From: Acidimicrobiaceae bacterium
GTDB taxonomy: Bacteria; Actinomycetota; Acidimicrobiia; Acidimicrobiales; Aldehydirespiratoraceae
NCBI GenBank assembly: GCA_009843735.1
Contig: VYCW01000008.1
Location: 1-56,912 of the forward strand
Length of the DNA: 56,912 bases
Direction of reading: 5' to 3'
Shown here: positions 1 through 56,912 of the stretch, in pieces
Layout of the letters: every line of letters begins with the position of its first letter
How positions within the stretch are numbered: position 1 is the stretch's first letter
Position numbers and translations under genes: made by a program
The notes under the pieces: model-generated
Database searches by the model: none
Seen by the model: the letters and a program-made list of their open reading frames with translations, nothing else
What the model was told of the DNA's origin: nothing

Positions 1-55
1 CGGGTGGGACGGGCGATCCCCGTCCGGCGGGTTCGATTCCCGTCCACCTCCGCCA
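1..55 (+). tRNA. selC: tRNA-Sec (selC), 3' part only
   Basis: The window opens inside a class II tRNA. Bases 7-13 and 19-25 form a 7-bp variable arm (GGACGGG/CCCGTCC). Bases 27-43 are the T arm, with a TTCGATT loop and a G-U closing pair. Bases 44-51 (CCACCTCC) are the 3' acceptor strand, 52 is the discriminator G and 53-55 the encoded CCA. Eight acceptor bases after a 5-bp T stem is the hallmark of bacterial tRNA-Sec; tRNA-Ser would leave seven. The T arm and its closing wobble pair resemble E. coli selC. The anticodon (UCA expected) lies upstream of the window, so identity rests on this half only. It matters because two genes in this window appear to use TGA as selenocysteine. Confidence 0.8.
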
Positions 56-87
56 CTACCGGTCCGAGTCTGACCGGGGATGAAGAT

Positions 88-141
88 GCCCGGCCCCGTT
101 GGAAGGCATATCAGGTACGAGTCGCCTAATCGGGGCCGGGC
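88..141. terminator. Long perfect inverted repeat downstream of selC
   Basis: An 11-bp perfect inverted repeat (GCCCGGCCCCG at 88-98, CGGGGCCGGGC at 131-141) encloses a 32-nt loop. It lies between the end of selC and the convergent end of the kinase gene at 242. It could terminate one or both transcripts. No U-tract follows, and the long loop is unusual for an intrinsic terminator. Confidence 0.45.
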
Positions 142-241
142 CAGGCCACTATAGGGCGCTGATCCGCCGCGGCATATTTAGGAACACATACCTCTTGCGA
201 GTGTCGCCTTTCTCACATGCCCCCGCAGCGCCCGGCACCGG

Positions 242-2701
242 CTAGGGGTCGGCGGCCCGGTAGCCGATGCCGGGGACGGTGAGGATGTAGGTCGGGTTCC
301 GGGCGTCGTCGCCGAGTTTGGCCCTCAGGTCCTTGATGAAGGTGCGCACCCGCCGGGGGTCGCCGCTGGAGTCCTCCTCCCAGACACACTCGAGCAGCTG
401 CTGGTAGCTCAGAGCCCGGCCCGCGTTGGTGCACAGCTCGGCCAGCAGCTTGTACTCGGTCGGGGTGAGCTTCGCGGCCCGCCCCGCGACGGTGACGTCG
501 CGGGTGATGTAGTCGACGGTGAGGTCGGCCACACGGTAGGGCTCCGCATGCTGGGACTGGGCCCGCCTGCGCAGCGCCGCCTTGATACGGGCCAGCAACT
601 CGGTGGGTGAGAAGGGCTTGACGACGTAGTCGGAGGCTCCCAGCTCGAAGGCCTCGGCCACCTTCTGGTCGTCGCCTCTCCCCGACATGATGATCACTGG
701 CACCTCCATGATCTTGGGGATGCGCCTGAGCAGCTCGAAGCCGTCGGCTCCCGGCAGCACCAGGTCCAGCAGCACCAGGTGGGGCTTCTCGGCGTCGAAG
801 AGGCGCTCGAGCTCGCTGGGGTCGCTGGCGACGATGGGCGTGTAGCCCGCCTGCGCCAGCGTGTTGCGGACGTAGCGCAGCGTCTGCGGGTCGTCGTCGA
901 TGGCGAGAATGCGCTCCACCCTCGACGGCGCTCGGGCCGCCTCGCCGTTGTCGCGGTCGGTGCCGGCGGGCTCCTCGACGGCCGGCTCGTCCAGCGCGGG
1001 GACCGTGAACGTGAACCGGGTGCCGTGGCCCTCGCCCTCGCTCTGGGCCCGGATGCGGCCACCGTGGGCCTCGACGATGCCCTTGCAGATGGCAAGGCCC
1101 AGGCCGTAGCTGGCTTCGGATCGATCGTGGTCGTCGCCGTGGAGCCGGGAGAACTTGACGAACAGCAGCGGCAGGCGCTCGGGAGCGATGCCGACTCCCT
1201 CGTCGGTGACCGAGACGGCCACATGGGTGCCTTCCAGCGTCGCGGCCACCGTGATGGTGGACCATTCGCGCGAGTTGGCCGCCGCGTTGGACAGCAGGTT
1301 GTGCAGGACCTGCACGATGCGCCGCCTGTCGACCCACACCCGGGGCAGGCTCGGCCCGGCCTCCACATCGATGATGTGACGGTGCCCGCTGCTGAGGAAG
1401 GCGTTCCTGGCCTGGTCGATGATGGATGCCAGGTCGGTCGGCTCGGGGGCCATCGACAGGGTCCCGGCCTCGATCCGGGTCATGTCCAGCAGGTCGCTGA
1501 TCAGGTCTCGCATATGGTCGGCCTGGTCCTCGATGAGGCCGAAGAACTGGCGAACCTCGACGGAGTCCAGCGGCATCGACGAGCCCCGCACCGTGGCTGC
1601 GGCGCCCTTGATCGACGTGAGCGGAGCCCGGAGCTCGTGGCTGACCATCGCCAGGAACTCGGCCCGCAGCCGCTCCAGGTCCTCCAGCGGGGTCATGTCC
1701 TGCAGCGTGGCCACCACCGTCACCAGCTCGCCGTCCTCGGAGCGGATCGGCGTGGCGTTGACCAGGGTGGTCACGTCGCTGCCGTCGCGGCGCTCGATCA
1801 CCAGCTCCTCGGCCTGAACGGTCTCGCCCTTGCGGGCCGACCGCACTACCGGCAGATCGCGGTAGGCGACCTCGGACCCGTCAATCCGCCGGCAGGTCAG
1901 CCCCCAGAGATCCTTCGTCGGGTCGCGGTCGTCCGCCGGTGCCACGCCCACGATGCGGCGCGCCTCGCGGTTGGCCATCACCACCGTCCGCGAGGCGACG
2001 TCCACCACCAGCACTCCCACCGGGGAAGTGTTGACCAGAGCCTCTAGGTCGGCCTTGGCCCGCTGCTCCTCGCCATAGCGGCGGGCGTTGGTGACCGCCA
2101 TCGCCGCCTGCGTGGCGAACATCTCCAGGGTCTCCTCGTCCTCGCGGGTGAACGCCGAGTCGTCGTTCTTCTCGCCGATGAAGATCGATCCCACCTGGCA
2201 GTCCCGCACCCGGATCTGAGTCCCAAGAAACGCGCCAATGGGGACCTGAAACCCCTCGAAGCCCTCAGACACCAGGCGAGCGGCAAAATCCGGGGTCCGC
2301 AACGGCTCGCGGGAGCCGATGAGGTACGCGAACAACTCCCAGCCCCGGGAATAGCCCACGATCGCCTGTTCCTGCTCGGGAGACGTCCCCGACAGCAGCA
2401 GGTCCTGCAACTCTCCGGCATCGTCCAGGGTGGCGATCGCGCCGTAGCGGGCGCCGGTGAGGGCCCGGGCGCTGTCCACCACCTCCTGAAGCACAACGTC
2501 GAGGTCGAGATCCTCGCTGATGCGCAGGATCGCTTCGGTCAATCCCGACAGCCGGGCGCGCAGCACGGCGTTCTCCACCTTCAAGAGGTCACTCTCGCCC
2601 AACCCGGCACCCTCCATCGCTCGGCCGCAACCCGGGAAGGCGTCGAACGAGTGCTCGCTCTCGGCCCCCGACCCGCCGCAGCCTAGGGCATCGTTGGTCA
2701 A
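242..2701 (-). CDS. GAF-PAS histidine kinase fused to PhoB-type response regulator
   Basis: An 819-aa cytoplasmic protein with no membrane segment. Domains in order: GAF about 60-205, PAS about 215-330, HisKA about 345-410 (H box in FLAMVSHELRAP), HATPase about 450-570 (DEGVGIAP, YGLGLAICKGI), receiver about 600-715 (DLVLPGADG with the phospho-acceptor Asp, and the late Lys in VKPF), then a PhoB/OmpR winged helix about 725-815 (LTPTEYKLLAEL ... GIGYRA). It can in principle sense, phosphorylate itself and bind DNA as one chain, where normally two proteins do this. The ligand is unknown. The TTG start at 2701 is uncertain; the ATG at 2617 would remove only a featureless N-terminus. Confidence 0.85.
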   Translation of the reverse strand: MTNDALGCGGSGAESEHSFDAFPGCGRAMEGAGLGESDLLKVENAVLRARLSGLTEAILRISEDLDLDVVLQEVVDSARALTGARYGAIATLDDAGELQDLLLSGTSPEQEQAIVGYSRGWELFAYLIGSREPLRTPDFAARLVSEGFEGFQVPIGAFLGTQIRVRDCQVGSIFIGEKNDDSAFTREDEETLEMFATQAAMAVTNARRYGEEQRAKADLEALVNTSPVGVLVVDVASRTVVMANREARRIVGVAPADDRDPTKDLWGLTCRRIDGSEVAYRDLPVVRSARKGETVQAEELVIERRDGSDVTTLVNATPIRSEDGELVTVVATLQDMTPLEDLERLRAEFLAMVSHELRAPLTSIKGAAATVRGSSMPLDSVEVRQFFGLIEDQADHMRDLISDLLDMTRIEAGTLSMAPEPTDLASIIDQARNAFLSSGHRHIIDVEAGPSLPRVWVDRRRIVQVLHNLLSNAAANSREWSTITVAATLEGTHVAVSVTDEGVGIAPERLPLLFVKFSRLHGDDHDRSEASYGLGLAICKGIVEAHGGRIRAQSEGEGHGTRFTFTVPALDEPAVEEPAGTDRDNGEAARAPSRVERILAIDDDPQTLRYVRNTLAQAGYTPIVASDPSELERLFDAEKPHLVLLDLVLPGADGFELLRRIPKIMEVPVIIMSGRGDDQKVAEAFELGASDYVVKPFSPTELLARIKAALRRRAQSQHAEPYRVADLTVDYITRDVTVAGRAAKLTPTEYKLLAELCTNAGRALSYQQLLECVWEEDSSGDPRRVRTFIKDLRAKLGDDARNPTYILTVPGIGYRAADP

Positions 2702-2781
2702 ACTATCGATCCGGTCTGTGTGGGCGCGCCGCCCTATGCTCCAGCTCTTTCGGATACTCCAGCTCTTGCGGAACTAGGTGC

Positions 2782-4218
2782 TCACAGGGGCAGACGGATG
2801 GTCACGGTGGTGCCCTGCCCGGGCCCCTCGCTGGCCACGGTCGTCGTGCCTCCGTGCGCCTCGACTATGGCCTTGGTGATGGCCAGTCCCAGGCCCGTGC
2901 CGGTTATCCCGCGGCTGCGGGCCTCGTCGGTGCGGTAGAAGCGGTCGAGGACATGGGGAAGGTCGCCGGCGTCGATGCCGATCCCGTCGTCGGCGACGGA
3001 GACGGCCAGCGTCTCGTTGCCCTCCAGCTCGGCGCCGATCGCTACGCTCCCGCCGGCGCCGGTGCAGTGGATGGCGTTGCCCACGACGTTCCCAAGCGCC
3101 TGGCGCATGCGCATCGGGTCGAGGTCCACGGGCGGGAGATCATCGGAGGCCCGAAGCGACAGCCCGACGCTCCGGACCTGGGACTGCGGCTGCCAGCGCT
3201 CCACCTCCGCGGCGAGCAGCTCGCTGATCGAGCTCCGCTGAAGGCTGAGCCTCGTCTCGCCGTGGTCGGTCTCCGCGAGCCAGTCCAGGTCGGTCACGAG
3301 ACCGCGCAGCCTGTCGACCTCCTCGATGATGTGCTCCGAGGCGCTATCGGCCGTCTGGAGCCCGTCGCGGAGTCCTCTGGCCTCGAGCAGTATGACGCTC
3401 AGGGGCGTGTTGAGCTCGTGGGAGACGTCGTTTATGAGCCTCCTGCGGAGCTCGCGCTGGGTCTCCAGGGCCGACGTCATCTGGTTGAAGGCCTCGCTCA
3501 TCTGTCCCAGCTCGTCCGAGGAGGCAACCGGCAGCCGGGCTGCGTCCCCCTGGGCGATCGCCTGAGTGGCCTCGGTCAGGGCGGTCACCGGCGCGGTGAT
3601 CCGCTTCGACAGCCAGACGGCCAGCAGCACGGCGACGCCGACCGTCAGCGCTCCGCCGATCAGGGTGACGTAGAGGAGGGTGTCCAGAAGCACACCCGAC
3701 TCGGTCGACAGGAACTCGCGATTCACGTCCACATAGACGTGGCCCACGGGCTGGCCGGTAGCCCGGTCGAACACCGTCTCCTGGCGGCCTTCAAGGTCGG
3801 GCGCGGCCGCTCCGGCTGGCAGCTCGGAGACATTGTCGAACACCACCCGTCCGTCGAGGCCGACAACCACCACCCGCACCCGGTCGTCGTGGAGCGTCTC
3901 CGACGCCTCCCTGGCGCCCGCGGCCGATCCTTCCTCGTGCGCAGTCTCGCCCTGACCCTCACCCCGGGTCTCGCCCAGGCCCGCGCCGTAGATGTACCCG
4001 GCCTCCGACAGCGAACTGTCCACCGTCCCCCAGCCTCCGGCCGCGGTGTACTCGCTGCTCAGGCTCCGCGCCAGCTGGACCGCCTCATCGTCGCCTATCT
4101 CATCGACGAAGTCGCCCAGACTGGTCTCGGTGGTGTAGTAGCCCACACCGATGCTGACCAGGACGGTGACGACCACAACGAGGACGGTCGCGCCCATGAT
4201 CCGCCAGCGCAGCGACAT
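2782..4218 (-). CDS. Membrane sensor histidine kinase (HAMP, HisKA, HATPase)
   Basis: A 478-aa sensor kinase. It has an N-terminal membrane segment at about 8-28, an extracytoplasmic sensor region to about 180, a second membrane segment at about 185-207, a HAMP linker, and HisKA with the H box in INDVSHELNTPLS. The ATPase has an N box (ALGNVVGNAIH), G1 (DDGIGID) and G2 (GTGLGLAITKAI). The gene starts 3 bp after the OmpR-type regulator at 4222-4893, so the two form a classical two-component operon. Layout resembles BaeS-type envelope-stress kinases, but the stimulus cannot be read from sequence. Confidence 0.88.
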   Translation of the reverse strand: MSLRWRIMGATVLVVVVTVLVSIGVGYYTTETSLGDFVDEIGDDEAVQLARSLSSEYTAAGGWGTVDSSLSEAGYIYGAGLGETRGEGQGETAHEEGSAAGAREASETLHDDRVRVVVVGLDGRVVFDNVSELPAGAAAPDLEGRQETVFDRATGQPVGHVYVDVNREFLSTESGVLLDTLLYVTLIGGALTVGVAVLLAVWLSKRITAPVTALTEATQAIAQGDAARLPVASSDELGQMSEAFNQMTSALETQRELRRRLINDVSHELNTPLSVILLEARGLRDGLQTADSASEHIIEEVDRLRGLVTDLDWLAETDHGETRLSLQRSSISELLAAEVERWQPQSQVRSVGLSLRASDDLPPVDLDPMRMRQALGNVVGNAIHCTGAGGSVAIGAELEGNETLAVSVADDGIGIDAGDLPHVLDRFYRTDEARSRGITGTGLGLAITKAIVEAHGGTTTVASEGPGQGTTVTIRLPL

Positions 4219-4221
4219 CTC

Positions 4222-4893
4222 TCACTCTCCCACGAACCGGTAGCCGGCGCCGTAGACGGTCTGTATGGGCTGCCTGCCCTCCCGGTTGATCTGCTTGCGC
4301 AAGCGGGCGATGTGACTGTCGATGGCCCGGTCGAACCCGTCGAAGTCATCGTCGAAGGTCAGCGAGATGAGCTGGTCGCGGGTGAGCAGCTGGTTGGGAT
4401 GGCGCATGAACGTCGACAGCAGAGCGGTCTGCGCGTGGCTCAACGTCACCGGCTCGTCGTCGACGGTCACGATCCCGGTGGTCTCATTGAGGGTGATTCC
4501 GCCGCCGGTCAGGACCCTCTGGACCCTGTGCTGGACCCGGCGGAGCACCGCCTCGGCCCGGGCGATGACCTCGTCGGGGTCGAAGGGCTTGACGATGTAG
4601 TCGTCGGCGCCGCTCTCGAGCCCGACGATCCGCTCGGCGGGCGCCTCCTTGGCCGTCAGCATGATTATCGGAACGTCCGAGTCCTGGCGCAGGATCTTGC
4701 ACAGCTCCACTCCCTCGATGCGAGGGAGCATCAGGTCGAGGATGATCAGGTCCGGGCCGGTGCGGCGGGCGAGCTTCAGGCCCGACAGTCCGTCGTGGGC
4801 GACCGTCGCGGTGTACCCGGCCCGCTCGAAGTACAGCTTGACCCAGTTCGCGATCCTCGTGTCGTCCTCGATGATCAACACTTTGCCGCTCAT
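4222..4893 (-). CDS. OmpR/PhoB-family response regulator
   Basis: A 223-aa regulator. The receiver covers about 1-120, with the acidic pair in IIEDD, the phospho-acceptor Asp in DLMLPRIEG, Thr in MLTAKEAP and Lys in VKPFDPDE. A winged-helix DNA-binding domain covers about 130-222 (LSHAQTALLSTF, SHIARLRKQINR, GAGYRFVGE). It is first in a two-gene operon with the kinase at 2782-4218. The ATG start is well placed directly before the receiver. Confidence 0.9.
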   Translation of the reverse strand: MSGKVLIIEDDTRIANWVKLYFERAGYTATVAHDGLSGLKLARRTGPDLIILDLMLPRIEGVELCKILRQDSDVPIIMLTAKEAPAERIVGLESGADDYIVKPFDPDEVIARAEAVLRRVQHRVQRVLTGGGITLNETTGIVTVDDEPVTLSHAQTALLSTFMRHPNQLLTRDQLISLTFDDDFDGFDRAIDSHIARLRKQINREGRQPIQTVYGAGYRFVGE

Positions 4894-4948
4894 CGCCGAC
4901 CTTTATCGTCGCAGTCTCTCGCCTTGGGGTTCGGTGGCAGTGTAGGTG

Positions 4949-4964
4949 CCGACCTGGAGGTCGG
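4949..4964. promoter_or_regulatory. Palindrome upstream of the OmpR-type regulator
   Basis: CCGACCTGGAGGTCGG is a perfect 16-bp palindrome, about 55 bp upstream of the regulator start at 4893. It could be an operator, for example for autoregulation. That role is inferred only from symmetry and position. Confidence 0.3.
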
Positions 4965-5065
4965 GGGGCGCACGTTCTCGCCGTCCGAACCAGCCTGACC
5001 GTCGTTGGCGTAGGTGTGCAGGCGGGCGCGAGTGCTAGTGTCGCTTCGAGTGATGATTTCAACAC

Positions 5066-5076
5066 ATGACCGTCAT
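5066..5076. promoter_or_regulatory. Candidate TetR operator
   Basis: ATGAC-C-GTCAT is a perfect inverted repeat inside a short AT-richer stretch, 5 bp upstream of the TetR gene start at 5082. TetR-family regulators usually bind such palindromes and repress their own gene. The role is inferred from position. Confidence 0.4.
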
Positions 5077-5081
5077 ATGTA

Positions 5082-5783
5082 ATGAGACAGGACATGCACA
5101 TGGCGTTGGACACGGACCGGACTGAGACACCGGGCAGCGGGCCCGAAGGCGCGTCCGGCGCCACCACGGGCTCCCGCAAGTCACAGGATGTCACCAGGCG
5201 GCTGCTGGAAGCGGGCGTCGCCGCGTTCGGCGAGAACGGCTACGAGGCGACCCGGATCCACGAGATCGCCCGCCGGTGCGGGCTGACGACCGGCGCCATC
5301 TACGCGCGCTGGCCCACCAAGCCCCAACTGTTCCTCGCGGTCGTCGAGCACGCGACATCCCAGCGGATGGCGTTCATCGGCAACTCGGCCGGCATGCCGG
5401 CCGATGAGAGGATGACCGCGCTCGGCGCCAGCCTGCTCTCGTCGGACGATCACAGGCTCGGCGACCTGATGTTCGAGACGTTCGTGAGCGCGCGGCACGA
5501 CCACTCGATCGCCGAACTGGTCTCGGAGTGCCTCGGCACCGAGGCCAACACGCTGACTGCGATGGTGGCCGAGGGCAAGGAAGCCGGCCTGATCGACCCG
5601 TCACTGAGCACCGAAGCCATCGTGGTGTTCTGCCAGGCGCTCGATCTGGGGACCCACCTGGCCCTCTCCGCCGACGGGCCGAGGCAGGCGGCTCCGACCC
5701 AGCAGGAATGGGACGCGCTGATGAAGCGGATCGTCGGGGCCGTGGCCGCGCCCCGGTCCGGCGAAGCCACGGACAACCCCTGA
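5082..5783 (+). CDS. TetR/AcrR-family transcriptional regulator
   Basis: A 233-aa protein. The TetR N-terminal helix-turn-helix lies at about 33-80 (RRLLEAGVAAFGENGYEATRI, then RCGLTTGAIYARWPTK), followed by an all-helical ligand-binding domain. The first 30 residues are Gly/Thr-rich and look like an unstructured extension. ATGs at codons 5 and 7 are alternative starts. No target gene is adjacent: the flanking genes are a divergent two-component operon and a convergent sigma factor. The ligand is unknown. Confidence 0.85.
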   Translation: MRQDMHMALDTDRTETPGSGPEGASGATTGSRKSQDVTRRLLEAGVAAFGENGYEATRIHEIARRCGLTTGAIYARWPTKPQLFLAVVEHATSQRMAFIGNSAGMPADERMTALGASLLSSDDHRLGDLMFETFVSARHDHSIAELVSECLGTEANTLTAMVAEGKEAGLIDPSLSTEAIVVFCQALDLGTHLALSADGPRQAAPTQQEWDALMKRIVGAVAAPRSGEATDNP

Positions 5784-5810
5784 GCCGCACCCCGGGTAGG
5801 GCCGGAACCG

Positions 5811-6758
<948 letters not shown>

Positions 6759-6896
6759 TTACCCCCGCTCCGGGTCCGAGGAGCCAGCCACGACGATCAC
6801 CGCCCCGCTCGCCACCGACAGGTTGAACGATAACGACGTTTTGCCCATCGCCAACCACGGCCCGCACAATTCAGCGACACCTGGCCCGGTCAGGCT

Positions 6897-7466
6897 CTAG
6901 GACCACTCCTCAGGCGTCAGAACGTCCGGCCCGACGAGGTCGCCGGCCGCGGCAAGCACACGGCGGGCCGCCTCTACCGCGCCGAGTTGACCGGTTCCGG
7001 CCGCGGCCGTCCCGCCGTCCAGGTCATGGCGCAGCGCCCGGGCCGCCGAAGCCAGCGCGCCGTCGCAGTGGGGCGCGGCGTGCTCGCCGATCTGCTCGTA
7101 CACGCCTGAGAGCTGGGGTACGAACACCTCCACGGCCACAGCTAGACGCTCCGACGGGCCCTCCGTAGCCGCAATGGTGTCGAGCACGGCGACCAGCGCC
7201 GGATCGGCGGGCGCGGCCTCGCGCCAGGAGGCCATCAGTTGGGAGTCGGGCTGGAGCACCTCAAGGGCTTCGCGGTGTGCCGCGAACCGCCGGCTCAGCG
7301 CCGCCAGATGCACCGAGGCGGCGGCGTGCGGGGCTCCGGCCGTTGCGGCTTCCTGAGCCCATACCCCCAGGATCTCCGACAACCGGCCGCAGGCCCACCG
7401 CAGCCCGCACACCAAACGGGCGGTCTGGGCCACCGAATAGCCGCGACTCACGGCCGGCGTGCTCAC
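6897..7466 (-). CDS. Conserved hypothetical helical protein downstream of nadE
   Basis: A 189-aa soluble protein, predicted largely helical and Ala-rich. There is no signal peptide, membrane segment or motif I recognise. Its GTG start at 7466 overlaps the nadE stop (GTGA), so translation is probably coupled to nadE. Regular helices with scattered Glu and His (residues about 60-140) faintly recall ferritin-like bundles, but no clear ExxH pairs can be seen. Function unknown. Confidence 0.7.
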   Translation of the reverse strand: MSTPAVSRGYSVAQTARLVCGLRWACGRLSEILGVWAQEAATAGAPHAAASVHLAALSRRFAAHREALEVLQPDSQLMASWREAAPADPALVAVLDTIAATEGPSERLAVAVEVFVPQLSGVYEQIGEHAAPHCDGALASAARALRHDLDGGTAAAGTGQLGAVEAARRVLAAAGDLVGPDVLTPEEWS

Positions 7467-9244
7467 CGGTGGCGGTTGACGATCGGCATGCGCCTGTCCC
7501 GTCCGAAGGCCCGGCCCGTGAGCCGGGGGCCGATCGGCGTCTGGCGGCGCTTGTACTCGGCGAGATCGACCATGCGGCACACCCGCTCGACCACGTCCGG
7601 GGGCGCGATCTTGGCCTCCTGGATCTCGGCCACGGTGCGCAGATCCTCCACGTAGAGCCGCAGGATGGGGTCGAGCACCTCGTAGGGGGGCAGCGACTGG
7701 TCGTCGCGCTGGCCGGGGGCCAGCTCCGCCGACGGCGCCTTGGACAGCACCGTTGCCGGGATGAGCTCGCCGTCGGCCTGGCCGTTGCGCCACCGGCACA
7801 GCTCGTACACGTCCAGCTTCCAGAGGTCGGAGACGACTGCGAAGGCGCCAGCGGTGTCGCCGTAGAGGGTCGAGTAGCCCACCGCCAGTTCGCTCTTGTT
7901 GCCGGTGGTGAGCACCAGCCAGCCGCGCTCGTTGGCCAGCGCCATGAGCGTCACGCCCCGGATGCGGGACTGGAGGTTCTGGTCGGTGATCCCGCCGGTG
8001 TCCAGACCGCCGCCCAGGCCGGCCTCGATCATCCCGGACAGCGCGGCGTGACCCGGCTCGATCCCGACGATGAGGGCGTCGATGCCGAGATTGGCGGCCA
8101 GCTTCTCGGCGTCGGTCACCGAGTGGTCGCTGGAATGGCGCGACGGCATGAGCACGCCGTGGACGTGCTCGGCGCCCAGGGCGTCGGTGGCGACGGCCGC
8201 GGTTAGCGACGAGTCCACCCCGCCGGACAAGCCCACGCAGACGTCGCTGAAGCCGCTCTTGCGCACGTAGTCGCGGGTGGCCAACGTGAGCGCGGCCCAT
8301 CGCTGGGCGTGCCGGTCCGCGGGCGCCGCCAGGGGGGCGGCCATCGGGCCGCGGCCCACCTCGGCCGGGGCGGCCGGCGTCACACGGGTGATCCCCGCCC
8401 GGTGCCGGGGGGTGGTCGCAGGCTCTCGGGCCGGCAGCTCCACATCGAAGACGTCGACGGTCTCGGAGAAGGACACGCACCGGGCGGCCACCGCTCCGTC
8501 GGCGCCGATGACGAACGAGCCGCCGTCGAACACGAGCTCGTCCTGGCCGCCGACCAGGTTCACGCACACCACGGCGACGCCCGACTCGGCGACCCGCCGG
8601 CCGATCACCTGCTCGCGGGCGGCCTGCTTGCCGACCCGGAACGGCGAACCGTTGACATTCACCACCAGTTGCGCGCCGGCCCGGGCCAGGTCGCTGACCG
8701 GACCGTCGGGAACCCAGGCGTCCTCGCACACGGTGACTCCCACCACCGCGCCGCCGATCTCGAACAGCGGCGGCTCGTCGAGGCCGGGACGGAAATGGCG
8801 CATCTCGTCGAAGACGTCGTAGTTGGGCAGGTGGCGCTTGCGGTAGACGCCGCACACCTCGCCGTTGGCGCAGACCGCCACTGCGTTGTAGGCGTCGCTG
8901 AAGCTCTCGACGCCGGCCATGTCGGGCACGCTGCGGCGGGACTCGCCCTCGCCGTCGACGAAGCCGACCACCGCCGCGCATGTGCCGGTCGCGGAGGCGA
9001 CCCGTTCGAGAGCGGCCCGGCTGGCCGCCACGAAGCCGGGTCGCAGCACCAGGTCCTCCGGCGGGTAGCCGGTGATGGCCAACTCGGGCAGCACAGCGAC
9101 ATCCGCGCCGGCCGCCTCAGCTTGGGCCAGCGCGCCGGTGACCAGGTCCGCGTTCCCGTCGAGGTCGCCGACGGTGGGGTTGATCTGGCAGATCGCCACC
9201 CTCAGCCGGTTTGCGCCTGCTTCGGTAGCGGTGCCGACGGCCAA
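7463..9244 (-). CDS. nadE: Glutamine-dependent NAD+ synthetase
   Basis: A 593-aa enzyme that amidates nicotinic acid adenine dinucleotide, using ammonia from glutamine, in the last step of NAD synthesis. The N-terminal nitrilase-type glutaminase carries the Glu-Lys-Cys triad (Glu in PELAITG, Lys in YRKRHLPNYDVFDE, Cys in TVCEDAW). The C-terminal synthetase has the ATP-pyrophosphatase P-loop (GLSGGVDSSLTAA). Length suits the two-domain bacterial form. The start is TTG 9244; the conserved region begins about 13 residues later, at LRVAICQINPTVGD. It is coupled to the hypothetical gene downstream. Confidence 0.93.
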   Translation of the reverse strand: MAVGTATEAGANRLRVAICQINPTVGDLDGNADLVTGALAQAEAAGADVAVLPELAITGYPPEDLVLRPGFVAASRAALERVASATGTCAAVVGFVDGEGESRRSVPDMAGVESFSDAYNAVAVCANGEVCGVYRKRHLPNYDVFDEMRHFRPGLDEPPLFEIGGAVVGVTVCEDAWVPDGPVSDLARAGAQLVVNVNGSPFRVGKQAAREQVIGRRVAESGVAVVCVNLVGGQDELVFDGGSFVIGADGAVAARCVSFSETVDVFDVELPAREPATTPRHRAGITRVTPAAPAEVGRGPMAAPLAAPADRHAQRWAALTLATRDYVRKSGFSDVCVGLSGGVDSSLTAAVATDALGAEHVHGVLMPSRHSSDHSVTDAEKLAANLGIDALIVGIEPGHAALSGMIEAGLGGGLDTGGITDQNLQSRIRGVTLMALANERGWLVLTTGNKSELAVGYSTLYGDTAGAFAVVSDLWKLDVYELCRWRNGQADGELIPATVLSKAPSAELAPGQRDDQSLPPYEVLDPILRLYVEDLRTVAEIQEAKIAPPDVVERVCRMVDLAEYKRRQTPIGPRLTGRAFGRDRRMPIVNRHR

Positions 9245-9259
9245 TGCGGACCGCCAGCG

Positions 9260-10282
9260 TTAGTTGTAGCCGACGAGGGCTTCGCAGATGGTTCTCGTCA
9301 GCAGGGTGGTGACGTGGTAGGGGTCGGCATTGGCGTTGGGGCGGCGGTCCTCGATGTAGCCCTTGCCCTCGCGGGCGACCTGCCACGGGATCCGCACCGA
9401 CGCACCTCGGTCCGACACTCCGTAGGAGTACTGGTCATAGCGCTCGGTCTCATGCTCGCCGGTGAGGCGGAACTCGATACCGGCGCCGTAGCCGGACAGG
9501 TGCTCCTCGGGCTTACCGGCTGCGCCCAGCGCCTCACAGGCCGCGATGATCGGCTCGTAGCTCTCACGCATCGCCTTGGTCGACACGTTGGTGTGCATTC
9601 CCGCACCGTTCCAGTCGCCCAGCATCGGCTTGGGCTCGATGGTCACCTCGATCCCGTGCTTCTCGGCCAGACGGAAAAGCAGGTAGCGCGCCACCCACAT
9701 GTGATCCGCGACCGTGACGGTGTCCAGCGGCCCGATCTGGAACTCCCACTGGCCCGGCATCACCTCCGCGTTGGTGCCCGCGATACCCAGACCAGCCTGG
9801 ATACAGGCAGTGGTGTGCTCCTCGATCAGATCCCGGCCCGAGATGCGGCCCGCACCGACGCCGCAGTAGTACGGGCCCTGCGGCGGCGGGAACCCCGACG
9901 GCGGGAACCCCGCGGGCCATCGCGTGATCGCGTCCAGCAGCGTGTACTCCTGCTCCATCCCGAACCACGGAGCCTGGCCCTTGTACTTCTCATAGACCGC
10001 AACGCACTCCGCGCGCCGGTTGGTGGGATGCGGAGAAAGGTCATGGGTGAGCAACGTCTCGCACAGCACCAGGATGTTGTCGCCGCCACGAATCGGGTCA
10101 CCACAGGTGAACACCGGCTTCAACACCACGTCGGAGTTGTCGCCAGTGGCCTGATTCGTCGAAGACCCGTCGAACCCCCAGATCGGGGGCTCCTCATCAT
10201 TGTCAACGATCTTCGTCTTGGTACGAATCTCACCAACCGGCTCAACGCCGTCAATCCACAAATACTCCGCCCGATAAGTCAC
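9260..10282 (-). CDS. glnII: Glutamine synthetase type II
   Basis: A 340-aa short glutamine synthetase of the GSII (eukaryote-like) class, making glutamine from glutamate, ammonia and ATP. Visible motifs are the beta-grasp opening (YRAEYLWIDG), WGFDGSSTNQATGDNSD, the catalytic Glu in GMEQEYTLLD, GTNAEVMPGQWEFQIGP, and GAGMHTNVSTKAMR. Length matches GSII, against about 470 aa for GSI. GSII occurs in some Actinobacteria beside GSI. The gene lies 15 bp upstream of nadE on the same strand, so the two are probably co-transcribed, which would put the glutamine source beside a glutamine-dependent enzyme. Confidence 0.93.
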   Translation of the reverse strand: MTYRAEYLWIDGVEPVGEIRTKTKIVDNDEEPPIWGFDGSSTNQATGDNSDVVLKPVFTCGDPIRGGDNILVLCETLLTHDLSPHPTNRRAECVAVYEKYKGQAPWFGMEQEYTLLDAITRWPAGFPPSGFPPPQGPYYCGVGAGRISGRDLIEEHTTACIQAGLGIAGTNAEVMPGQWEFQIGPLDTVTVADHMWVARYLLFRLAEKHGIEVTIEPKPMLGDWNGAGMHTNVSTKAMRESYEPIIAACEALGAAGKPEEHLSGYGAGIEFRLTGEHETERYDQYSYGVSDRGASVRIPWQVAREGKGYIEDRRPNANADPYHVTTLLTRTICEALVGYN

Positions 10283-10344
10283 GACATCTCCTTGGTGTGT
10301 TGGGTGCTTGGGAGGCTTGGGTCCGGATCGAGGCTACCGGCCCG

Positions 10345-11118
10345 CTAGCCGTTCTCGGCCCACCAGTCATCGAGCCGGGCCAGCAGTTCATCGAGGGGCA
10401 TCTCCCCCTCGGTGCGCTTGAGTTCCAGCAGCCAGGCCAGCGCCCGGCCGACGCCGGGGCCCGGAGCCACCCCGAGGTGGTCCATGACCGCGGCGCCGTC
10501 GATCTGGGGCCGCTCGGCCGCTCTGCGCTCGGCTTCGGCCAGCTCCGCGATGCGGCGCTCAAGGTCGTCGATCTGGCGGTGTAGGTCGGCCTCCTTCTGC
10601 AGGTTCCGGGTGGTGCAGTCCGACCGGACCAGCTGGTTGAGGCGGCCCAGCAGCGGTCCGGCGTCGCGGGCGTAGCGGCGCACCGCGGCGTCGCTCCAAC
10701 CCGACGCGTAACCCTTGAACCGACCCGACAGCCGCACCAACTCGCTGACGTCCTCGACCGTGCGTTCGTCGAAGCACAGCGCGGTCAGGCGCTTGCGGGT
10801 CATCCGGGCGCCGACAGCCTCATGATGGCGGAAGGTGACCTCGCCGTGCTCGTAGCTGCGGGTGCGGGGCTTGCCTATGTCGTGGAACAGCGCAGCCAGG
10901 CGAACCACAAGGTCATCGGGTGTTTTGGCCACGACCGCGACGGTGTGGGCCAGCACGTCCTTGTGCCGGTGGATCGGATCCTGTTCCATCTGCAGATCGG
11001 GCAGTTCGGGCACGATCTCGCCCATGCGGCCGCAGTCGATCGCGGACCACAGCCGGGACGCGGGATCGTCGCCTCCGACGAGGTCGCACAGCTCGGCCCG
11101 AGGGTCCACTTCCGTCAC
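10345..11118 (-). CDS. HD-domain protein related to the C-terminal half of CCA-adding enzymes
   Basis: A 257-aa protein with an HD phosphohydrolase domain: an early His in QDPIHRHKDVLAHT, and the HD pair in LAALFHDIGKPRTR. The rest resembles the RNA-binding C-terminal part of bacterial tRNA nucleotidyltransferases and poly(A) polymerases. The N-terminal nucleotidyltransferase domain is absent, so it cannot add CCA itself; it may be a stand-alone phosphohydrolase. The start is uncertain: GTG 11118 was chosen, and ATG 11163 would add 15 residues. Neither has a clear ribosome-binding site. Confidence 0.7.
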   Translation of the reverse strand: MTEVDPRAELCDLVGGDDPASRLWSAIDCGRMGEIVPELPDLQMEQDPIHRHKDVLAHTVAVVAKTPDDLVVRLAALFHDIGKPRTRSYEHGEVTFRHHEAVGARMTRKRLTALCFDERTVEDVSELVRLSGRFKGYASGWSDAAVRRYARDAGPLLGRLNQLVRSDCTTRNLQKEADLHRQIDDLERRIAELAEAERRAAERPQIDGAAVMDHLGVAPGPGVGRALAWLLELKRTEGEMPLDELLARLDDWWAENG

Positions 11119-11215
11119 CGCAGAACAGCCTATGATCGCACCGCACTGTTCGGCCTCGCGCGACATCGGGGCTGAGCGATAACTTGTATGGTGGACACCT
11201 GGAAAGGAGTTCCAC

Positions 11216-11893
11216 ATGCGTTCACTGAGGCTCGGAGCCGCCCTGCTGGCGCTGGCGCTGGTCGCGGCAGCATGCAGCGACGACGAAGGCGGCGAGGAGG
11301 CGACACCCGAGGAAGAGGTCACCGATACCACGACGACTCGGGCGGCGACCACCACGACCGACGAGCCGCTGGTGACCACGCCGACATCGGAGCCCCCCCA
11401 GACCACGACGACTACCGAGGCTCCGTCCGAGGACACTCCCGAGGAGGCGACGACGACCCTGGCTCCGACGGTGAGCGTGGCTGCTCCCCCGCCGCCCGCC
11501 AACCTCAGGTGCGTCGGCGGCAGCGGCGACAACGAGCTCCTGGTGGAGTTCGACGCCCTCCCCGATCCCGCCGAGATCTCCAAGATCCGGACGTACTTGC
11601 AGCTTGACGGCGAGCCGGTAATCGCCAACGGCGAGTTCACGGTCGGACAGGTCGACACCACTCGCGACGGCGGGGCCCGCTGGGCCGCGCCGGTCCGCAG
11701 AGTCCCGGCCAACGTCCCCGTGAAGCTGTACGCGACCTCGTTCAACCAGCTCGGCCAGGAGTCCGGCTGGTACAGCGTGGACGGCCTCTACACCGCGGCG
11801 GGCGCCCCCTGCGGTACGGCCGCCGACATCGTCCTGCCGCCCACCACCTGCACCGCCGGCTGCGACGAGGAAGAGGGCGAGCCGGGGGCCTAA
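11216..11893 (+). CDS. Secreted lipoprotein with Thr-rich linker
   Basis: A 225-aa protein with a lipoprotein signal peptide (lipobox VAAAC, Cys about 20). An acidic, Thr/Pro-rich disordered stretch follows to about 95, then a compact domain about 97-205 that looks like a beta-sandwich (fibronectin III-like), with a Cys-rich C-terminus. A strong ribosome-binding site (GGAAAGGAG) precedes the ATG. It is probably anchored to the outer face of the membrane. Function unknown. Confidence 0.8.
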   Translation: MRSLRLGAALLALALVAAACSDDEGGEEATPEEEVTDTTTTRAATTTTDEPLVTTPTSEPPQTTTTTEAPSEDTPEEATTTLAPTVSVAAPPPPANLRCVGGSGDNELLVEFDALPDPAEISKIRTYLQLDGEPVIANGEFTVGQVDTTRDGGARWAAPVRRVPANVPVKLYATSFNQLGQESGWYSVDGLYTAAGAPCGTAADIVLPPTTCTAGCDEEEGEPGA

Positions 11894-11976
11894 CCCCGTT
11901 CAGCCGACTCGGCCGGGGAACCAGCCGGGCACGGCCAGCGTCATAGGTGTAAACCGTCCCGACAGGGAGGACACCT

Positions 11977-13473
11977 GTGACCTACACCAACACTCCTCGA
12001 GTTGAGCAGCGGCGCGGCCGCGCCCCGTTCCTATTCGTGCTCGCGCTGGTGGGCGCGGCGCTGCTGTTGCTGACGGCATGCGTCGGCGGCGACGACGAGG
12101 ACGCCGCCGCGGCCGAGCGCGTGATGGCCACTTCAGCGGACGACGCACCCGCTGACTTCGCCGAAGATGCCGCCGCGGAGGAAGCGCCGATGGCCGAGCC
12201 GGACGAAGGCACCGCCACTGCCGGTGAAGCGTCCAGACTGCAGGCAGGAACCGACGGCGCTGCGCTGGCGGTTCCCACCGCGCTCACCCCCGCCGACCTG
12301 GGCCGCGAGATCGTCTACCGGGCCACCATCAGCGTGCAGGCCGACGACGTGACCGCGGCCAGCAACGAGGCGGTGGCCATCGTCCAGGGCTTGGGCGGGA
12401 TCGTCTTCAACCAGACCACCCGTACCGAGCCCCGGCCCCAGGCCGAGATCACATTCAAGGTGCTGCCCGCCGACTTCTCGACCGCGCTGGAGCGCCTGGC
12501 CGGCGTGGGCAAGCTGGTCGACCAGTCGATCAGCGCCGACGACGTGACCGAGCGGGTCGTCGACCTTCAGAGCCGCATCAGCACCGCCGAGACCAGCGTG
12601 ACCCGCCTGCGCAAGCTCCTGGAGGAGGCCGTCGAGCTGGAGGACGTGGCCCAGATCGAGCGGGAGCTGCTCGACCGGGAGACCACCCTGGAGGTCCTGC
12701 GGGGCCAGTTGCGCACCCTGCGCGACCAAGTGGACCTGGCCACCATCACCCTGACCATCCACCAGTCGCCCACCGTGCCGCCCGACACCGGGATCGAGGT
12801 GGACGCCTGGATCTCCGAAGACGCCGAAGACCCCTGCCTGGGGGCACAGCACCTCACCGTCGACCCCGACTCGACCGTGTACCTGTGCCTGGAGGTGGAG
12901 AACCCGGGCGCCTCAGCCCTCACCGAGGTATCGGTCCGGTCCCTCGACGTGCGTCTCGACACCGGCGCCTTCGAGACGCGGCAGGGCGGCTTCGACCGGA
13001 TCGAGCCCGGAGAGCTGCTGGTTGCCGTGCTGGAGGTTCCCGTCACCGACGGGCGTCTGGCCGGCCGGGTGGCCACCCGGGGCCTGGAGATCCGGCTACA
13101 GGCCGAGGCCACCCCGGTGGACGCCGAGGGAGCCGAGCTTCCCGAGGTCTCCGGCACCGCCCTCGTGTGGCTCGACTCCCGCACCGACGAGTCGCTGCCG
13201 GGGTTCGCCGACTCGATCTCCGAGGGTGCCGGCTTCCTGCGCACCATCGTGGGCGTGGTCCTGGTCGTGGTTGGCGTGCTCGTGCCCTTCCTGCCCTTCC
13301 TAGCCGTGATCGCGGCTCTCATCTGGTGGCGCCGCCGCCGGCGCCGGAACCGCCCGGAGCGCACCCCCAAGCCGGAGCGCAGGCCACGGTCGAGGCGCAG
13401 GAGGGCGAAGGCTGAGGTGCCTGCACCCCCGCCACCGGCACCCAGGCCCGAGGATTCCGGCGAATCGTCCTAG
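11977..13473 (+). CDS. DUF4349-family membrane lipoprotein
   Basis: A 498-aa protein with a lipobox-containing signal (LLTAC), an acidic Ala-rich linker, then the DUF4349 domain about 110-270. That domain begins at REIVYRATISVQADDV and contains a coiled-coil helix pair (RISTAETSVTRLRKLLEEAVELEDVAQIERELLDR in two halves). A second beta-rich domain is followed by a C-terminal membrane segment (about 425-455) and a strongly basic cytoplasmic tail. A GGGAGG ribosome-binding site supports the GTG start. DUF4349 proteins are envelope proteins of unknown function. Confidence 0.85.
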   Translation: MTYTNTPRVEQRRGRAPFLFVLALVGAALLLLTACVGGDDEDAAAAERVMATSADDAPADFAEDAAAEEAPMAEPDEGTATAGEASRLQAGTDGAALAVPTALTPADLGREIVYRATISVQADDVTAASNEAVAIVQGLGGIVFNQTTRTEPRPQAEITFKVLPADFSTALERLAGVGKLVDQSISADDVTERVVDLQSRISTAETSVTRLRKLLEEAVELEDVAQIERELLDRETTLEVLRGQLRTLRDQVDLATITLTIHQSPTVPPDTGIEVDAWISEDAEDPCLGAQHLTVDPDSTVYLCLEVENPGASALTEVSVRSLDVRLDTGAFETRQGGFDRIEPGELLVAVLEVPVTDGRLAGRVATRGLEIRLQAEATPVDAEGAELPEVSGTALVWLDSRTDESLPGFADSISEGAGFLRTIVGVVLVVVGVLVPFLPFLAVIAALIWWRRRRRRNRPERTPKPERRPRSRRRRAKAEVPAPPPPAPRPEDSGESS

Positions 13474-13495
13474 CCTGTCGCGATGGGTGAAGTAG

Positions 13496-13945
13496 ATGGG
13501 TGAAGTACAGGAACGCAACAAGCAGATCGTGGCCCGGTACTGGGACGCCATGTACACCCACGACTGGGAGGCCGTAGCCGGCTTCTTCACCGCTGAGGCC
13601 AGCTACATGGACGTGGGCTCGGGCGAGTCGGGCGGGGGCGCCCGCGGCCCGGACCAGATCGTGGCCCGCCTACGGCTCGGGCTGGAACCGGTGGAGCGCC
13701 ACACCCACGAGCCGGGCCTGGTGGTAGCCGAGGGCCCGGTCGTCGTCACCGAACACCTGGAGGTCTGGTGGTTCCACACCGGTGAGGTGGTCCGGCACCC
13801 GTTCACGTCGGTCATGGAACTCGACAGCGACGGTCTCATCACCCGCTGGTGGGACTACTCCAACCTGTCGAACCTGCTAGACAACGCGCCGCGGTGGTGG
13901 CTGGAGCACATCGCGTCGGGCTGGCGCTCAACCCTCGACGCCTAG
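13496..13945 (+). CDS. SnoaL/NTF2-like fold protein
   Basis: A 149-aa protein with the cone-shaped NTF2/SnoaL pattern: an N-terminal helix (NKQIVARYWDAMYTHDWEAVAGFF) leads into curved beta strands ending in VMELDSDGLITRWWDYSNLSNL. Family members include polyketide cyclases and limonene-epoxide hydrolase-like enzymes, but many have no known substrate. It starts the run of three genes ending with the sulfotransferase, which suggests small-molecule metabolism. Confidence 0.75.
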   Translation: MGEVQERNKQIVARYWDAMYTHDWEAVAGFFTAEASYMDVGSGESGGGARGPDQIVARLRLGLEPVERHTHEPGLVVAEGPVVVTEHLEVWWFHTGEVVRHPFTSVMELDSDGLITRWWDYSNLSNLLDNAPRWWLEHIASGWRSTLDA

Positions 13946-13994
13946 TGCGACCGCCCGGGCTGAGCCTCGCCCTTGACACCGGGGGGAGCCTCCG

Positions 13995-15173
13995 ATGACC
14001 GCATCGTCTGACCCGTCCGACGCCTGGCGCATCTTCTGCGGCCGCCTCGCCGACGCCGGTGCGGCCGCGCTGGCTAACCCGATGGCCGATGGCGCCCGCA
14101 ACCAGGCCGAGGGGCTGCGGTGCCTGACTCGCCAGCTGGTGTTCGCGGTGCAGCACGCCGTGGAGTTCCGTGACGCTGACTTCCCCGCCTTCCACCGCTT
14201 CGATGACGACGTGACCAAGTGGGGCGGCCCTAACACCGACAACAACTATCTGCGGTGCGCCATCGACCCCTCCGGCCTCTACCGGCTCACCGCGGATGTG
14301 GCTGGATGCCGGGGCGCAATCCTGTCGCTGGGTGAGGGCGACATGCAGCTCGGCCAGTACGGGGTCTTCAGCGAGCTGTCGCTTCGTGACCTGCACCTCG
14401 ACAACGACCGCCTGGAGGTGATGATCGGGCCCGAGCGTCCTGAGGGCGCCGCCGACTGGATGGCCACCAACCCCTCCGTGCGCCAGTTGACGATCCGGGT
14501 GTACGTGTGCGACTGGGCCGCCGACGCCATACCCGACTTCTACATCGAGCGCCTCGACCGGGGCGCGGACCGGCCGTCGCTGCTCACCGTCGACCACATG
14601 GCCGCCGCGCTGGACGAGGCGGCCGACTGGGTAGAGCGCTCAGTCCCCTTCTGGCTGGGCTTCATGGAGCAGGCCCGCCAGCGCTACACCGACAACGTCC
14701 TCTCGCCGCCCCTGCCAGCCAAGGGTGGAGCCGACAACATCGCCTACGGCGGGGGATTCTGGGACCTCACCGACGGCGAGGCCTGGCTCATCACCTTCGA
14801 GCCGCCCGAGGCCTTCACATGGTCGATCCAGACTCACACCTGGCCGTGGTTCGAGTCCGGTGACCTGGCCCACGCCCAGATGAGCCTCAACGACGTGACC
14901 GCCCACACCGACGGCGACGGCGTGGTGCGGGCCGTGGTCAGCCACAACGATCCGGGGGTGCCCAACTGGATCGACACCGAGGGCCGCCCGGTGGGCATGT
15001 TCATCTACCGGTGGGTCGGCGCCTCGGACATGCCTGCCGCCGAGGCCACCGTGGTCCCGCTGGCGGAGCTGCGCCGCCATCTCCCCGCCGACCATCCGAC
15101 CGTGACAGGGGACCAGCGCCGCCGGCAGCTGGAGGCCCGGCGCCGGGGCGTGCATCGAAGGTTCCGGCGCTGA
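13995..15173 (+). CDS. DUF1214-type protein
   Basis: A 392-aa soluble protein. The middle (YLRCAIDPSGLYRLTADVAG ... LSLGEGDMQLGQYG) and the C-terminal part (GGFWDLTDGEAWLITFEPPEA, SHNDPGVPNWIDTEG) match the DUF1214/DUF1254-like proteins common in actinobacteria. There is no signal peptide. It lies 30 bp upstream of the sulfotransferase. Biochemical role unknown. Confidence 0.7.
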   Translation: MTASSDPSDAWRIFCGRLADAGAAALANPMADGARNQAEGLRCLTRQLVFAVQHAVEFRDADFPAFHRFDDDVTKWGGPNTDNNYLRCAIDPSGLYRLTADVAGCRGAILSLGEGDMQLGQYGVFSELSLRDLHLDNDRLEVMIGPERPEGAADWMATNPSVRQLTIRVYVCDWAADAIPDFYIERLDRGADRPSLLTVDHMAAALDEAADWVERSVPFWLGFMEQARQRYTDNVLSPPLPAKGGADNIAYGGGFWDLTDGEAWLITFEPPEAFTWSIQTHTWPWFESGDLAHAQMSLNDVTAHTDGDGVVRAVVSHNDPGVPNWIDTEGRPVGMFIYRWVGASDMPAAEATVVPLAELRRHLPADHPTVTGDQRRRQLEARRRGVHRRFRR

Positions 15174-15202
15174 GCGATCCCGCTGCGCCCGGAACGGGCT
15201 CG

Positions 15203-16480
15203 GTGCCCTGGCGACCGCCGAGGAGGCCTCGCTGGGTCGATCGCCTCAATGGCCATGCCGGCTACGCCGGCGACGCCCGACGGCTCGTCCCCCTCGACCC
15301 CGAGGAGCTGATGGCGGCGGCCGTCGAGGAGTCCGGGCTGGCGGACTTCGGCCGGCCCGGCGAGTTCGGCGACGGTGCGGAGACGGCCGGGGCGAGCTGG
15401 CGCAACCACTTCGAGGTGTTCATGGAGGCCCTCGAACGGGAAGGCCGGCTCCACCTGGTGGGACGGCTCCTCACCCGAACCGACCTCCTGAGAGCGCTAC
15501 AGAACCGGCTGAAGCTCGTCGAACTGTGGCGCTCGCGGCCCGACATCGCTGAACAGCCGATCCGCGAGCCCCTGGTGGTGATCGGGGCGGCCCGGTCGGG
15601 CACGTCGATCCTGCACGAGCTGCTGGCCCTCGATCCGGCCCACGCCACCCCGACCACCTGGAAGGTCCACCAGCCGGTGGCGGCCGCCACCGGCGACGCC
15701 GAGGCCGTCGCGGCGGCCCGTCGCAGCGTCGACGCCGTCGTGTCGTTCTGGCACGACGTTCAGCCCGAGTACGAGGCCATGCACCGCAACGGCGGCGACC
15801 TCCCTACCGAGTGCATCTTCTTGACCCTGCCCACCTTCCTGTCCGACAACTGGGCCGGCACCCACACCGTGCCCAGCTACAGCCGGCATCTGGCCCTGGC
15901 CGACCACCGTCCCGCCTACGAGTGGCACCGCCGCACCCTCCAGACCCTGAGCCGGCGCGAGCCCGACCGGCGCTGGGTGCTCAAGGCACCGAGCCATCTG
16001 GCCACCCTCCGGGAGCTGTTCGCGATCTACCCCGACGCCAGGGTCATACAACTCCATCGGGATCCGGCCGCCACCCTGCCATCGATGCTGAGCCTCATGG
16101 GCACGCTGCGCTGGATGCGCACCGGCACCGTCGACATGGCGCCGGTGGTGGGCCCGACGATGGCCGGCGTCGCCCAGCTGCAGCACCGGGCCATCGCCGA
16201 TCGGGCCTCGGGGCGACTGCCCGACGACCGCTTCTTCGACCTGCCCTACGCGGACTTGGTCGCCGACCCGGTCGGCGCCATCAGCGCCGCCTACCAGCGG
16301 TTCGGGTGGGCGATGCCCGCGTCAATGCCCGACGCCGTCCGGGCCTATCTGGAGTCCAAGCCGAAGGACTCCAGGGGCCGCCACCGGTACTCGCCCGAGG
16401 ACTTCGGGCTGACCGCCGGGGAGATCCGGTCGGCCTTCGGCGACTATCTCGAACGCTTCTACATCAGGCCCGAGCGCTGA
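15203..16480 (+). CDS. Sulfotransferase family protein
   Basis: A 425-aa protein whose PAPS-binding P-loop lies in VVIGAARSGTSILHELLALDP (about 127-147). The 3'-phosphate-binding region follows in the central part (WVLKAPSHLATLRELFAIYPDARVIQLHRDPAATLPSM). These large Sulfotransfer_3 enzymes are abundant in actinobacteria and move sulfate from PAPS to unknown small molecules or lipids. The frame stays open well upstream, but GTG 15203 is the first sensible start after the DUF1214 stop. Confidence 0.85.
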   Translation: MPWRPPRRPRWVDRLNGHAGYAGDARRLVPLDPEELMAAAVEESGLADFGRPGEFGDGAETAGASWRNHFEVFMEALEREGRLHLVGRLLTRTDLLRALQNRLKLVELWRSRPDIAEQPIREPLVVIGAARSGTSILHELLALDPAHATPTTWKVHQPVAAATGDAEAVAAARRSVDAVVSFWHDVQPEYEAMHRNGGDLPTECIFLTLPTFLSDNWAGTHTVPSYSRHLALADHRPAYEWHRRTLQTLSRREPDRRWVLKAPSHLATLRELFAIYPDARVIQLHRDPAATLPSMLSLMGTLRWMRTGTVDMAPVVGPTMAGVAQLQHRAIADRASGRLPDDRFFDLPYADLVADPVGAISAAYQRFGWAMPASMPDAVRAYLESKPKDSRGRHRYSPEDFGLTAGEIRSAFGDYLERFYIRPER

Positions 16481-16500
16481 GGACCCGGGCGCCGGGTCCT
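16480..16500. terminator. Bidirectional stem-loop terminator
   Basis: AGGACCCGG and CCGGGTCCT form a perfect 9-bp stem around a GCG loop, starting at the sulfotransferase stop codon. It lies between two convergent genes (ends at 16480 and 16512). No U-tract follows, as is common in high-GC actinobacteria. Confidence 0.65.
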
Positions 16501-16511
16501 GGGGCTGCCCA

Positions 16512-16781
16512 TCACGATCCGGGCTGCTCGCCGCGACGGCTGCGCCGGATCACGCTCGCAGCGATCGCGACACCCACTGCAACGATGGCGCCCCCGACCA
16601 CCAGTACCGGATCGATGTCGGTCCAGAATCGATCGGTGAGAGTGGCCACGGTGATCGCAATGAAGAGAAGACCGGCCACCAGCGACACGGGATCAGCACG
16701 GCGGGACTTCCTGGCGTCAGACTGACGCCGAGCGGCAGAGTCGGTGTCCAGCACTTCGTCGCTCATCGGCACATCGCTCAC
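16512..16781 (-). CDS. Small two-helix membrane protein
   Basis: An 89-aa protein with a charged N-terminal segment and two membrane helices (SLVAGLLFIAITVATL and VLVVGGAIVAVGVAIAASVI), ending in basic residues. It overlaps the PspC-domain gene by 4 bp (ATGA), so it is translationally coupled and probably acts with it. Function unknown. Confidence 0.75.
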   Translation of the reverse strand: MSDVPMSDEVLDTDSAARRQSDARKSRRADPVSLVAGLLFIAITVATLTDRFWTDIDPVLVVGGAIVAVGVAIAASVIRRSRRGEQPGS

Positions 16782-18394
16782 GGTTCCATCGCTCCCATCG
16801 AGGTTGTGGCGGGCACGCTCACGATCTCAGCCTCGCCGATGCCGATGTCGACATCCAGGCGCAGCTCGCCCTCGGGCTCGCCCCATACCGGTGTGGTGAT
16901 CCGGCGGGCAAGGCCGACGCCGTCCTCACTGCTCTCCCAGGGGTAGCCGGAGCCGCGGGCCTCAGCGAGCAGGGATTGGAACATCCGCCGGAAATGGGTT
17001 TCGTCTCCGACGTCGGCTCCATCGGTTACGAGGCGCGCCAACCGCTGCCGCTCATGCGGCGGGATCGGAGACCCGCGGTATCTCTCGTAGGCGTCCAGGT
17101 AGTCCCCCAGGTCACCAATGCCGTCCTCTGAGCCACTACCGCCCCCGTAGCCGGAGGGCTGTGTCAGCAGTTCTTCCAGCAGGTGCCGGGAATGCTGCAG
17201 GTCCAACTGACTGTCGGGCACCGGGCCGCCGTACCAAACCCGCATACTCCCCGCGCCCACATTCACATCGGCGGTAGTCCTCATGTTGTCAGGGACGTAG
17301 ATGTCCATCTCGCCGACGCTGAGGCTGAGGTCTAGGGACTTGACTGTGCCATCGGGCTCAAGCCCGCGGAGGTCCACAACCAGCTTGCCGACGCCGTGAC
17401 GGTATTCGTCTTGAAGTTCGTTGACGTCGGTGACGGCCACCCGGACCTCCCCGACCCCCGATCCCCACGGCAGTTCGGCTCCAGCGAAGAGAATGAGCGG
17501 CGCGGAGAGCACGACTCCGAGCAGGATCAGGCCTCGGGCAGGGCGGGCGAATGCCGAGCCCAGCAGCCCGGCGCCCGTGATGGCCAGAGCGATGGCGAAG
17601 TAGACCCCGATGTCCACCTCGACTGCGTCGATGCGATCCAGCACCACCGCGCCGCCGGTATAGACGAGCAGGATCGCGACGGTGAGATAGCCAATCGTTG
17701 TGCGCCCTTGCCGTCGCACCGGCGAGCCGGAGGGCGGCCCAGGCCCGGCTGGCGGGGCGGTCGGCCACTCCGGCCCGGCCGCGGTGGGGGGAGGCGGTGC
17801 ACCGGTCGCGTACGCCGAGGAGGGCGGCGGCGTGCCCGGCGGCGGTGGAGCCGGCGGCCGGGCCGGAGTGGACTCGGGCCGACGGGCGGGCCCCGGCCAC
17901 AGGACCAGCGCCACGCCGGCGGCGATGAGGATGAGGGCCAGATAGGGAGCGATCTTCCATACGTCGATGAACAGGCCAAAGAGGTTGCCGCTGAGGTTGG
18001 CGGTGATCAGCAGGCCGAGACCGATCAGGACCACGGCCATCAGGCTGCGGAAGCGATGGGGTGAGTCTCCCCCCAGGGCCTTGGCGACGATGCTGCGCGA
18101 GTCCTCGGTGGGCAGGGCCAGCCAGCCGATCAGGTACAGGAACGGGCCGGCGCCCCCCAGGAACGTCAGGACGATGAAGGCGATCCTCACGATCACCGCG
18201 TCGATGCCGAAGTAGGCGCCGATGCCGCCGGCGACCCCGGCGATCACCTTGTCGGTGGAACTGCGACACAGGGTGCGGCGCTCGGCCGCGGCGCCCTCGG
18301 CCGCGGCGCCGTCAGTCGCGGTACCGTTAGTCGCGGCACCCGGGTCGGGGTCGGGACTCGGCTCGTCTACGCCAGGCGGCTGCTCGTCGGGCAT
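16778..18394 (-). CDS. PspC-domain membrane protein
   Basis: A 538-aa protein. An Ala-rich N-terminus leads into a PspC domain at about 42-100 (KVIAGVAGGIGAYFGIDAVIVRIAFIVLTF). Further membrane helices, a Pro-rich cytoplasmic loop, and a C-terminal extracytoplasmic region with a toast-rack-like repeat (GVGEVRVAVTDVNEL, LSLSVGEMDIYVP) follow. It is divergent from a PspC-containing histidine kinase at 18524, so the locus looks like an envelope-stress or cell-wall-antibiotic sensing module of the LiaF/LiaS type; that role is inference. The ATG at 18394 is the last good start before the intergenic region. Confidence 0.8.
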   Translation of the reverse strand: MPDEQPPGVDEPSPDPDPGAATNGTATDGAAAEGAAAERRTLCRSSTDKVIAGVAGGIGAYFGIDAVIVRIAFIVLTFLGGAGPFLYLIGWLALPTEDSRSIVAKALGGDSPHRFRSLMAVVLIGLGLLITANLSGNLFGLFIDVWKIAPYLALILIAAGVALVLWPGPARRPESTPARPPAPPPPGTPPPSSAYATGAPPPPTAAGPEWPTAPPAGPGPPSGSPVRRQGRTTIGYLTVAILLVYTGGAVVLDRIDAVEVDIGVYFAIALAITGAGLLGSAFARPARGLILLGVVLSAPLILFAGAELPWGSGVGEVRVAVTDVNELQDEYRHGVGKLVVDLRGLEPDGTVKSLDLSLSVGEMDIYVPDNMRTTADVNVGAGSMRVWYGGPVPDSQLDLQHSRHLLEELLTQPSGYGGGSGSEDGIGDLGDYLDAYERYRGSPIPPHERQRLARLVTDGADVGDETHFRRMFQSLLAEARGSGYPWESSEDGVGLARRITTPVWGEPEGELRLDVDIGIGEAEIVSVPATTSMGAMEP

Positions 18395-18523
18395 GTTCCC
18401 AGTGTGGGCTCCGGCCCGGCGGAGCCCAATGGGGAATGTCCCTGAACCTTCCCTTAGGGCTGCCGCGGATGTCCGGGGTGATCCCCGGTGCCGTCGGCGA
18501 GCGGTCGTGTCATCATCTCTCCT

Positions 18524-19684
18524 ATGGCACCGACCCGTGCCGGCTGGCCGATCAGGTCCCGCACCGACCGGATGATCGCGGGCGTGTGCGGCGGGGTCGG
18601 GGCCCGCCTCGGGATCGACACCACCATCGTGAGGATTGCCTTCGTGGCCCTCGCGCTGGCCTGGGTCGGGGTGCCCCTCTACCTGCTGGGCTGGATCCTG
18701 CTGCCCCAGGCCGCCCCTGCGGAGGGGACGGAGTTCGCCGGTGCCGTGCGTCCGGCCCGCACGGCCACCAGGCGGGCCGTGGGGATGGCTCTGATCGTGA
18801 TCGGAACGATGGTGCTGGTGCGGCATCTGGGCGTGGCTCTGCCCGACACCCTTGTCTGGCCCGCGCTGTGTGTGGCCTTCGGGCTGGGGATCGTCATCTG
18901 GAGGGTGCAGCCCGCGGCCGGCATCGGCCGGGCCGCCGCAGTGCGCATCGCCGCGGGCACGATCCTGCTGGCGCTCGGCATCGGGGCCATCGCCGCTACG
19001 AACCTGTCGCTGTCCGCGGTGCGGGACGGGCTGCTGTCGGGCGGGCTGGTGGTGGGCGGGCTGGCTCTGATCGGTGGACCCTGGGTGGCCGTGCTGCTCC
19101 GGGACCGGCGCGAGGAGCGCCAGCGCCGCATCCGGGCCGACGAGCGGGCCGAGATGGCCGCCCACCTGCACGACTCGGTGCTTCAAACCCTGGCCCTGGT
19201 GCAGCGCTCCGACGACCCAGCCCGGATGGCCGCGCTGGCCCGGCGCCAGGAGCGGGAGCTGCGAGGCTGGCTCTACGGCGGCGGTTCCGAACCCAACCCG
19301 GACACGGTCAGGGCGGCCCTCGAGCACCTCGCCGGTGTGGTCGAGGACCGCCACGGTGTGGTGATGGAGGTAGTGGCCGTGGGTGACGCCCCGCTCGATC
19401 CGGCCATGGAGTCGCTGGTGGCCGCTGCCGGTGAGGCCATGACCAACGCGGCCCGGTGGTCCGGCTGCCCGACCGTCTCGGTGTTCGTGGAGGCCACACC
19501 GCAGGCAGTGGACGTGTTCGTGCGCGACCGGGGCGTCGGCTTCGATCCCGAGGCGGCATATGAGGGCTCCCACGGGATCCGCGACTCGATCCGGGGCCGC
19601 CTCGACCGGGTGGGCGGCCGCTGCGACATCAGCAGCTCGAAGGGCCACGGCACCGAGGTGCGCCTGCACCTGGCCCGTAGTTGA
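18524..19684 (+). CDS. PspC-domain sensor histidine kinase (LiaS/NarL-type partner)
   Basis: A 386-aa kinase. The PspC domain at about 14-65 (RMIAGVCGGVGARLGIDTTIVRIAFVAL) is followed by more membrane helices up to about 195, then a short HisKA_3 region (ADERAEMAAHLHDSVLQTLALV, phospho-acceptor His) and an ATPase domain (NAARWSG, DRGVGFDPEAAYEGSHGIRDSI). Its dimerisation type pairs with LuxR-type regulators, and one follows immediately at 19699. The PspC domain in the sensor suggests membrane-stress sensing. Confidence 0.85.
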   Translation: MAPTRAGWPIRSRTDRMIAGVCGGVGARLGIDTTIVRIAFVALALAWVGVPLYLLGWILLPQAAPAEGTEFAGAVRPARTATRRAVGMALIVIGTMVLVRHLGVALPDTLVWPALCVAFGLGIVIWRVQPAAGIGRAAAVRIAAGTILLALGIGAIAATNLSLSAVRDGLLSGGLVVGGLALIGGPWVAVLLRDRREERQRRIRADERAEMAAHLHDSVLQTLALVQRSDDPARMAALARRQERELRGWLYGGGSEPNPDTVRAALEHLAGVVEDRHGVVMEVVAVGDAPLDPAMESLVAAAGEAMTNAARWSGCPTVSVFVEATPQAVDVFVRDRGVGFDPEAAYEGSHGIRDSIRGRLDRVGGRCDISSSKGHGTEVRLHLARS

Positions 19685-19698
19685 GACCCGGCCGACCT

Positions 19699-20367
19699 AT
19701 GGTGATGGCCATGGCGGCTGCGCCTCCCCGAGTGGTGATCGTCGACGACCACCGGCTGTTCCGCAGCGGGGTACGGGCCGAGATCGGAGACCGGGTGACG
19801 GTCGTCGCCGAGGCCGACGACGTGGGCACGGCGGTGGAGGCCATCGAGCTCTGGAGCCCCGACGTGGTAGTGCTGGATGTCCACCTGCCGTCGGGTTCGG
19901 GGCGCGAGGTGATCGAAGCCGTTGCTGCGACCGGCGTGGAGACCCGGTTCCTGGCGCTGTCGGTGTCCGACGCGGCCACCGATGTGATCGAGGTGGTCCG
20001 GGCCGGAGCCAGGGGCTATGTCACCAAGTCGATCTCCGGTGACGACCTGGTGGATGCCATCGTGCGGGTGAGGGACGGCGACGCGGTCTTCTCTCCCCGT
20101 CTGGCCGGGTTCGTGCTGGACGCCTTCGCGGCCGACACGGTCGCCGTCGCCGGATCAGAGTCCGACGAGGACCTCGACCGGCTCACCGCCAGGGAGCGGG
20201 AGGTGATGCGTCACCTGGCCCGGGGCTACACCTACAAGGAGATCGCCCGGCAGCTCACCATCTCCATCAAAACGGTGGAGACCCACGCCTCGGCCGTGCT
20301 GCGCAAGCTCCAGCTGTCGAACCGCCACGAGTTGAGCCGCTGGGCGGCCGCGCGCCGCATCTGGTAA
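19699..20367 (+). CDS. LuxR/NarL-family response regulator
   Basis: A 222-aa regulator with a receiver domain (VIVDDHRLFRSGV, phospho-acceptor Asp in VVVLDVHLPSG, Lys in YVTKSISGDD) and a C-terminal LuxR helix-turn-helix (LTAREREVMRHLARGYTYKEIA, SIKTVETHASAVLRKL). It is the partner of the kinase ending 14 bp upstream. Three ATGs (19699, 19705, 19711) compete; the later two remove only 2-4 residues. Confidence 0.88.
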   Translation: MVMAMAAAPPRVVIVDDHRLFRSGVRAEIGDRVTVVAEADDVGTAVEAIELWSPDVVVLDVHLPSGSGREVIEAVAATGVETRFLALSVSDAATDVIEVVRAGARGYVTKSISGDDLVDAIVRVRDGDAVFSPRLAGFVLDAFAADTVAVAGSESDEDLDRLTAREREVMRHLARGYTYKEIARQLTISIKTVETHASAVLRKLQLSNRHELSRWAAARRIW

Positions 20368-20395
20368 CCCGCGCGCCGCTGTAGGTTCTGCACCC

Positions 20396-21190
20396 ATGGC
20401 ACAGCCCGAGACGGCAGCTGAGCGCTGGACGCGGCAGATGGCCGACTGGGCCATCCCCGCCGAGATCCTCGCGGGCGCCACTCACCAGCCCTTCGTATTC
20501 ACCCCGGAGATATTTGCCGCGCCCGAGCCCGGGACCTTCGAGCGGTCGCTGTCGAACCGCCGCGCCGCCGAGGCCCTGGGCGACGGAGGCTCGGTGCTCG
20601 ACGTCGGCTGCGGCGGCGGGGCCGCGGCATTCGCGGTGGCGCCGCCGGCCACCGAGGTGATCGGCACCGACCGCCAGGACAACATGCTGGAGATGTTCGC
20701 GGCCACGGCCCGCCGGCGGGGCGTCGCGGCCCAGGTGCATGCCGGGTCGTGGCCCGACATCGCCGCCGAGGTGTCCGTCGCCGACGTGGTCGTGTGCCAC
20801 AACGTGCTCTACAACGTGGCCGACATCCCGCCGTTCGTAGCCGCGCTGGACGCCCACGCCCGCCGCCGGGTGGTGATCGAGATCACGCCCAAACACTCCC
20901 AGGATCGCCGTCGCATGCTGTGGAAGCACTTCTGGAATCTGGAGCGGCCCCACGAGCCCACCGCGGCCACCGCGGTGGAGGTCATCGCCGAGACCGGCTT
21001 GGAGCCCGTCGTCGAGGAGTCCCTCCTACCCGAGGACCCCCGAGTCGCCAGACGCCGCGAGCTCGAGGCGCCTCAGTGGTGCCGCAACCTGTGCCTGCCG
21101 CCCGAACGGGAGCCCGAGGTGGCCGAACTGATCGCCGACGTGCCCTTCCCGCGCGAGCGGGTCACCATCTGGTGGGACGTCGACCGCTGA
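20396..21190 (+). CDS. Class I SAM-dependent methyltransferase
   Basis: A 264-aa protein with a SAM-binding motif I (GSVLDVGCGGGAAAFAV, about 63-79), an acidic residue after strand 2 (VIGTDRQDNM) and motif IV (ADVVVCHNVLYNVAD). The substrate cannot be told. It is the last gene before the hydrogenase-linked metal locus on the other strand. Confidence 0.8.
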   Translation: MAQPETAAERWTRQMADWAIPAEILAGATHQPFVFTPEIFAAPEPGTFERSLSNRRAAEALGDGGSVLDVGCGGGAAAFAVAPPATEVIGTDRQDNMLEMFAATARRRGVAAQVHAGSWPDIAAEVSVADVVVCHNVLYNVADIPPFVAALDAHARRRVVIEITPKHSQDRRRMLWKHFWNLERPHEPTAATAVEVIAETGLEPVVEESLLPEDPRVARRRELEAPQWCRNLCLPPEREPEVAELIADVPFPRERVTIWWDVDR

Positions 21191-21208
21191 GCTAGACGGG
21201 ATAATCCC

Positions 21209-21469
21209 TTAGCTGGCCTGGGACTCCGGAGCGAGGCTGGCCGCTACCGCTTCGAGCGTGTCGGCGACCGCCTCGAGATCGGTCTTCACCGGGGTCAGCA
21301 ACTCTCCCAGGGGCTCGGTCCGGTGGGCGATGGAGCGCACGCCCGAGGTGATGTTGCCCAGCGAGTCGTTCACGGCCCGTAGCACGATCACGACCCGCGT
21401 CAGGTAGTAGGCCAGCGCGGCCGCGATCACTAGGGCGATGACGATGGTGACGATCGCTGCGGCAGGCAT
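21209..21469 (-). CDS. Small membrane-anchored helical protein, type A
   Basis: An 86-aa protein with one N-terminal membrane helix (about 3-22) and a cytoplasmic amphipathic tail containing SLGNITSGVRSIA and VADTLEAVAASL. It is a clear paralogue of the protein at 43740-44003, which has SLGKVTFGVRAIE and IAGALEGVSA at the same places. Both copies sit in hydrogenase-linked operons behind a shared operator. A role in anchoring or organising the hydrogenase at the membrane is inference. Confidence 0.75.
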   Translation of the reverse strand: MPAAAIVTIVIALVIAAALAYYLTRVVIVLRAVNDSLGNITSGVRSIAHRTEPLGELLTPVKTDLEAVADTLEAVAASLAPESQAS

Positions 21470-21485
21470 CAGCTGGCTCCTCCGG

Positions 21486-21734
21486 TCATAGCAGCGGCCC
21501 CGCTGCGCCGACATAGCGCACGGCCAGGCCCTTCGCCGCGGAGACCAGGTCGCGGGTGTCGGCCACAGCCGGCAGCGGCTCGAGGTTCTGGTCCAGCCCG
21601 AGCCCGTGCTCGAGGATGTCGTCGGCGTAGCGCTTGATCTCCAGCGCGGGCCTGATCACCCGGTTGGCCAGCAGCAGCACGACCGGCACTACGGCCAGCA
21701 GCAGCACTGCGTTGCCGATCCACCAGAGCCACAT
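21486..21734 (-). CDS. Small membrane-anchored helical protein, type B
   Basis: An 82-aa protein with an N-terminal membrane helix (about 5-25) and a short helical tail. It resembles the small proteins at 44003-44278 and 44281-44535, sharing the LWWIG/LWWL opening, VVLLL, and an N..PL.AV.D segment. A ribosome-binding site GGGGAG 6 nt upstream favours ATG 21734 over ATG 21740. A TATGAT -10 element (21762-21767) and the palindrome at 21775-21795 lie upstream. Function unknown. Confidence 0.75.
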   Translation of the reverse strand: MWLWWIGNAVLLLAVVPVVLLLANRVIRPALEIKRYADDILEHGLGLDQNLEPLPAVADTRDLVSAAKGLAVRYVGAAGPLL

Positions 21735-21761
21735 AGTCATCTCCCCGTGTGCGCTGGGGCG

Positions 21762-21767
21762 ATCATA
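21762..21767 (-). promoter_or_regulatory. Candidate -10 element for the small membrane protein genes
   Basis: TATGAT on the minus strand lies 7 bp downstream of the palindrome at 21775-21795 and about 28 bp upstream of the start at 21734. No convincing -35 is seen; the palindrome occupies that place. Confidence 0.4.
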
Positions 21768-21774
21768 GTCGCGC

Positions 21775-21795
21775 CTAGATGCATTCTGCATCTAG
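21775..21795. promoter_or_regulatory. Operator palindrome, site 1 of 3
   Basis: Perfect 9-bp arms, CTAGATGCA and TGCATCTAG, are separated by TTC. The same architecture recurs at 29540-29560 and 44591-44611. All three sites lie in promoters of hydrogenase-linked operons. This site sits over the expected -35 region of the 21734 gene. Confidence 0.75.
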
Positions 21796-21827
21796 TCCGG
21801 TCGCTTGCGAGCAGCGAAGCGGTCCAG

Positions 21828-22562
21828 TCAGCTTGCAAAGCCCAGCGCTTCGACAAGGCTCTCCAATGCCGCCACGGCGGGGGCGCCGGGCTCGTGGTCG
21901 ACCGGCGACACCCCGAGCCGGTCGGCGGTGTCCACCGCCGGGTCGTCGGGGACCACCACCAGGGTCCGGCCGGCGAAGGCCTCGTCGATGCGGGCCCGGT
22001 CCTCGTCGTCTCCCACCTTGTTGGCCACGACCACTACCAGGCCCTGACGCTGCTCGTCGGCGACCGCGACGGCCCGGCGGGCCACGTCGATCGAGCGCAG
22101 CGTCGGCTCCACCACCACCACGGTGGCGTCCACCGACGCGCTGGCCAGCCGGGTCAGGGTGCCTATCCCAGCCTCTAGGTCGGCGACGACAGTGGTGGCG
22201 TCGTCATTCACGGAGCCGAGCAACTGCTCGGCCGACAGACCGCATCAAGGTCAACCGGGCTCGGGATTCTCGATGCGGGTGATCACCGAGAGGCGCACCC
22301 CGTCGGGGGCGTCGGTGCCGTAGCGGTCGAGGATGTCGTCCCAGGTGGGCGCATGGTCGGCTGCGCCGTCGCCGACCTCCTCGCGCAGGGTCAGGAGCCG
22401 CTCGGTCTCGGAGTCGCCGACCCCCAGCGACAGGCCGAGGTTGGGGTTGGTGTCGCAGTCGAGGGCGACCACCCGGGCGCCCCGGCGGCCCAGCGTGCGA
22501 GCCAGCACCGCGCTGGTGGTGGTCTTGCCGGCTCCACCCTTGCCCACAACGGCGATCTTCAT
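21828..22562 (-). CDS. CooC-family ATPase with Sec-X-Sec in place of the CXC motif (candidate selenoprotein)
   Basis: One reading frame of 245 codons from ATG 22562 to a TGA at 21828-21830, interrupted by in-frame TGA at 22251-22253 (codon 104) and 22245-22247 (codon 106). The upstream part has a deviant Walker A (GKGGAGKTT), and the downstream part DLEAG and VEPTLRS. Read through, the junction is PEPG-U-P-U-CGLSAEQLLG, aligning with AAAG-C-T-C-GGHATVRSLLG (Cys103, Cys105) of the paralogue at 33785. In CooC the CXC cysteines bind Ni or Zn at the dimer interface. A perfect hairpin at 22215-22232 starts its loop 19 nt after the second TGA, fitting a bacterial SECIS. Frame is kept on both sides, so a pseudogene is unlikely. 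Likely role: metal insertion or storage. A TTG at 22223 would give a useless C-terminal fragment. Confidence 0.8.
22214..22253 (-). promoter_or_regulatory. Candidate SECIS element and the two Sec codons of the CooC-like gene
   Basis: On the minus strand, the two TGAs are followed by GCCGAGC-AGUU-GCUCGGC, a perfect 7-bp stem plus an outer G-U pair. The apical loop begins 19 nt after the second TGA and 25 nt after the first, with G at loop position 2. Known bacterial SECIS rules ask for a loop 16-37 nt after UGA with a G among its first two bases. Confidence 0.75.
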
Positions 22563-23335
22563 CAGGCCACCTCCTCGCCGAGACCATAGAGCGACACCAC
22601 CCGGTCAACCAAGGCATCGACCGCTTGGGCGAGCGCGCCGTCGGGGGCCGCGTCCAGCGGGGCGGCGCCGCGGCGGTCGGCCCTTCCGGCGGTGCCGTCG
22701 TGGGGGACGACCGCGGCGGCCTCCAGGCCCAGGCGCTCCGAGACGCGGGCCGCGTCGGAGCCGTTGCGGACCTTGTTGACGACGAGCACGAGGCGCGCGG
22801 GCCCCCACCTCGCCCCGGAGAGACTGAGGAGGCGTCTTGCCGTGTGCGTCGACTTGACGGTCGGCTCGACCACCACGCACACGGTGTCGGCGTACCTGGC
22901 CCAGCCGAACATGGCCTGGCGGGTGCCGCCGGGGAGGTCGCCGACCAGGTGCCAGGAGTCCCGGTCGAGTTCCTCCACCACCTGGCTCCAGGCGTGCTGA
23001 GCCTGCTGAAGCCTCACCACATGGCCCCACAGGTTGCCGAACTGCAGGTAGCGGACACCGTCGGGGCATATCGCCGCGTACTGGTCCACGATGGCGGCCG
23101 CGTCCAGACCGGGCCGCAGCACCCAGCGGGGTCCCCCCTCCGGGCCGGCGACGACCACGTCGTCGGGTATCGGATGATCGTCCACGCCCACACCCAGGGA
23201 GTAGGGAAGCCCCGGCATCGGATCGGAGTCGAGCGCGAGCACGGGCTGGCCGCGGCGGGCCAGAAGCCGGGCAAATGTGCCCGCGATCGTCGACTTGCCG
23301 GCGCCACCCTTGCCGACGAACGCCACCCGGATCAT
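22562..23335 (-). CDS. CooC/MinD-type P-loop ATPase without the CXC motif
   Basis: A 257-aa paralogue with a deviant Walker A (VGKGGAGKSTIAGTFARLL), SDPMPGLPYSLG and VEPTVKSTHTARRL. Where relatives have CXC, this protein reads YLQFGNLWGHVV, so it probably lacks the metal site and may pair with the Sec-containing neighbour as an ATPase partner. ATG 23335 is chosen, because it gives the family-typical MIRVAFVGKGG start. It overlaps the next gene by 1 nt (TGATG) and lies 10 bp after the DsrE-like gene. Confidence 0.85.
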   Translation of the reverse strand: MIRVAFVGKGGAGKSTIAGTFARLLARRGQPVLALDSDPMPGLPYSLGVGVDDHPIPDDVVVAGPEGGPRWVLRPGLDAAAIVDQYAAICPDGVRYLQFGNLWGHVVRLQQAQHAWSQVVEELDRDSWHLVGDLPGGTRQAMFGWARYADTVCVVVEPTVKSTHTARRLLSLSGARWGPARLVLVVNKVRNGSDAARVSERLGLEAAAVVPHDGTAGRADRRGAAPLDAAPDGALAQAVDALVDRVVSLYGLGEEVA

Positions 23336-23345
23336 CGACGCCGGC

Positions 23346-23720
23346 TCAGCCTCCGACAAAGATCAGCTCCGAGGTCCCGTCGGCGACCTCGGTGAGGATC
23401 TCGCCCAGGAAGCGAAAGGTCGCACCGACACCGGCCGCCTCGGTCGCTGATACCCCACGGGCATCACTGGAGTACGGTCAAAACGACACCATGAAGGGCG
23501 CATCTGAGCCGGCGATCACCTTCTGGCGCACGTCTCGGCCCATCTCGGTGTCGGGGACCACATCGAGATCGGCCACCGACACGGCTTCACCAGCGAGGCG
23601 AACCTCCGCCTCCAGTCCGGCCGAGCTGGCGACGGTAGCGAAGTGATATGCACGGAACAGAGCGTCGATGTCTGTGCGGGGGTCGGCTGTCGTGAAGAAG
23701 ATCAGTTTGCGCCGGGTCAT
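23346..23720 (-). CDS. DsrE-family protein with selenocysteine (candidate selenoprotein)
   Basis: A 124-aa protein, if the TGA at 23478-23480 (codon 81) is read as Sec. The N-terminus (KLIFFTTADPRTDIDALFRAYHFATVASSAG) is typical DsrE/TusD. Before the TGA stands DAPFMVSF and after it PYSSDARGVSATEAAG, matching the family pattern C...A..RG in which this cysteine (Cys78 in TusD/DsrE) carries persulfide sulfur. The frame stays open 44 more codons, to a TGA at 23346-23348. A perfect 8-bp hairpin at 23448-23466 starts its loop 19 nt after the TGA. AGGAG precedes ATG 23720, which overlaps the transporter stop (ATGA). Sec-containing DsrE-like proteins have, to my knowledge, been reported from metagenomes. 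Role in sulfur or selenium transfer is inference. Confidence 0.82.
23448..23480 (-). promoter_or_regulatory. Candidate SECIS element and Sec codon of the DsrE-like gene
   Basis: On the minus strand UGAUGCCC-GUG-GGGUAUCA forms an 8-bp stem (one G-U pair) with a GUG loop. The loop begins exactly 19 nt after the TGA, the same spacing as in the CooC-like gene, and has G at position 1. Confidence 0.75.
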
Positions 23721-26479
23721 CGTCCACTCCTGTCGGTAGCTGAATTGTCTATCGCCACGCCCTCACAGTCCGAAACTTGGCCCCGCACCGCGGCATCGAT
23801 GAGAGCCTGGGTCTCAGCGTGCTCGGGCGTGGTCAGGAGTCGCACCGCGGGAGCGTCCTCGACGATTCGTCCCTCGCACAGCACCACGATCCGGTCGGCC
23901 ACCAGCCGGGCCAGGGAGATGTCGTGGGTGATGAACACCAGCGTGGCTCCCAGCGTCTCACGCACGGCGAGCAAGTGGGCAGCCACCGTGGCCCGCAAGG
24001 ATGCGTCGAGCATTGACGCCGGCTCATCCGCGACAATGAGCTGAGGGCTGGCGACAAGGGTCCGGGCGAGGGCGACACGCTGGCGCTGGCCGCCGCTGAG
24101 CGTGCCGGCATGGCGGTTGAGGAACCTCTCTACGGGTACCAACCCCAGCAGCTGCAGAGCCTCAGCCACCCGTGCGGCCCGCTCGTGGCGCCCCCTGCCC
24201 GCGATAGCCAGGGGCTCGCCCACCAGCCCAGCGACCGTCATGTTCGGGTGCAGCGATTCGTACGGATCCTGGAACACCATCTGGACTCGCCGTCTCAGCG
24301 CACTCAGGTGCCGCCTCGACAGGCCAGCGGTTCCCTTGCCGAGTAGTTCAACAGAGCCGGAGGTCGGCCGGGCCAATCCCAGCGCCAGCCTCGCGATTGT
24401 GGACTTGCCGGCCGCACTCCTGCCGATGATGGCAACGGACTCGCCAGCGCCGATCTCCAGGGAAACACCGTCCAGCGCGGTCACGTCGGGCCGCCCGCGG
24501 CGCCGACCCGGGTAGACGACCCGCACATCGTCGAGGCGCAGGGCCATCTGGCGCGCTTCGCGGGCGGTGGTCGACGCACTGCTCGGCGAGGCTGCCGCCA
24601 GGTCGTCTTCCGGACCCGGTAGGCCTCCGGAACTCGAGTCGACCGGAGCGTGGTGGCAGGCCACCATCACTCCCTGCACCGGACGCTCCACCGGCACGAC
24701 GCTGTCGCAATCGCCACGGCTGTGGGGGCACCGGGGAGCGAACGCGCAGCCGGGTGGGAGCTCCTTCGGATCGGGGACCTCGCCCGGCACCGGCCTCAGG
24801 CGGGCCGTAACCGCGCCTAGCGACGGGAAGGCTCCCAGCAGCATCGCCGTGTAGGGATGCTGGGGACGGCTGATCACGGCTCGGGCGGGGCCGGACTCCA
24901 CGACCCTGCCGCCGTACATCACTACGAGGTCGTCGGCGCGGGACGCCACCAGCGGCAGATCGTGGGATATCAACCACAGGTCGAAGTCGAGCCTCCGGCG
25001 CAGGTCGTCGAGGAGGTCCAAGATCGCCTGCTGGGTGACCACGTCGAGGCCCGTCGTCGGCTCGTCGGCGATGAGCAACTCGGGCCGGTTGGCGACCGCC
25101 ATGGCGATCACCACCCGCTGGCGCTGGCCGCCGCTCAGTTCGTGGGGGAAGGCTCGGTGGCGATCGAGGGGCAGCCCGACCTCGGACAGGAGGTCGCCGG
25201 CCCGCTCCGCCGCGGCGGCCACGGAGGCCAGGGCCGCCGACTCCGCTACCTGGTCGAGAACCGTCATCGTGGGGTCGAGCACGCTCATGGCGGCCTGGGG
25301 CACGATTGCCACGTCCCGACCCCGGATCCGCTCCAGACCCTGCCTTCCGAGCCGGCGCAGATCAATGTCGCCCAGCATCACCGCCTCGGCGCGGATGACC
25401 CCCGGGTGGGGGACGAGTCCCGGCACCGACACACCCAGAGTCGACTTGCCCGAACCCGACTCGCCGACGAGCCCCAGGACCCTTCCACGACCGACTCGCA
25501 GATCGGCTTCACGCACCACAGTCGCGCCGTCGAAGTCAACCGACATAGCGCGAACATCAAGGCGGACCTCCGGAGGGCACGGATCGGGAACCGCTTCAGG
25601 CAGCCGGCGCCGGCTCGGTGGCCTCCAGCCATGCCCGCCCAGCTGCGGATCGGCCAGCTCCTCGAAGGCGAACCCCACGAAGGCCAGCCCGACGATGAGA
25701 ACCGTGAGCGCAACCCCGGGCGGGACAATCCACCACAGCCATGCGTCGGTCAGGATGGCGCTTCCGTTGTTGGCGAAGTACAGCGTGGATCCCCAGCTGA
25801 TGCGGCCGGGATCGCCCAGACCGAGGAACGCCACCCCCGACTGCACGATCACTGCCACCGCGGCCGCTCGCACGAACTGCGAAACCAGCAGCGGTACGAG
25901 GCGCCAGAGAATGTGGACCGTCATGATCCGGGTCGAGCCCGCGCCCATCGCGTGAGCCGCTTCGGTGTGCCCGAACTCCCTGATCTTGAGGACCTGACCA
26001 CGCAACAGCCGAGCCGGCCGAGCCCATAGCACTCCGGCGATCAGCACGATCAGCACGTCGAGGCCACGCCCGAAATAGGCGGCCAATACAAGGACCAGCA
26101 CGAGGAACGGCAGCGAGAGGGTCAGGTCGACAACCCTCATGATCACTGCGTCCACCCAGCCTCGATGCCAGCCCGCGACCAGCGCGGCCGCCGCTCCGAC
26201 CACGGTCGCGACCACGGCTGCCACCAAGCCCACCCAAAGCGACACCCGGGCTCCGTACACCAGCTGCGACCAGAGGTCGCGCCCGAGATCGTCGGTGCCC
26301 AGAAGATGCTCCGACGACGGCGCCTCGTACGGTAAGCCGGTGGAGCGGTCGGGCGGGTGCGCAGCCAGAAGGTCGGCGAAGACGGCCGCGCCCAGCACGA
26401 GCAGCAGCATCAACAAGCCGGCGACGGCCAGCACCTTCGTGCTGGGCCGGAGCTGTTCCCGGTATCTGCTCAGACCCAT
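23717..26479 (-). CDS. ABC transporter: permease-ATPase-ATPase fusion (Dpp/Opp/Nik type)
   Basis: A 920-aa protein fusing three normally separate subunits. Residues about 1-285 are a DppC/NikC-like permease (LLGTDDLGRDLWSQLVYGARVSL, EAAHAMGAGSTRI). About 310-600 is ATPase 1: Walker A GESGSGKST, signature ELSGGQRQRV, Walker B LLIADEPTTGLD, then the Cys-containing oligopeptide extension CAFAPRC. About 650-905 is ATPase 2: Walker A GRSAAGKST, signature TLSGGQRQRV, LIVADEPASMLD. It overlaps the other permease by 10 bp and the DsrE-like gene by 4 bp. Family members carry peptides or nickel. Nickel is favoured only by the hydrogenase and CooC context. Confidence 0.85.
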   Translation of the reverse strand: MGLSRYREQLRPSTKVLAVAGLLMLLLVLGAAVFADLLAAHPPDRSTGLPYEAPSSEHLLGTDDLGRDLWSQLVYGARVSLWVGLVAAVVATVVGAAAALVAGWHRGWVDAVIMRVVDLTLSLPFLVLVLVLAAYFGRGLDVLIVLIAGVLWARPARLLRGQVLKIREFGHTEAAHAMGAGSTRIMTVHILWRLVPLLVSQFVRAAAVAVIVQSGVAFLGLGDPGRISWGSTLYFANNGSAILTDAWLWWIVPPGVALTVLIVGLAFVGFAFEELADPQLGGHGWRPPSRRRLPEAVPDPCPPEVRLDVRAMSVDFDGATVVREADLRVGRGRVLGLVGESGSGKSTLGVSVPGLVPHPGVIRAEAVMLGDIDLRRLGRQGLERIRGRDVAIVPQAAMSVLDPTMTVLDQVAESAALASVAAAAERAGDLLSEVGLPLDRHRAFPHELSGGQRQRVVIAMAVANRPELLIADEPTTGLDVVTQQAILDLLDDLRRRLDFDLWLISHDLPLVASRADDLVVMYGGRVVESGPARAVISRPQHPYTAMLLGAFPSLGAVTARLRPVPGEVPDPKELPPGCAFAPRCPHSRGDCDSVVPVERPVQGVMVACHHAPVDSSSGGLPGPEDDLAAASPSSASTTAREARQMALRLDDVRVVYPGRRRGRPDVTALDGVSLEIGAGESVAIIGRSAAGKSTIARLALGLARPTSGSVELLGKGTAGLSRRHLSALRRRVQMVFQDPYESLHPNMTVAGLVGEPLAIAGRGRHERAARVAEALQLLGLVPVERFLNRHAGTLSGGQRQRVALARTLVASPQLIVADEPASMLDASLRATVAAHLLAVRETLGATLVFITHDISLARLVADRIVVLCEGRIVEDAPAVRLLTTPEHAETQALIDAAVRGQVSDCEGVAIDNSATDRSGR

Positions 26480-27486
26480 CTCGCGCCTGCCCGTCGCACA
26501 CGGGGATCAAGAAGCGGGTAGAGCAGGTCGGCGAGGAGGTTCGCGCCGATGGCGATGAGCGACAGCAGCAGAAAGACCGCCTGCAGCACCGGGTAGTCGC
26601 GGGCCCGCACCGCGTCAAAGGCAAGCGAACCGAGGCCCGGATAGGAGAACACGCTCTCCACGACGGTCGCTGCGCCCACCAGAGTGGAGAATCCCAGGAG
26701 CGCCACGGTGGAAACCGGGACCATGGCGTTGCGGGCTGCGTGGCGTCGCACGCCCCGGTCGGCTAGGCCCTTGGCGCGGGCCATGAAGACGTAGTCCTCG
26801 CTCAGCTCCGACACCATCGCCGAGCGGGCCACCACGAACACCGATCCCAGACCCACGAACGTGAGGGTGACCGCCGGCATCACCAGTCGCTTTCCGGCAT
26901 CGAGGATCCAGGCCCAGCCCGTCAAGGCCTCCGGCGACACCGCCCCGTAGACCGGCAGCCACTCGAGCTGGACCGAGAAGACCAGCAGCAGCATCAGTCC
27001 CACGAAGAACGCCGGGAGCGCGTCCAGAGCCAGCACGCCGGCCAGCAGCGAGACGTCGCGGCGGGAGCCTCGACGCCAGCCGGCCGCGAATCCCAGCGCA
27101 ACACCCAGGATCGTGGACACCGCCACGGCCGTCCCCACCAGCAGCAACGACCACCAGAGCCGCTCGGTGACAACCTCCGACACCGGCCTGCCATCCCGTA
27201 CCGAGATGCCGAGATCGCCCTGGGCCAGGTTGCCCAGGTAGCTGGTGAACTGCTGGGTGGCGGAGCCGTCCAGGTCGAAACGCTCTAGCATCGACTCGCG
27301 CACAGCATCTTCGACCGTCCCGGCCTCGGGCGGTACCAGGTAGTCGACAGGATCGCCCGGAGCGAGCCGGGGAAGCGCGAAGTTCACCACCAGTGCGGCC
27401 AGGATCACCGCCGCGTACTGCGACGCCAGCCGGACCAGGCGCGACGACGAGCGGTCCGCCAGCCGCCTCAATGGCGGCCCCGTCAT
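26470..27486 (-). CDS. ABC transporter permease (DppB/NikB type)
   Basis: A 338-aa inner-membrane permease with about six helices. It has the family motif around the cytoplasmic EAA loop (DYVFMARAKGLADRGVRRHAARNAMVPV) and the N-terminal FALPRLAPGDPVDYL. It is the partner of the fused permease in the next gene and would form the membrane channel with it. ATG 27486 follows the binding-protein gene closely. Substrate is not readable from sequence; nickel is inferred from context. Confidence 0.87.
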   Translation of the reverse strand: MTGPPLRRLADRSSSRLVRLASQYAAVILAALVVNFALPRLAPGDPVDYLVPPEAGTVEDAVRESMLERFDLDGSATQQFTSYLGNLAQGDLGISVRDGRPVSEVVTERLWWSLLLVGTAVAVSTILGVALGFAAGWRRGSRRDVSLLAGVLALDALPAFFVGLMLLLVFSVQLEWLPVYGAVSPEALTGWAWILDAGKRLVMPAVTLTFVGLGSVFVVARSAMVSELSEDYVFMARAKGLADRGVRRHAARNAMVPVSTVALLGFSTLVGAATVVESVFSYPGLGSLAFDAVRARDYPVLQAVFLLLSLIAIGANLLADLLYPLLDPRVRRAGARWV

Positions 27487-27502
27487 GGGAGCGGTGGTCG
27501 GC

Positions 27503-29497
27503 TCAGTCTTCGACGGTCCCCTCCCGGCCGCGGCGTCGCACGACGACGAACGCCGCCACCGCCGCTGCAACGATCACGAGCACCACCACGAACGCGACCG
27601 TGCCGCTGGCGCCGCCGTCGTCGGCAGCCCCGGTATCGGCGGCCGCGGTGGGCTCGTCGGGATCAGGCGTGGCCGCTCCGGCGTCCTCAGTCGCGGTCCC
27701 GTCGTCCGCCGATGCGGCACTGGATGCGTCTGCATCGCCGGCATCGCCGCTTGAGTCGTCAACGCCCTCTGCGGCGGGCTCCTCGACCGCAGCCTGATCT
27801 TGCTCGGGCTCCGCGTCGACAGCCTCGGCGGCCTCCTCCGCAGCAGCCTCCTCGGCAGCAGGCTCGGGTGCCTCAGAGCCGGCTGCGTAGGGCGCCAGGA
27901 ACGAGCGCTTGGTGAACACGCCGTGGCCCGGGTCGCTGATCCAGCCGTCGTAGGCGTCGGGCCGGTAACCCCAGCGGCCGTCGGGGTAGTACAGGACGAC
28001 CGCAGGAGCTTCGGCGGCGAATATCTCCTGGGCCTGCCCGATCAGGGTGAGCTTCTCGTCGATCGGCGCGTCCAGAGCATCCTCGAGCACCGCGTCGAAG
28101 TCGGGGTTGGCGTAACCGCTGAAGATGCCGCCCACTCCCCGGCCGGGAGTATGGAAGAAGAAGAACAGGTGGTCGGGGTCGGCGTGGGCGTGCGACTCGA
28201 ACACCGCGATGAACATCTCCACCTTCGGCGGACCGTCCGGACCTGGACGCCGGGCCGCGGTGATGGCCGGCGGGTCGAGAGGCTCGACCGTGATGTCCAC
28301 GCCGATGGCCGACAGCTGCTCGGCCACCAGTTCCCCGGAGCGGATCTGGGGCGGGGCGGCCGCGTTGACTAGCAGCGTGAACTCCAGCGGAGCACCGTCG
28401 GCACTGCGGCGCACCCCTCCGTCGCCCAACGGATACCCGGCCGCGTCGAGCATCGAGTTGGCGCCGTCGACGTCGAAGGCATGCCCTCCGACAGGATGGG
28501 CCCAGGGCGAGTCGGGATGGGTCCAGGTGTCGTTGCCGGGACGGCCCATGCCGCCCTCGACGATGTCGACTATGGCCTGCACGTCGAGGGCCATGCTCAT
28601 GGCCTTGCGCACGGCCGGGTCCCTGAGGATGGGCTTGCGGGTGTTGAACATCAGGTACAGCGACTGCATGCGGTTGCCGGTTGCCACCGCGACTTCGTCG
28701 TTCTCCTGCATCCGGGGCACCAGCGGCGCCGGGAGGTTGCGGGTCACGAAGTCGAGTTCACCGGTCTGGAGCCCGGCGAAGGCAGCCTGGGCGTCCCTGA
28801 CGACGGGCATGATCAGCGTGTCGACCAGCGGCGGGCCCAAGAAGTAGTCGGGGTTGGCCTCCAGGCGGTAGGAGACGCCCGGGTCGTACTCGACCATCAC
28901 GAAGGGCCCGGTGCCGACCGGGAGCGATGTGGCATCGGCGCGGGGATCCTCCACGCCCTCCCAGATGTGCTTGGGAAGGATCGGAATGTCGCCGCCGGGG
29001 AGCAGCTTGAAGGTCGTCACCGGATCCTGGAAGGTGATCTCGACGGTGGCGCCGTCGACCACGGAGGCCGACTCGAACACCGGATGGTCGTACACGTGAT
29101 GGCCGTAGCGTCCCGGCCCCCCGTCGTCCGAGAAGTACTGGAAGGTGAAGGCCACGTCGTCGGCGGTGAACGGCGTGCCGTCGTGCCACAGGACGTCCTC
29201 GCGCAAGGTGACCGTCCAGGTGCGGAAGTCCTCGGAGGGCTCGGCGCCGGTGGCCAGCCAGGGTTCGGGGTCGAGGCGGCTCTGCGACCAGAAGAGGGTG
29301 TCGTACACCAGCATCGTGAAGTCGTGGGTCAGCGGCAGCGCCTGGGGCACGATGAACGGATTGAGGTTCTTCTCAGCCGCGTGCAGACCCACGCGGACCA
29401 CGATGTCGTCGTCGTCCTGCGCGGCCGCTAGCGGCGCCAGCGCAAAACTGAACAATGACAGGATGAGAGTGAGAATGATGATTCGATGGCGAAGCAT
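27503..29497 (-). CDS. ABC substrate-binding protein, family 5, with C-terminal membrane anchor
   Basis: A 664-aa protein with signal peptide MLRHRIIILTLILSLF... ending near AAAQ and an SBP_bac_5 body (LREDVLWHDGTPFTADDVAFTFQY, KAMSMALDVQAIVDIV). A long Ala/Glu/Asp-rich linker (about 545-620) leads to a C-terminal membrane helix (VAFVVVLVIVAAAVAAFVVV) and RRRGRE stop-transfer. The domain is therefore tethered by its C-terminus, not by a lipobox. It is the first gene of the uptake operon, behind operator site 2. Family members bind peptides or nickel complexes (NikA). ATG 29497 is chosen for the signal peptide; GTG 29524 would extend it by 9. Confidence 0.85.
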   Translation of the reverse strand: MLRHRIIILTLILSLFSFALAPLAAAQDDDDIVVRVGLHAAEKNLNPFIVPQALPLTHDFTMLVYDTLFWSQSRLDPEPWLATGAEPSEDFRTWTVTLREDVLWHDGTPFTADDVAFTFQYFSDDGGPGRYGHHVYDHPVFESASVVDGATVEITFQDPVTTFKLLPGGDIPILPKHIWEGVEDPRADATSLPVGTGPFVMVEYDPGVSYRLEANPDYFLGPPLVDTLIMPVVRDAQAAFAGLQTGELDFVTRNLPAPLVPRMQENDEVAVATGNRMQSLYLMFNTRKPILRDPAVRKAMSMALDVQAIVDIVEGGMGRPGNDTWTHPDSPWAHPVGGHAFDVDGANSMLDAAGYPLGDGGVRRSADGAPLEFTLLVNAAAPPQIRSGELVAEQLSAIGVDITVEPLDPPAITAARRPGPDGPPKVEMFIAVFESHAHADPDHLFFFFHTPGRGVGGIFSGYANPDFDAVLEDALDAPIDEKLTLIGQAQEIFAAEAPAVVLYYPDGRWGYRPDAYDGWISDPGHGVFTKRSFLAPYAAGSEAPEPAAEEAAAEEAAEAVDAEPEQDQAAVEEPAAEGVDDSSGDAGDADASSAASADDGTATEDAGAATPDPDEPTAAADTGAADDGGASGTVAFVVVLVIVAAAVAAFVVVRRRGREGTVED

Positions 29498-29539
29498 GGC
29501 GGCGGAAGCTAGATACACCCTCACGCAGCGTCAAATCAA

Positions 29540-29560
29540 CTATATGTAAGATGCATCTAG
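29540..29560. promoter_or_regulatory. Operator palindrome, site 2 of 3
   Basis: The right arm TGCATCTAG is identical to site 1; the left arm CTATATGTA matches 7 of 9 bases, with a 3-bp spacer (AGA). It lies in the 82-bp gap between the divergent binding-protein gene (29497) and hypF (29580), ending 19 bp before hypF, so it could control both. Confidence 0.7.
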
Positions 29561-29579
29561 TAAACTTAACGTTATCGGG

Positions 29580-31841
29580 ATGAGGCGCCGACGCCTTCGC
29601 ATTGCCGGCACCGTCCAGGGCGTGGGGTTTCGACCCCACCTGCACCGGCTGGCCCGGAGCCTGTCGCTTACCGGTGCCGCGGGCAACGACGACGACGGCG
29701 TGTGGTGCGAGGTCCAGGGAGGCCAAGCCGATCTGGACGACTTCGTGGTGCGGGTCGCCGCGGAGGCCCCTCCGCTGGCCCGGGTGGACTCGGTCCGCTC
29801 CTCAGAGGTGCCTGCCGTCGAGGGCGAGCGGGAGTTCTCGATCGCGGCCAGCGGGTCCGGTTCCGGCACGGTCGCCGGCACCGTTCCCCCCGATGTCGCC
29901 GCCTGTTCGTCGTGTCTCGCCGAGGTCGCGGATCCCGGCGGGCGCCGGTACCGCTACGCGTTCACCTGCTGCACCGACTGCGGCCCCCGCTACACGGTCG
30001 TGCAGAGCCTGCCGTATGACCGCGAGCGCACCTCGATGGCGGTCTTCGAGCTTTGTGCGACCTGCGAGGCCGAGTACCGCGACCCCAACGACCGGCGCCA
30101 CCATGCCCAGGCGGTGTGCTGTCCCGGCTGCGGTCCGGCGCTGTCGCTGCGGCCGATGACCGGGGAGGCCTTCGACGCCGATCCCATCGAAGGGGCGGTC
30201 GCCCTGCTCGAGGCGGGCAGCATCGTCGCCGTCAAGGGTGTCGGCGGCTACCAACTGGCGTGCCGGGCCGGCGACAGCGCAGCGGTGACCCGGCTGAGAC
30301 GGCGCAAGCACCGGGAGGAGAAGCCGTTCGCGCTGCTGGTCGCCTCGGTCGACGCGGCCCGAGAGCTCGTCGAACTCGACGACCTGGCGGTGCGAGCCCT
30401 GACCGGGCCCGAGGCGCCCATAGTGCTCGCGCCGCGGCGGGAGTCGGCCCGGGTCGCCCGCGAGGTGGCACCCGACACCCGACTGCTTGGAGTGATGCTG
30501 CCGGCCACGCCGTTGCATGCCCTCCTGGCGGATGCGGCGGGCGTGCCGCTGGTATGCACCAGCGGCAACCGGTCGGACGAGCCAATCGTCACCGACGACG
30601 CCCGGATGGTGCCGGAACTAGGCGACATCGCCGACGCCGTCATGGCCCACGACCGGGTGATCGAGCGCCGGGCCGACGACTCGGTGGGGCACGTTGTGGC
30701 GAGTGACTTCCAGTTGCTGCGACGGGCTCGCGGCTACGCGCCCGGCACCGTGCGGCTCGACCGCGACGGCCCGCCCGTGCTGGCCGTGGGCGCGGAGCTA
30801 AAGAGCACGGTGTGCCTGGCCCTGGGTGCCGACGCCCACATGTCCGTGCACCTCGGCGACCTGGAGCATCCGGCCGCGCTAGCCGCCTTTGAGGCTGCGG
30901 TGGCCGACCTGCTAGAGCTGACCCGGGCCGCACCGGAGCTGCTGGTCCACGACCTCCATCCCGAATACCTGTCCACCAAGTTCGCGGCCAGCAGCGACCT
31001 CGCTCCCCGGCTGGGGGTGCAGCACCACCATGCCCACCTGGCCTCCTGCCTGACCGACGCCGGTTTCCGCGGCCCGGCCATCGGCGTGATGTTCGACGGG
31101 ATGGGATGGGGCACCGACGGCACCCTGTGGGGCGGCGAGATCCTCGTGGGCGACGCCGGCGGCTACCAACGGTTCGCCCACCTTCAGCCGGTGCCCATGC
31201 CAGGAGGCACCGCCGCCATCCGCCATCCCTGGCGCATGGCACTGGCCCATCTGTTCGAGACGTTCGGCCCGGACGTGCCTGCCATCCCCTCGCTGGCCGA
31301 CCACCGGGCGGAGGCCGAGCATGTCCTGGCCCAGTGCCGTCCGGGCCAGTCGATCCTGACCACCTCGATCGGCCGGCTCTTCGACTCGATGGCGGCCCTG
31401 TGCGGCATCGCCCTATCGGCGACCTACGAGGGTCAGGCCGCGATCCGGTTCGAGCAGGCCGCCGGTCCCGACGTCAGGCGGTACCCCGTCGAGATCACTA
31501 CGGGTGAACCGGCCGTGATCGAGTTCTCGCCGCTGATCCACGCCGTCGTCTCGGACCTGCTGGCCGGGCAGCCGCCTGCGCTGATCGCGGCGTCGTTCCA
31601 CCGGTGGGTCGCCGACGCGGCCGTAACCGCGAGCCGTCAGGCCCGTGAGTCGACCGGGCTGTCAGCAGTGGCCCTGTCGGGCGGCGTGTTCCAGAACCGC
31701 CGCCTGGTGGAGTTGCTGGTGCCCGACCTCGAGAGGGCGGGTTTCGAGGTCCTCCGCCACCGGCAGGTCCCGCCCAACGACGGCGGGATCGCCCTGGGCC
31801 AAGCAGCCATAGGCCGGGCCACTCTGGCCGCCCGCAGCTAG
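29580..31841 (+). CDS. hypF: Carbamoyltransferase HypF, [NiFe]-hydrogenase maturation
   Basis: A 753-aa protein that makes the thiocarbamate on HypE from carbamoyl phosphate, the source of the active-site CN ligands. Domains: acylphosphatase-like (VQGVGFRPHLHRLA), two zinc-finger motifs (CSSC...CTDCGP and CATC...CCPGCGP), YrdC-like (VKGVGGYQLACRA, HREEKPFALLV) and the Kae1-like C-terminus (HDLHPEYLSTKFA, HHHAHLASC, MFDGMGWGTDGTLWGGE, LSGGVFQNRRL). Full family length. It is split from the other hyp genes by about 7 kb, but shares their operator motif. Confidence 0.96.
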   Translation: MRRRRLRIAGTVQGVGFRPHLHRLARSLSLTGAAGNDDDGVWCEVQGGQADLDDFVVRVAAEAPPLARVDSVRSSEVPAVEGEREFSIAASGSGSGTVAGTVPPDVAACSSCLAEVADPGGRRYRYAFTCCTDCGPRYTVVQSLPYDRERTSMAVFELCATCEAEYRDPNDRRHHAQAVCCPGCGPALSLRPMTGEAFDADPIEGAVALLEAGSIVAVKGVGGYQLACRAGDSAAVTRLRRRKHREEKPFALLVASVDAARELVELDDLAVRALTGPEAPIVLAPRRESARVAREVAPDTRLLGVMLPATPLHALLADAAGVPLVCTSGNRSDEPIVTDDARMVPELGDIADAVMAHDRVIERRADDSVGHVVASDFQLLRRARGYAPGTVRLDRDGPPVLAVGAELKSTVCLALGADAHMSVHLGDLEHPAALAAFEAAVADLLELTRAAPELLVHDLHPEYLSTKFAASSDLAPRLGVQHHHAHLASCLTDAGFRGPAIGVMFDGMGWGTDGTLWGGEILVGDAGGYQRFAHLQPVPMPGGTAAIRHPWRMALAHLFETFGPDVPAIPSLADHRAEAEHVLAQCRPGQSILTTSIGRLFDSMAALCGIALSATYEGQAAIRFEQAAGPDVRRYPVEITTGEPAVIEFSPLIHAVVSDLLAGQPPALIAASFHRWVADAAVTASRQARESTGLSAVALSGGVFQNRRLVELLVPDLERAGFEVLRHRQVPPNDGGIALGQAAIGRATLAARS

Positions 31842-31913
31842 CGAGTCGCTGCTCACAATGGGAACTGCGCTGCGAGTGGCCAACAAGATCCCATCCCCGC
31901 GAGAGCCGCAGGA

Positions 31914-32627
31914 CTAGCCGCCGGACAGGTAGTCGGCGCAATCGTCTCGAAGGTCGTCATCGGCCCACTCGCCTGAGAGGGCGCGCTCGCACTGCTCGCG
32001 GAGGGCTTGTTCCGCCAGCGCGGCGAGCGTCGGGCCCTCGGACAGGTCGCCGGAGAGCCTACTGAGTTGATAGTCGATAATGATCGAGTTCACGGTCTCG
32101 TATGTGTTGCAGTCGAGCGCTCCGGCCACATCCGGTAGGAGAGTCTCACACTCGACCATCCAGCCCCACAGGTCAGGGACACTCCCCCACCCGTACTCGC
32201 CGTCCCACGACACGCTGATTGCAGCCACGTTGCACAGGAGTTCGAACTCCGGTGTCCAATGCTCGATGCCGATGAAGTCGCCGCAAACAGCGTCGAGGCC
32301 ACCCATGACTTGCTCCGGCGTCAATCGATCATCTGAACCCTCCTCGACCACCCGTTCCTCGTCGGCTGGCGCTGGCTCTGACGCTTCGGTGCTGGTAGGA
32401 GTGGCGGTCACAACGGTGGTCACCGGTTCCAGTGGGGCCGGCTCCGTCGCAGTGGCCGAGTCTTGCGTCACGTTCGTTGCTGCCGCCTCAGCCGCTGGCA
32501 CCTCATTGAAAGCCTCCCGGGACGGCTCAGCGTCGTCGGTCCAGCTCAAGTACAGGAGTGTCACGATGACACCCGTGGCGATGCCAGCCAGTGCCACCAC
32601 CAAACCCCAAGTGACCCGATTGGACAT
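31914..32627 (-). CDS. Membrane-anchored protein of unknown function
   Basis: A 237-aa protein with one N-terminal membrane helix (VTWGLVVALAGIATGVIVTLLYL), an extracytoplasmic Thr/Ala/Glu-rich linker to about 100, and a compact helical domain with at least six cysteines (VCGDFIG, LLCNVAA, VECETL, LDCNTY, EQCERA, DDCADYL), which could form disulfides outside the cell. ATG 32627 is preferred to the upstream TTG. No family recognised. It is convergent with hypF and lies 28 bp downstream of rmuC. Confidence 0.7.
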   Translation of the reverse strand: MSNRVTWGLVVALAGIATGVIVTLLYLSWTDDAEPSREAFNEVPAAEAAATNVTQDSATATEPAPLEPVTTVVTATPTSTEASEPAPADEERVVEEGSDDRLTPEQVMGGLDAVCGDFIGIEHWTPEFELLCNVAAISVSWDGEYGWGSVPDLWGWMVECETLLPDVAGALDCNTYETVNSIIIDYQLSRLSGDLSEGPTLAALAEQALREQCERALSGEWADDDLRDDCADYLSGG

Positions 32628-32655
32628 GCTCAAGTTGCCCGCGAGATCGCCGCGA

Positions 32656-33648
32656 TCACGATTCGGGGGCCACGTCTCGGACTGCGTCTTGTACGAGTTG
32701 GGGCTCGGCCAGATGTTCGGTGCGTGGGACTGCGCCCAAGTTCTGGAAGCGGCGCGCCTGAGGAAGTACCCGACTCTTGAGCGATCCGACGCCGCTGTTG
32801 TAGGCGTCTACGGCCCTGTCAAGGCTCTCTCCCATCAGCTTGAGGTGTCCGGCGAAGGTGTTGAGGCGGGAATACAGCTCCTTGCCGAGGTCAGCGATCT
32901 GATGGGCGTGTTCGTTGATCTCGTGCTCCTGCCAAGCCAGCGCCACCGTACGGAGGAACGCCAGCAGCGTCCCGGGCGTCGCGATGAGCACCCCGTGCCT
33001 TCGCCACGCCTGCTCCCACAGCGTCGGCCGCACTTTCATGGCCGTGTCGATGATCGGGTCCGCGGGCACGAACATCAACACGAAGCGCGGTGAGCCGCCA
33101 ACAGCGGCCGAGTAGTCCTTATTGCCCAACTCCTCGGCGCGTGCCAACAGCGTGTCGGCGTGGTGTTCCAGGTAAGGCCTCGCCTCCTCGTTCGTCAGGT
33201 TCGACGACTGAGCCTTCTCGTAGCTTTCCCACACCGCCTTGGAATCGATTACCACCTTGATGCCCTTGGGCATGGATACGACAGCGTCGGGCCTTAGCGT
33301 GCTGTCGCCTTCGCGAATTGTCTGCTGAAGCCTGTAGTCGTGGCCCTCACGTAAGCCCGAGTCTTCCAAGAGGTTGGCCAGCGACTGCTCCGCCCACTGG
33401 CCGCGACGGTTGGGCGAGTAGAGCGTCCTTTGAAGATCTTCGGCGATCTTCTCGACGGACCCGACTTGCGGTGCGAGCTGATCACGAACGCGTTCCTCCA
33501 AGCGATCCACGCTGCCTCGCAACGATTCCAGTTCGCGCTGGTTCTGGTCCGCGGCTTCCCGGGTACCGCGCCGAGACGCAGAGCGCACGGCTTGCACGAT
33601 GAGCGCGACGGCCAGAAGGATGATGATGACTATGAGCGTTGCTTCCAT
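32656..33648 (-). CDS. rmuC: DNA recombination protein RmuC homologue
   Basis: A 330-aa protein with an N-terminal membrane helix (LIVIIILLAVALIVQAV), a coiled coil at about 35-65, and the RmuC nuclease-like domain (RGQWAEQSLANLLEDSGL, LRPDAVVSMPKGIKVVIDSKAVWESYEKA, RFVLMFVPADPIIDTAM, HGVLIATPGTLLAFLRTVALAW). RmuC limits rearrangements at inverted repeats; the molecular activity is not settled. Short compared with E. coli RmuC. Tandem 9-bp repeats lie just upstream of its start. Confidence 0.9.
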   Translation of the reverse strand: MEATLIVIIILLAVALIVQAVRSASRRGTREAADQNQRELESLRGSVDRLEERVRDQLAPQVGSVEKIAEDLQRTLYSPNRRGQWAEQSLANLLEDSGLREGHDYRLQQTIREGDSTLRPDAVVSMPKGIKVVIDSKAVWESYEKAQSSNLTNEEARPYLEHHADTLLARAEELGNKDYSAAVGGSPRFVLMFVPADPIIDTAMKVRPTLWEQAWRRHGVLIATPGTLLAFLRTVALAWQEHEINEHAHQIADLGKELYSRLNTFAGHLKLMGESLDRAVDAYNSGVGSLKSRVLPQARRFQNLGAVPRTEHLAEPQLVQDAVRDVAPES

Positions 33649-33670
33649 GGTCAGCGACACTATGCGGCGC

Positions 33671-33706
33671 CTGTGACATCTGTGACATCTGTGACGCTCG
33701 TGACAC
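33671..33706. repeat. Four tandem 9-bp repeats
   Basis: CTGTGACAT, CTGTGACAT, CTGTGACGC and TCGTGACAC follow one another in the gap between rmuC (start 33648, minus) and the CooC-like gene (33785, plus). They could be iterons for a DNA-binding protein or a simple slippage repeat. Confidence 0.6.
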
Positions 33707-33742
33707 ACCGGAGTGAGCGCTGCCTGTTGGGTACGGGGTAGC

Positions 33743-33775
33743 GTCTCAGTCAGCAGCATTCTCAGCGACTGAGAC
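33743..33775. promoter_or_regulatory. Inverted repeat in the leader of the third CooC gene
   Basis: GTCTCAGTC and GACTGAGAC are perfect 9-bp arms separated by 15 bp, ending 9 bp before the ATG at 33785. It may be an operator or an RNA hairpin close to the ribosome-binding site. It differs from the CTAGATGCA operator. Confidence 0.5.
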
Positions 33776-33784
33776 GAGACAGCC

Positions 33785-34549
33785 ATGAAGATCGGGGTTG
33801 TGGGCAAGGGCGGCGTGGGCAAGACCACGCTCAGCGCGCTGCTGGCCCGTTCGCTGGCCGACCGCGGTCGCCGGGTGCTGGCCGTGGACACCGACTCCAA
33901 CCCCAACCTGGGACTGTCGCTGGGGCTTGACCCCGTCCAGACCGAGGCCTTGCCTACGGTCCCCCGGTCGATCGTCGTCGGCTCCCGAGGCGACCTGACC
34001 GTCGCCGAGCTGATGGCCGACTACGCGGCCGAGACCCCGTCGGGGGTGGCCGTGATGTCGGCGCTGCGAGTCGCCGAGGCCGCCGCGGGATGCACCTGCG
34101 GCGGCCACGCCACCGTCAGGAGCCTGCTGGGCGAGGCCCTCGACACCGAGACCGACGACACCATCGTCGACATGGAGGCCGGCATCGAGCATCTCAGCCG
34201 CTCCGGCGGGACGCTGGCCCATGCCGATGTGCTGGTGCTGGTCATGGAGCCCAGCCTCAAGGCGGTCATCACCGCCCGCCGAACGATCTCCCTGGCCCGC
34301 GATCTGGGCATCGGAGCGTGGATCGGCGTGGGCAACAAGGTCAGCGACGACCACCAGGACCTGCTGGCCCGGCTGTGCGCCGACAACGAGGTTCCGCTCG
34401 ATGTGGTGATCCCGCTCAGCGCCGACGTGGTCGAAGCCGACCGGCTGGGCACCCCGCTCGCGCCCGGCGAGGCCGACAGCGTGTGGGCCGCCGTCGAGTC
34501 TCTAACCGACAAGCTCCTGGAGACCGCCAGCGTCCCAGTACGGCAGTAG
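33785..34549 (+). CDS. CooC-family ATPase with CXC motif
   Basis: A 254-aa P-loop ATPase with deviant Walker A VGKGGVGKTTLSALLARSL, TDSNPNLGLSLG, the metal motif AGCTCGGHATV (Cys103, Cys105), DMEAGIEHLSR and VMEPSLKAVITARR. CooC proteins use ATP to load nickel into carbon monoxide dehydrogenase; no CODH genes are visible here, so hydrogenase nickel supply is more likely. This is the ordinary-cysteine counterpart of the Sec-containing gene at 21828. It stands alone, divergent from rmuC. Confidence 0.88.
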   Translation: MKIGVVGKGGVGKTTLSALLARSLADRGRRVLAVDTDSNPNLGLSLGLDPVQTEALPTVPRSIVVGSRGDLTVAELMADYAAETPSGVAVMSALRVAEAAAGCTCGGHATVRSLLGEALDTETDDTIVDMEAGIEHLSRSGGTLAHADVLVLVMEPSLKAVITARRTISLARDLGIGAWIGVGNKVSDDHQDLLARLCADNEVPLDVVIPLSADVVEADRLGTPLAPGEADSVWAAVESLTDKLLETASVPVRQ

Positions 34550-34940
34550 GCTCGTGTCACTCTCGGCTCCAGCCGCCCCGGCCGGCCGCTCGCGCGCCGA
34601 CCCGGCCAGCACTATCCCGGCAGAGTTCACTTGAGTTTATATAAGTTACCGCGTTTCCGGATAACTCTTGTATACATGCTCTGGAGCCAGTGATCGATTG
34701 CTAGTCACCGCAGGCGACGATGCAGCGCTGCGCCCCGCCGAACCGCCGCGGGGTGACCCGGCCTCATCTGCTTCAGAGTCACCCTGAGCCCCATCGAGTG
34801 GCCCCCGGATCAGGTCCCCGGATTGTCTCGACACAGGTGGTTGTGAGTACCGTCCCTGCATTGCTATAGGGTCGGCCGTTCGACCAGCAGCCCATGTTCA
34901 GCCGTGTCGAGATGGATGCCTTTGCTGGACTTGGCGGCAC
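34550..34940. other. Intergenic stretch, AT-richer in the middle
   Basis: 391 bp without a convincing gene. Bases about 34630-34680 are clearly AT-richer than the surroundings and contain the stem-loop at 34644-34666. The remainder shows no feature I can name. Confidence 0.5.
34644..34666 (+). terminator. Stem-loop downstream of the third CooC gene
   Basis: AGTTACCG pairs with CGG-A-TAACT (one bulged A) around a 6-nt loop, followed by CTTGTAT. It may terminate the CooC transcript, though it lies about 95 bp after the stop. Confidence 0.4.
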
Positions 34941-37505
34941 TTGGTACTCCGCGGCGGGCTGGTGCCTGTGCTGCTCGTCTCGCTGGCAGTGAGCGCCTGT
35001 GGGCCTACGACGAGCGACGATTCTTCCAGCAGCACTGCCACCGACGCCAGCACCGACGCCCCTTCCACCACTCCCGACGCCGCCACTACCACCGGCGCTG
35101 CCACCACCGCCACCACCGCCGACGCCCCTTCCCCCACTCCCGACGATTCTTCCAGCACCACCACTGACACCGACGACCCTCCCAACACAACCACCGACGC
35201 CGACACCAGTACCGACGCCGTCGGGGGTGGGCAGTTGCGGCAGCTGACGTTCAATGTGGTTGAGGACTGGAACTCCGGGTTTTCGCCCGACGGCACCCGG
35301 ATCGCGTACAGCAACGACCGCGACGGCGACTACGAGATCTTCGTCATGAACACCGACGGCACCGGCGCCGTCCAGCTGACCCACAACGACACCGACGATC
35401 AGGGAGGGTTCTGGTCGCCCGACGGCACCCGCATCGCGTTCGCCAGCGACCGGGACGGCGACTACGAGATCTTCGTGATGAACGCCGACGGCAGCGGCAC
35501 CGTCCAGCTGACCCACAACGACGCCCTGGACTGGGCTCCGCAGTGGTCGCCCGACGGCAGCCGGATCGCGTTCAGCCGCGAGCTGGACGACGGCAACAGC
35601 GAGATCTTCGTGATGAACGCCGACGGCACCGACCCGGTGCGGCTCACCGACAACGCCCACCAGGAATGGACCGCGTCCTGGTCGCCCGACGGTACCCGCA
35701 TCACCTTCGACAGCGACCGCGACGGCGACTACGAGATCTTCGTGATGAACGCCGACGGCTCCGGCGTCGTCCAGTTGACCCACAACGACGCCCTGGACTG
35801 GGCCCCGCAGTGGTCGCCCGACGGCACCCGCATCGTCTTCGAGAGCGATCATGAGGGCTACTCAGACGCCGACAGCGGGCTGCACTACCCGCTCGACGTG
35901 ATGGTGATGAATGCCGACGGCAGCGGATTGAGACCACTGGCCCAGCACTCCGCCTACGACTCGGGTGGCTCCTGGTCGCCCGACGGCACCCAGGTCGCTT
36001 TCACAAGCGACCGCGACGGCGACGCTGAGATCTTCATCGTCAACGCCGACGGTACCAACGCCGGCGGGAGCCTCGACGGGGAGCCGGACACCTCGGACCC
36101 GGCAGACGCCGGTGGCGGTGACGCAGCGGATGCGCCGAGGTCGACGGCTGATTTCTTGGGCCATTGGCCGGTTGACGGACCGCGAAGCTGCGGGGCGTGG
36201 TTCCGGTACTTGGCCCCGGGGGACTCGGTCTGGATCGGCGCGGAGGGCTTCGCGCCGAACTCGGAGGTGGAGTTCATCGTCGAGGGGGCGTCGCTGCAGC
36301 CGCCGGAAGGCAAGCTGCTCGACGCACCGCAGCTGCCGGCCACTGAAGCCAGCTTCGAGGGCAAAGTCCAGGTCATGTGGACCATTCCCGCCGCACCTCC
36401 GGCAGATGAGGACAGCGCCCCACGCATATACGGCTTCCAGGGGACCGGAGTCAACGAGGACGGCGGCGCCCATACCGTGAGCATGCTGTGGCCGGTGGTC
36501 GCCTATCCGGCGACCGCTCCCTGTGCGCAGGATGACGAGGCCTCGACTTCGTTCGGCGAACCGGTCGAGATCGCGGTTCTCGACAATGACATCGAGGCCA
36601 CCGCCAACACCGAGACCCACCTGGAAGAGACCTTCGAGCAAGCCCGCGGGGGTGCCTTCAGCGCCGACACGGCAACTGGCGTGGTGACGTTCCAGCCCGA
36701 CCCGGGGTTCACTGGCACCGCTTCTGCCTTGTACTGGTCATACGACAGCTGGGGAATACGGAGGCGAGGCCTTGTCGAGGTCGAGGTGCGGATCGACTGC
36801 TCGATCGACGGCTCGGATGCCCCGGCCGTCATCGTCGGCACTGAAGGCGACGATGTGATCTGCGTTCCCGACCGCCGCGACGACGGTGCCTACGACTTCT
36901 ACAGTCCGGGCCGCAACTTCAACTACGTAGTCGACGCGAGGGGCGGGAACGACATCGTGTTGGGCGGGGACGGAAACGACCTGATCTACGGCGGCGAGGG
37001 CGCGGACACGATCTATGGACGCGGCGCGAAGGACGCGATCGTCGGGGGCCCCGGTGCCGACACCATCTACGGAGGTGACTGGGACGACAAGATCTACAGC
37101 TTCGACTCCGAGGACACAGTCGTCGACGTCGAGGGAGACGAGGTCATCGACGCCCCGTTGACGGAGATCTACTGGCCGGGACCGTTCACCAAGAACGACT
37201 GGGCGTCCGCGGCCGTGTCCGAGACGATCATCATCGACGTGCTCGCCAACGACTACGACATCAACGGTGACATCGACGCGCCCTCGCTGAGGGCACTGTG
37301 GCTGCCCATTGGCACTGCGATCGCGGTCTGGGGTGCTGACGGCAACGTCGTGATCTCCTACACGGCGCCGGATCACGTGCCAGAGGAGCCTCCCTACGAG
37401 GCGCCATGGATTCCGGCCCAGAGCGGCCTGGACAACTTCACATATGAGATATGCGACACGCGCGGAACATGCTCATACGGCGATGTGTTCATCAGGATCA
37501 GCTGA
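34941..37505 (+). CDS. Secreted lipoprotein: TolB-type propeller, Ig-like domains and RTX calcium repeats
   Basis: An 854-aa protein with a lipobox signal (VSLAVSAC) and a Ser/Thr/Ala-rich linker to about 95. Six PD40/TolB repeats follow at about 105-375, each with a WSPDGTRI...DRDGDYEIFVMNADG pattern. A middle region ending near 540 has no clear family. A cadherin-like segment follows (VLDNDIEATAN), then about four RTX nonapeptide repeats (GGNDIVLGGDGNDLIYGG, about 670-715), and a final Ig-like domain (VLANDYDING). The near-identical propeller repeats suggest recent duplication. The start is TTG 34941, with no clear ribosome-binding site. Probably surface exposed; ligand unknown. Confidence 0.82.
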   Translation: MVLRGGLVPVLLVSLAVSACGPTTSDDSSSSTATDASTDAPSTTPDAATTTGAATTATTADAPSPTPDDSSSTTTDTDDPPNTTTDADTSTDAVGGGQLRQLTFNVVEDWNSGFSPDGTRIAYSNDRDGDYEIFVMNTDGTGAVQLTHNDTDDQGGFWSPDGTRIAFASDRDGDYEIFVMNADGSGTVQLTHNDALDWAPQWSPDGSRIAFSRELDDGNSEIFVMNADGTDPVRLTDNAHQEWTASWSPDGTRITFDSDRDGDYEIFVMNADGSGVVQLTHNDALDWAPQWSPDGTRIVFESDHEGYSDADSGLHYPLDVMVMNADGSGLRPLAQHSAYDSGGSWSPDGTQVAFTSDRDGDAEIFIVNADGTNAGGSLDGEPDTSDPADAGGGDAADAPRSTADFLGHWPVDGPRSCGAWFRYLAPGDSVWIGAEGFAPNSEVEFIVEGASLQPPEGKLLDAPQLPATEASFEGKVQVMWTIPAAPPADEDSAPRIYGFQGTGVNEDGGAHTVSMLWPVVAYPATAPCAQDDEASTSFGEPVEIAVLDNDIEATANTETHLEETFEQARGGAFSADTATGVVTFQPDPGFTGTASALYWSYDSWGIRRRGLVEVEVRIDCSIDGSDAPAVIVGTEGDDVICVPDRRDDGAYDFYSPGRNFNYVVDARGGNDIVLGGDGNDLIYGGEGADTIYGRGAKDAIVGGPGADTIYGGDWDDKIYSFDSEDTVVDVEGDEVIDAPLTEIYWPGPFTKNDWASAAVSETIIIDVLANDYDINGDIDAPSLRALWLPIGTAIAVWGADGNVVISYTAPDHVPEEPPYEAPWIPAQSGLDNFTYEICDTRGTCSYGDVFIRIS

Positions 37506-37510
37506 TCTCA

Positions 37511-37530
37511 CACCGGCGCGGCCGGCGGTG
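37511..37530. terminator. Stem-loop between convergent genes
   Basis: CACCG...CGGTG with an inner GC-rich arm lies 5 bp after the lipoprotein stop and before the convergent EamA gene end at 37563. It may terminate one or both. No U-tract. Confidence 0.4.
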
Positions 37531-37562
37531 CGCACGAAATGCGAGCGCCCGCCCCCTACTTC

Positions 37563-38597
37563 TCAGTCGCTGTGGCGGTGGCGGTGATGGAGGTCGGGGA
37601 CGTGGGGATGACTGTGCATCCTGGGGCGATGCTGGTGGACGTGGGTGTGGCGCCCCCCGACGGGCTCGTCGTGGGTGTGATCGTGATGGTCGTCGTCGTG
37701 GCTGTGCTCGTGCTCGTGCTCCATGGCCTCGTGGGCGTGCTGGTGGTCGTGGGCGGACTCCAATGACACGCCCACTCCGGTGGCGGCAATCACCACCGCG
37801 ATCAACTGCGCGACCGTCACCGACTCTCCCAGCACCGACCAGGCGATGATGGCGCCAATGAACGGCGCGGCCGCGAAGATCACCTGACCCCGGGCCGCCC
37901 CCAGGTCCCGGGCGCCCTTGACCCAGAACACGATCGACGCGCCGTAGCCAGCCATGCCGATGAGCAACCCCGCCACGACCTGGCCAGCGGTGATGCCGGT
38001 CACGCCCTCAGAGAAAGCCAAACCCAGCATCAGGTTGGCCAGCCCGGCCACGAACCCCTTCAGCAGCACCACCTGCTCGGGGCTGAGCTGGTCGATCTTG
38101 GCGGTGACGCCGTTGTCCACCCCCCACGCCAGGCAGCCCGCCGCGATTAACAGCGCGCCGACGTCGATCTGCGCGCCCGGCTCCCAGGACAGGACCACCC
38201 CCGCCACGGTGACGAGCCCCGCTCCGGCCAGGACACGCCCCCCGAGATGCTCACGGAAGATGACGGCGGCCAGCAGAACGGTGGCGGCCAGCTCCAGGTT
38301 GAGCAGGATCGATGCGGTCGCGGCCGGGGTGCGGGCGAGACCGGCCACTAGCAGCGCCGGCCCGATGGCGCCGCCCGCGACGACGGCCGCCAGCGCGGGA
38401 CGCCAGTCGCGCCGCAGCGCCACCGCCGACGGGGGCGAGCGGACGACCGAGGGCACTACCGCCATCCCCGCGCCCAGATAGAGAAGGCCTGCCAGCACCA
38501 GCGAGGACATGTCACCGGCCAGTTCGGAGGCGGCCGGCGCCGACGCTCCGAACAGCACCGCCGCCACCAAGCAGCGGATGATGCCCGCGCGGCTCAT
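37563..38597 (-). CDS. EamA/DMT-family transporter with histidine-rich tail
   Basis: A 344-aa membrane protein with about ten helices in two EamA repeats (LFGASAPAASELAG; GARDLGAARGQVIFAAAPFIGAIIAW). The last 60 or so residues hold about 23 histidines alternating with Asp, Glu and Arg. Such tails bind Ni, Co or Zn in nickel/cobalt exporters and in HypB or SlyD. It is the last gene of the hyp operon, about 100 bp after hypE, so a nickel transporter or metal buffer is likely; direction unknown. Its start (ATG 38597) lies in a 35-bp tandem repeat that also creates two tiny upstream reading frames. Confidence 0.85.
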   Translation of the reverse strand: MSRAGIIRCLVAAVLFGASAPAASELAGDMSSLVLAGLLYLGAGMAVVPSVVRSPPSAVALRRDWRPALAAVVAGGAIGPALLVAGLARTPAATASILLNLELAATVLLAAVIFREHLGGRVLAGAGLVTVAGVVLSWEPGAQIDVGALLIAAGCLAWGVDNGVTAKIDQLSPEQVVLLKGFVAGLANLMLGLAFSEGVTGITAGQVVAGLLIGMAGYGASIVFWVKGARDLGAARGQVIFAAAPFIGAIIAWSVLGESVTVAQLIAVVIAATGVGVSLESAHDHQHAHEAMEHEHEHSHDDDHHDHTHDEPVGGRHTHVHQHRPRMHSHPHVPDLHHRHRHSD

Positions 38598-38632
38598 TGG
38601 CCTTCCCCAACAAGGATCCCGGCCCGGCTCAT
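38594..38632 (-). CDS. Possible 12-residue leader peptide 2
   Basis: ATG at 38632 opens MSRAGILVGEGQ, ending in a TGA that overlaps the ATG of the EamA gene at 38597 (AATGA). It is nearly the same peptide as leader 1. GGGGAAGG precedes the EamA ATG inside it. Confidence 0.3.
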   Translation of the reverse strand: MSRAGILVGEGQ

Positions 38633-38667
38633 GGGCCTTCCCCCGCGACGATCACGGCGCGGCTCAT
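38629..38667 (-). CDS. Possible 12-residue leader peptide 1
   Basis: ATG at 38667 opens a 12-codon frame (MSRAVIVAGEGP) whose TGA overlaps the next repeated ATG. It may couple translation from hypE towards the EamA gene, or be a by-product of the repeat. Confidence 0.3.
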   Translation of the reverse strand: MSRAVIVAGEGP

Positions 38668-38698
38668 GGGCGACAATCTGCCGCGGTCAGCGGCATCA

Positions 38699-39790
38699 TC
38701 AGCAAATCCGGGGCAGGGGGTCGCCGACCAGCATGTCGACGATCCTGGTGCCGCCGAAGCCGGTGCGCACCAGCACCAGGCCCGGGTGCTCCCCGGTGAC
38801 GTTGCCCACGACGCAGGCGTCGGCGCCGGCCTCGCAGCTTCGCATGGCCTCGACCGCGGTCTCGGCGTCGGTGGCGGGAACCACCGCCAGCATCTTGCCC
38901 TCGTTGGCGATGTACAGCGGATCGAGTCCTAGCAGCTCGCACGCCCCGGCCACCGCTCCCCGCACCGGCAGGGCCCGCTCGTCCAACTCCACCCCCAGCC
39001 CGGATGCCGCGGCCAACTCGTTGCAGATGGAGGCCACCCCGCCGCGGGTCGGGTCCCGCAGCCACCGGGTGGCCGGCACCGCGTCCAGCAGGGCCGCTAC
39101 CAGTTGATGCAGCGGCGCGGTGTCCGACGCCACATCGGCGGCCAGGGCCAGGTCGCCGCGGGCCACCATCACGGCCACGCCGTGGTCGCCGATCGTGCCG
39201 GAGAGCACCAGCGCGTCCGACGGCTGCACCGACGCCGCGTCCAGCTGTGTCCCGTCTCTCACGAACCCGATCCCGGTGGTGGTGATGTAGCAGCCGTCGG
39301 CCGCGCCCCGCTCCACCACCTTGGTGTCTCCGGTGACCACATGGACGCCCGCGGCCACCGCCGCCCGGGCCACGTCGTCCACGATGGCTCTCAGCTCTTC
39401 GACCTCCAATCCCTCTTCGAGCACCAGCGACACCGTCAGCGCGGCGGGCTCGGCCCCCATGGCCGCCAGATCGTTGATGGTGCCGTTGACGGCCAGATCT
39501 CCGATGGAGCCGCCGTTGAAACGCCGCGGGGTCACCACGAAGGCGTCGGTGGTGACGGCCAGCCGGCGATCGTCTCCGATCTCCAGCACCGCGCCGTCGT
39601 CGAGAGCGTCGAGCACCGGGTTGGAGAAGGCGGGGCGGATGACGGCCTCGATGAGTGACTGGCTGGCCCTTCCACCCGCCCCGTGGGCCATCGTGATGGT
39701 CTCGTCGGCGAGCTTGGGGGTGCGCCGCCGCCAGGACTCGACCCGGGCCAGCACGGCCTCGCGTGCCTCGAAGTCGTCGCCAGACGCCAT
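38699..39790 (-). CDS. hypE: HypE, hydrogenase cyanide-ligand synthesis
   Basis: A 363-aa PurM/ThiL-like ATPase that dehydrates its own C-terminal thiocarboxamide to thiocyanate, giving CN for the Ni-Fe site. Signs: TMAHGAGGRASQSLIEAVI, NDLAAMGAEPAALTVSLVLEEGL, GDTKVVERGAADGCYITTTGIG, DPTRGGVASICNELA, and the obligatory C-terminal PRIC. Its ATG overlaps the hypD stop (ATGA). Confidence 0.96.
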   Translation of the reverse strand: MASGDDFEAREAVLARVESWRRRTPKLADETITMAHGAGGRASQSLIEAVIRPAFSNPVLDALDDGAVLEIGDDRRLAVTTDAFVVTPRRFNGGSIGDLAVNGTINDLAAMGAEPAALTVSLVLEEGLEVEELRAIVDDVARAAVAAGVHVVTGDTKVVERGAADGCYITTTGIGFVRDGTQLDAASVQPSDALVLSGTIGDHGVAVMVARGDLALAADVASDTAPLHQLVAALLDAVPATRWLRDPTRGGVASICNELAAASGLGVELDERALPVRGAVAGACELLGLDPLYIANEGKMLAVVPATDAETAVEAMRSCEAGADACVVGNVTGEHPGLVLVRTGFGGTRIVDMLVGDPLPRIC

Positions 39791-40917
39791 CAGGTGGCGT
39801 GGACCGGGATGCGCGACCGGGTCGAGTACCGCCCGTAGTTGTAGTAGGCGGCGCAGGCGCCCTCCGAGGACACCATGCAGGTGCCGATCGGCGTCTCGGG
39901 GGTGCAGGCCGTTCCGAAGACCTTGCACTCCCACGGCCGCAGCGCTCCCTTGAGCACCTCGCCGCACTGGCAGGCCTTCGGGTCCGCCACCCGCACGCCG
40001 GGGACCTCGTAGCGCAGCTCGGCGTCCCACGGCGCGAATTCGGGCGCGATGGCCAGAGCGCTCTGGGCGATGAACCCGAGACCCCGCCACTCGAAGTGCG
40101 GCCTCACCACGAAGACCTCGCGCAGCAGCTCCAGCGCCCGGGAGTTGCCCTCGCCGGACACGACCCGCCGGTACTGGTTCTCGACCTCGCAGCGTCCCTC
40201 GGCGAGCTGGCGCAGCAGCATCAGCACCGCCTGCAGGATGTCCACCGGCTCGAAGCCGGCTGTGACCAGGGGCCGGCCGTACTGCTGGGGCACGAACCGG
40301 TACGGATGGGTGCCGATCACGGTGGAGACGTGTCCGGGGCCCAGGAACCCGTCGAGGTCGAGCCCGGGCGAGTCGAGGATGGCCTTCAGCGGCGGGACGA
40401 TGGTGACGTGGTTGCAGAACACGCTGAAGTTGTCGACGTTGCGCTCGCGGGCCTGCAGCAGCGTGACCGCGGTCGAAGGCGCCGTGGTCTCGAAACCGAC
40501 GGCGAGGAACACGACCTGGCGGTCGGGGCTCCTTTCTGCGAGCGCGAGCGCGTCCAGCGGCGAGTACACGACGCGGACATCGGCGCCGCCGGCCTTGGCC
40601 TCCAGCAGGGTCGACTCCCCGCCCGGCACCCGCATCATGTCCCCGAAGCAGCACATGGTCACTCCGTCGGCGCAGGCGACCGCGACGGCGTCGTCGACGC
40701 GGCCCATCGGGATGACACAGACCGGGCACCCCGGCCCGTGGATGAGCTCGATGCTGTCCGGGAGCAGGGCCTCGATTCCGTGCCGGTAGATGGCGTGGGT
40801 GTGACCCCCGCAGACCTCCATGAACTTCCGGTGCGGTTGGTCGGCGGCCGCACCGGCGATGTCAGCCAGCAGACGGCGGGCTGCCTCGGGGTCGCGGAAC
40901 TCGTCGACGTACTTCAC
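39790..40917 (-). CDS. hypD: HypD, Fe(CN)2CO assembly scaffold
   Basis: A 375-aa iron-sulfur protein that assembles the Fe(CN)2(CO) unit with HypC. It has CGGHTHAIYRHG, HGPGCPVCVIPMGRVDDAV, FAVGFETTAPST-like (VFLAVGFETTAPSTAV) and the C-terminal cysteines for the 4Fe-4S cluster (CQCGEVLKGALRPWEC, GTACTPETPIGTCMVSSEGACAAYY). The start is GTG 40917, overlapping the stop of the SIS-domain gene. Confidence 0.96.
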   Translation of the reverse strand: MKYVDEFRDPEAARRLLADIAGAAADQPHRKFMEVCGGHTHAIYRHGIEALLPDSIELIHGPGCPVCVIPMGRVDDAVAVACADGVTMCCFGDMMRVPGGESTLLEAKAGGADVRVVYSPLDALALAERSPDRQVVFLAVGFETTAPSTAVTLLQARERNVDNFSVFCNHVTIVPPLKAILDSPGLDLDGFLGPGHVSTVIGTHPYRFVPQQYGRPLVTAGFEPVDILQAVLMLLRQLAEGRCEVENQYRRVVSGEGNSRALELLREVFVVRPHFEWRGLGFIAQSALAIAPEFAPWDAELRYEVPGVRVADPKACQCGEVLKGALRPWECKVFGTACTPETPIGTCMVSSEGACAAYYNYGRYSTRSRIPVHAT

Positions 40918-41960
40918 GGCGCCGCCTCCGATGCCCCCGCGGAGGCCGCGAGCGCGCCCGCGGCCCGCTCGCACAGTGCGCTCATGAGCGCGGCCTGGGC
41001 CTCCTGGATGCGATGCACCGACATCGACTGTACGACGAGGTTGTGGTCCACGCTCGGGTGATCCGTGAACGACCCGCCGCCGTAACCGCTTAGACCCACC
41101 GTGGCCAGTCCCATTGCCGAAGCCTGGTCGAAGGCGGCCAGCAGGTTCCGGGAGGCGCCGCTGGTGCTGCAACCCACCAGCACGTCGCCGGGCGCGGCGA
41201 AGGCGTCGAGCTGGCGCGAGAAGATCCGCTCGGCGCCGAGGTCGTTGGCCAGCGCGGTGGCCACCGCGTAGTCGGCGGAGAGCGACTCGGCCGGGACACC
41301 CCGGGCTCGTAGCAGCCGGGCCAGCCGGGCGGCGTCGGTGGCGCTTCCCCCGTTGCCCATGGTCAGCACCCGGCCGCCGGACCCGGCGGCCCGCCCGATG
41401 ACCGTGGCGGCCTGTGCCAGCGCGGCCCCGTTGGACTCCTGCGACTGCCGGGACAGCTCCTCGGACTCCCGGACCTTGGCCTCGGCCGACGCCCGGAGCG
41501 ACTGGCGCAGCGCAGCCTCGTCCTCCTCGGCCGCGTCCAGGAACGGGTACAGGAACCCGGTGGAGTCGCCGCCAGCCGGCGCTGAGCTGCCGATCAGCCC
41601 GGGATGCTCGAGCGCGACCTGGACCAGTTCCCACAGCACGTGGTAGCTGCGGACGATGGCGGTGTCGCTCTGATCGGTCGAGATGAACAGGTCGGCGGCA
41701 ACGCCGTCAGGCCCGATGACCAGGGTGGCGTCCGTCGAGACGGCCGCGCCGGCTCCGGATGCGGCCACCGCCGCGGCCAGGGGGCGGGTGCCGGCCACCA
41801 CGGGATGGACGAACTCGACGGCCACGTGGTGGGCATGGTCGGGCGCTCCGGGGGCCCACACACTCAGCCGGCTCCCGGCGGTGAAGGCCCGGGCCAGCCA
41901 CATCGCAGCCTCGACCGGGTCGCGGCCGCAGTCGATTGCCGGCTCGGAGCCCGTGCTCAT
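40914..41960 (-). CDS. SIS-domain protein (GmhA-like) in the hyp operon
   Basis: A 348-aa protein. The C-terminal half (about 165-345) is an SIS sugar-isomerase domain with VLTMGNGGSATDAARLARLLRARG and VLVGCSTSGASRNLLAAFDQA, most like phosphoheptose isomerase. The N-terminal half carries no family I recognise, but ends in a DUF-like helix (AEAKVRESEELSRQSQESN). It sits between hypC and hypD with 4-bp overlaps both sides. No other heptose gene is near. A hydrogenase-related role is implied by operon position only. Confidence 0.82.
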   Translation of the reverse strand: MSTGSEPAIDCGRDPVEAAMWLARAFTAGSRLSVWAPGAPDHAHHVAVEFVHPVVAGTRPLAAAVAASGAGAAVSTDATLVIGPDGVAADLFISTDQSDTAIVRSYHVLWELVQVALEHPGLIGSSAPAGGDSTGFLYPFLDAAEEDEAALRQSLRASAEAKVRESEELSRQSQESNGAALAQAATVIGRAAGSGGRVLTMGNGGSATDAARLARLLRARGVPAESLSADYAVATALANDLGAERIFSRQLDAFAAPGDVLVGCSTSGASRNLLAAFDQASAMGLATVGLSGYGGGSFTDHPSVDHNLVVQSMSVHRIQEAQAALMSALCERAAGALAASAGASEAAP

Positions 41961-42226
41961 GGCAGGTCGCTTGTGAAGGCCTCGATCTCTTCGTCGTACA
42001 CCGACCCGAGCTCCCGCATGAACGCCAGCGTGTCGGCTGCTTCGTCCGCATCGATCTTGGACATGGCGAAGCCGACGTGCAGCAGCACCCACTCGCCGAC
42101 GTCGAGTCCCTCGTCGTCGACCATGATGGTGTTGACCTCCCGCTGCGCCCCGTCCACATCGACGGTGGCGGTGTGGGGACCCGACGGCTCCAGCTCGACG
42201 ACCCGGGCGGGAATCCCGACGCACAT
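41957..42226 (-). CDS. hypC: HypC, hydrogenase maturation chaperone
   Basis: An 89-aa protein with the essential N-terminal Cys2 (MCVGIPARVVELE), the beta-barrel segment VNTIMVDDEGLDVGEWVLLHVGFAMSKIDADEA, and a helical tail. HypC carries the Fe(CN)2CO unit between HypD and the large subunit. Overlaps ATGA with its neighbours. Confidence 0.94.
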   Translation of the reverse strand: MCVGIPARVVELEPSGPHTATVDVDGAQREVNTIMVDDEGLDVGEWVLLHVGFAMSKIDADEAADTLAFMRELGSVYDEEIEAFTSDLP

Positions 42227-43005
42227 CAGACGCCGGCCTCCGCTCGTGCAACCGATGGTCCGGCCACGAGAGCGCCGAACAGGGTGTCCAGCGCTCCGAC
42301 CACGGGGTCGCCGGGGGCGTGATCGAGCAGCGGCCGGGCCGCGCCGTCCGCTTCGAGCACGGCCTCGGACCAACCCAGGATGCCGGCCAGCTCCAGCCCG
42401 TGGCGATCGCAGTACTCCTCGATGGCATCGGAGTCCGACGGCTGCCGGCACTTGTTGGCCACCACCGCCACCCGGCCGATCGAGGTCTCGGCCGCCAGCG
42501 AAGCCTGAAGCCTCACCGCCTCCAGTGATCGGTAGTAGGGCTCGGCCACGAGCAGCAGCACGTCGGAATGCCGTGCCGTCCCCCGGCTCAGGTGCTCCGG
42601 GGACGCTTCGAGGTCCAGCAGCGTGACCGTGCCGGGGGCAGTGCCGAGATCGGCGAGGAAGGCGCTCACGGCGGCGTGCGCGGAGCACATGCAGCCCTCG
42701 TCGGCGTGCTGGGGCATCCCCATGCGCACGAGGCGCACACCGTCGGGCGCGGGCGCGCTGTGCCGGTCGAGAACCTCGTCCACCGGGGCCGTCAGCCGCG
42801 GCCCGTCGAAACGGCGCGACACCAGCGACGGGGGCAGGAACGGAGCCACCGAGGTCCCCTCTACACCGATGGCCGCGTGAAGGTTGGGGTTGGTGTCGCC
42901 GTCGATGGCCACCACCCGGAGGCCCGACCTGGCCATGAGCCGGGCCGCGGTCGCGCAGATGGTGGTCTTTCCGGCGCCGCCCTTGCCCGCGACCGCGATC
43001 CTCAT
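42226..43005 (-). CDS. CooC-family ATPase with CXC motif, hyp operon copy
   Basis: A 259-aa P-loop ATPase with Walker A AGKGGAGKTTICATAARLM, GDTNPNLHAAIG, the metal motif EGCMCSAHAAV (Cys105, Cys107), DLEASPEHLSRG and VAEPYYRSLEAVRL. It sits directly before hypC, where HypA/HypB are usually found in other hyp operons, which suggests that it supplies nickel. ATG 43005 gives the family-typical start, overlapping the PadR stop. Confidence 0.9.
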   Translation of the reverse strand: MRIAVAGKGGAGKTTICATAARLMARSGLRVVAIDGDTNPNLHAAIGVEGTSVAPFLPPSLVSRRFDGPRLTAPVDEVLDRHSAPAPDGVRLVRMGMPQHADEGCMCSAHAAVSAFLADLGTAPGTVTLLDLEASPEHLSRGTARHSDVLLLVAEPYYRSLEAVRLQASLAAETSIGRVAVVANKCRQPSDSDAIEEYCDRHGLELAGILGWSEAVLEADGAARPLLDHAPGDPVVGALDTLFGALVAGPSVARAEAGV

Positions 43006-43355
43006 GTGGGAGCGCCGTCGCGCGTGCTGAAGTGCTCCAGGGCGGCTACGAGGCCGTCGCGCACCGTGGCCAGCTCGGTGGCCGCGGCCCGGACCTCCCG
43101 CCGCCCGGACTCGGTGAGCGAGTAGAGACGCCGGTCGGGCCCCGACACGGACGGAACCCACTGCGAGGTGACCAGGTCGCGCTGCTGCATGGTCCGCAGC
43201 CCGCGATAGACCGCGGCGAGGTCCACCGACAGGCCCAGGGATGTGACGGTCTCGTAGAGCTCGTAGCCGTAGGAGGTGCCGGCGCGTTCCAGGCCGAGCA
43301 GCAGGAACGCGGGCAGGAACCGCCGCGGTAGCCCGTCGCCCGGCTCAGTGGGCAT
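43002..43355 (-). CDS. PadR-family transcriptional regulator
   Basis: A 117-aa winged-helix protein: LPAFLLLGLERAGTSYGYELYETV, DLAAVYRGLRTMQQRDLVTSQW, then the wing (VSGPDRRLYSLTESGRREVRAA) and a short dimerisation helix. PadR proteins usually repress from palindromes, so it is a candidate binder of the CTAGATGCA operator. It lies in the same operon as the hyp genes it may control. Confidence 0.87.
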   Translation of the reverse strand: MPTEPGDGLPRRFLPAFLLLGLERAGTSYGYELYETVTSLGLSVDLAAVYRGLRTMQQRDLVTSQWVPSVSGPDRRLYSLTESGRREVRAAATELATVRDGLVAALEHFSTRDGAPT

Positions 43356-43743
43356 GATCGTGGCCGTCGCCCAGGCGCTGCGCGATGCACGCCTCGGCCT
43401 CGTCTACGGAGGCATGGCACCAGCAGTCGTCGCTGCACTCCCCGTGGGTGGGCTTGGTCAGGTCGGCGAACGCCTCCTGGAACTCCCGGGCGCCTCGCTC
43501 CAGGCCGAACTCCGACAGCGCGAACCATTCGCCGTCGCGGACCAGGTAGCCCTCAACGACGAGGCGGTCGAGGTAGGTAATGCCGATGGCGGCGTCCACA
43601 CCGAGGAAGCGTTCGATCAACCCGGGATCCACCACATCGCCGAACCCCTCGCCCCGCAGCCAGTACATGACCTGGAGGATCTCGCTGCGCCAGTAGAGGG
43701 CAGCCAGCGCATCGGACTTCGGTGAGGCCGCCGAGGTGCTCAC
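43345..43743 (-). CDS. Winged-helix-like protein with Cys/His-rich metal-binding tail
   Basis: A 132-aa protein. The first 95 residues look like a winged helix (DALAALYWRSEILQVMYWL, ITYLDRLVVEGYLVRDGEWFALSEFGLERGA). The tail has HGECSDDCWCHAS, a further Cys and GDGHDHAH, a clear metal-binding pattern. It could be a nickel- or other metal-responsive regulator, or a metal chaperone. GTG 43743 overlaps the upstream gene. No family name recognised. Confidence 0.75.
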   Translation of the reverse strand: MSTSAASPKSDALAALYWRSEILQVMYWLRGEGFGDVVDPGLIERFLGVDAAIGITYLDRLVVEGYLVRDGEWFALSEFGLERGAREFQEAFADLTKPTHGECSDDCWCHASVDEAEACIAQRLGDGHDHAH

Positions 43744-44003
43744 GATCTGGCGCCGAGGCGCTCGGCCTTGGCCGAGACCCCCTCGAGCGCGCCGGCGATG
43801 ACGGTCAACTGCTCGTTCACCCGGGTGACCGACGGGCCGACGGAAGCGCACTGGGTCTCGATGGCCCTCACGCCGAATGTGACCTTGCCCAGGGACTGCG
43901 AGATCCGCCGGAGCGAGCGGGCGATGGCGATCAGGTACACCGCCAGGGCTCCGACAAACACCACGATCTCGACGACGGTCAGCACGATGAGGAGCGTCCG
44001 CAT
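43740..44003 (-). CDS. Small membrane-anchored helical protein, type A (hyp operon copy)
   Basis: An 87-aa protein with an N-terminal membrane helix (LLIVLTVVEIVVFVGALAVYLI) and a helical tail (SLGKVTFGVRAIE, ALEGVSAKAE). Paralogue of 21209-21469. Translationally coupled to both neighbours. Function unknown. Confidence 0.78.
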   Translation of the reverse strand: MRTLLIVLTVVEIVVFVGALAVYLIAIARSLRRISQSLGKVTFGVRAIETQCASVGPSVTRVNEQLTVIAGALEGVSAKAERLGARS

Positions 44004-44278
44004 CAGTCGTCCCCTCCCGCTTGGGCCAGCGCCTCGTCGAGGAAGGCGTCGTGCTTGAGCGCCTCCTCAGTGAAGGTGTCCAGGCGCACGGTGGTCTGGT
44101 GCAGCATCCATGTGGTGGCGGTGTTGCGGGCCACCTGCTTGCCCGTCTCCCAGATGGCGTCCGCGCCCGTCTCGATGCGGCGCACCTTGCGGTAGAAGAT
44201 CTGCAGCAGCAGCACCGCGACCAGACAGACCACCAGACCCAATGCCAGGGTCAGCCACCAGAGCGCGTTGGTGCTCAT
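44003..44278 (-). CDS. Small membrane-anchored helical protein, type B (hyp operon copy 1)
   Basis: A 91-aa protein with an N-terminal membrane helix (LWWLTLALGLVVCLVAVLLLQIFY) and an amphipathic helical tail (RRIETGADAIWETGKQVARNTA). It resembles 21486-21734 and 44281-44535. Function unknown. Confidence 0.77.
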   Translation of the reverse strand: MSTNALWWLTLALGLVVCLVAVLLLQIFYRKVRRIETGADAIWETGKQVARNTATTWMLHQTTVRLDTFTEEALKHDAFLDEALAQAGGDD

Positions 44279-44280
44279 CG

Positions 44281-44535
44281 TCAGCCGCCGTCCTTCGAGG
44301 CGAGATGCGCTCGCACCGCGCCCGCCCCCGCGGTGATCCGCTCGATCGCCGCGTTGACGTCGTTGACCGCCCACAGCGGAGAGGTGTTGTCGCGGGACTC
44401 CTCCAGCGCGGCCAGGATCGCCTCGGCCTTCACTGCAGCCCGATGAGCGCCGCGGATCATGAGCAGCAACAGCACGACCACGGCCAGGATCAGAACGCCC
44501 CCGATCACATAGCCAATGACCCATCCTGTCGACAT
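44281..44535 (-). CDS. Small membrane-anchored helical protein, type B (hyp operon copy 2)
   Basis: An 84-aa protein, first in the hyp operon. Membrane helix at about 6-27 (IGYVIGGVLILAVVVLLLLMI), then a helical tail with AILAALEESRDNTSPLWAVNDV, alignable with 21486-21734. A strong ribosome-binding site (GGGAGGG) selects ATG 44535. Operator site 3 is upstream. Function unknown. Confidence 0.78.
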   Translation of the reverse strand: MSTGWVIGYVIGGVLILAVVVLLLLMIRGAHRAAVKAEAILAALEESRDNTSPLWAVNDVNAAIERITAGAGAVRAHLASKDGG

Positions 44536-44590
44536 GGACCCTCCCGCAGCCGTACCCAGCGGTCCGGGCCAGCCTAACCCAAGGCCTCCG

Positions 44591-44611
44591 CTAGATGCGA
44601 TTCGCACTTAG
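44591..44611. promoter_or_regulatory. Operator palindrome, site 3 of 3
   Basis: CTAGATGCG and CGCACTTAG are separated by ATT. The left arm matches site 1 at 8 of 9 bases, the right arm at 6 of 9. It lies between the divergent hyp operon (start 44535) and the hydrogenase structural genes (start 44663). TAGTAT at 44616-44621 could be the rightward -10. Confidence 0.65.
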
Positions 44612-44615
44612 TGTG

Positions 44616-44621
44616 TAGTAT
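44616..44621 (+). promoter_or_regulatory. Candidate -10 element of the hydrogenase operon
   Basis: TAGTAT lies 4 bp downstream of operator site 3 and about 40 bp before the GTG at 44663. No clear -35, as at site 1, which would fit an activator bound over it. Confidence 0.35.
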
Positions 44622-44662
44622 CGAGTTCGTCGGTAGCGCCCCGACCGCAGGAGGCTTCGCTC

Positions 44663-45898
44663 GTGGTCCAGTACACCAAGGTCGTGCCAGGCTCGACGCA
44701 CGGCGAGCTCGAGGCCAAGCCGCTCATCACCGACCCCGGTGACCCGCTCGCGCCGGTCGCCCTGCGCAGCCCGCTCCGACCCAAGCGATCAGAGCTGGTG
44801 TCCCAGGGCCCGCTGGAGAAGGCCTACTTGTTCTGGATTGTGGGCGCCAGCTGCGACGGCTGCACCATCGCCATCTCGGGCGCCACCCATCCCCGGGTCG
44901 AGGACCTGCTGACAGGCCGGGTTCCAGGACTGCCTCGCATAGAGCTCATCCACACCGTGCTATCGGTGGAGTCTGGACCGGAGTGGACTGAGAACCTCCG
45001 CCTGGCGGCCGAGGGCAAGCTCGACGCCCCCTACCTGATCTTCTGGGAGGGGTCGATCATGGACGAGACGGTCTCGGGCGAGTACGGCTACTGGATGGGG
45101 CTGGGCGAGGACCGCACCGACGGCCGCCAGATCACCAGCCTGGAGTGGCTCGACCGCCTGGCTCCCGGCGCCGCGGCCGTGCTGTCGATCGGGACCTGCG
45201 CCTGCTGGGGCGGCATCCCGGCCGCGCACGGCAACCCCACCAACGCCATGGGCGTCATGGACCACCTCGGCAAGGACTACCGGTCGGCGCTGGGGCTCCC
45301 GGTCATCAACATCCCGGGCTGCTCGCCGGTGGGGGACAACATCACCGAGACCGCCGCCGCGGCCCTGCTGTTCCTCAACGGCCTGGCCCCGCTGCCCGAG
45401 TTCGACGAGCTCGGGAGACCCGCCTGGCTTTTCACCGAGACCGTCCACCGGCACTGCCCCCGGGCCGGCTACTACGAGGAGGGCGTGTTCGCCCACTCCT
45501 ACGGCGACAAGGAGTGCCTCGTCGAGCTGGGGTGCTGGGGCCCGATCGTGCAGTGCAACATCGCCGAGCGGGGCATCGTCGACGGCCACGGCGGGTGCAT
45601 GAACATGGGCGGCATCTGCATCGGCTGCACCATGCCCGGCTTCCCCGACAAGTTCTCCCCCATCTACGAACGTCCGCCCGGCGCACTGCTGTCCACCAAC
45701 ACCAACCGGGTGATGGGCGGGTTCATCCGGCGCATGCGCCAGCTGTCCCAAACCGACAAGATGCGCTCGGCCCGGTGGCACGACAGCCGCGACCTCCCCA
45801 GCGGCTGGAGTCGCTACAAGACCCAGCCCGTCGGAGCAGAGCGCTTGATTCATCGGCTCTACTCACGCAAGCAGCACTCTCACGAGGGAGGCCGTTAG
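44663..45898 (+). CDS. [NiFe]-hydrogenase small subunit, probably group 2a (Huc-like)
   Basis: A 411-aa electron-transfer subunit with iron-sulfur ligands SCDGC (Cys64, Cys67), GTCACWGGIP (Cys179), PGCSPVGD (Cys220), RHCPRAGYYEEG (His264 or His262, Cys265), KECLVELGCWGP (Cys285, Cys291) and QCNIAERG...GCMNMGGICIGC (Cys298, 312, 319, 322). There is no Tat signal, so it is cytoplasmic. In group 1h (actinobacterial-type) enzymes one proximal-cluster cysteine is an Asp; here both positions of SCDGC are Cys, which favours group 2a. GTG 44663 has an AGGAGG-type site upstream. It oxidises H2, possibly at low concentration, for respiration. Confidence 0.9.
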   Translation: MVQYTKVVPGSTHGELEAKPLITDPGDPLAPVALRSPLRPKRSELVSQGPLEKAYLFWIVGASCDGCTIAISGATHPRVEDLLTGRVPGLPRIELIHTVLSVESGPEWTENLRLAAEGKLDAPYLIFWEGSIMDETVSGEYGYWMGLGEDRTDGRQITSLEWLDRLAPGAAAVLSIGTCACWGGIPAAHGNPTNAMGVMDHLGKDYRSALGLPVINIPGCSPVGDNITETAAAALLFLNGLAPLPEFDELGRPAWLFTETVHRHCPRAGYYEEGVFAHSYGDKECLVELGCWGPIVQCNIAERGIVDGHGGCMNMGGICIGCTMPGFPDKFSPIYERPPGALLSTNTNRVMGGFIRRMRQLSQTDKMRSARWHDSRDLPSGWSRYKTQPVGAERLIHRLYSRKQHSHEGGR

Positions 45899-45902
45899 TC
45901 GA

Positions 45903-47807
45903 ATGTGCTTCAAGAACCTCCCCATCGAATTCGACGACGCCGGTAAAGCCCGGCTGGTCGAGGGCATCCCAGATCCCTACGCGGTCGCGGTAGCCGAGCC
46001 GCGGGACTTCGTCCGCAGCGCGCTGGACCGCCGCAGCGCAGGCGCGCTGGCCGCACCGCCACGGCTGCGGGAGTGGAGCATCGACCCGGTGACCCGGGTC
46101 GCCGGCGCGCTGGCGGTGCATACCGTCCTCGACCTCGAGACCCGCACCGCAGTGGAGGCCCACTCCATGGCGATGCTCTTCCGCGGCTACGAGATCATCC
46201 TCAAGGGCCGCGATCCCCGCGACGCCATCGACATCTCGTCAAGAGCCTGCGGGGTGTGCGGCGGCGTGCACGCCTCGGTGTCGTCGCTGGCCATCGAGAT
46301 GGCCTTCGGCATCCAGCCCCCGCCCCTCGGCGCGTGCGTACGAAACCTGGGCGAGGTGGCCGAGATGTTCTACGACCACCCGCTGCATCTGGGTCTGCTG
46401 GCCGGACCCGACTATTCCACCGCCATCGTGTCGGTCACCAACCCCGAGCTAGTTGATCGAGCGTCCAAGACGCTGGCCCCGCACGCCGACGTCCACGGGT
46501 ACGTCACCATCAAGGACATCATGGACGCCCTCAACCCGCTGGAGGGGTCCATCTACCTGGAGTCCCTGGAGTACACCCGCATCGCCCGCAAGATGTGCAC
46601 GCTGATGTACGGGAAGTACCCACATCCGTCCACGCTCGTGCCCGGCGGCGTGTCCACCACCGTCAGCACCACAACCTTCAACGAGTACTACGCCAACCTC
46701 GGCCTGATCTTCGACTACGCCAAGCGGCTGGCCGGGATCTGGGACGACATCTGCGACTTCTTCCTGGAGGCCAACCCGGCCTACTCCGATGTGGGCCTAC
46801 GACCGTCCAACCTGATCCAGACGGGGATCTGGGACGACGTCGAGGTCTACGACGCCACCTACGCCAACATCGACGCCTGGGGCCAGGCCCGCTACTCGGC
46901 GCCCGGCATCATCAAGGACGGCGAGCTCCTCACCACCAAGCTCACCGAGATCAACATGGGCATCGAGGAGTTCGTGGAGCACTCCTACTACGAGGACTGG
47001 ACGACCAACGGCAATGGCAGCGGCAACGGTCACGTACCGTTCCCCACCGACGCGCTCGGCAACCCGCTGTCGCCGTACCACGCCTGGAACAAGGAGACCA
47101 TCCCCCGCCCGCAGGGCAAGAACTTCAAGGAGAAGTACTCCTGGGCCACCGCCCCCCGCTGGGACCGCACCTCCATGGAGACCGGCGTGTACGGGCGAAT
47201 GTGGACCACCGCCATGGCCCAGCAGCTGCCCGACAACCCCTACATCGAGGCCACCGGCGACGGGCTGCGGATGCTGCTGCCGGCGCACGATCTGCCCGAG
47301 ACAGAGCTGTTCTGGAGGGTGCCCGCCAAGCTGAACGCCTTCGAGCGGAACCGGGGACGGGCCTACGGTGTGGCCTTCACCGCGGCCATCGGGATGATCT
47401 GCCTGATGCAGGCCTTCGAGTACTGGCGCAAGGGTGAGACGAGGGTGTCGACGCCGTTCAAGGTGCCCCGCGACGAGCGGGTGTCGGCCGGCTTCTGGGA
47501 GGCCGGGAGGGGGTACTTGACCCACCACATGCACATGGACAAGGGCCGGCTGCTCAACTACCAGATCAACACGCCGTCCACCTGGAACGCCTCGCCGCGT
47601 GACCCGTTCGGCAGTCCCGGGCCCTACGAGCAGGCCATCATGGGAACCCCGATCCTCGAGAGTGTCGGCGACGACGACATCAAGGGCATCGACATCCTGC
47701 GAACCATCCGCAGCTTCGATCCCTGCATGCCGTGCACCACCCACATGGACACGGGGCGGGGGGTCATAACCCGCGAGGTCAACTCGTGCGGGTGCACACT
47801 GGAGTGA
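45903..47807 (+). CDS. [NiFe]-hydrogenase large subunit, probably group 2a (Huc-like)
   Basis: A 634-aa catalytic subunit. The N-terminal nickel motif is RACGVCGGVHA (Cys116, Cys119); the C-terminal one is DPCMPCTTH (Cys608, Cys611). The 20 residues after His614 (ending NSCGCTLE) would be removed by the protease at 49612 after metal insertion. The C-terminal Ni ligand is TGC-encoded Cys, so this is not an [NiFeSe] enzyme. A GNGSGNGH insert near 365 is an odd, probably disordered loop. It starts 4 bp after the small subunit. Confidence 0.93.
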   Translation: MCFKNLPIEFDDAGKARLVEGIPDPYAVAVAEPRDFVRSALDRRSAGALAAPPRLREWSIDPVTRVAGALAVHTVLDLETRTAVEAHSMAMLFRGYEIILKGRDPRDAIDISSRACGVCGGVHASVSSLAIEMAFGIQPPPLGACVRNLGEVAEMFYDHPLHLGLLAGPDYSTAIVSVTNPELVDRASKTLAPHADVHGYVTIKDIMDALNPLEGSIYLESLEYTRIARKMCTLMYGKYPHPSTLVPGGVSTTVSTTTFNEYYANLGLIFDYAKRLAGIWDDICDFFLEANPAYSDVGLRPSNLIQTGIWDDVEVYDATYANIDAWGQARYSAPGIIKDGELLTTKLTEINMGIEEFVEHSYYEDWTTNGNGSGNGHVPFPTDALGNPLSPYHAWNKETIPRPQGKNFKEKYSWATAPRWDRTSMETGVYGRMWTTAMAQQLPDNPYIEATGDGLRMLLPAHDLPETELFWRVPAKLNAFERNRGRAYGVAFTAAIGMICLMQAFEYWRKGETRVSTPFKVPRDERVSAGFWEAGRGYLTHHMHMDKGRLLNYQINTPSTWNASPRDPFGSPGPYEQAIMGTPILESVGDDDIKGIDILRTIRSFDPCMPCTTHMDTGRGVITREVNSCGCTLE

Positions 47808-48469
47808 TGCGGGCCGCGCAGGACGGCACTCCCCAAATTCCTCAAGCCCCGGCGACACCGCCCCTACACGCCGCCCCGGGCGCGGGCTTAGAGGCGGCCC
47901 CGGGATCCTGGGCCGGGCGCGACGAGGTGCTCGACACGCTGCTCGGACCGGGCGCGCAGGTGAAGCCCGGACGAGGAGAGGCGGGGCCGGGCTGCACGCT
48001 GGTGGGAGGCATCGGCCTGCCATGGCTGCGCGACCTGGACTTCGGCACGAACTGGCTGGCCCGGGCCGCGTCGCTTCAGTGGCCCGACGATGTGGTGCTG
48101 GAGGACCTGTCGTACGCCGCGCACCGCGTCATGCACCGTCTCCAGGAGTTGCAGCCCCGGCGGGTGGTGCTGCTCGGCTGCATGCCTCGGAGCACCGGAC
48201 CGCCCGGAACGATCCGGCGCTACCGGCTGTCCGAGATGCCCGATCCCGACCCCGACGAGGTGCACGAGCGCCTCGGCGAGGCGGTCGGGGGAATCGTCGA
48301 CCTGGACCACACGCTGGCCGTCTGCCGGCACTGGAACGCGCTGCCCGACGACACAGTGGTCATTGAGGTCGAGCCGGCCGACAGCGAGTTCGGCTGGGGG
48401 TTCTCGCAACCGGTCGAGGACGCGGTGGATGAGGTGCTCGACATGGTCCGTCACGAGGTGTCGCGTTGA
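47807..48469 (+). CDS. Degenerate hydrogenase maturation protease-like protein
   Basis: A 220-aa protein. After an Ala/Pro-rich N-terminus, the segment TLVGGIGLPWLRDLDFGTNWLARA takes the place of the M52 motif G.GN....DDGFG. VVLLGCMPRS and IEVEPADSEFGWGFSQPVEDAVDEVL follow the same fold. The nickel-binding acids of true proteases look lost or moved, so it may be a scaffold or chaperone. It overlaps the large-subunit stop (TGATG). Confidence 0.65.
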   Translation: MRAAQDGTPQIPQAPATPPLHAAPGAGLEAAPGSWAGRDEVLDTLLGPGAQVKPGRGEAGPGCTLVGGIGLPWLRDLDFGTNWLARAASLQWPDDVVLEDLSYAAHRVMHRLQELQPRRVVLLGCMPRSTGPPGTIRRYRLSEMPDPDPDEVHERLGEAVGGIVDLDHTLAVCRHWNALPDDTVVIEVEPADSEFGWGFSQPVEDAVDEVLDMVRHEVSR

Positions 48470-48539
48470 GTGGGCTGCGCTCAGGGTGGAGCCGGCTCGG
48501 GCTCGGGGTTGAGCCGGCGACCGCGCTAGGAACTGGATC

Positions 48540-49112
48540 GTGACCGGGCCCGACGAACTGGCCTACAGCGAGATCCTCGAGCGGGCGGCCGAGCTGGCCA
48601 CCAGCCTGCTGGAGTGCGACGACGGGCGCGTCGCCGCCGACGCCGAGGAGTTGCTGGACTGGCTCGACGCCTACCACCGGGAGGGGCTGGGCCGGCTAGT
48701 CGAGATGGTGCGTCAGTGGCGCGGCGAACTGTTCCTTGAGCAGGCGGCGCTGGACCCTGTCGTGGGCGAGCTGCTCGCCACCTACGGCCTCGGCACCGAC
48801 ACCGACTCGGCCGCCGCCGAGCGGGTCATCCAGCTGGCCCTGGACGAGGTCCGTCCCTACATCCACTCCCATGGCGGCGAAGTGGAGGTGCTCTCCGTCA
48901 GCGACGGCGTCGTGCAGCTTCGGATGCACGGCACCTGCAACGGCTGCACCGCGGCCGACGACACGGTCACCCGCCGCATCGAGGTGTCGCTGCGGGAGCA
49001 CTGGATCGACTTCAGGCGGGTCGAGATGGAGGAGCACACCGAGGCTCCCCATCCGCCGCCGAGCCCTGGCGACCTCTCCACCGGTTTGACGATCGGGCCT
49101 CGCCCGTCATGA
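48540..49112 (+). CDS. NifU C-terminal-domain protein
   Basis: A 190-aa protein. Residues about 1-70 are helical and unassigned. About 90-170 is the NifU-like iron-sulfur scaffold domain (VIQLALDEVRPYIHSHGGEVEVLSV, then GTCNGC with Cys133 and Cys136). It probably delivers clusters to the small subunit. GTG 48540 lies 70 bp after the previous stop. Confidence 0.87.
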   Translation: MTGPDELAYSEILERAAELATSLLECDDGRVAADAEELLDWLDAYHREGLGRLVEMVRQWRGELFLEQAALDPVVGELLATYGLGTDTDSAAAERVIQLALDEVRPYIHSHGGEVEVLSVSDGVVQLRMHGTCNGCTAADDTVTRRIEVSLREHWIDFRRVEMEEHTEAPHPPPSPGDLSTGLTIGPRPS

Positions 49113-49612
49113 CCGCGGCGGCGGGGGTCGACGTGAGCGATCTCTGCTTCACCGCCCGGGCCCTGGCCCAGACGCATCCGATGACCGAGGCGTCGCACCA
49201 CTACCGCCAGGAGTGCCTGGAGAGGGAGCGACGCCGCCAGCCCGTGACCGAGCTGGCCGACTGGGCCGCGACCGCTCTCCTGGTGGGCTATTGCCTGCGC
49301 CGCTCGGAGGAGCAAAGGGTGAACGACGGCGCGTTCGCCGCCGCGGCCTCCACCGGCAACGAGATCGACCTCGACCATGTGACCGCGCTTACCGAGTCGC
49401 TGCGCCTGGGCGACCCCGGCAGTGTCTCGCTGCTGCCCGCGGATGTGACCGTCGCCGCACTCGACCGGATCATCGGCACGGAGTTGGACAAGCGGAACGA
49501 ACATCTGCGGGAGCAACTGGATGATGCGTCCTGGTCCGAACTCGAGGACTACATCGCATGGTGGGTGATCCACGGCTACGCCCTGCGGGCCAGCGAATGC
49601 CCGAAACAATAA
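49109..49612 (+). CDS. Hydrogenase-operon protein of unknown function
   Basis: A 167-aa soluble helical protein (LTESLRLGDPGSVSLLPADV, LREQLDDASWSELEDYIAWWVIHGYALRA). It overlaps the NifU-domain gene (ATGA) and the protease gene (TAATG). No family recognised. Conserved placement in similar operons is likely but cannot be checked here. Confidence 0.72.
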   Translation: MTAAAGVDVSDLCFTARALAQTHPMTEASHHYRQECLERERRRQPVTELADWAATALLVGYCLRRSEEQRVNDGAFAAAASTGNEIDLDHVTALTESLRLGDPGSVSLLPADVTVAALDRIIGTELDKRNEHLREQLDDASWSELEDYIAWWVIHGYALRASECPKQ

Positions 49613-50121
49613 TGCCGACGAGGGTGCTCGTGGTCGGGGTGGGCAACGTGCTCCACGGCGACGACGGGTTCGGGGTAGAAGTGGTGAAACGGCTCGGCAA
49701 GCGGAGCCTCCCGTCCGGGGTCGACGTCGCCGAGACCGGCATCGGCGGGATCCACCTCGTCCATGAACTCATGGCGGGCTACGACGCCCTCGTGGTGGTC
49801 GACGCCGTCGACCGGGACCGCCCGCCCGGGACGGTAATGGTGATCGACGCTGAGGTGATCGACGTCGGCGAGCTGCCCGTCGATGAGCGACATGACCTTC
49901 TGGCCGACATGCACCTGGCCACCCCGGAGCGCGCCCTCATGGTGGCCAAGGCGGCCGGCGTGCTCCCCGAACGCACCATCATCGTCGGCTGCCAGCCCGC
50001 GGAGGTCGACACGCTGGGGATCGGGCTGACCTCGGCGGTGAACGACGCGGTCGCTCGTGCCGTCGCCGAAGTCGAGCGCTGCGTGCGGGAGCTGGTCCCC
50101 GTCCACGGCTCCGAACCGTGA
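49612..50121 (+). CDS. Hydrogenase maturation endopeptidase (HyaD/HupD type)
   Basis: A 169-aa M52 peptidase with VVGVGNVLHGDDGFGVEVVKRL (catalytic and Ni-sensing Glu replaced by the usual Asp/Glu pattern), LVVVDAVDRDRPPGTV and the late HLATPERALMVAK. It removes the C-terminal peptide after His614 of the large subunit. ATG 49612 overlaps the previous stop; ATG 49597 is an alternative. Confidence 0.92.
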   Translation: MPTRVLVVGVGNVLHGDDGFGVEVVKRLGKRSLPSGVDVAETGIGGIHLVHELMAGYDALVVVDAVDRDRPPGTVMVIDAEVIDVGELPVDERHDLLADMHLATPERALMVAKAAGVLPERTIIVGCQPAEVDTLGIGLTSAVNDAVARAVAEVERCVRELVPVHGSEP

Positions 50122-50140
50122 CCGTCGAGGACCCCAGGCT

Positions 50141-51460
50141 GTGACCATCGAGGATCTCGAGGCCGCGCTCGAAGCCGTGAGCCTGGCCGAGGCGCCCGAC
50201 GACTGGGCGCTGGCCGCCTACCGGCTGGCGGTGGCCAGATCGGAGGCCGCCGGCCGGCCCGAGGACATCGATCAGGCTCTGGAGATGCTGGACAAAGCCG
50301 CTCGAATCCTCACCGCCGATAGGGCGCCCGTCGAGCACGGGCGCATCCTCACCGCCGCGGCGAACTGCCACCGCGCCGGGGGCCGTGCCGACCGGGCCCT
50401 CGAACTGTTCGGGCGGGCCGCGGATCTGATCGCCCCCCGCGCGCCGGCAGTCGAGCACGCGGCGGCGCTGATCAACCTCGGCCTGGCGCACTGCGAGGCC
50501 GGCCACCCGACCGCAGGTATCGAAGCCCTGAATCGAGCCATCGATCTCGCGACGGCCCAGATGGCGGCGGTCCCGGGCGACAACGGCGACTCCGTCGATG
50601 ATGAGAGGAGCCGGCTACTGGGCGCCGCGCTGATCAACCGGGCCCAGGCCCGCCAATCGCTGGGCCGCGACGAGGACCTGCGAGCGGCAGTCGACGACTA
50701 CCGGGGCGCGATAGCGGCGCTTCCGACCTCGTCGCTGCAGGCGGGTATGGCCGCACACGGGCTCGGCGCCGCGGTGCTGGAAATGTGCCGGCGGGGCGCG
50801 TCCGGCTCGACTCCCGAAGAGGCCGTCGGCGCCTTCGAGCAGTCCCTGAGCGTGCTCGGCCACAGCAGCTTCCCGTTCCATCACGCGGTGGCGCGCCACA
50901 GCCTGGCTCTGGCCTTCGAGATGAGGGGCGGCGCGGGCGACTTGGCCCGGGCCCTCAACAGCGCCCACGCCGCCATCGCGGTGTTCGACCCCCGCCTGCA
51001 CGCCTCCCACTGGCGCACCGCCCATGCCACCCTGGCCCGGCTGGAAGCCGCGTTGGACGACGTTGACCCGGCAACCGGCCGGGCAGGCCATGTGGCCCGC
51101 CTGCTGGCCGCCACCGATGAGACGGAGCGGGAGCAGCTGCTGCGAGACCGGCTCCGGCGGGCGGCCACGCTGCCCCCTACAGGCATGGACGCCGATCTGG
51201 ATGCGCTGGTCGGCTCGCTGGCCGAGCTGGGCCTCGACGGCTACCGGCGGGTGCTCCGGTCCCTGATCGGCGTGCTCATGGAACTGCCCGACCGGTTGCT
51301 GGAGGCGGCCTGCGAGACGCTGTGCCGGGTCCATGCCGGGCACGACGCGACCGAGTTCCTGGACGAGACGCTCGACGGTGTGATCACCGATCGGCTCTTC
51401 GGGCCGCAGCGGGTGCGGGTCCGTGACCTGCTGGAGGCCAACGGGTGGGTTCGGCCGTGA
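50141..51460 (+). CDS. TPR-like repeat protein of the hydrogenase operon
   Basis: A 439-aa all-helical protein with at least five tetratricopeptide-like hairpins (about 15-300: QALEMLDKAARIL, RALELFGRAADLI, TAGIEALNRAIDLA, AVDDYRGAIAAL, AVGAFEQSLSVL). A C-terminal helical region follows. It is probably a protein-interaction scaffold in enzyme assembly. The start is GTG 50141. The preceding GTG 50118 opens a frame that stops after eight codons, at an almost duplicated sequence. Confidence 0.8.
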   Translation: MTIEDLEAALEAVSLAEAPDDWALAAYRLAVARSEAAGRPEDIDQALEMLDKAARILTADRAPVEHGRILTAAANCHRAGGRADRALELFGRAADLIAPRAPAVEHAAALINLGLAHCEAGHPTAGIEALNRAIDLATAQMAAVPGDNGDSVDDERSRLLGAALINRAQARQSLGRDEDLRAAVDDYRGAIAALPTSSLQAGMAAHGLGAAVLEMCRRGASGSTPEEAVGAFEQSLSVLGHSSFPFHHAVARHSLALAFEMRGGAGDLARALNSAHAAIAVFDPRLHASHWRTAHATLARLEAALDDVDPATGRAGHVARLLAATDETEREQLLRDRLRRAATLPPTGMDADLDALVGSLAELGLDGYRRVLRSLIGVLMELPDRLLEAACETLCRVHAGHDATEFLDETLDGVITDRLFGPQRVRVRDLLEANGWVRP

Positions 51461-51894
51461 CCGGCACAGCCGGTGACGCCGCCGAGAGAGCCCGAGCGTT
51501 CATCCATGCGATCGTCTGGGCCGAGCACACCACCCTGTGGGACCTGCTGAGCGACCACGGCCGGGCCGCCGCCCTGTCGGTGGCGATGCGCAACGGCCTC
51601 GACCGGGTGGCGGCCGGACGGATACGCGACGACCTCGCCGATCCCGTCGAGCGGGAGCGCTTCCTGCAGCAACTGGTGGGAGGGCTGCGCCGCGATCTGC
51701 GCAGCGTCGAGATCACCGAACTGGCGCTGGGAGAGTGCCACGCTGTCGAGGACGGCTCGGTTGCGGTCGAGTTGCTGTCGCCGTCGCAGCTCCCCGGCAT
51801 CGACGCCTGGCCAGCCGGCCGGCTCGTCCTGAGCTGCGACGCCGACCGGGGCTGGGTGGTCGACCGGTTGGAGCCCAGGCTGGCCGGGCCGTGA
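51457..51894 (+). CDS. Hydrogenase-operon protein of unknown function
   Basis: A 145-aa protein, helical N-terminal half (ARAFIHAIVWAEHTTLWDLLS) and beta-rich C-terminal half (VAVELLSPS, GRLVLSCDADRGWVVDRLEP), possibly NTF2-like. GTG start overlapping the TPR gene stop (GTGA). No family recognised. Confidence 0.7.
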   Translation: MTGTAGDAAERARAFIHAIVWAEHTTLWDLLSDHGRAAALSVAMRNGLDRVAAGRIRDDLADPVERERFLQQLVGGLRRDLRSVEITELALGECHAVEDGSVAVELLSPSQLPGIDAWPAGRLVLSCDADRGWVVDRLEPRLAGP

Positions 51895-52586
51895 CACCGC
51901 CCACGAGGACGGCAGCCGTGGCGCTGTCCGTCGAGGCGCTACTGCACCAGTGGGCCCGCCAGTCGGCCGCTCCCGCCGGAGCGGCCGTCGTGGCCGACAC
52001 CGAGATCGCGGCCCGGCGCCGCGGTGGCATGGAATGGCGCACCCCCGACGCCGTCGCGGTGAGCGTGCTGGCCCGGCCCGCAGCACTCGATCCATCGATG
52101 GTCGATGTGGGCTGGGCGGCTGCCAGCCTGGCCGCGGCCCGAGCGCTGGATGCTTGTTTCGGCGGTCACCGGTCTTGCCTTTGGCCCGATCGGATCGAGT
52201 GCGAACCGGAAGACGGCCTCGATGTGGCCGTCAGCTCGGCCTGCACGCTGGGCCCCGGTCGGGTCGAGTTCGCCGCACTCACGGTCCGGGTCGGGCCCGT
52301 CGTCCCACTCGAAGAGCGTTCCCGGATCACCGGCGAGTTGCTGACGCACCTGCGGGACCTGGCATCAGGGCTCGACGATCCGGCGTCAGTCCTCGACGCC
52401 TACCGGGGCGGCTGCTCCACCCTGGGACGAGCAGTCGAGCTGCGGATGCTGCCCCACGGGTCCATGCGAGGTGTGGCCGCCGACGTCGACGACGCTGGCC
52501 GGCTCGTTCTGGCGTCGCCGACCGGCCTGCGGGAACCGATCGCGGTCGCGTCGATCAACGAAGTGAGGCTGCTGCCAGTCCAGTAG
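51891..52586 (+). CDS. Biotin/lipoate-ligase-fold protein in the hydrogenase operon
   Basis: A 231-aa protein. VVADTEIAARRRGGMEWRTPDAVAVSVLARP occupies the place of the biotin-ligase signature QTaGRGRrGR.W.s..g..l..S...rP. A C-terminal domain like BPL_C (LRMLPHGSMRGVAADVDDAGRLVLASP) follows. The biotin loop is altered and the ATP-binding lysine is not evident, so activity is doubtful. It is the last gene, GTG-coupled to its neighbour. It could be a protein-modifying or ligand-binding factor for assembly. Confidence 0.72.
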   Translation: MTPPTRTAAVALSVEALLHQWARQSAAPAGAAVVADTEIAARRRGGMEWRTPDAVAVSVLARPAALDPSMVDVGWAAASLAAARALDACFGGHRSCLWPDRIECEPEDGLDVAVSSACTLGPGRVEFAALTVRVGPVVPLEERSRITGELLTHLRDLASGLDDPASVLDAYRGGCSTLGRAVELRMLPHGSMRGVAADVDDAGRLVLASPTGLREPIAVASINEVRLLPVQ

Positions 52587-52610
52587 CGGCCACGGAGCGC
52601 CTCGATTGAA

Positions 52611-52656
52611 TCTCGGGTGAGTTGTGTGTCATATACACACCAATACTCAACCGAGA
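52611..52656. terminator. Long imperfect stem-loop between convergent genes
   Basis: TCTCGG-x-TGAGT pairs with ACTCA-x-CCGAGA, and inside GTGTGT pairs with ACACAC around CATAT. It lies between the hydrogenase operon end (52586) and the convergent EamA gene end (52677), so a bidirectional terminator is likely. It is AT-richer than its surroundings. Confidence 0.6.
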
Positions 52657-52676
52657 ATCGGTACTCCGCGCCGGAT

Positions 52677-53534
52677 TCAGGCGGCAGTTGAGAACAGGAT
52701 GATGGCGACCGCGCCCAGCGCCGCGCCGGCCCACTGCCAGCGGCGCACGGCCTCATGGTAGATCCGCCACGCCAGTGTCATGGCCGTCACCGGCGCGAAA
52801 CCGAGCATCGCGGCGATCACCGCCACGTTGCCCCGCTGGAAGGCGATGACCATGGCGATCACGGCCCCGATGTCGATCAGGCCCACTAGGACACCGAAGC
52901 GGCGAGCGTCCCTGGACACCGGGGCCATCAACCGGAACGGCACCGTCACGAGAGGGATGACGGCCACCGCGCCCAACTGGGTCAGGAACGCGGGCATCGC
53001 CCCGGCGTCGGGGGTGATCTGCGCGAAGGTGAGGCTCAGGCACCCAAGGATCGCCCCCACGAGGCAACCCAACGCCAGGGCTGATCCGGATCGGAGCATC
53101 TCGGTGGTGGGTAGCTGGCCTTCGCTCGAGATGAGCAGCACCGCGGGAACGGCCAGCGCCACGCCGACCAGTTCTGCTCCGCCCAGCGCGTCGCCGGTCA
53201 GGGGGCCCACCACCGCTGGGATTATCAGCGACACCAGGCTGAACACCGGCGCTACCACTGCCATCGGGCCCCGCTCCATGGAGAGGTACAGCAGCGGCCG
53301 GGCCGTGGCCGCGAACACCAGCGCCAGCATCGTCCAGTAGAAGTCGGTCCGGCCGAAGTGGGCGGGCGGGAACACCAGCACGAAGAGGCCCGCCACCGCC
53401 GCACCCACGATCGACGCCACCCATGCGATCGACACCACCGCGCCGGGATGGTCGATACGGCGGCCGCCGACGCCCCCGAAGAAGTCGCCGGTCCCGAGCA
53501 GCGCCGCGGCCAGTCCCCCTAGGAATACAGGCAA
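52677..53534 (-). CDS. EamA/DMT-family transporter
   Basis: A 285-aa inner-membrane protein with about ten helices in two repeats (GGLAAALLGTGDFFGGVGG; IAFQRGNVAVIAAMLGFAPVTAMTL). It lacks the histidine tail of the relative at 37563. The TTG start at 53534 lacks a strong ribosome-binding site. Substrate unknown. Divergent from hyuA. Confidence 0.85.
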   Translation of the reverse strand: MPVFLGGLAAALLGTGDFFGGVGGRRIDHPGAVVSIAWVASIVGAAVAGLFVLVFPPAHFGRTDFYWTMLALVFAATARPLLYLSMERGPMAVVAPVFSLVSLIIPAVVGPLTGDALGGAELVGVALAVPAVLLISSEGQLPTTEMLRSGSALALGCLVGAILGCLSLTFAQITPDAGAMPAFLTQLGAVAVIPLVTVPFRLMAPVSRDARRFGVLVGLIDIGAVIAMVIAFQRGNVAVIAAMLGFAPVTAMTLAWRIYHEAVRRWQWAGAALGAVAIILFSTAA

Positions 53535-53670
53535 GTCATCAGGCTACGTTGCAGGCTCGCCATACCGGCTCGGCTGCGGCCGTCGGCTCCAACCCGGGCA
53601 ATACGATGCTCGGATCGACGCAGACTCCACGGACGGTTGCACGTCGGGCCCGACGACGCTCGGCATCGAC

Positions 53671-55626
53671 GTGGGCGGCACGTTCACCGACGTCGCCTCC
53701 TGGGACGGCGAGGCCATGACCGTCGGCAAGGTGCCCTCCACTCCCCGCGACCAGAGCGAGGGGGTCATGGCCGGTGCCGGCGGCGCGGTGGACCCTGGAG
53801 GGCGGGCCGACCTGCTGCACGGCACGACCGTGGCCACCAACGCGCTGCTCGAGCGGCGCGGGGCCCGGACGCTGCTGGTGACCGACGCCGGGTTCGAGTC
53901 GCTGATCGAGATCGCCCGCCAGGACCGCCCGTCGTTGTACGACCCGTTCGCCGACCGGGCCAGGCCGCTGGCCGAGCCCGGGCTGCGCATGGGGGTCGAC
54001 GTGGGCGCGGTCGGTCACGACGACGGGGAAGCGGCGGCGGCTGCGGTCGCGGCCGTGGCCCGCGACCAGGGCGTGGAGGCGGTGGCGGTGTGCCTGATGT
54101 ACTCCTACGCCGACTCCGCGGCCGAGCGGGCGCTGGCCGAGCGCCTGCGCGTTGAGGTGGGGGTGCCGGTTTCGGCTTCGTCCGAGGTGGTTGCCGAGTT
54201 CAGGGAGTACGAGCGGTTCTCCACCGCGGTGCTCAACGCCTTCCTGTCACCCGAGGTGGCCCGCTACATGGGCAGCCTGGCCGACCGGGCGGGGCGGTCG
54301 GGCTTCATCGACGAGATCTCGGTCATGCGGTCCTCGGGCGGGCTGGTGTCTCTCGACCACGCCTCGGCGTTCCCGGCGTCGATCCTGCTGTCGGGGCCGG
54401 CCGGCGGGGTGGTGGCCGCAGCCGCGCTGGGCGAGCTCATGGGCACGGGCACGCTGATCTCGTTCGACATGGGCGGCACCTCGACTGACGTGTGCCGGGT
54501 GCGCCGGGGCCGCCCCGAGGTGACCTACAACCGGGAGATCGCGGGTCATGCCTGCCTGATGCCGTCGGTGGCGGTTCACACCGTCGGCGCCGGGGGCGGG
54601 TCGGTGGCCTGGGCCGACCCCGGCGGCGCCCTGCGGGTGGGGCCCCGCTCCGCGGGGGCCGACCCCGGCCCGGCCTGCTACGGCCGCGGCGGGACCGAGC
54701 CGACCGTCACCGACGCCAACCTGGTGCTGGGCCGGCTGGATCCCAACGCCAGACTGGCCGGGACGGTCGCGCTGCGGTCCGACCTGGCCACGGGTGCCTT
54801 CGAGCGGCTGGGTTCGCAGCTGTCGCTGGATCCCGTCGAGGCCGCGCTGGGGGTGGTGGCCGTGGTCGAGTCGCACATGACCCACGCGGTGCGGGCGGTG
54901 TCGGTGGAGCAGGGCACCGACCCCCGAAACGCGGTGCTGATGGCCTTCGGGGGCGCGGGCGGCCTGCACGCCAGCGCGCTGGCCCGGTCCCTGGAGATGG
55001 ACGGAGTCATCGTCCCGCCCTATGCCGGGGTGTTCTCCGCCTTCGGACTGCTCCTGAGCCCGCCCCGGGCCGACGCGGCCCAGACCGTCAACGTCACCGC
55101 CACCGACCGCCACCGGCTACCGGCCGCGGCCGGTGACCTGCTGGCCACGGCGCGCCGCCGGATCGAGGCCGACAGCGGCCAGCCCGCCCGGACCGCGGCC
55201 CTGATCGTGGACATGCGCTATGTGGGCCAGGCCCACGAGACGTCGGTGCCCTACACGGAAGGCGAGCCGTGGGAGACGCTGTGCGAGCGATTCCATGGCC
55301 TGCACGCCGAGCGCAACGGGTTCGCCCGTCCCACCGATCCGGTGGAGGCGGTGACAGTACGGGCCGAGACGGTGGGCTCGGCCGCGCTGGACTGGGCCGA
55401 CCTGCCCGAGTTCAAGCCGGAGTCCGGCGACGCTAGGCGCGGGTCGCGCGCCGTGCTGGGCCGGTCCGGTCCGGCCGAGGCGGAGGTGTGGTGGCGTCCG
55501 GCGCTGCCGGCGGGTGCCGAGGTGACCGGGCCGGCCATCATCGCCGAGGGCGAGTCCACGACGTATCTGGCTGACGGCGACCGGGCGGCGGTCCACAAGA
55601 CCGGCGCCCTGAGGATCGAGTGGTGA
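53671..55626 (+). CDS. hyuA: Hydantoinase/oxoprolinase subunit A
   Basis: A 651-aa ASKHA-fold ATPase half of a 5-oxoprolinase or N-methylhydantoinase. Seen: GGTFTDVASWDG, GTTVATNALLERRGARTLLVTD, SSGGLVSLDHASAFPASILLSGPAGGVVAA, DMGGTSTDVCRV, AFGGAGGLHASALARSL. The conserved start should read R.G.DVGGTFTD, and GID is indeed coded in frame just before GTG 53671, but no ATG, GTG or TTG precedes it in frame back to at least 53521. The true start is therefore unknown (non-standard start, or a frameshift near 53610-53660). Operon with hyuB. Confidence 0.88.
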   Translation: MGGTFTDVASWDGEAMTVGKVPSTPRDQSEGVMAGAGGAVDPGGRADLLHGTTVATNALLERRGARTLLVTDAGFESLIEIARQDRPSLYDPFADRARPLAEPGLRMGVDVGAVGHDDGEAAAAAVAAVARDQGVEAVAVCLMYSYADSAAERALAERLRVEVGVPVSASSEVVAEFREYERFSTAVLNAFLSPEVARYMGSLADRAGRSGFIDEISVMRSSGGLVSLDHASAFPASILLSGPAGGVVAAAALGELMGTGTLISFDMGGTSTDVCRVRRGRPEVTYNREIAGHACLMPSVAVHTVGAGGGSVAWADPGGALRVGPRSAGADPGPACYGRGGTEPTVTDANLVLGRLDPNARLAGTVALRSDLATGAFERLGSQLSLDPVEAALGVVAVVESHMTHAVRAVSVEQGTDPRNAVLMAFGGAGGLHASALARSLEMDGVIVPPYAGVFSAFGLLLSPPRADAAQTVNVTATDRHRLPAAAGDLLATARRRIEADSGQPARTAALIVDMRYVGQAHETSVPYTEGEPWETLCERFHGLHAERNGFARPTDPVEAVTVRAETVGSAALDWADLPEFKPESGDARRGSRAVLGRSGPAEAEVWWRPALPAGAEVTGPAIIAEGESTTYLADGDRAAVHKTGALRIEW

Positions 55627-55630
55627 CGGC

Positions 55631-56912
55631 GTGGGGCTGAACGCGATCGACTTGGAGGTGGCCCGACACCGGTTCACGGCCGCGGCCGACGAGATGGGCG
55701 GGGTGCTGCGCCGCACCGGCTACTCCCCCAACATCAAGGAGCGGGCCGACTTCTCGACCGCGCTGTTCGTGCCCGCCGGCGAGCTGCTGGCCCAGGCCGA
55801 GCACATTCCCGTGCACCTCGGTTCGATGCCGGCGTCGGTGCAGGCCGTGATCGACGCCTTCGGCAGCACTCTGGAGCTCGACGCCCAGTACGCGGTCAAC
55901 GACCCCTACTACGGCGGCACCCACCTGAACGACCTGACCATCGTGCGGCCGGTCGCCTTCGGGGGCGACCTGGTCGGATGGGTGGCCAACCGGGCCCACC
56001 ATTCCGACGTGGGCGGGGACGCGCCCGGGTCGATGCCGGCCGACGCCACCCGGCTCGATCAGGAGGGTCATGTGGTCCCGCCGACGCTGGCCGCCCGGCA
56101 GGGCCAGTGGGTGCCGGAGTTCCTCGACCCGTTCCTGGCCGCCACCCGCACTCCGGACGAGCGGGTCGGGGACCTGTCGGCCCAGCTCGGCGCCAACGAG
56201 GTCGGCGCCAGGAGGCTGATCGAGCTATGCGAAGCCTACGGGCCGGCAGGGATCAGCGCCGTCTGCGACGGGCTGCTCGACTACGGCGAGCGGCGGATGC
56301 GGGCCGCCATCGGCGACCTGCCCGACGGGGCTTACGAGTTCGAGGACTACGTGGAGGGCCCCGACCGCCTCCACAACATCGCGGTGCGGGTCACCATCGA
56401 CGGCTCGGAACTGCACGCCGACTTCGCGGGCTCGGCGCCGCAGGTGGAGGCCAACTTCAACTCGGTGGAGGCGGTGGCGGTGTCGTGCCTCTACTACGCG
56501 GTGCGGGTGGCCACCGACCCGTCCATCCCCGCCAACGGCGGCTGCTACCGGTCGGTCACCATGTCGTCGCCGGCGGGCTCGATCGTTAGCGCCGAGCCGC
56601 CCGCCGCAGTGGCCGCAGGCAACGTCGAGACCTCCCAGCGGATCGCCGACGCGCTGCTCGGGGCGCTGGCGCAGGCCGCTCCGGAGGCGGTGCCGGCCGC
56701 GTCGCAGGGGACGATGAACAACGTGCTGGCCGGGTCGGACGCCTTCGCCTACTACGAGACGGTCGGCGGCGGGCAGGGCGGGCGCCGGGGCCTCGCCGGC
56801 CAGTCCGGCATCCACACCGGCATGACCAACACCAAGAACACGCCCATCGAGAGCCTGGTCCAGCACTACCCGCTGCGCATCACCGCCTACGGGCTGCGCT
56901 CCGGCAGCGGCG
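55631..56912 (+). CDS. hyuB: Hydantoinase/oxoprolinase subunit B (partial)
   Basis: At least 427 codons, running off the window. It opens [28 protein letters not shown], with [33 protein letters not shown] and [17 protein letters not shown] (metal-binding His/Asp cluster), then [18 protein letters not shown]. It is the catalytic half of ATP-dependent 5-oxoproline or N-methylhydantoin hydrolysis. GTG 55631 lies 4 bp after hyuA. Confidence 0.92.

Follow-up and report, generated by a model that had tools for sequence, protein, structure and literature searches.

Can a gene whose frame is crossed by two UGA codons, both placed exactly where a nickel ATPase carries its metal-binding cysteines, encode a working selenocysteine (Sec) protein, and what would such a protein do? 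This question is raised by a locus in a 56,912-nt stretch of an Acidimicrobiaceae bacterium (contig VYCW01000008.1 of assembly GCA_009843735.1; hereafter the window), for which the original prediction, made from the letters alone, had proposed a CooC-family ATPase with a Sec-X-Sec metal motif (Table 1). The gene forms a single 244-aa frame on the minus strand, in which codons 104 and 106 are TGA, as is the terminal codon 245, and its protein reads MKIAVVGKGGAGKT...ENPEPG-U-P-U-CGLSAEQLL... Alignment with CooC1 places both in-frame TGAs on the CXC cysteines, as had been claimed, and the flanks are indeed intact and in frame. The numbering offered for the two paralogues is also right: Cys103/105 belongs to the protein that starts at 33785, and Cys105/107 to its counterpart that starts at 43005. 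Codon 107, absent from that prediction, is a conserved Cys in the rows of orthologues, and the motif should thus be written U-P-U-C-G. The prediction likewise passes over the CXC-less CooC-like partner gene, which shares one base with the start of the Sec gene (Table 1).

Table 1. Features of the window discussed in the text, in window positions.
Feature	Position	Strand	Basis or remark
selC (tRNASec), 3′ half, cut by contig start	1..51	+	100% to close relative's tRNASec
Two small genes, membrane proteins by eye	21209..21791 (21486-21791, 21209-21514)	-	in 21/28 and 20/28 relatives' loci, respectively
Putative Sec-containing CooC-like ATPase, 244 aa, motif U-P-U-C-G at residues 104-108	21828..22562	-	reading frame, orthologues, profile alignment, model
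bSECIS-like hairpin, 8 bp stem, loop AGUU	22214..22233	-	gap to loop 19 nt from UGA106, 25 nt from UGA104
UGA codon 106, predicted second Sec	22245..22247	-	alignment; opposite CooC1 Cys114; UAG in five genomes of Modestobacter's family
UGA codon 104, predicted first Sec	22251..22253	-	alignment; opposite CooC1 Cys112
CXC-less CooC-like ATPase partner, start inferred	22562..23335	-	stop TGA overlaps ATG of Sec gene by one base (TGATG)
Nickel/peptide-type ABC transporter: ATPases and permease, permease, binding protein	23717..29524	-	family matches
HypF	29580..31841	+	family match
CooC-like ATPase, Cys-Thr-Cys; some relatives Sec-Thr-Cys	33785..34549	+	sequence comparison
HypE-like (AIRS domains), start inferred	38699..39793	-	domain match
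HypD, start inferred	39790..40920	-	family match
HypC-like	41957..42226	-	MCxGxP start by motif alone
CooC-like ATPase, Cys-Met-Cys	42226..43005	-	sequence comparison
[NiFe] hydrogenase, small (44663-45898) and large (45903-47807) subunits	44663..47807	+	large subunit: Cys in ligand motifs
NifU-like protein (48540-49112), HycI-type maturation protease (49558-50121)	48540..50121	+	family matches

The distribution of the two stops among relatives was tabulated, a check that had been suggested together with the prediction. A search of 149 genomes, the source genome included, gave a match at E 1e-20 in 29, and among the 26 matches of at least 59% identity that cover the motif, both codons are TGA in 22, one is TGA in three, and neither in one; two more high-identity matches (G038, G006) were found but are fragments short of the motif. 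A scan of species genomes returned 42 loci, of which 28 were taken as orthologues (L056-L083, 48-96% identity, all Actinomycetota), many belonging to genomes already in the 149-genome set. Throughout both orthologue sets stops are confined to the two CXC codons, and a distant relative of 34% identity (L086) has one stop elsewhere in the alignment. From a phylum sample of 396 genomes searched at E 1e-45, 12 matched, the source genome among them; the rest contributed ten more Sec orthologues and the genome G638, which has three genes of the Cys type. All 40 Sec orthologues of the set used for hairpin comparison (described below), and the ten later ones too, have Sec at position 106, while codon 104 is TGA in some and TGC or TGT in others, and 13 of the 40 are C-x-U, with the second Sec only. 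Downstream of the TGAs, dN/dS lies at 0.09-0.28 in eight within-genus comparisons, hence purifying selection acts on this part, and neither the random stops nor the downstream decay named beforehand as signs against the prediction were seen. One Cys-type orthologue (L083, 6001-6707) changes frame near codon 57, through a frameshift or an assembly error.

Behind codon 106, at a spacing of 19 nt from UGA106 and 25 nt from UGA104, a hairpin with a stem of 6-8 base pairs and the loop AGUU is found in 40/40 Sec genes and 0/8 Cys genes of a 48-gene set (27 UxU, 13 CxU, and 8 CxC), from which rows below 45% identity, rows without motif coverage, and identical copies had been dropped. The 12-base core of this hairpin occurs in 50/50 Sec loci, that is, these 40 and the ten from the phylum sample (one protein is encoded by both L073 and L156), and is missing on the sense strand in 11/11 Cys genes. 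The Leu pair encoded within the hairpin is TTG-CTC in 40/40 genes, TTG making up 7% of the 1019 Leu codons that were pooled, and the outer pairs covary (GCC/GGC, GCT/AGC, CCT/GGG). A synonymous-shuffle fold test, weaker than this direct comparison, gave mean z values of -1.77 for UxU, -0.95 for CxU, and +0.46 for CxC genes, with a modest number at p < 0.05 (16/27, 1/13, and 1/8, respectively); for L137, L139, and L159, the minimum-energy fold of 57 bases shows another structure although the hairpin sequence is present. The Cys-type orthologue L041, from a genome (G095) with selA and tRNASec, has a changed hairpin with the loop AACU, reading GAGCAACTGCTC; this is perhaps a relic, and the gene looks like a recent Sec-to-Cys change.

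The machinery for Sec insertion was sought in the source genome, whose assembly is 84.6% complete and divided into 140 contigs. The absence of selA, selB, or selD would have spoken against the prediction, and all three genes are present, selA adjoining selB. The selD gene (L018, G000:C15:8228-9142) has itself one in-frame TGA, in SHGAG-TGA-GCK, which we take to be the usual Sec site of selD, and thus looks like a Sec gene as well. The first tRNASec search of the source genome gave nothing above cut-off, two of its hits being tRNA-Gly and tRNA-Ser; no tRNASec was found in five stretches, each 20 kb long, that surround selA/selB and selD, and an Rfam scan of the window at gathering score returned 0 matches. 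The contig starts inside selC, leaving only its 3′ half, and the Rfam and ARAGORN searches missed the tRNASec for this reason. Among 40 genome entries (G090 and G158, having the same coordinates, are probably one genome), selA is present in 28/29 with a Sec orthologue, 2/7 with Cys genes only, and 4/4 of the genus without an orthologue, the corresponding values for tRNASec being 26/29, 2/7, and 3/4. No tRNASec was found in three Sec-gene genomes (G011, G080, G159), in the last of which selA was not found either, and two genomes (G095, G149) have Cys-only genes despite Sec machinery.

A natural change of codon bears directly on how the stop is read. In Modestobacter sp. DSM 44400, whose motif reads Cys-Pro-Sec(UAG)-Cys, codon 106 is TAG instead of TGA, and in 112 genomes of Modestobacter's family, this one included, eight matched, of which five have one TAG, two have one TGA, and one is partial. 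All five TAG genomes possess a tRNASec with the anticodon CUA (CTA in the DNA); these tRNAs are labelled tRNA-Pyl by ARAGORN, yet score above the Rfam tRNASec cut-off. The anticodon is UCA (TCA in the DNA) in the TGA genome G230 and in G232, the genome with the partial match, and the tRNASec search found none in the other TGA genome, G227. In Geodermatophilaceae, CUA tRNASec and UAG-Sec codons have been published for FDH, UGSC, and AhpC, a system alike in codon and anticodon, and CooC-like genes are not named in the passage that describes it (PMC5330540). That codon and anticodon change in step is difficult to account for other than by Sec insertion.

Taken on sequence comparison, insertion of Sec at both UGAs is strongly supported. 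Two in-frame stops would by themselves fit a pseudogene, an assembly error, or a real stop giving a fragment of 103 residues, and the frameshift in the Cys-type relative L083 could be cited on the same side; however, the recurrence of the same stops across orthologues puts chance and sequencing error out, and with purifying selection behind the TGAs and the joint TAG/CUA change, we reject this explanation as having next to no probability. Nor is much left for a different suppressor tRNA, for example one carrying Cys, or for a reassigned TGA. The residue aligned in relatives is Cys, as such a tRNA would lead one to expect, but TGA terminates 12 of the 15 named genes of the window and is thus an ordinary terminator here, with no general reassignment, and SelA, SelB, SelD, a partial tRNASec, and a conserved SECIS-like hairpin are all at hand; we regard this as extremely improbable.

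Sec codons at this site are shared by three further CooC-like subfamilies. Twelve fetched paralogues (L165, L167-L177) have one TGA each at the CXC place, giving U-T-C in four, U-T-G/W in six, and U-G-G in two; another gene, G059:C57 (L178), had been listed with one TAG and has no stop within its alignment. At a start 15 nt behind the TGA, a position picked after looking at these paralogue sequences, a stem of 5 bp or more can form in 10/10 U-T-C and U-T-G/W paralogues and in 0/16 Cys-type paralogues, and the minimum-energy folds of several paralogues (L168, L171, L174, L175) lack it. A tree was built from 80 rows, of which 54 have Sec; on it, no fewer than nine changes of the Sec label are required, seven of them forced by well-supported branches. 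Some long branches meet in this tree, and its deep joins are unsure.

What kind of ATPase is it? The best solved relative of the family profile is CooC1 (3kje, E 2.6e-46), with both Sec positions opposite its C-Y-C (Cys112/Cys114), and the sequence combines GKGGxGKT and a CXC, here UxU, at the place known from CooC1 with a MinD/SIMIBI fold. The structure model has a mean pLDDT of 89.6, falling to 64 over residues 101-110, and Foldseek ranked MinD, FleN, and CooC1 first, with NifH-type proteins among the fold relatives. Matches to 18 NCBIfam families were obtained, all of them MinD/ParA/NifH-like and under their cut-offs, with no selenoprotein or HypB family among them; the Sec ATPase has no match to HypB (TIGR00073) over cut-off. 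Structure 3vx3, presumably that of the ATPase-type HypB of Thermococcus kodakarensis, matches the family profile only over residues 5-38. Profile, fold, and orthologue comparison together thus support a CooC-like ATPase with Sec-X-Sec at its metal motif. Cys112 and Cys114 of CooC1 bind Zn or Ni at the interface of two monomers, and a slow ATPase activity has been published for CooC1 as well (PMC6006190). CooC1 of Carboxydothermus hydrogenoformans (3kje, 3kjg-3kji), a Ni-inserting ATPase for CO dehydrogenase (CODH), shares the fold, the deviant Walker A, and the CXC site; it differs in having Cys-Tyr-Cys and serving CODH, whereas the gene described here has Sec-Pro-Sec-Cys, lies in a hydrogenase island, and overlaps a partner gene lacking the CXC. 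A Pfam scan of 40 window ORFs detected hydrogenase and maturation genes but no CODH family, and the CooC label should therefore be used with care.

The island (Table 1) contains, besides the transporter, the Hyp proteins, and the hydrogenase subunits, a SIS protein; beside it lies a long ORF with a PspC domain (16778-19669, minus strand). The start of the HypC-like protein has what we take to be the HypC motif. The large subunit has as its nearest solved relative HofG (5aa5, E 2.3e-153), which we assume to be the actinobacterial-type hydrogenase of Ralstonia and to be oxygen-tolerant. In the loci of the relatives, of 3.6-12.7 kb each, the CXC-less partner stands beside the orthologue in 26/28, missing in L064, which is cut, and in L072, and at least one hydrogenase or maturation gene occurs in 15/28. 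Loci of the genus extend only to the transporter, a longer stretch of G010 includes hydrogenase genes, and Amycolatopsis marina has hydrogenase genes on the same contig as its Sec-family gene; the 12.7 kb around the L072 orthologue contain neither partner nor hydrogenase gene. HypB was not detected over cut-off in the source genome, nor HypA in the window by its CxxC-CxxC motif. Over the wider set, HypB passes the cut-off in 5/26 genomes with an orthologue and in 0/5 without, so its lack is not specific, and four genomes (G054, G079, G128, G155) have the Sec gene and HypB together, in which the Sec ATPase is not simply a replacement of HypB.

From the hydrogenase island, the scarcity of HypB, and the precedent of the Thermococcus ATPase, nickel delivery to the hydrogenase emerges as the likeliest role, and we put the probability that the gene encodes a selenoprotein, a CooC-like ATPase delivering Ni to the [NiFe] hydrogenase of the island in the manner of CooC1, at roughly 0.7. 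In such a scheme, SelB, held by one hairpin just downstream, would insert Sec at both UGAs, giving a MinD-fold ATPase whose metal-site CXC would be Sec-Pro-Sec followed by Cys. Most likely the protein would work like CooC1: the selenolates would take up Ni(II), and ATP binding and hydrolysis would change the dimer, releasing the metal to the large subunit encoded in the same island, a job done elsewhere by the GTPase HypB. The ATPase may act as a homodimer or with its overlapping partner; against the plain homodimer counts the presence, next door, of a family member that lacks the CXC cysteines, and as 13/40 Sec orthologues are C-x-U, the four selenolates per nickel originally envisaged cannot be a requirement of the whole family. 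Selenium is softer and more acidic as a ligand and can be oxidised reversibly, properties that could keep the site usable when oxygen is present. A wider proposal would have Actinobacteria loading HofG-type (atmospheric-hydrogen) hydrogenase through a Ni site of up to four selenolates, along with Cys107, at a CooC-like dimer interface, one SECIS decoding two UGAs one codon apart, and selenium recruited in several CooC-like subfamilies at the first, second, or both positions; in this full form it is tentative, and we lean against it.

The same selenoprotein could serve a different chemistry. U-P-U-C might be a redox switch that forms a selenenylsulfide with Cys107 or between subunits and detects or repairs oxidation in the course of maturation, while binding metal only secondarily or not at all: a third conserved Cys stands beside the two Sec positions, the C-P-U-C of many relatives puts a Cys three residues before Cys107, like a redox CxxC, the site of the U-T-G paralogues offers a single Sec without a second ligand, and the hydrogenase is nearest to HofG, as noted presumably of an oxygen-tolerant type. 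Yet the site in question is the metal site of CooC1 and nickel genes abound in the island, and we hold the switch to be unlikely. Still more improbable, in our estimate, is an ATPase of the island with a cargo other than nickel, such as another metal or an Fe-S or ligand precursor, for which the nickel-type transporter and the nickel enzyme would be odd neighbours, even though four CooC-like genes each in the window, L065, and L075 suggest divided labour and NifH-type proteins are among the fold relatives.

Nickel delivery by a Sec-containing ATPase has several partial parallels. CobW is, as we understand it, a P-loop GTPase of the G3E class. Nearest in kind is the CobW-related selenoprotein (NF041053; PMC13188914 Table 1), by its name a metallochaperone-type NTPase with Sec, which differs in belonging to another NTPase class and, as listed there, in having one Sec in a UxxC motif rather than UxU. 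The ATPase-type HypB of Thermococcus kodakarensis is likewise a P-loop ATPase for [NiFe] hydrogenase maturation that replaces the GTPase HypB, and the available text makes no mention of selenocysteine (PMC9164220). In [NiFeSe] hydrogenases, Sec is a nickel ligand of hydrogen metabolism situated in the active site of the enzyme (PMC13188914), whereas in the window the hydrogenase site is Cys and Sec falls in an accessory protein. That no selenoprotein of the CooC kind has been described, as had been stated at the outset, holds within the literature searched: among the 119 prokaryotic selenoprotein families in the table of a 2026 review, no entry carries the name CooC, MinD, or ParA or has a UxU motif (PMC13188914), and no CooC or metallochaperone selenoprotein was found among the literature matches listed, a search with subscription papers and preprints outside its scope. 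In term searches, the 'CooC' matches of PMC5424206 are the word 'cooccurrence,' and PMC12013277 brought no gain on a CooC selenoprotein.

A metal-trafficking ATPase with Sec-X-Sec would be an addition to the known selenoproteins, and one that connects selenium supply to nickel-dependent hydrogen metabolism. Usual gene calling stops at UGA, and proteins of the Sec type would consequently be cut short. The locus offers a natural test of one SECIS serving two nearby UGAs, and the Sec/Cys pairs found in nature (UxU, CxU, UxC, and CxC) may be used as a probe of what selenium is worth at a metal-handover site.
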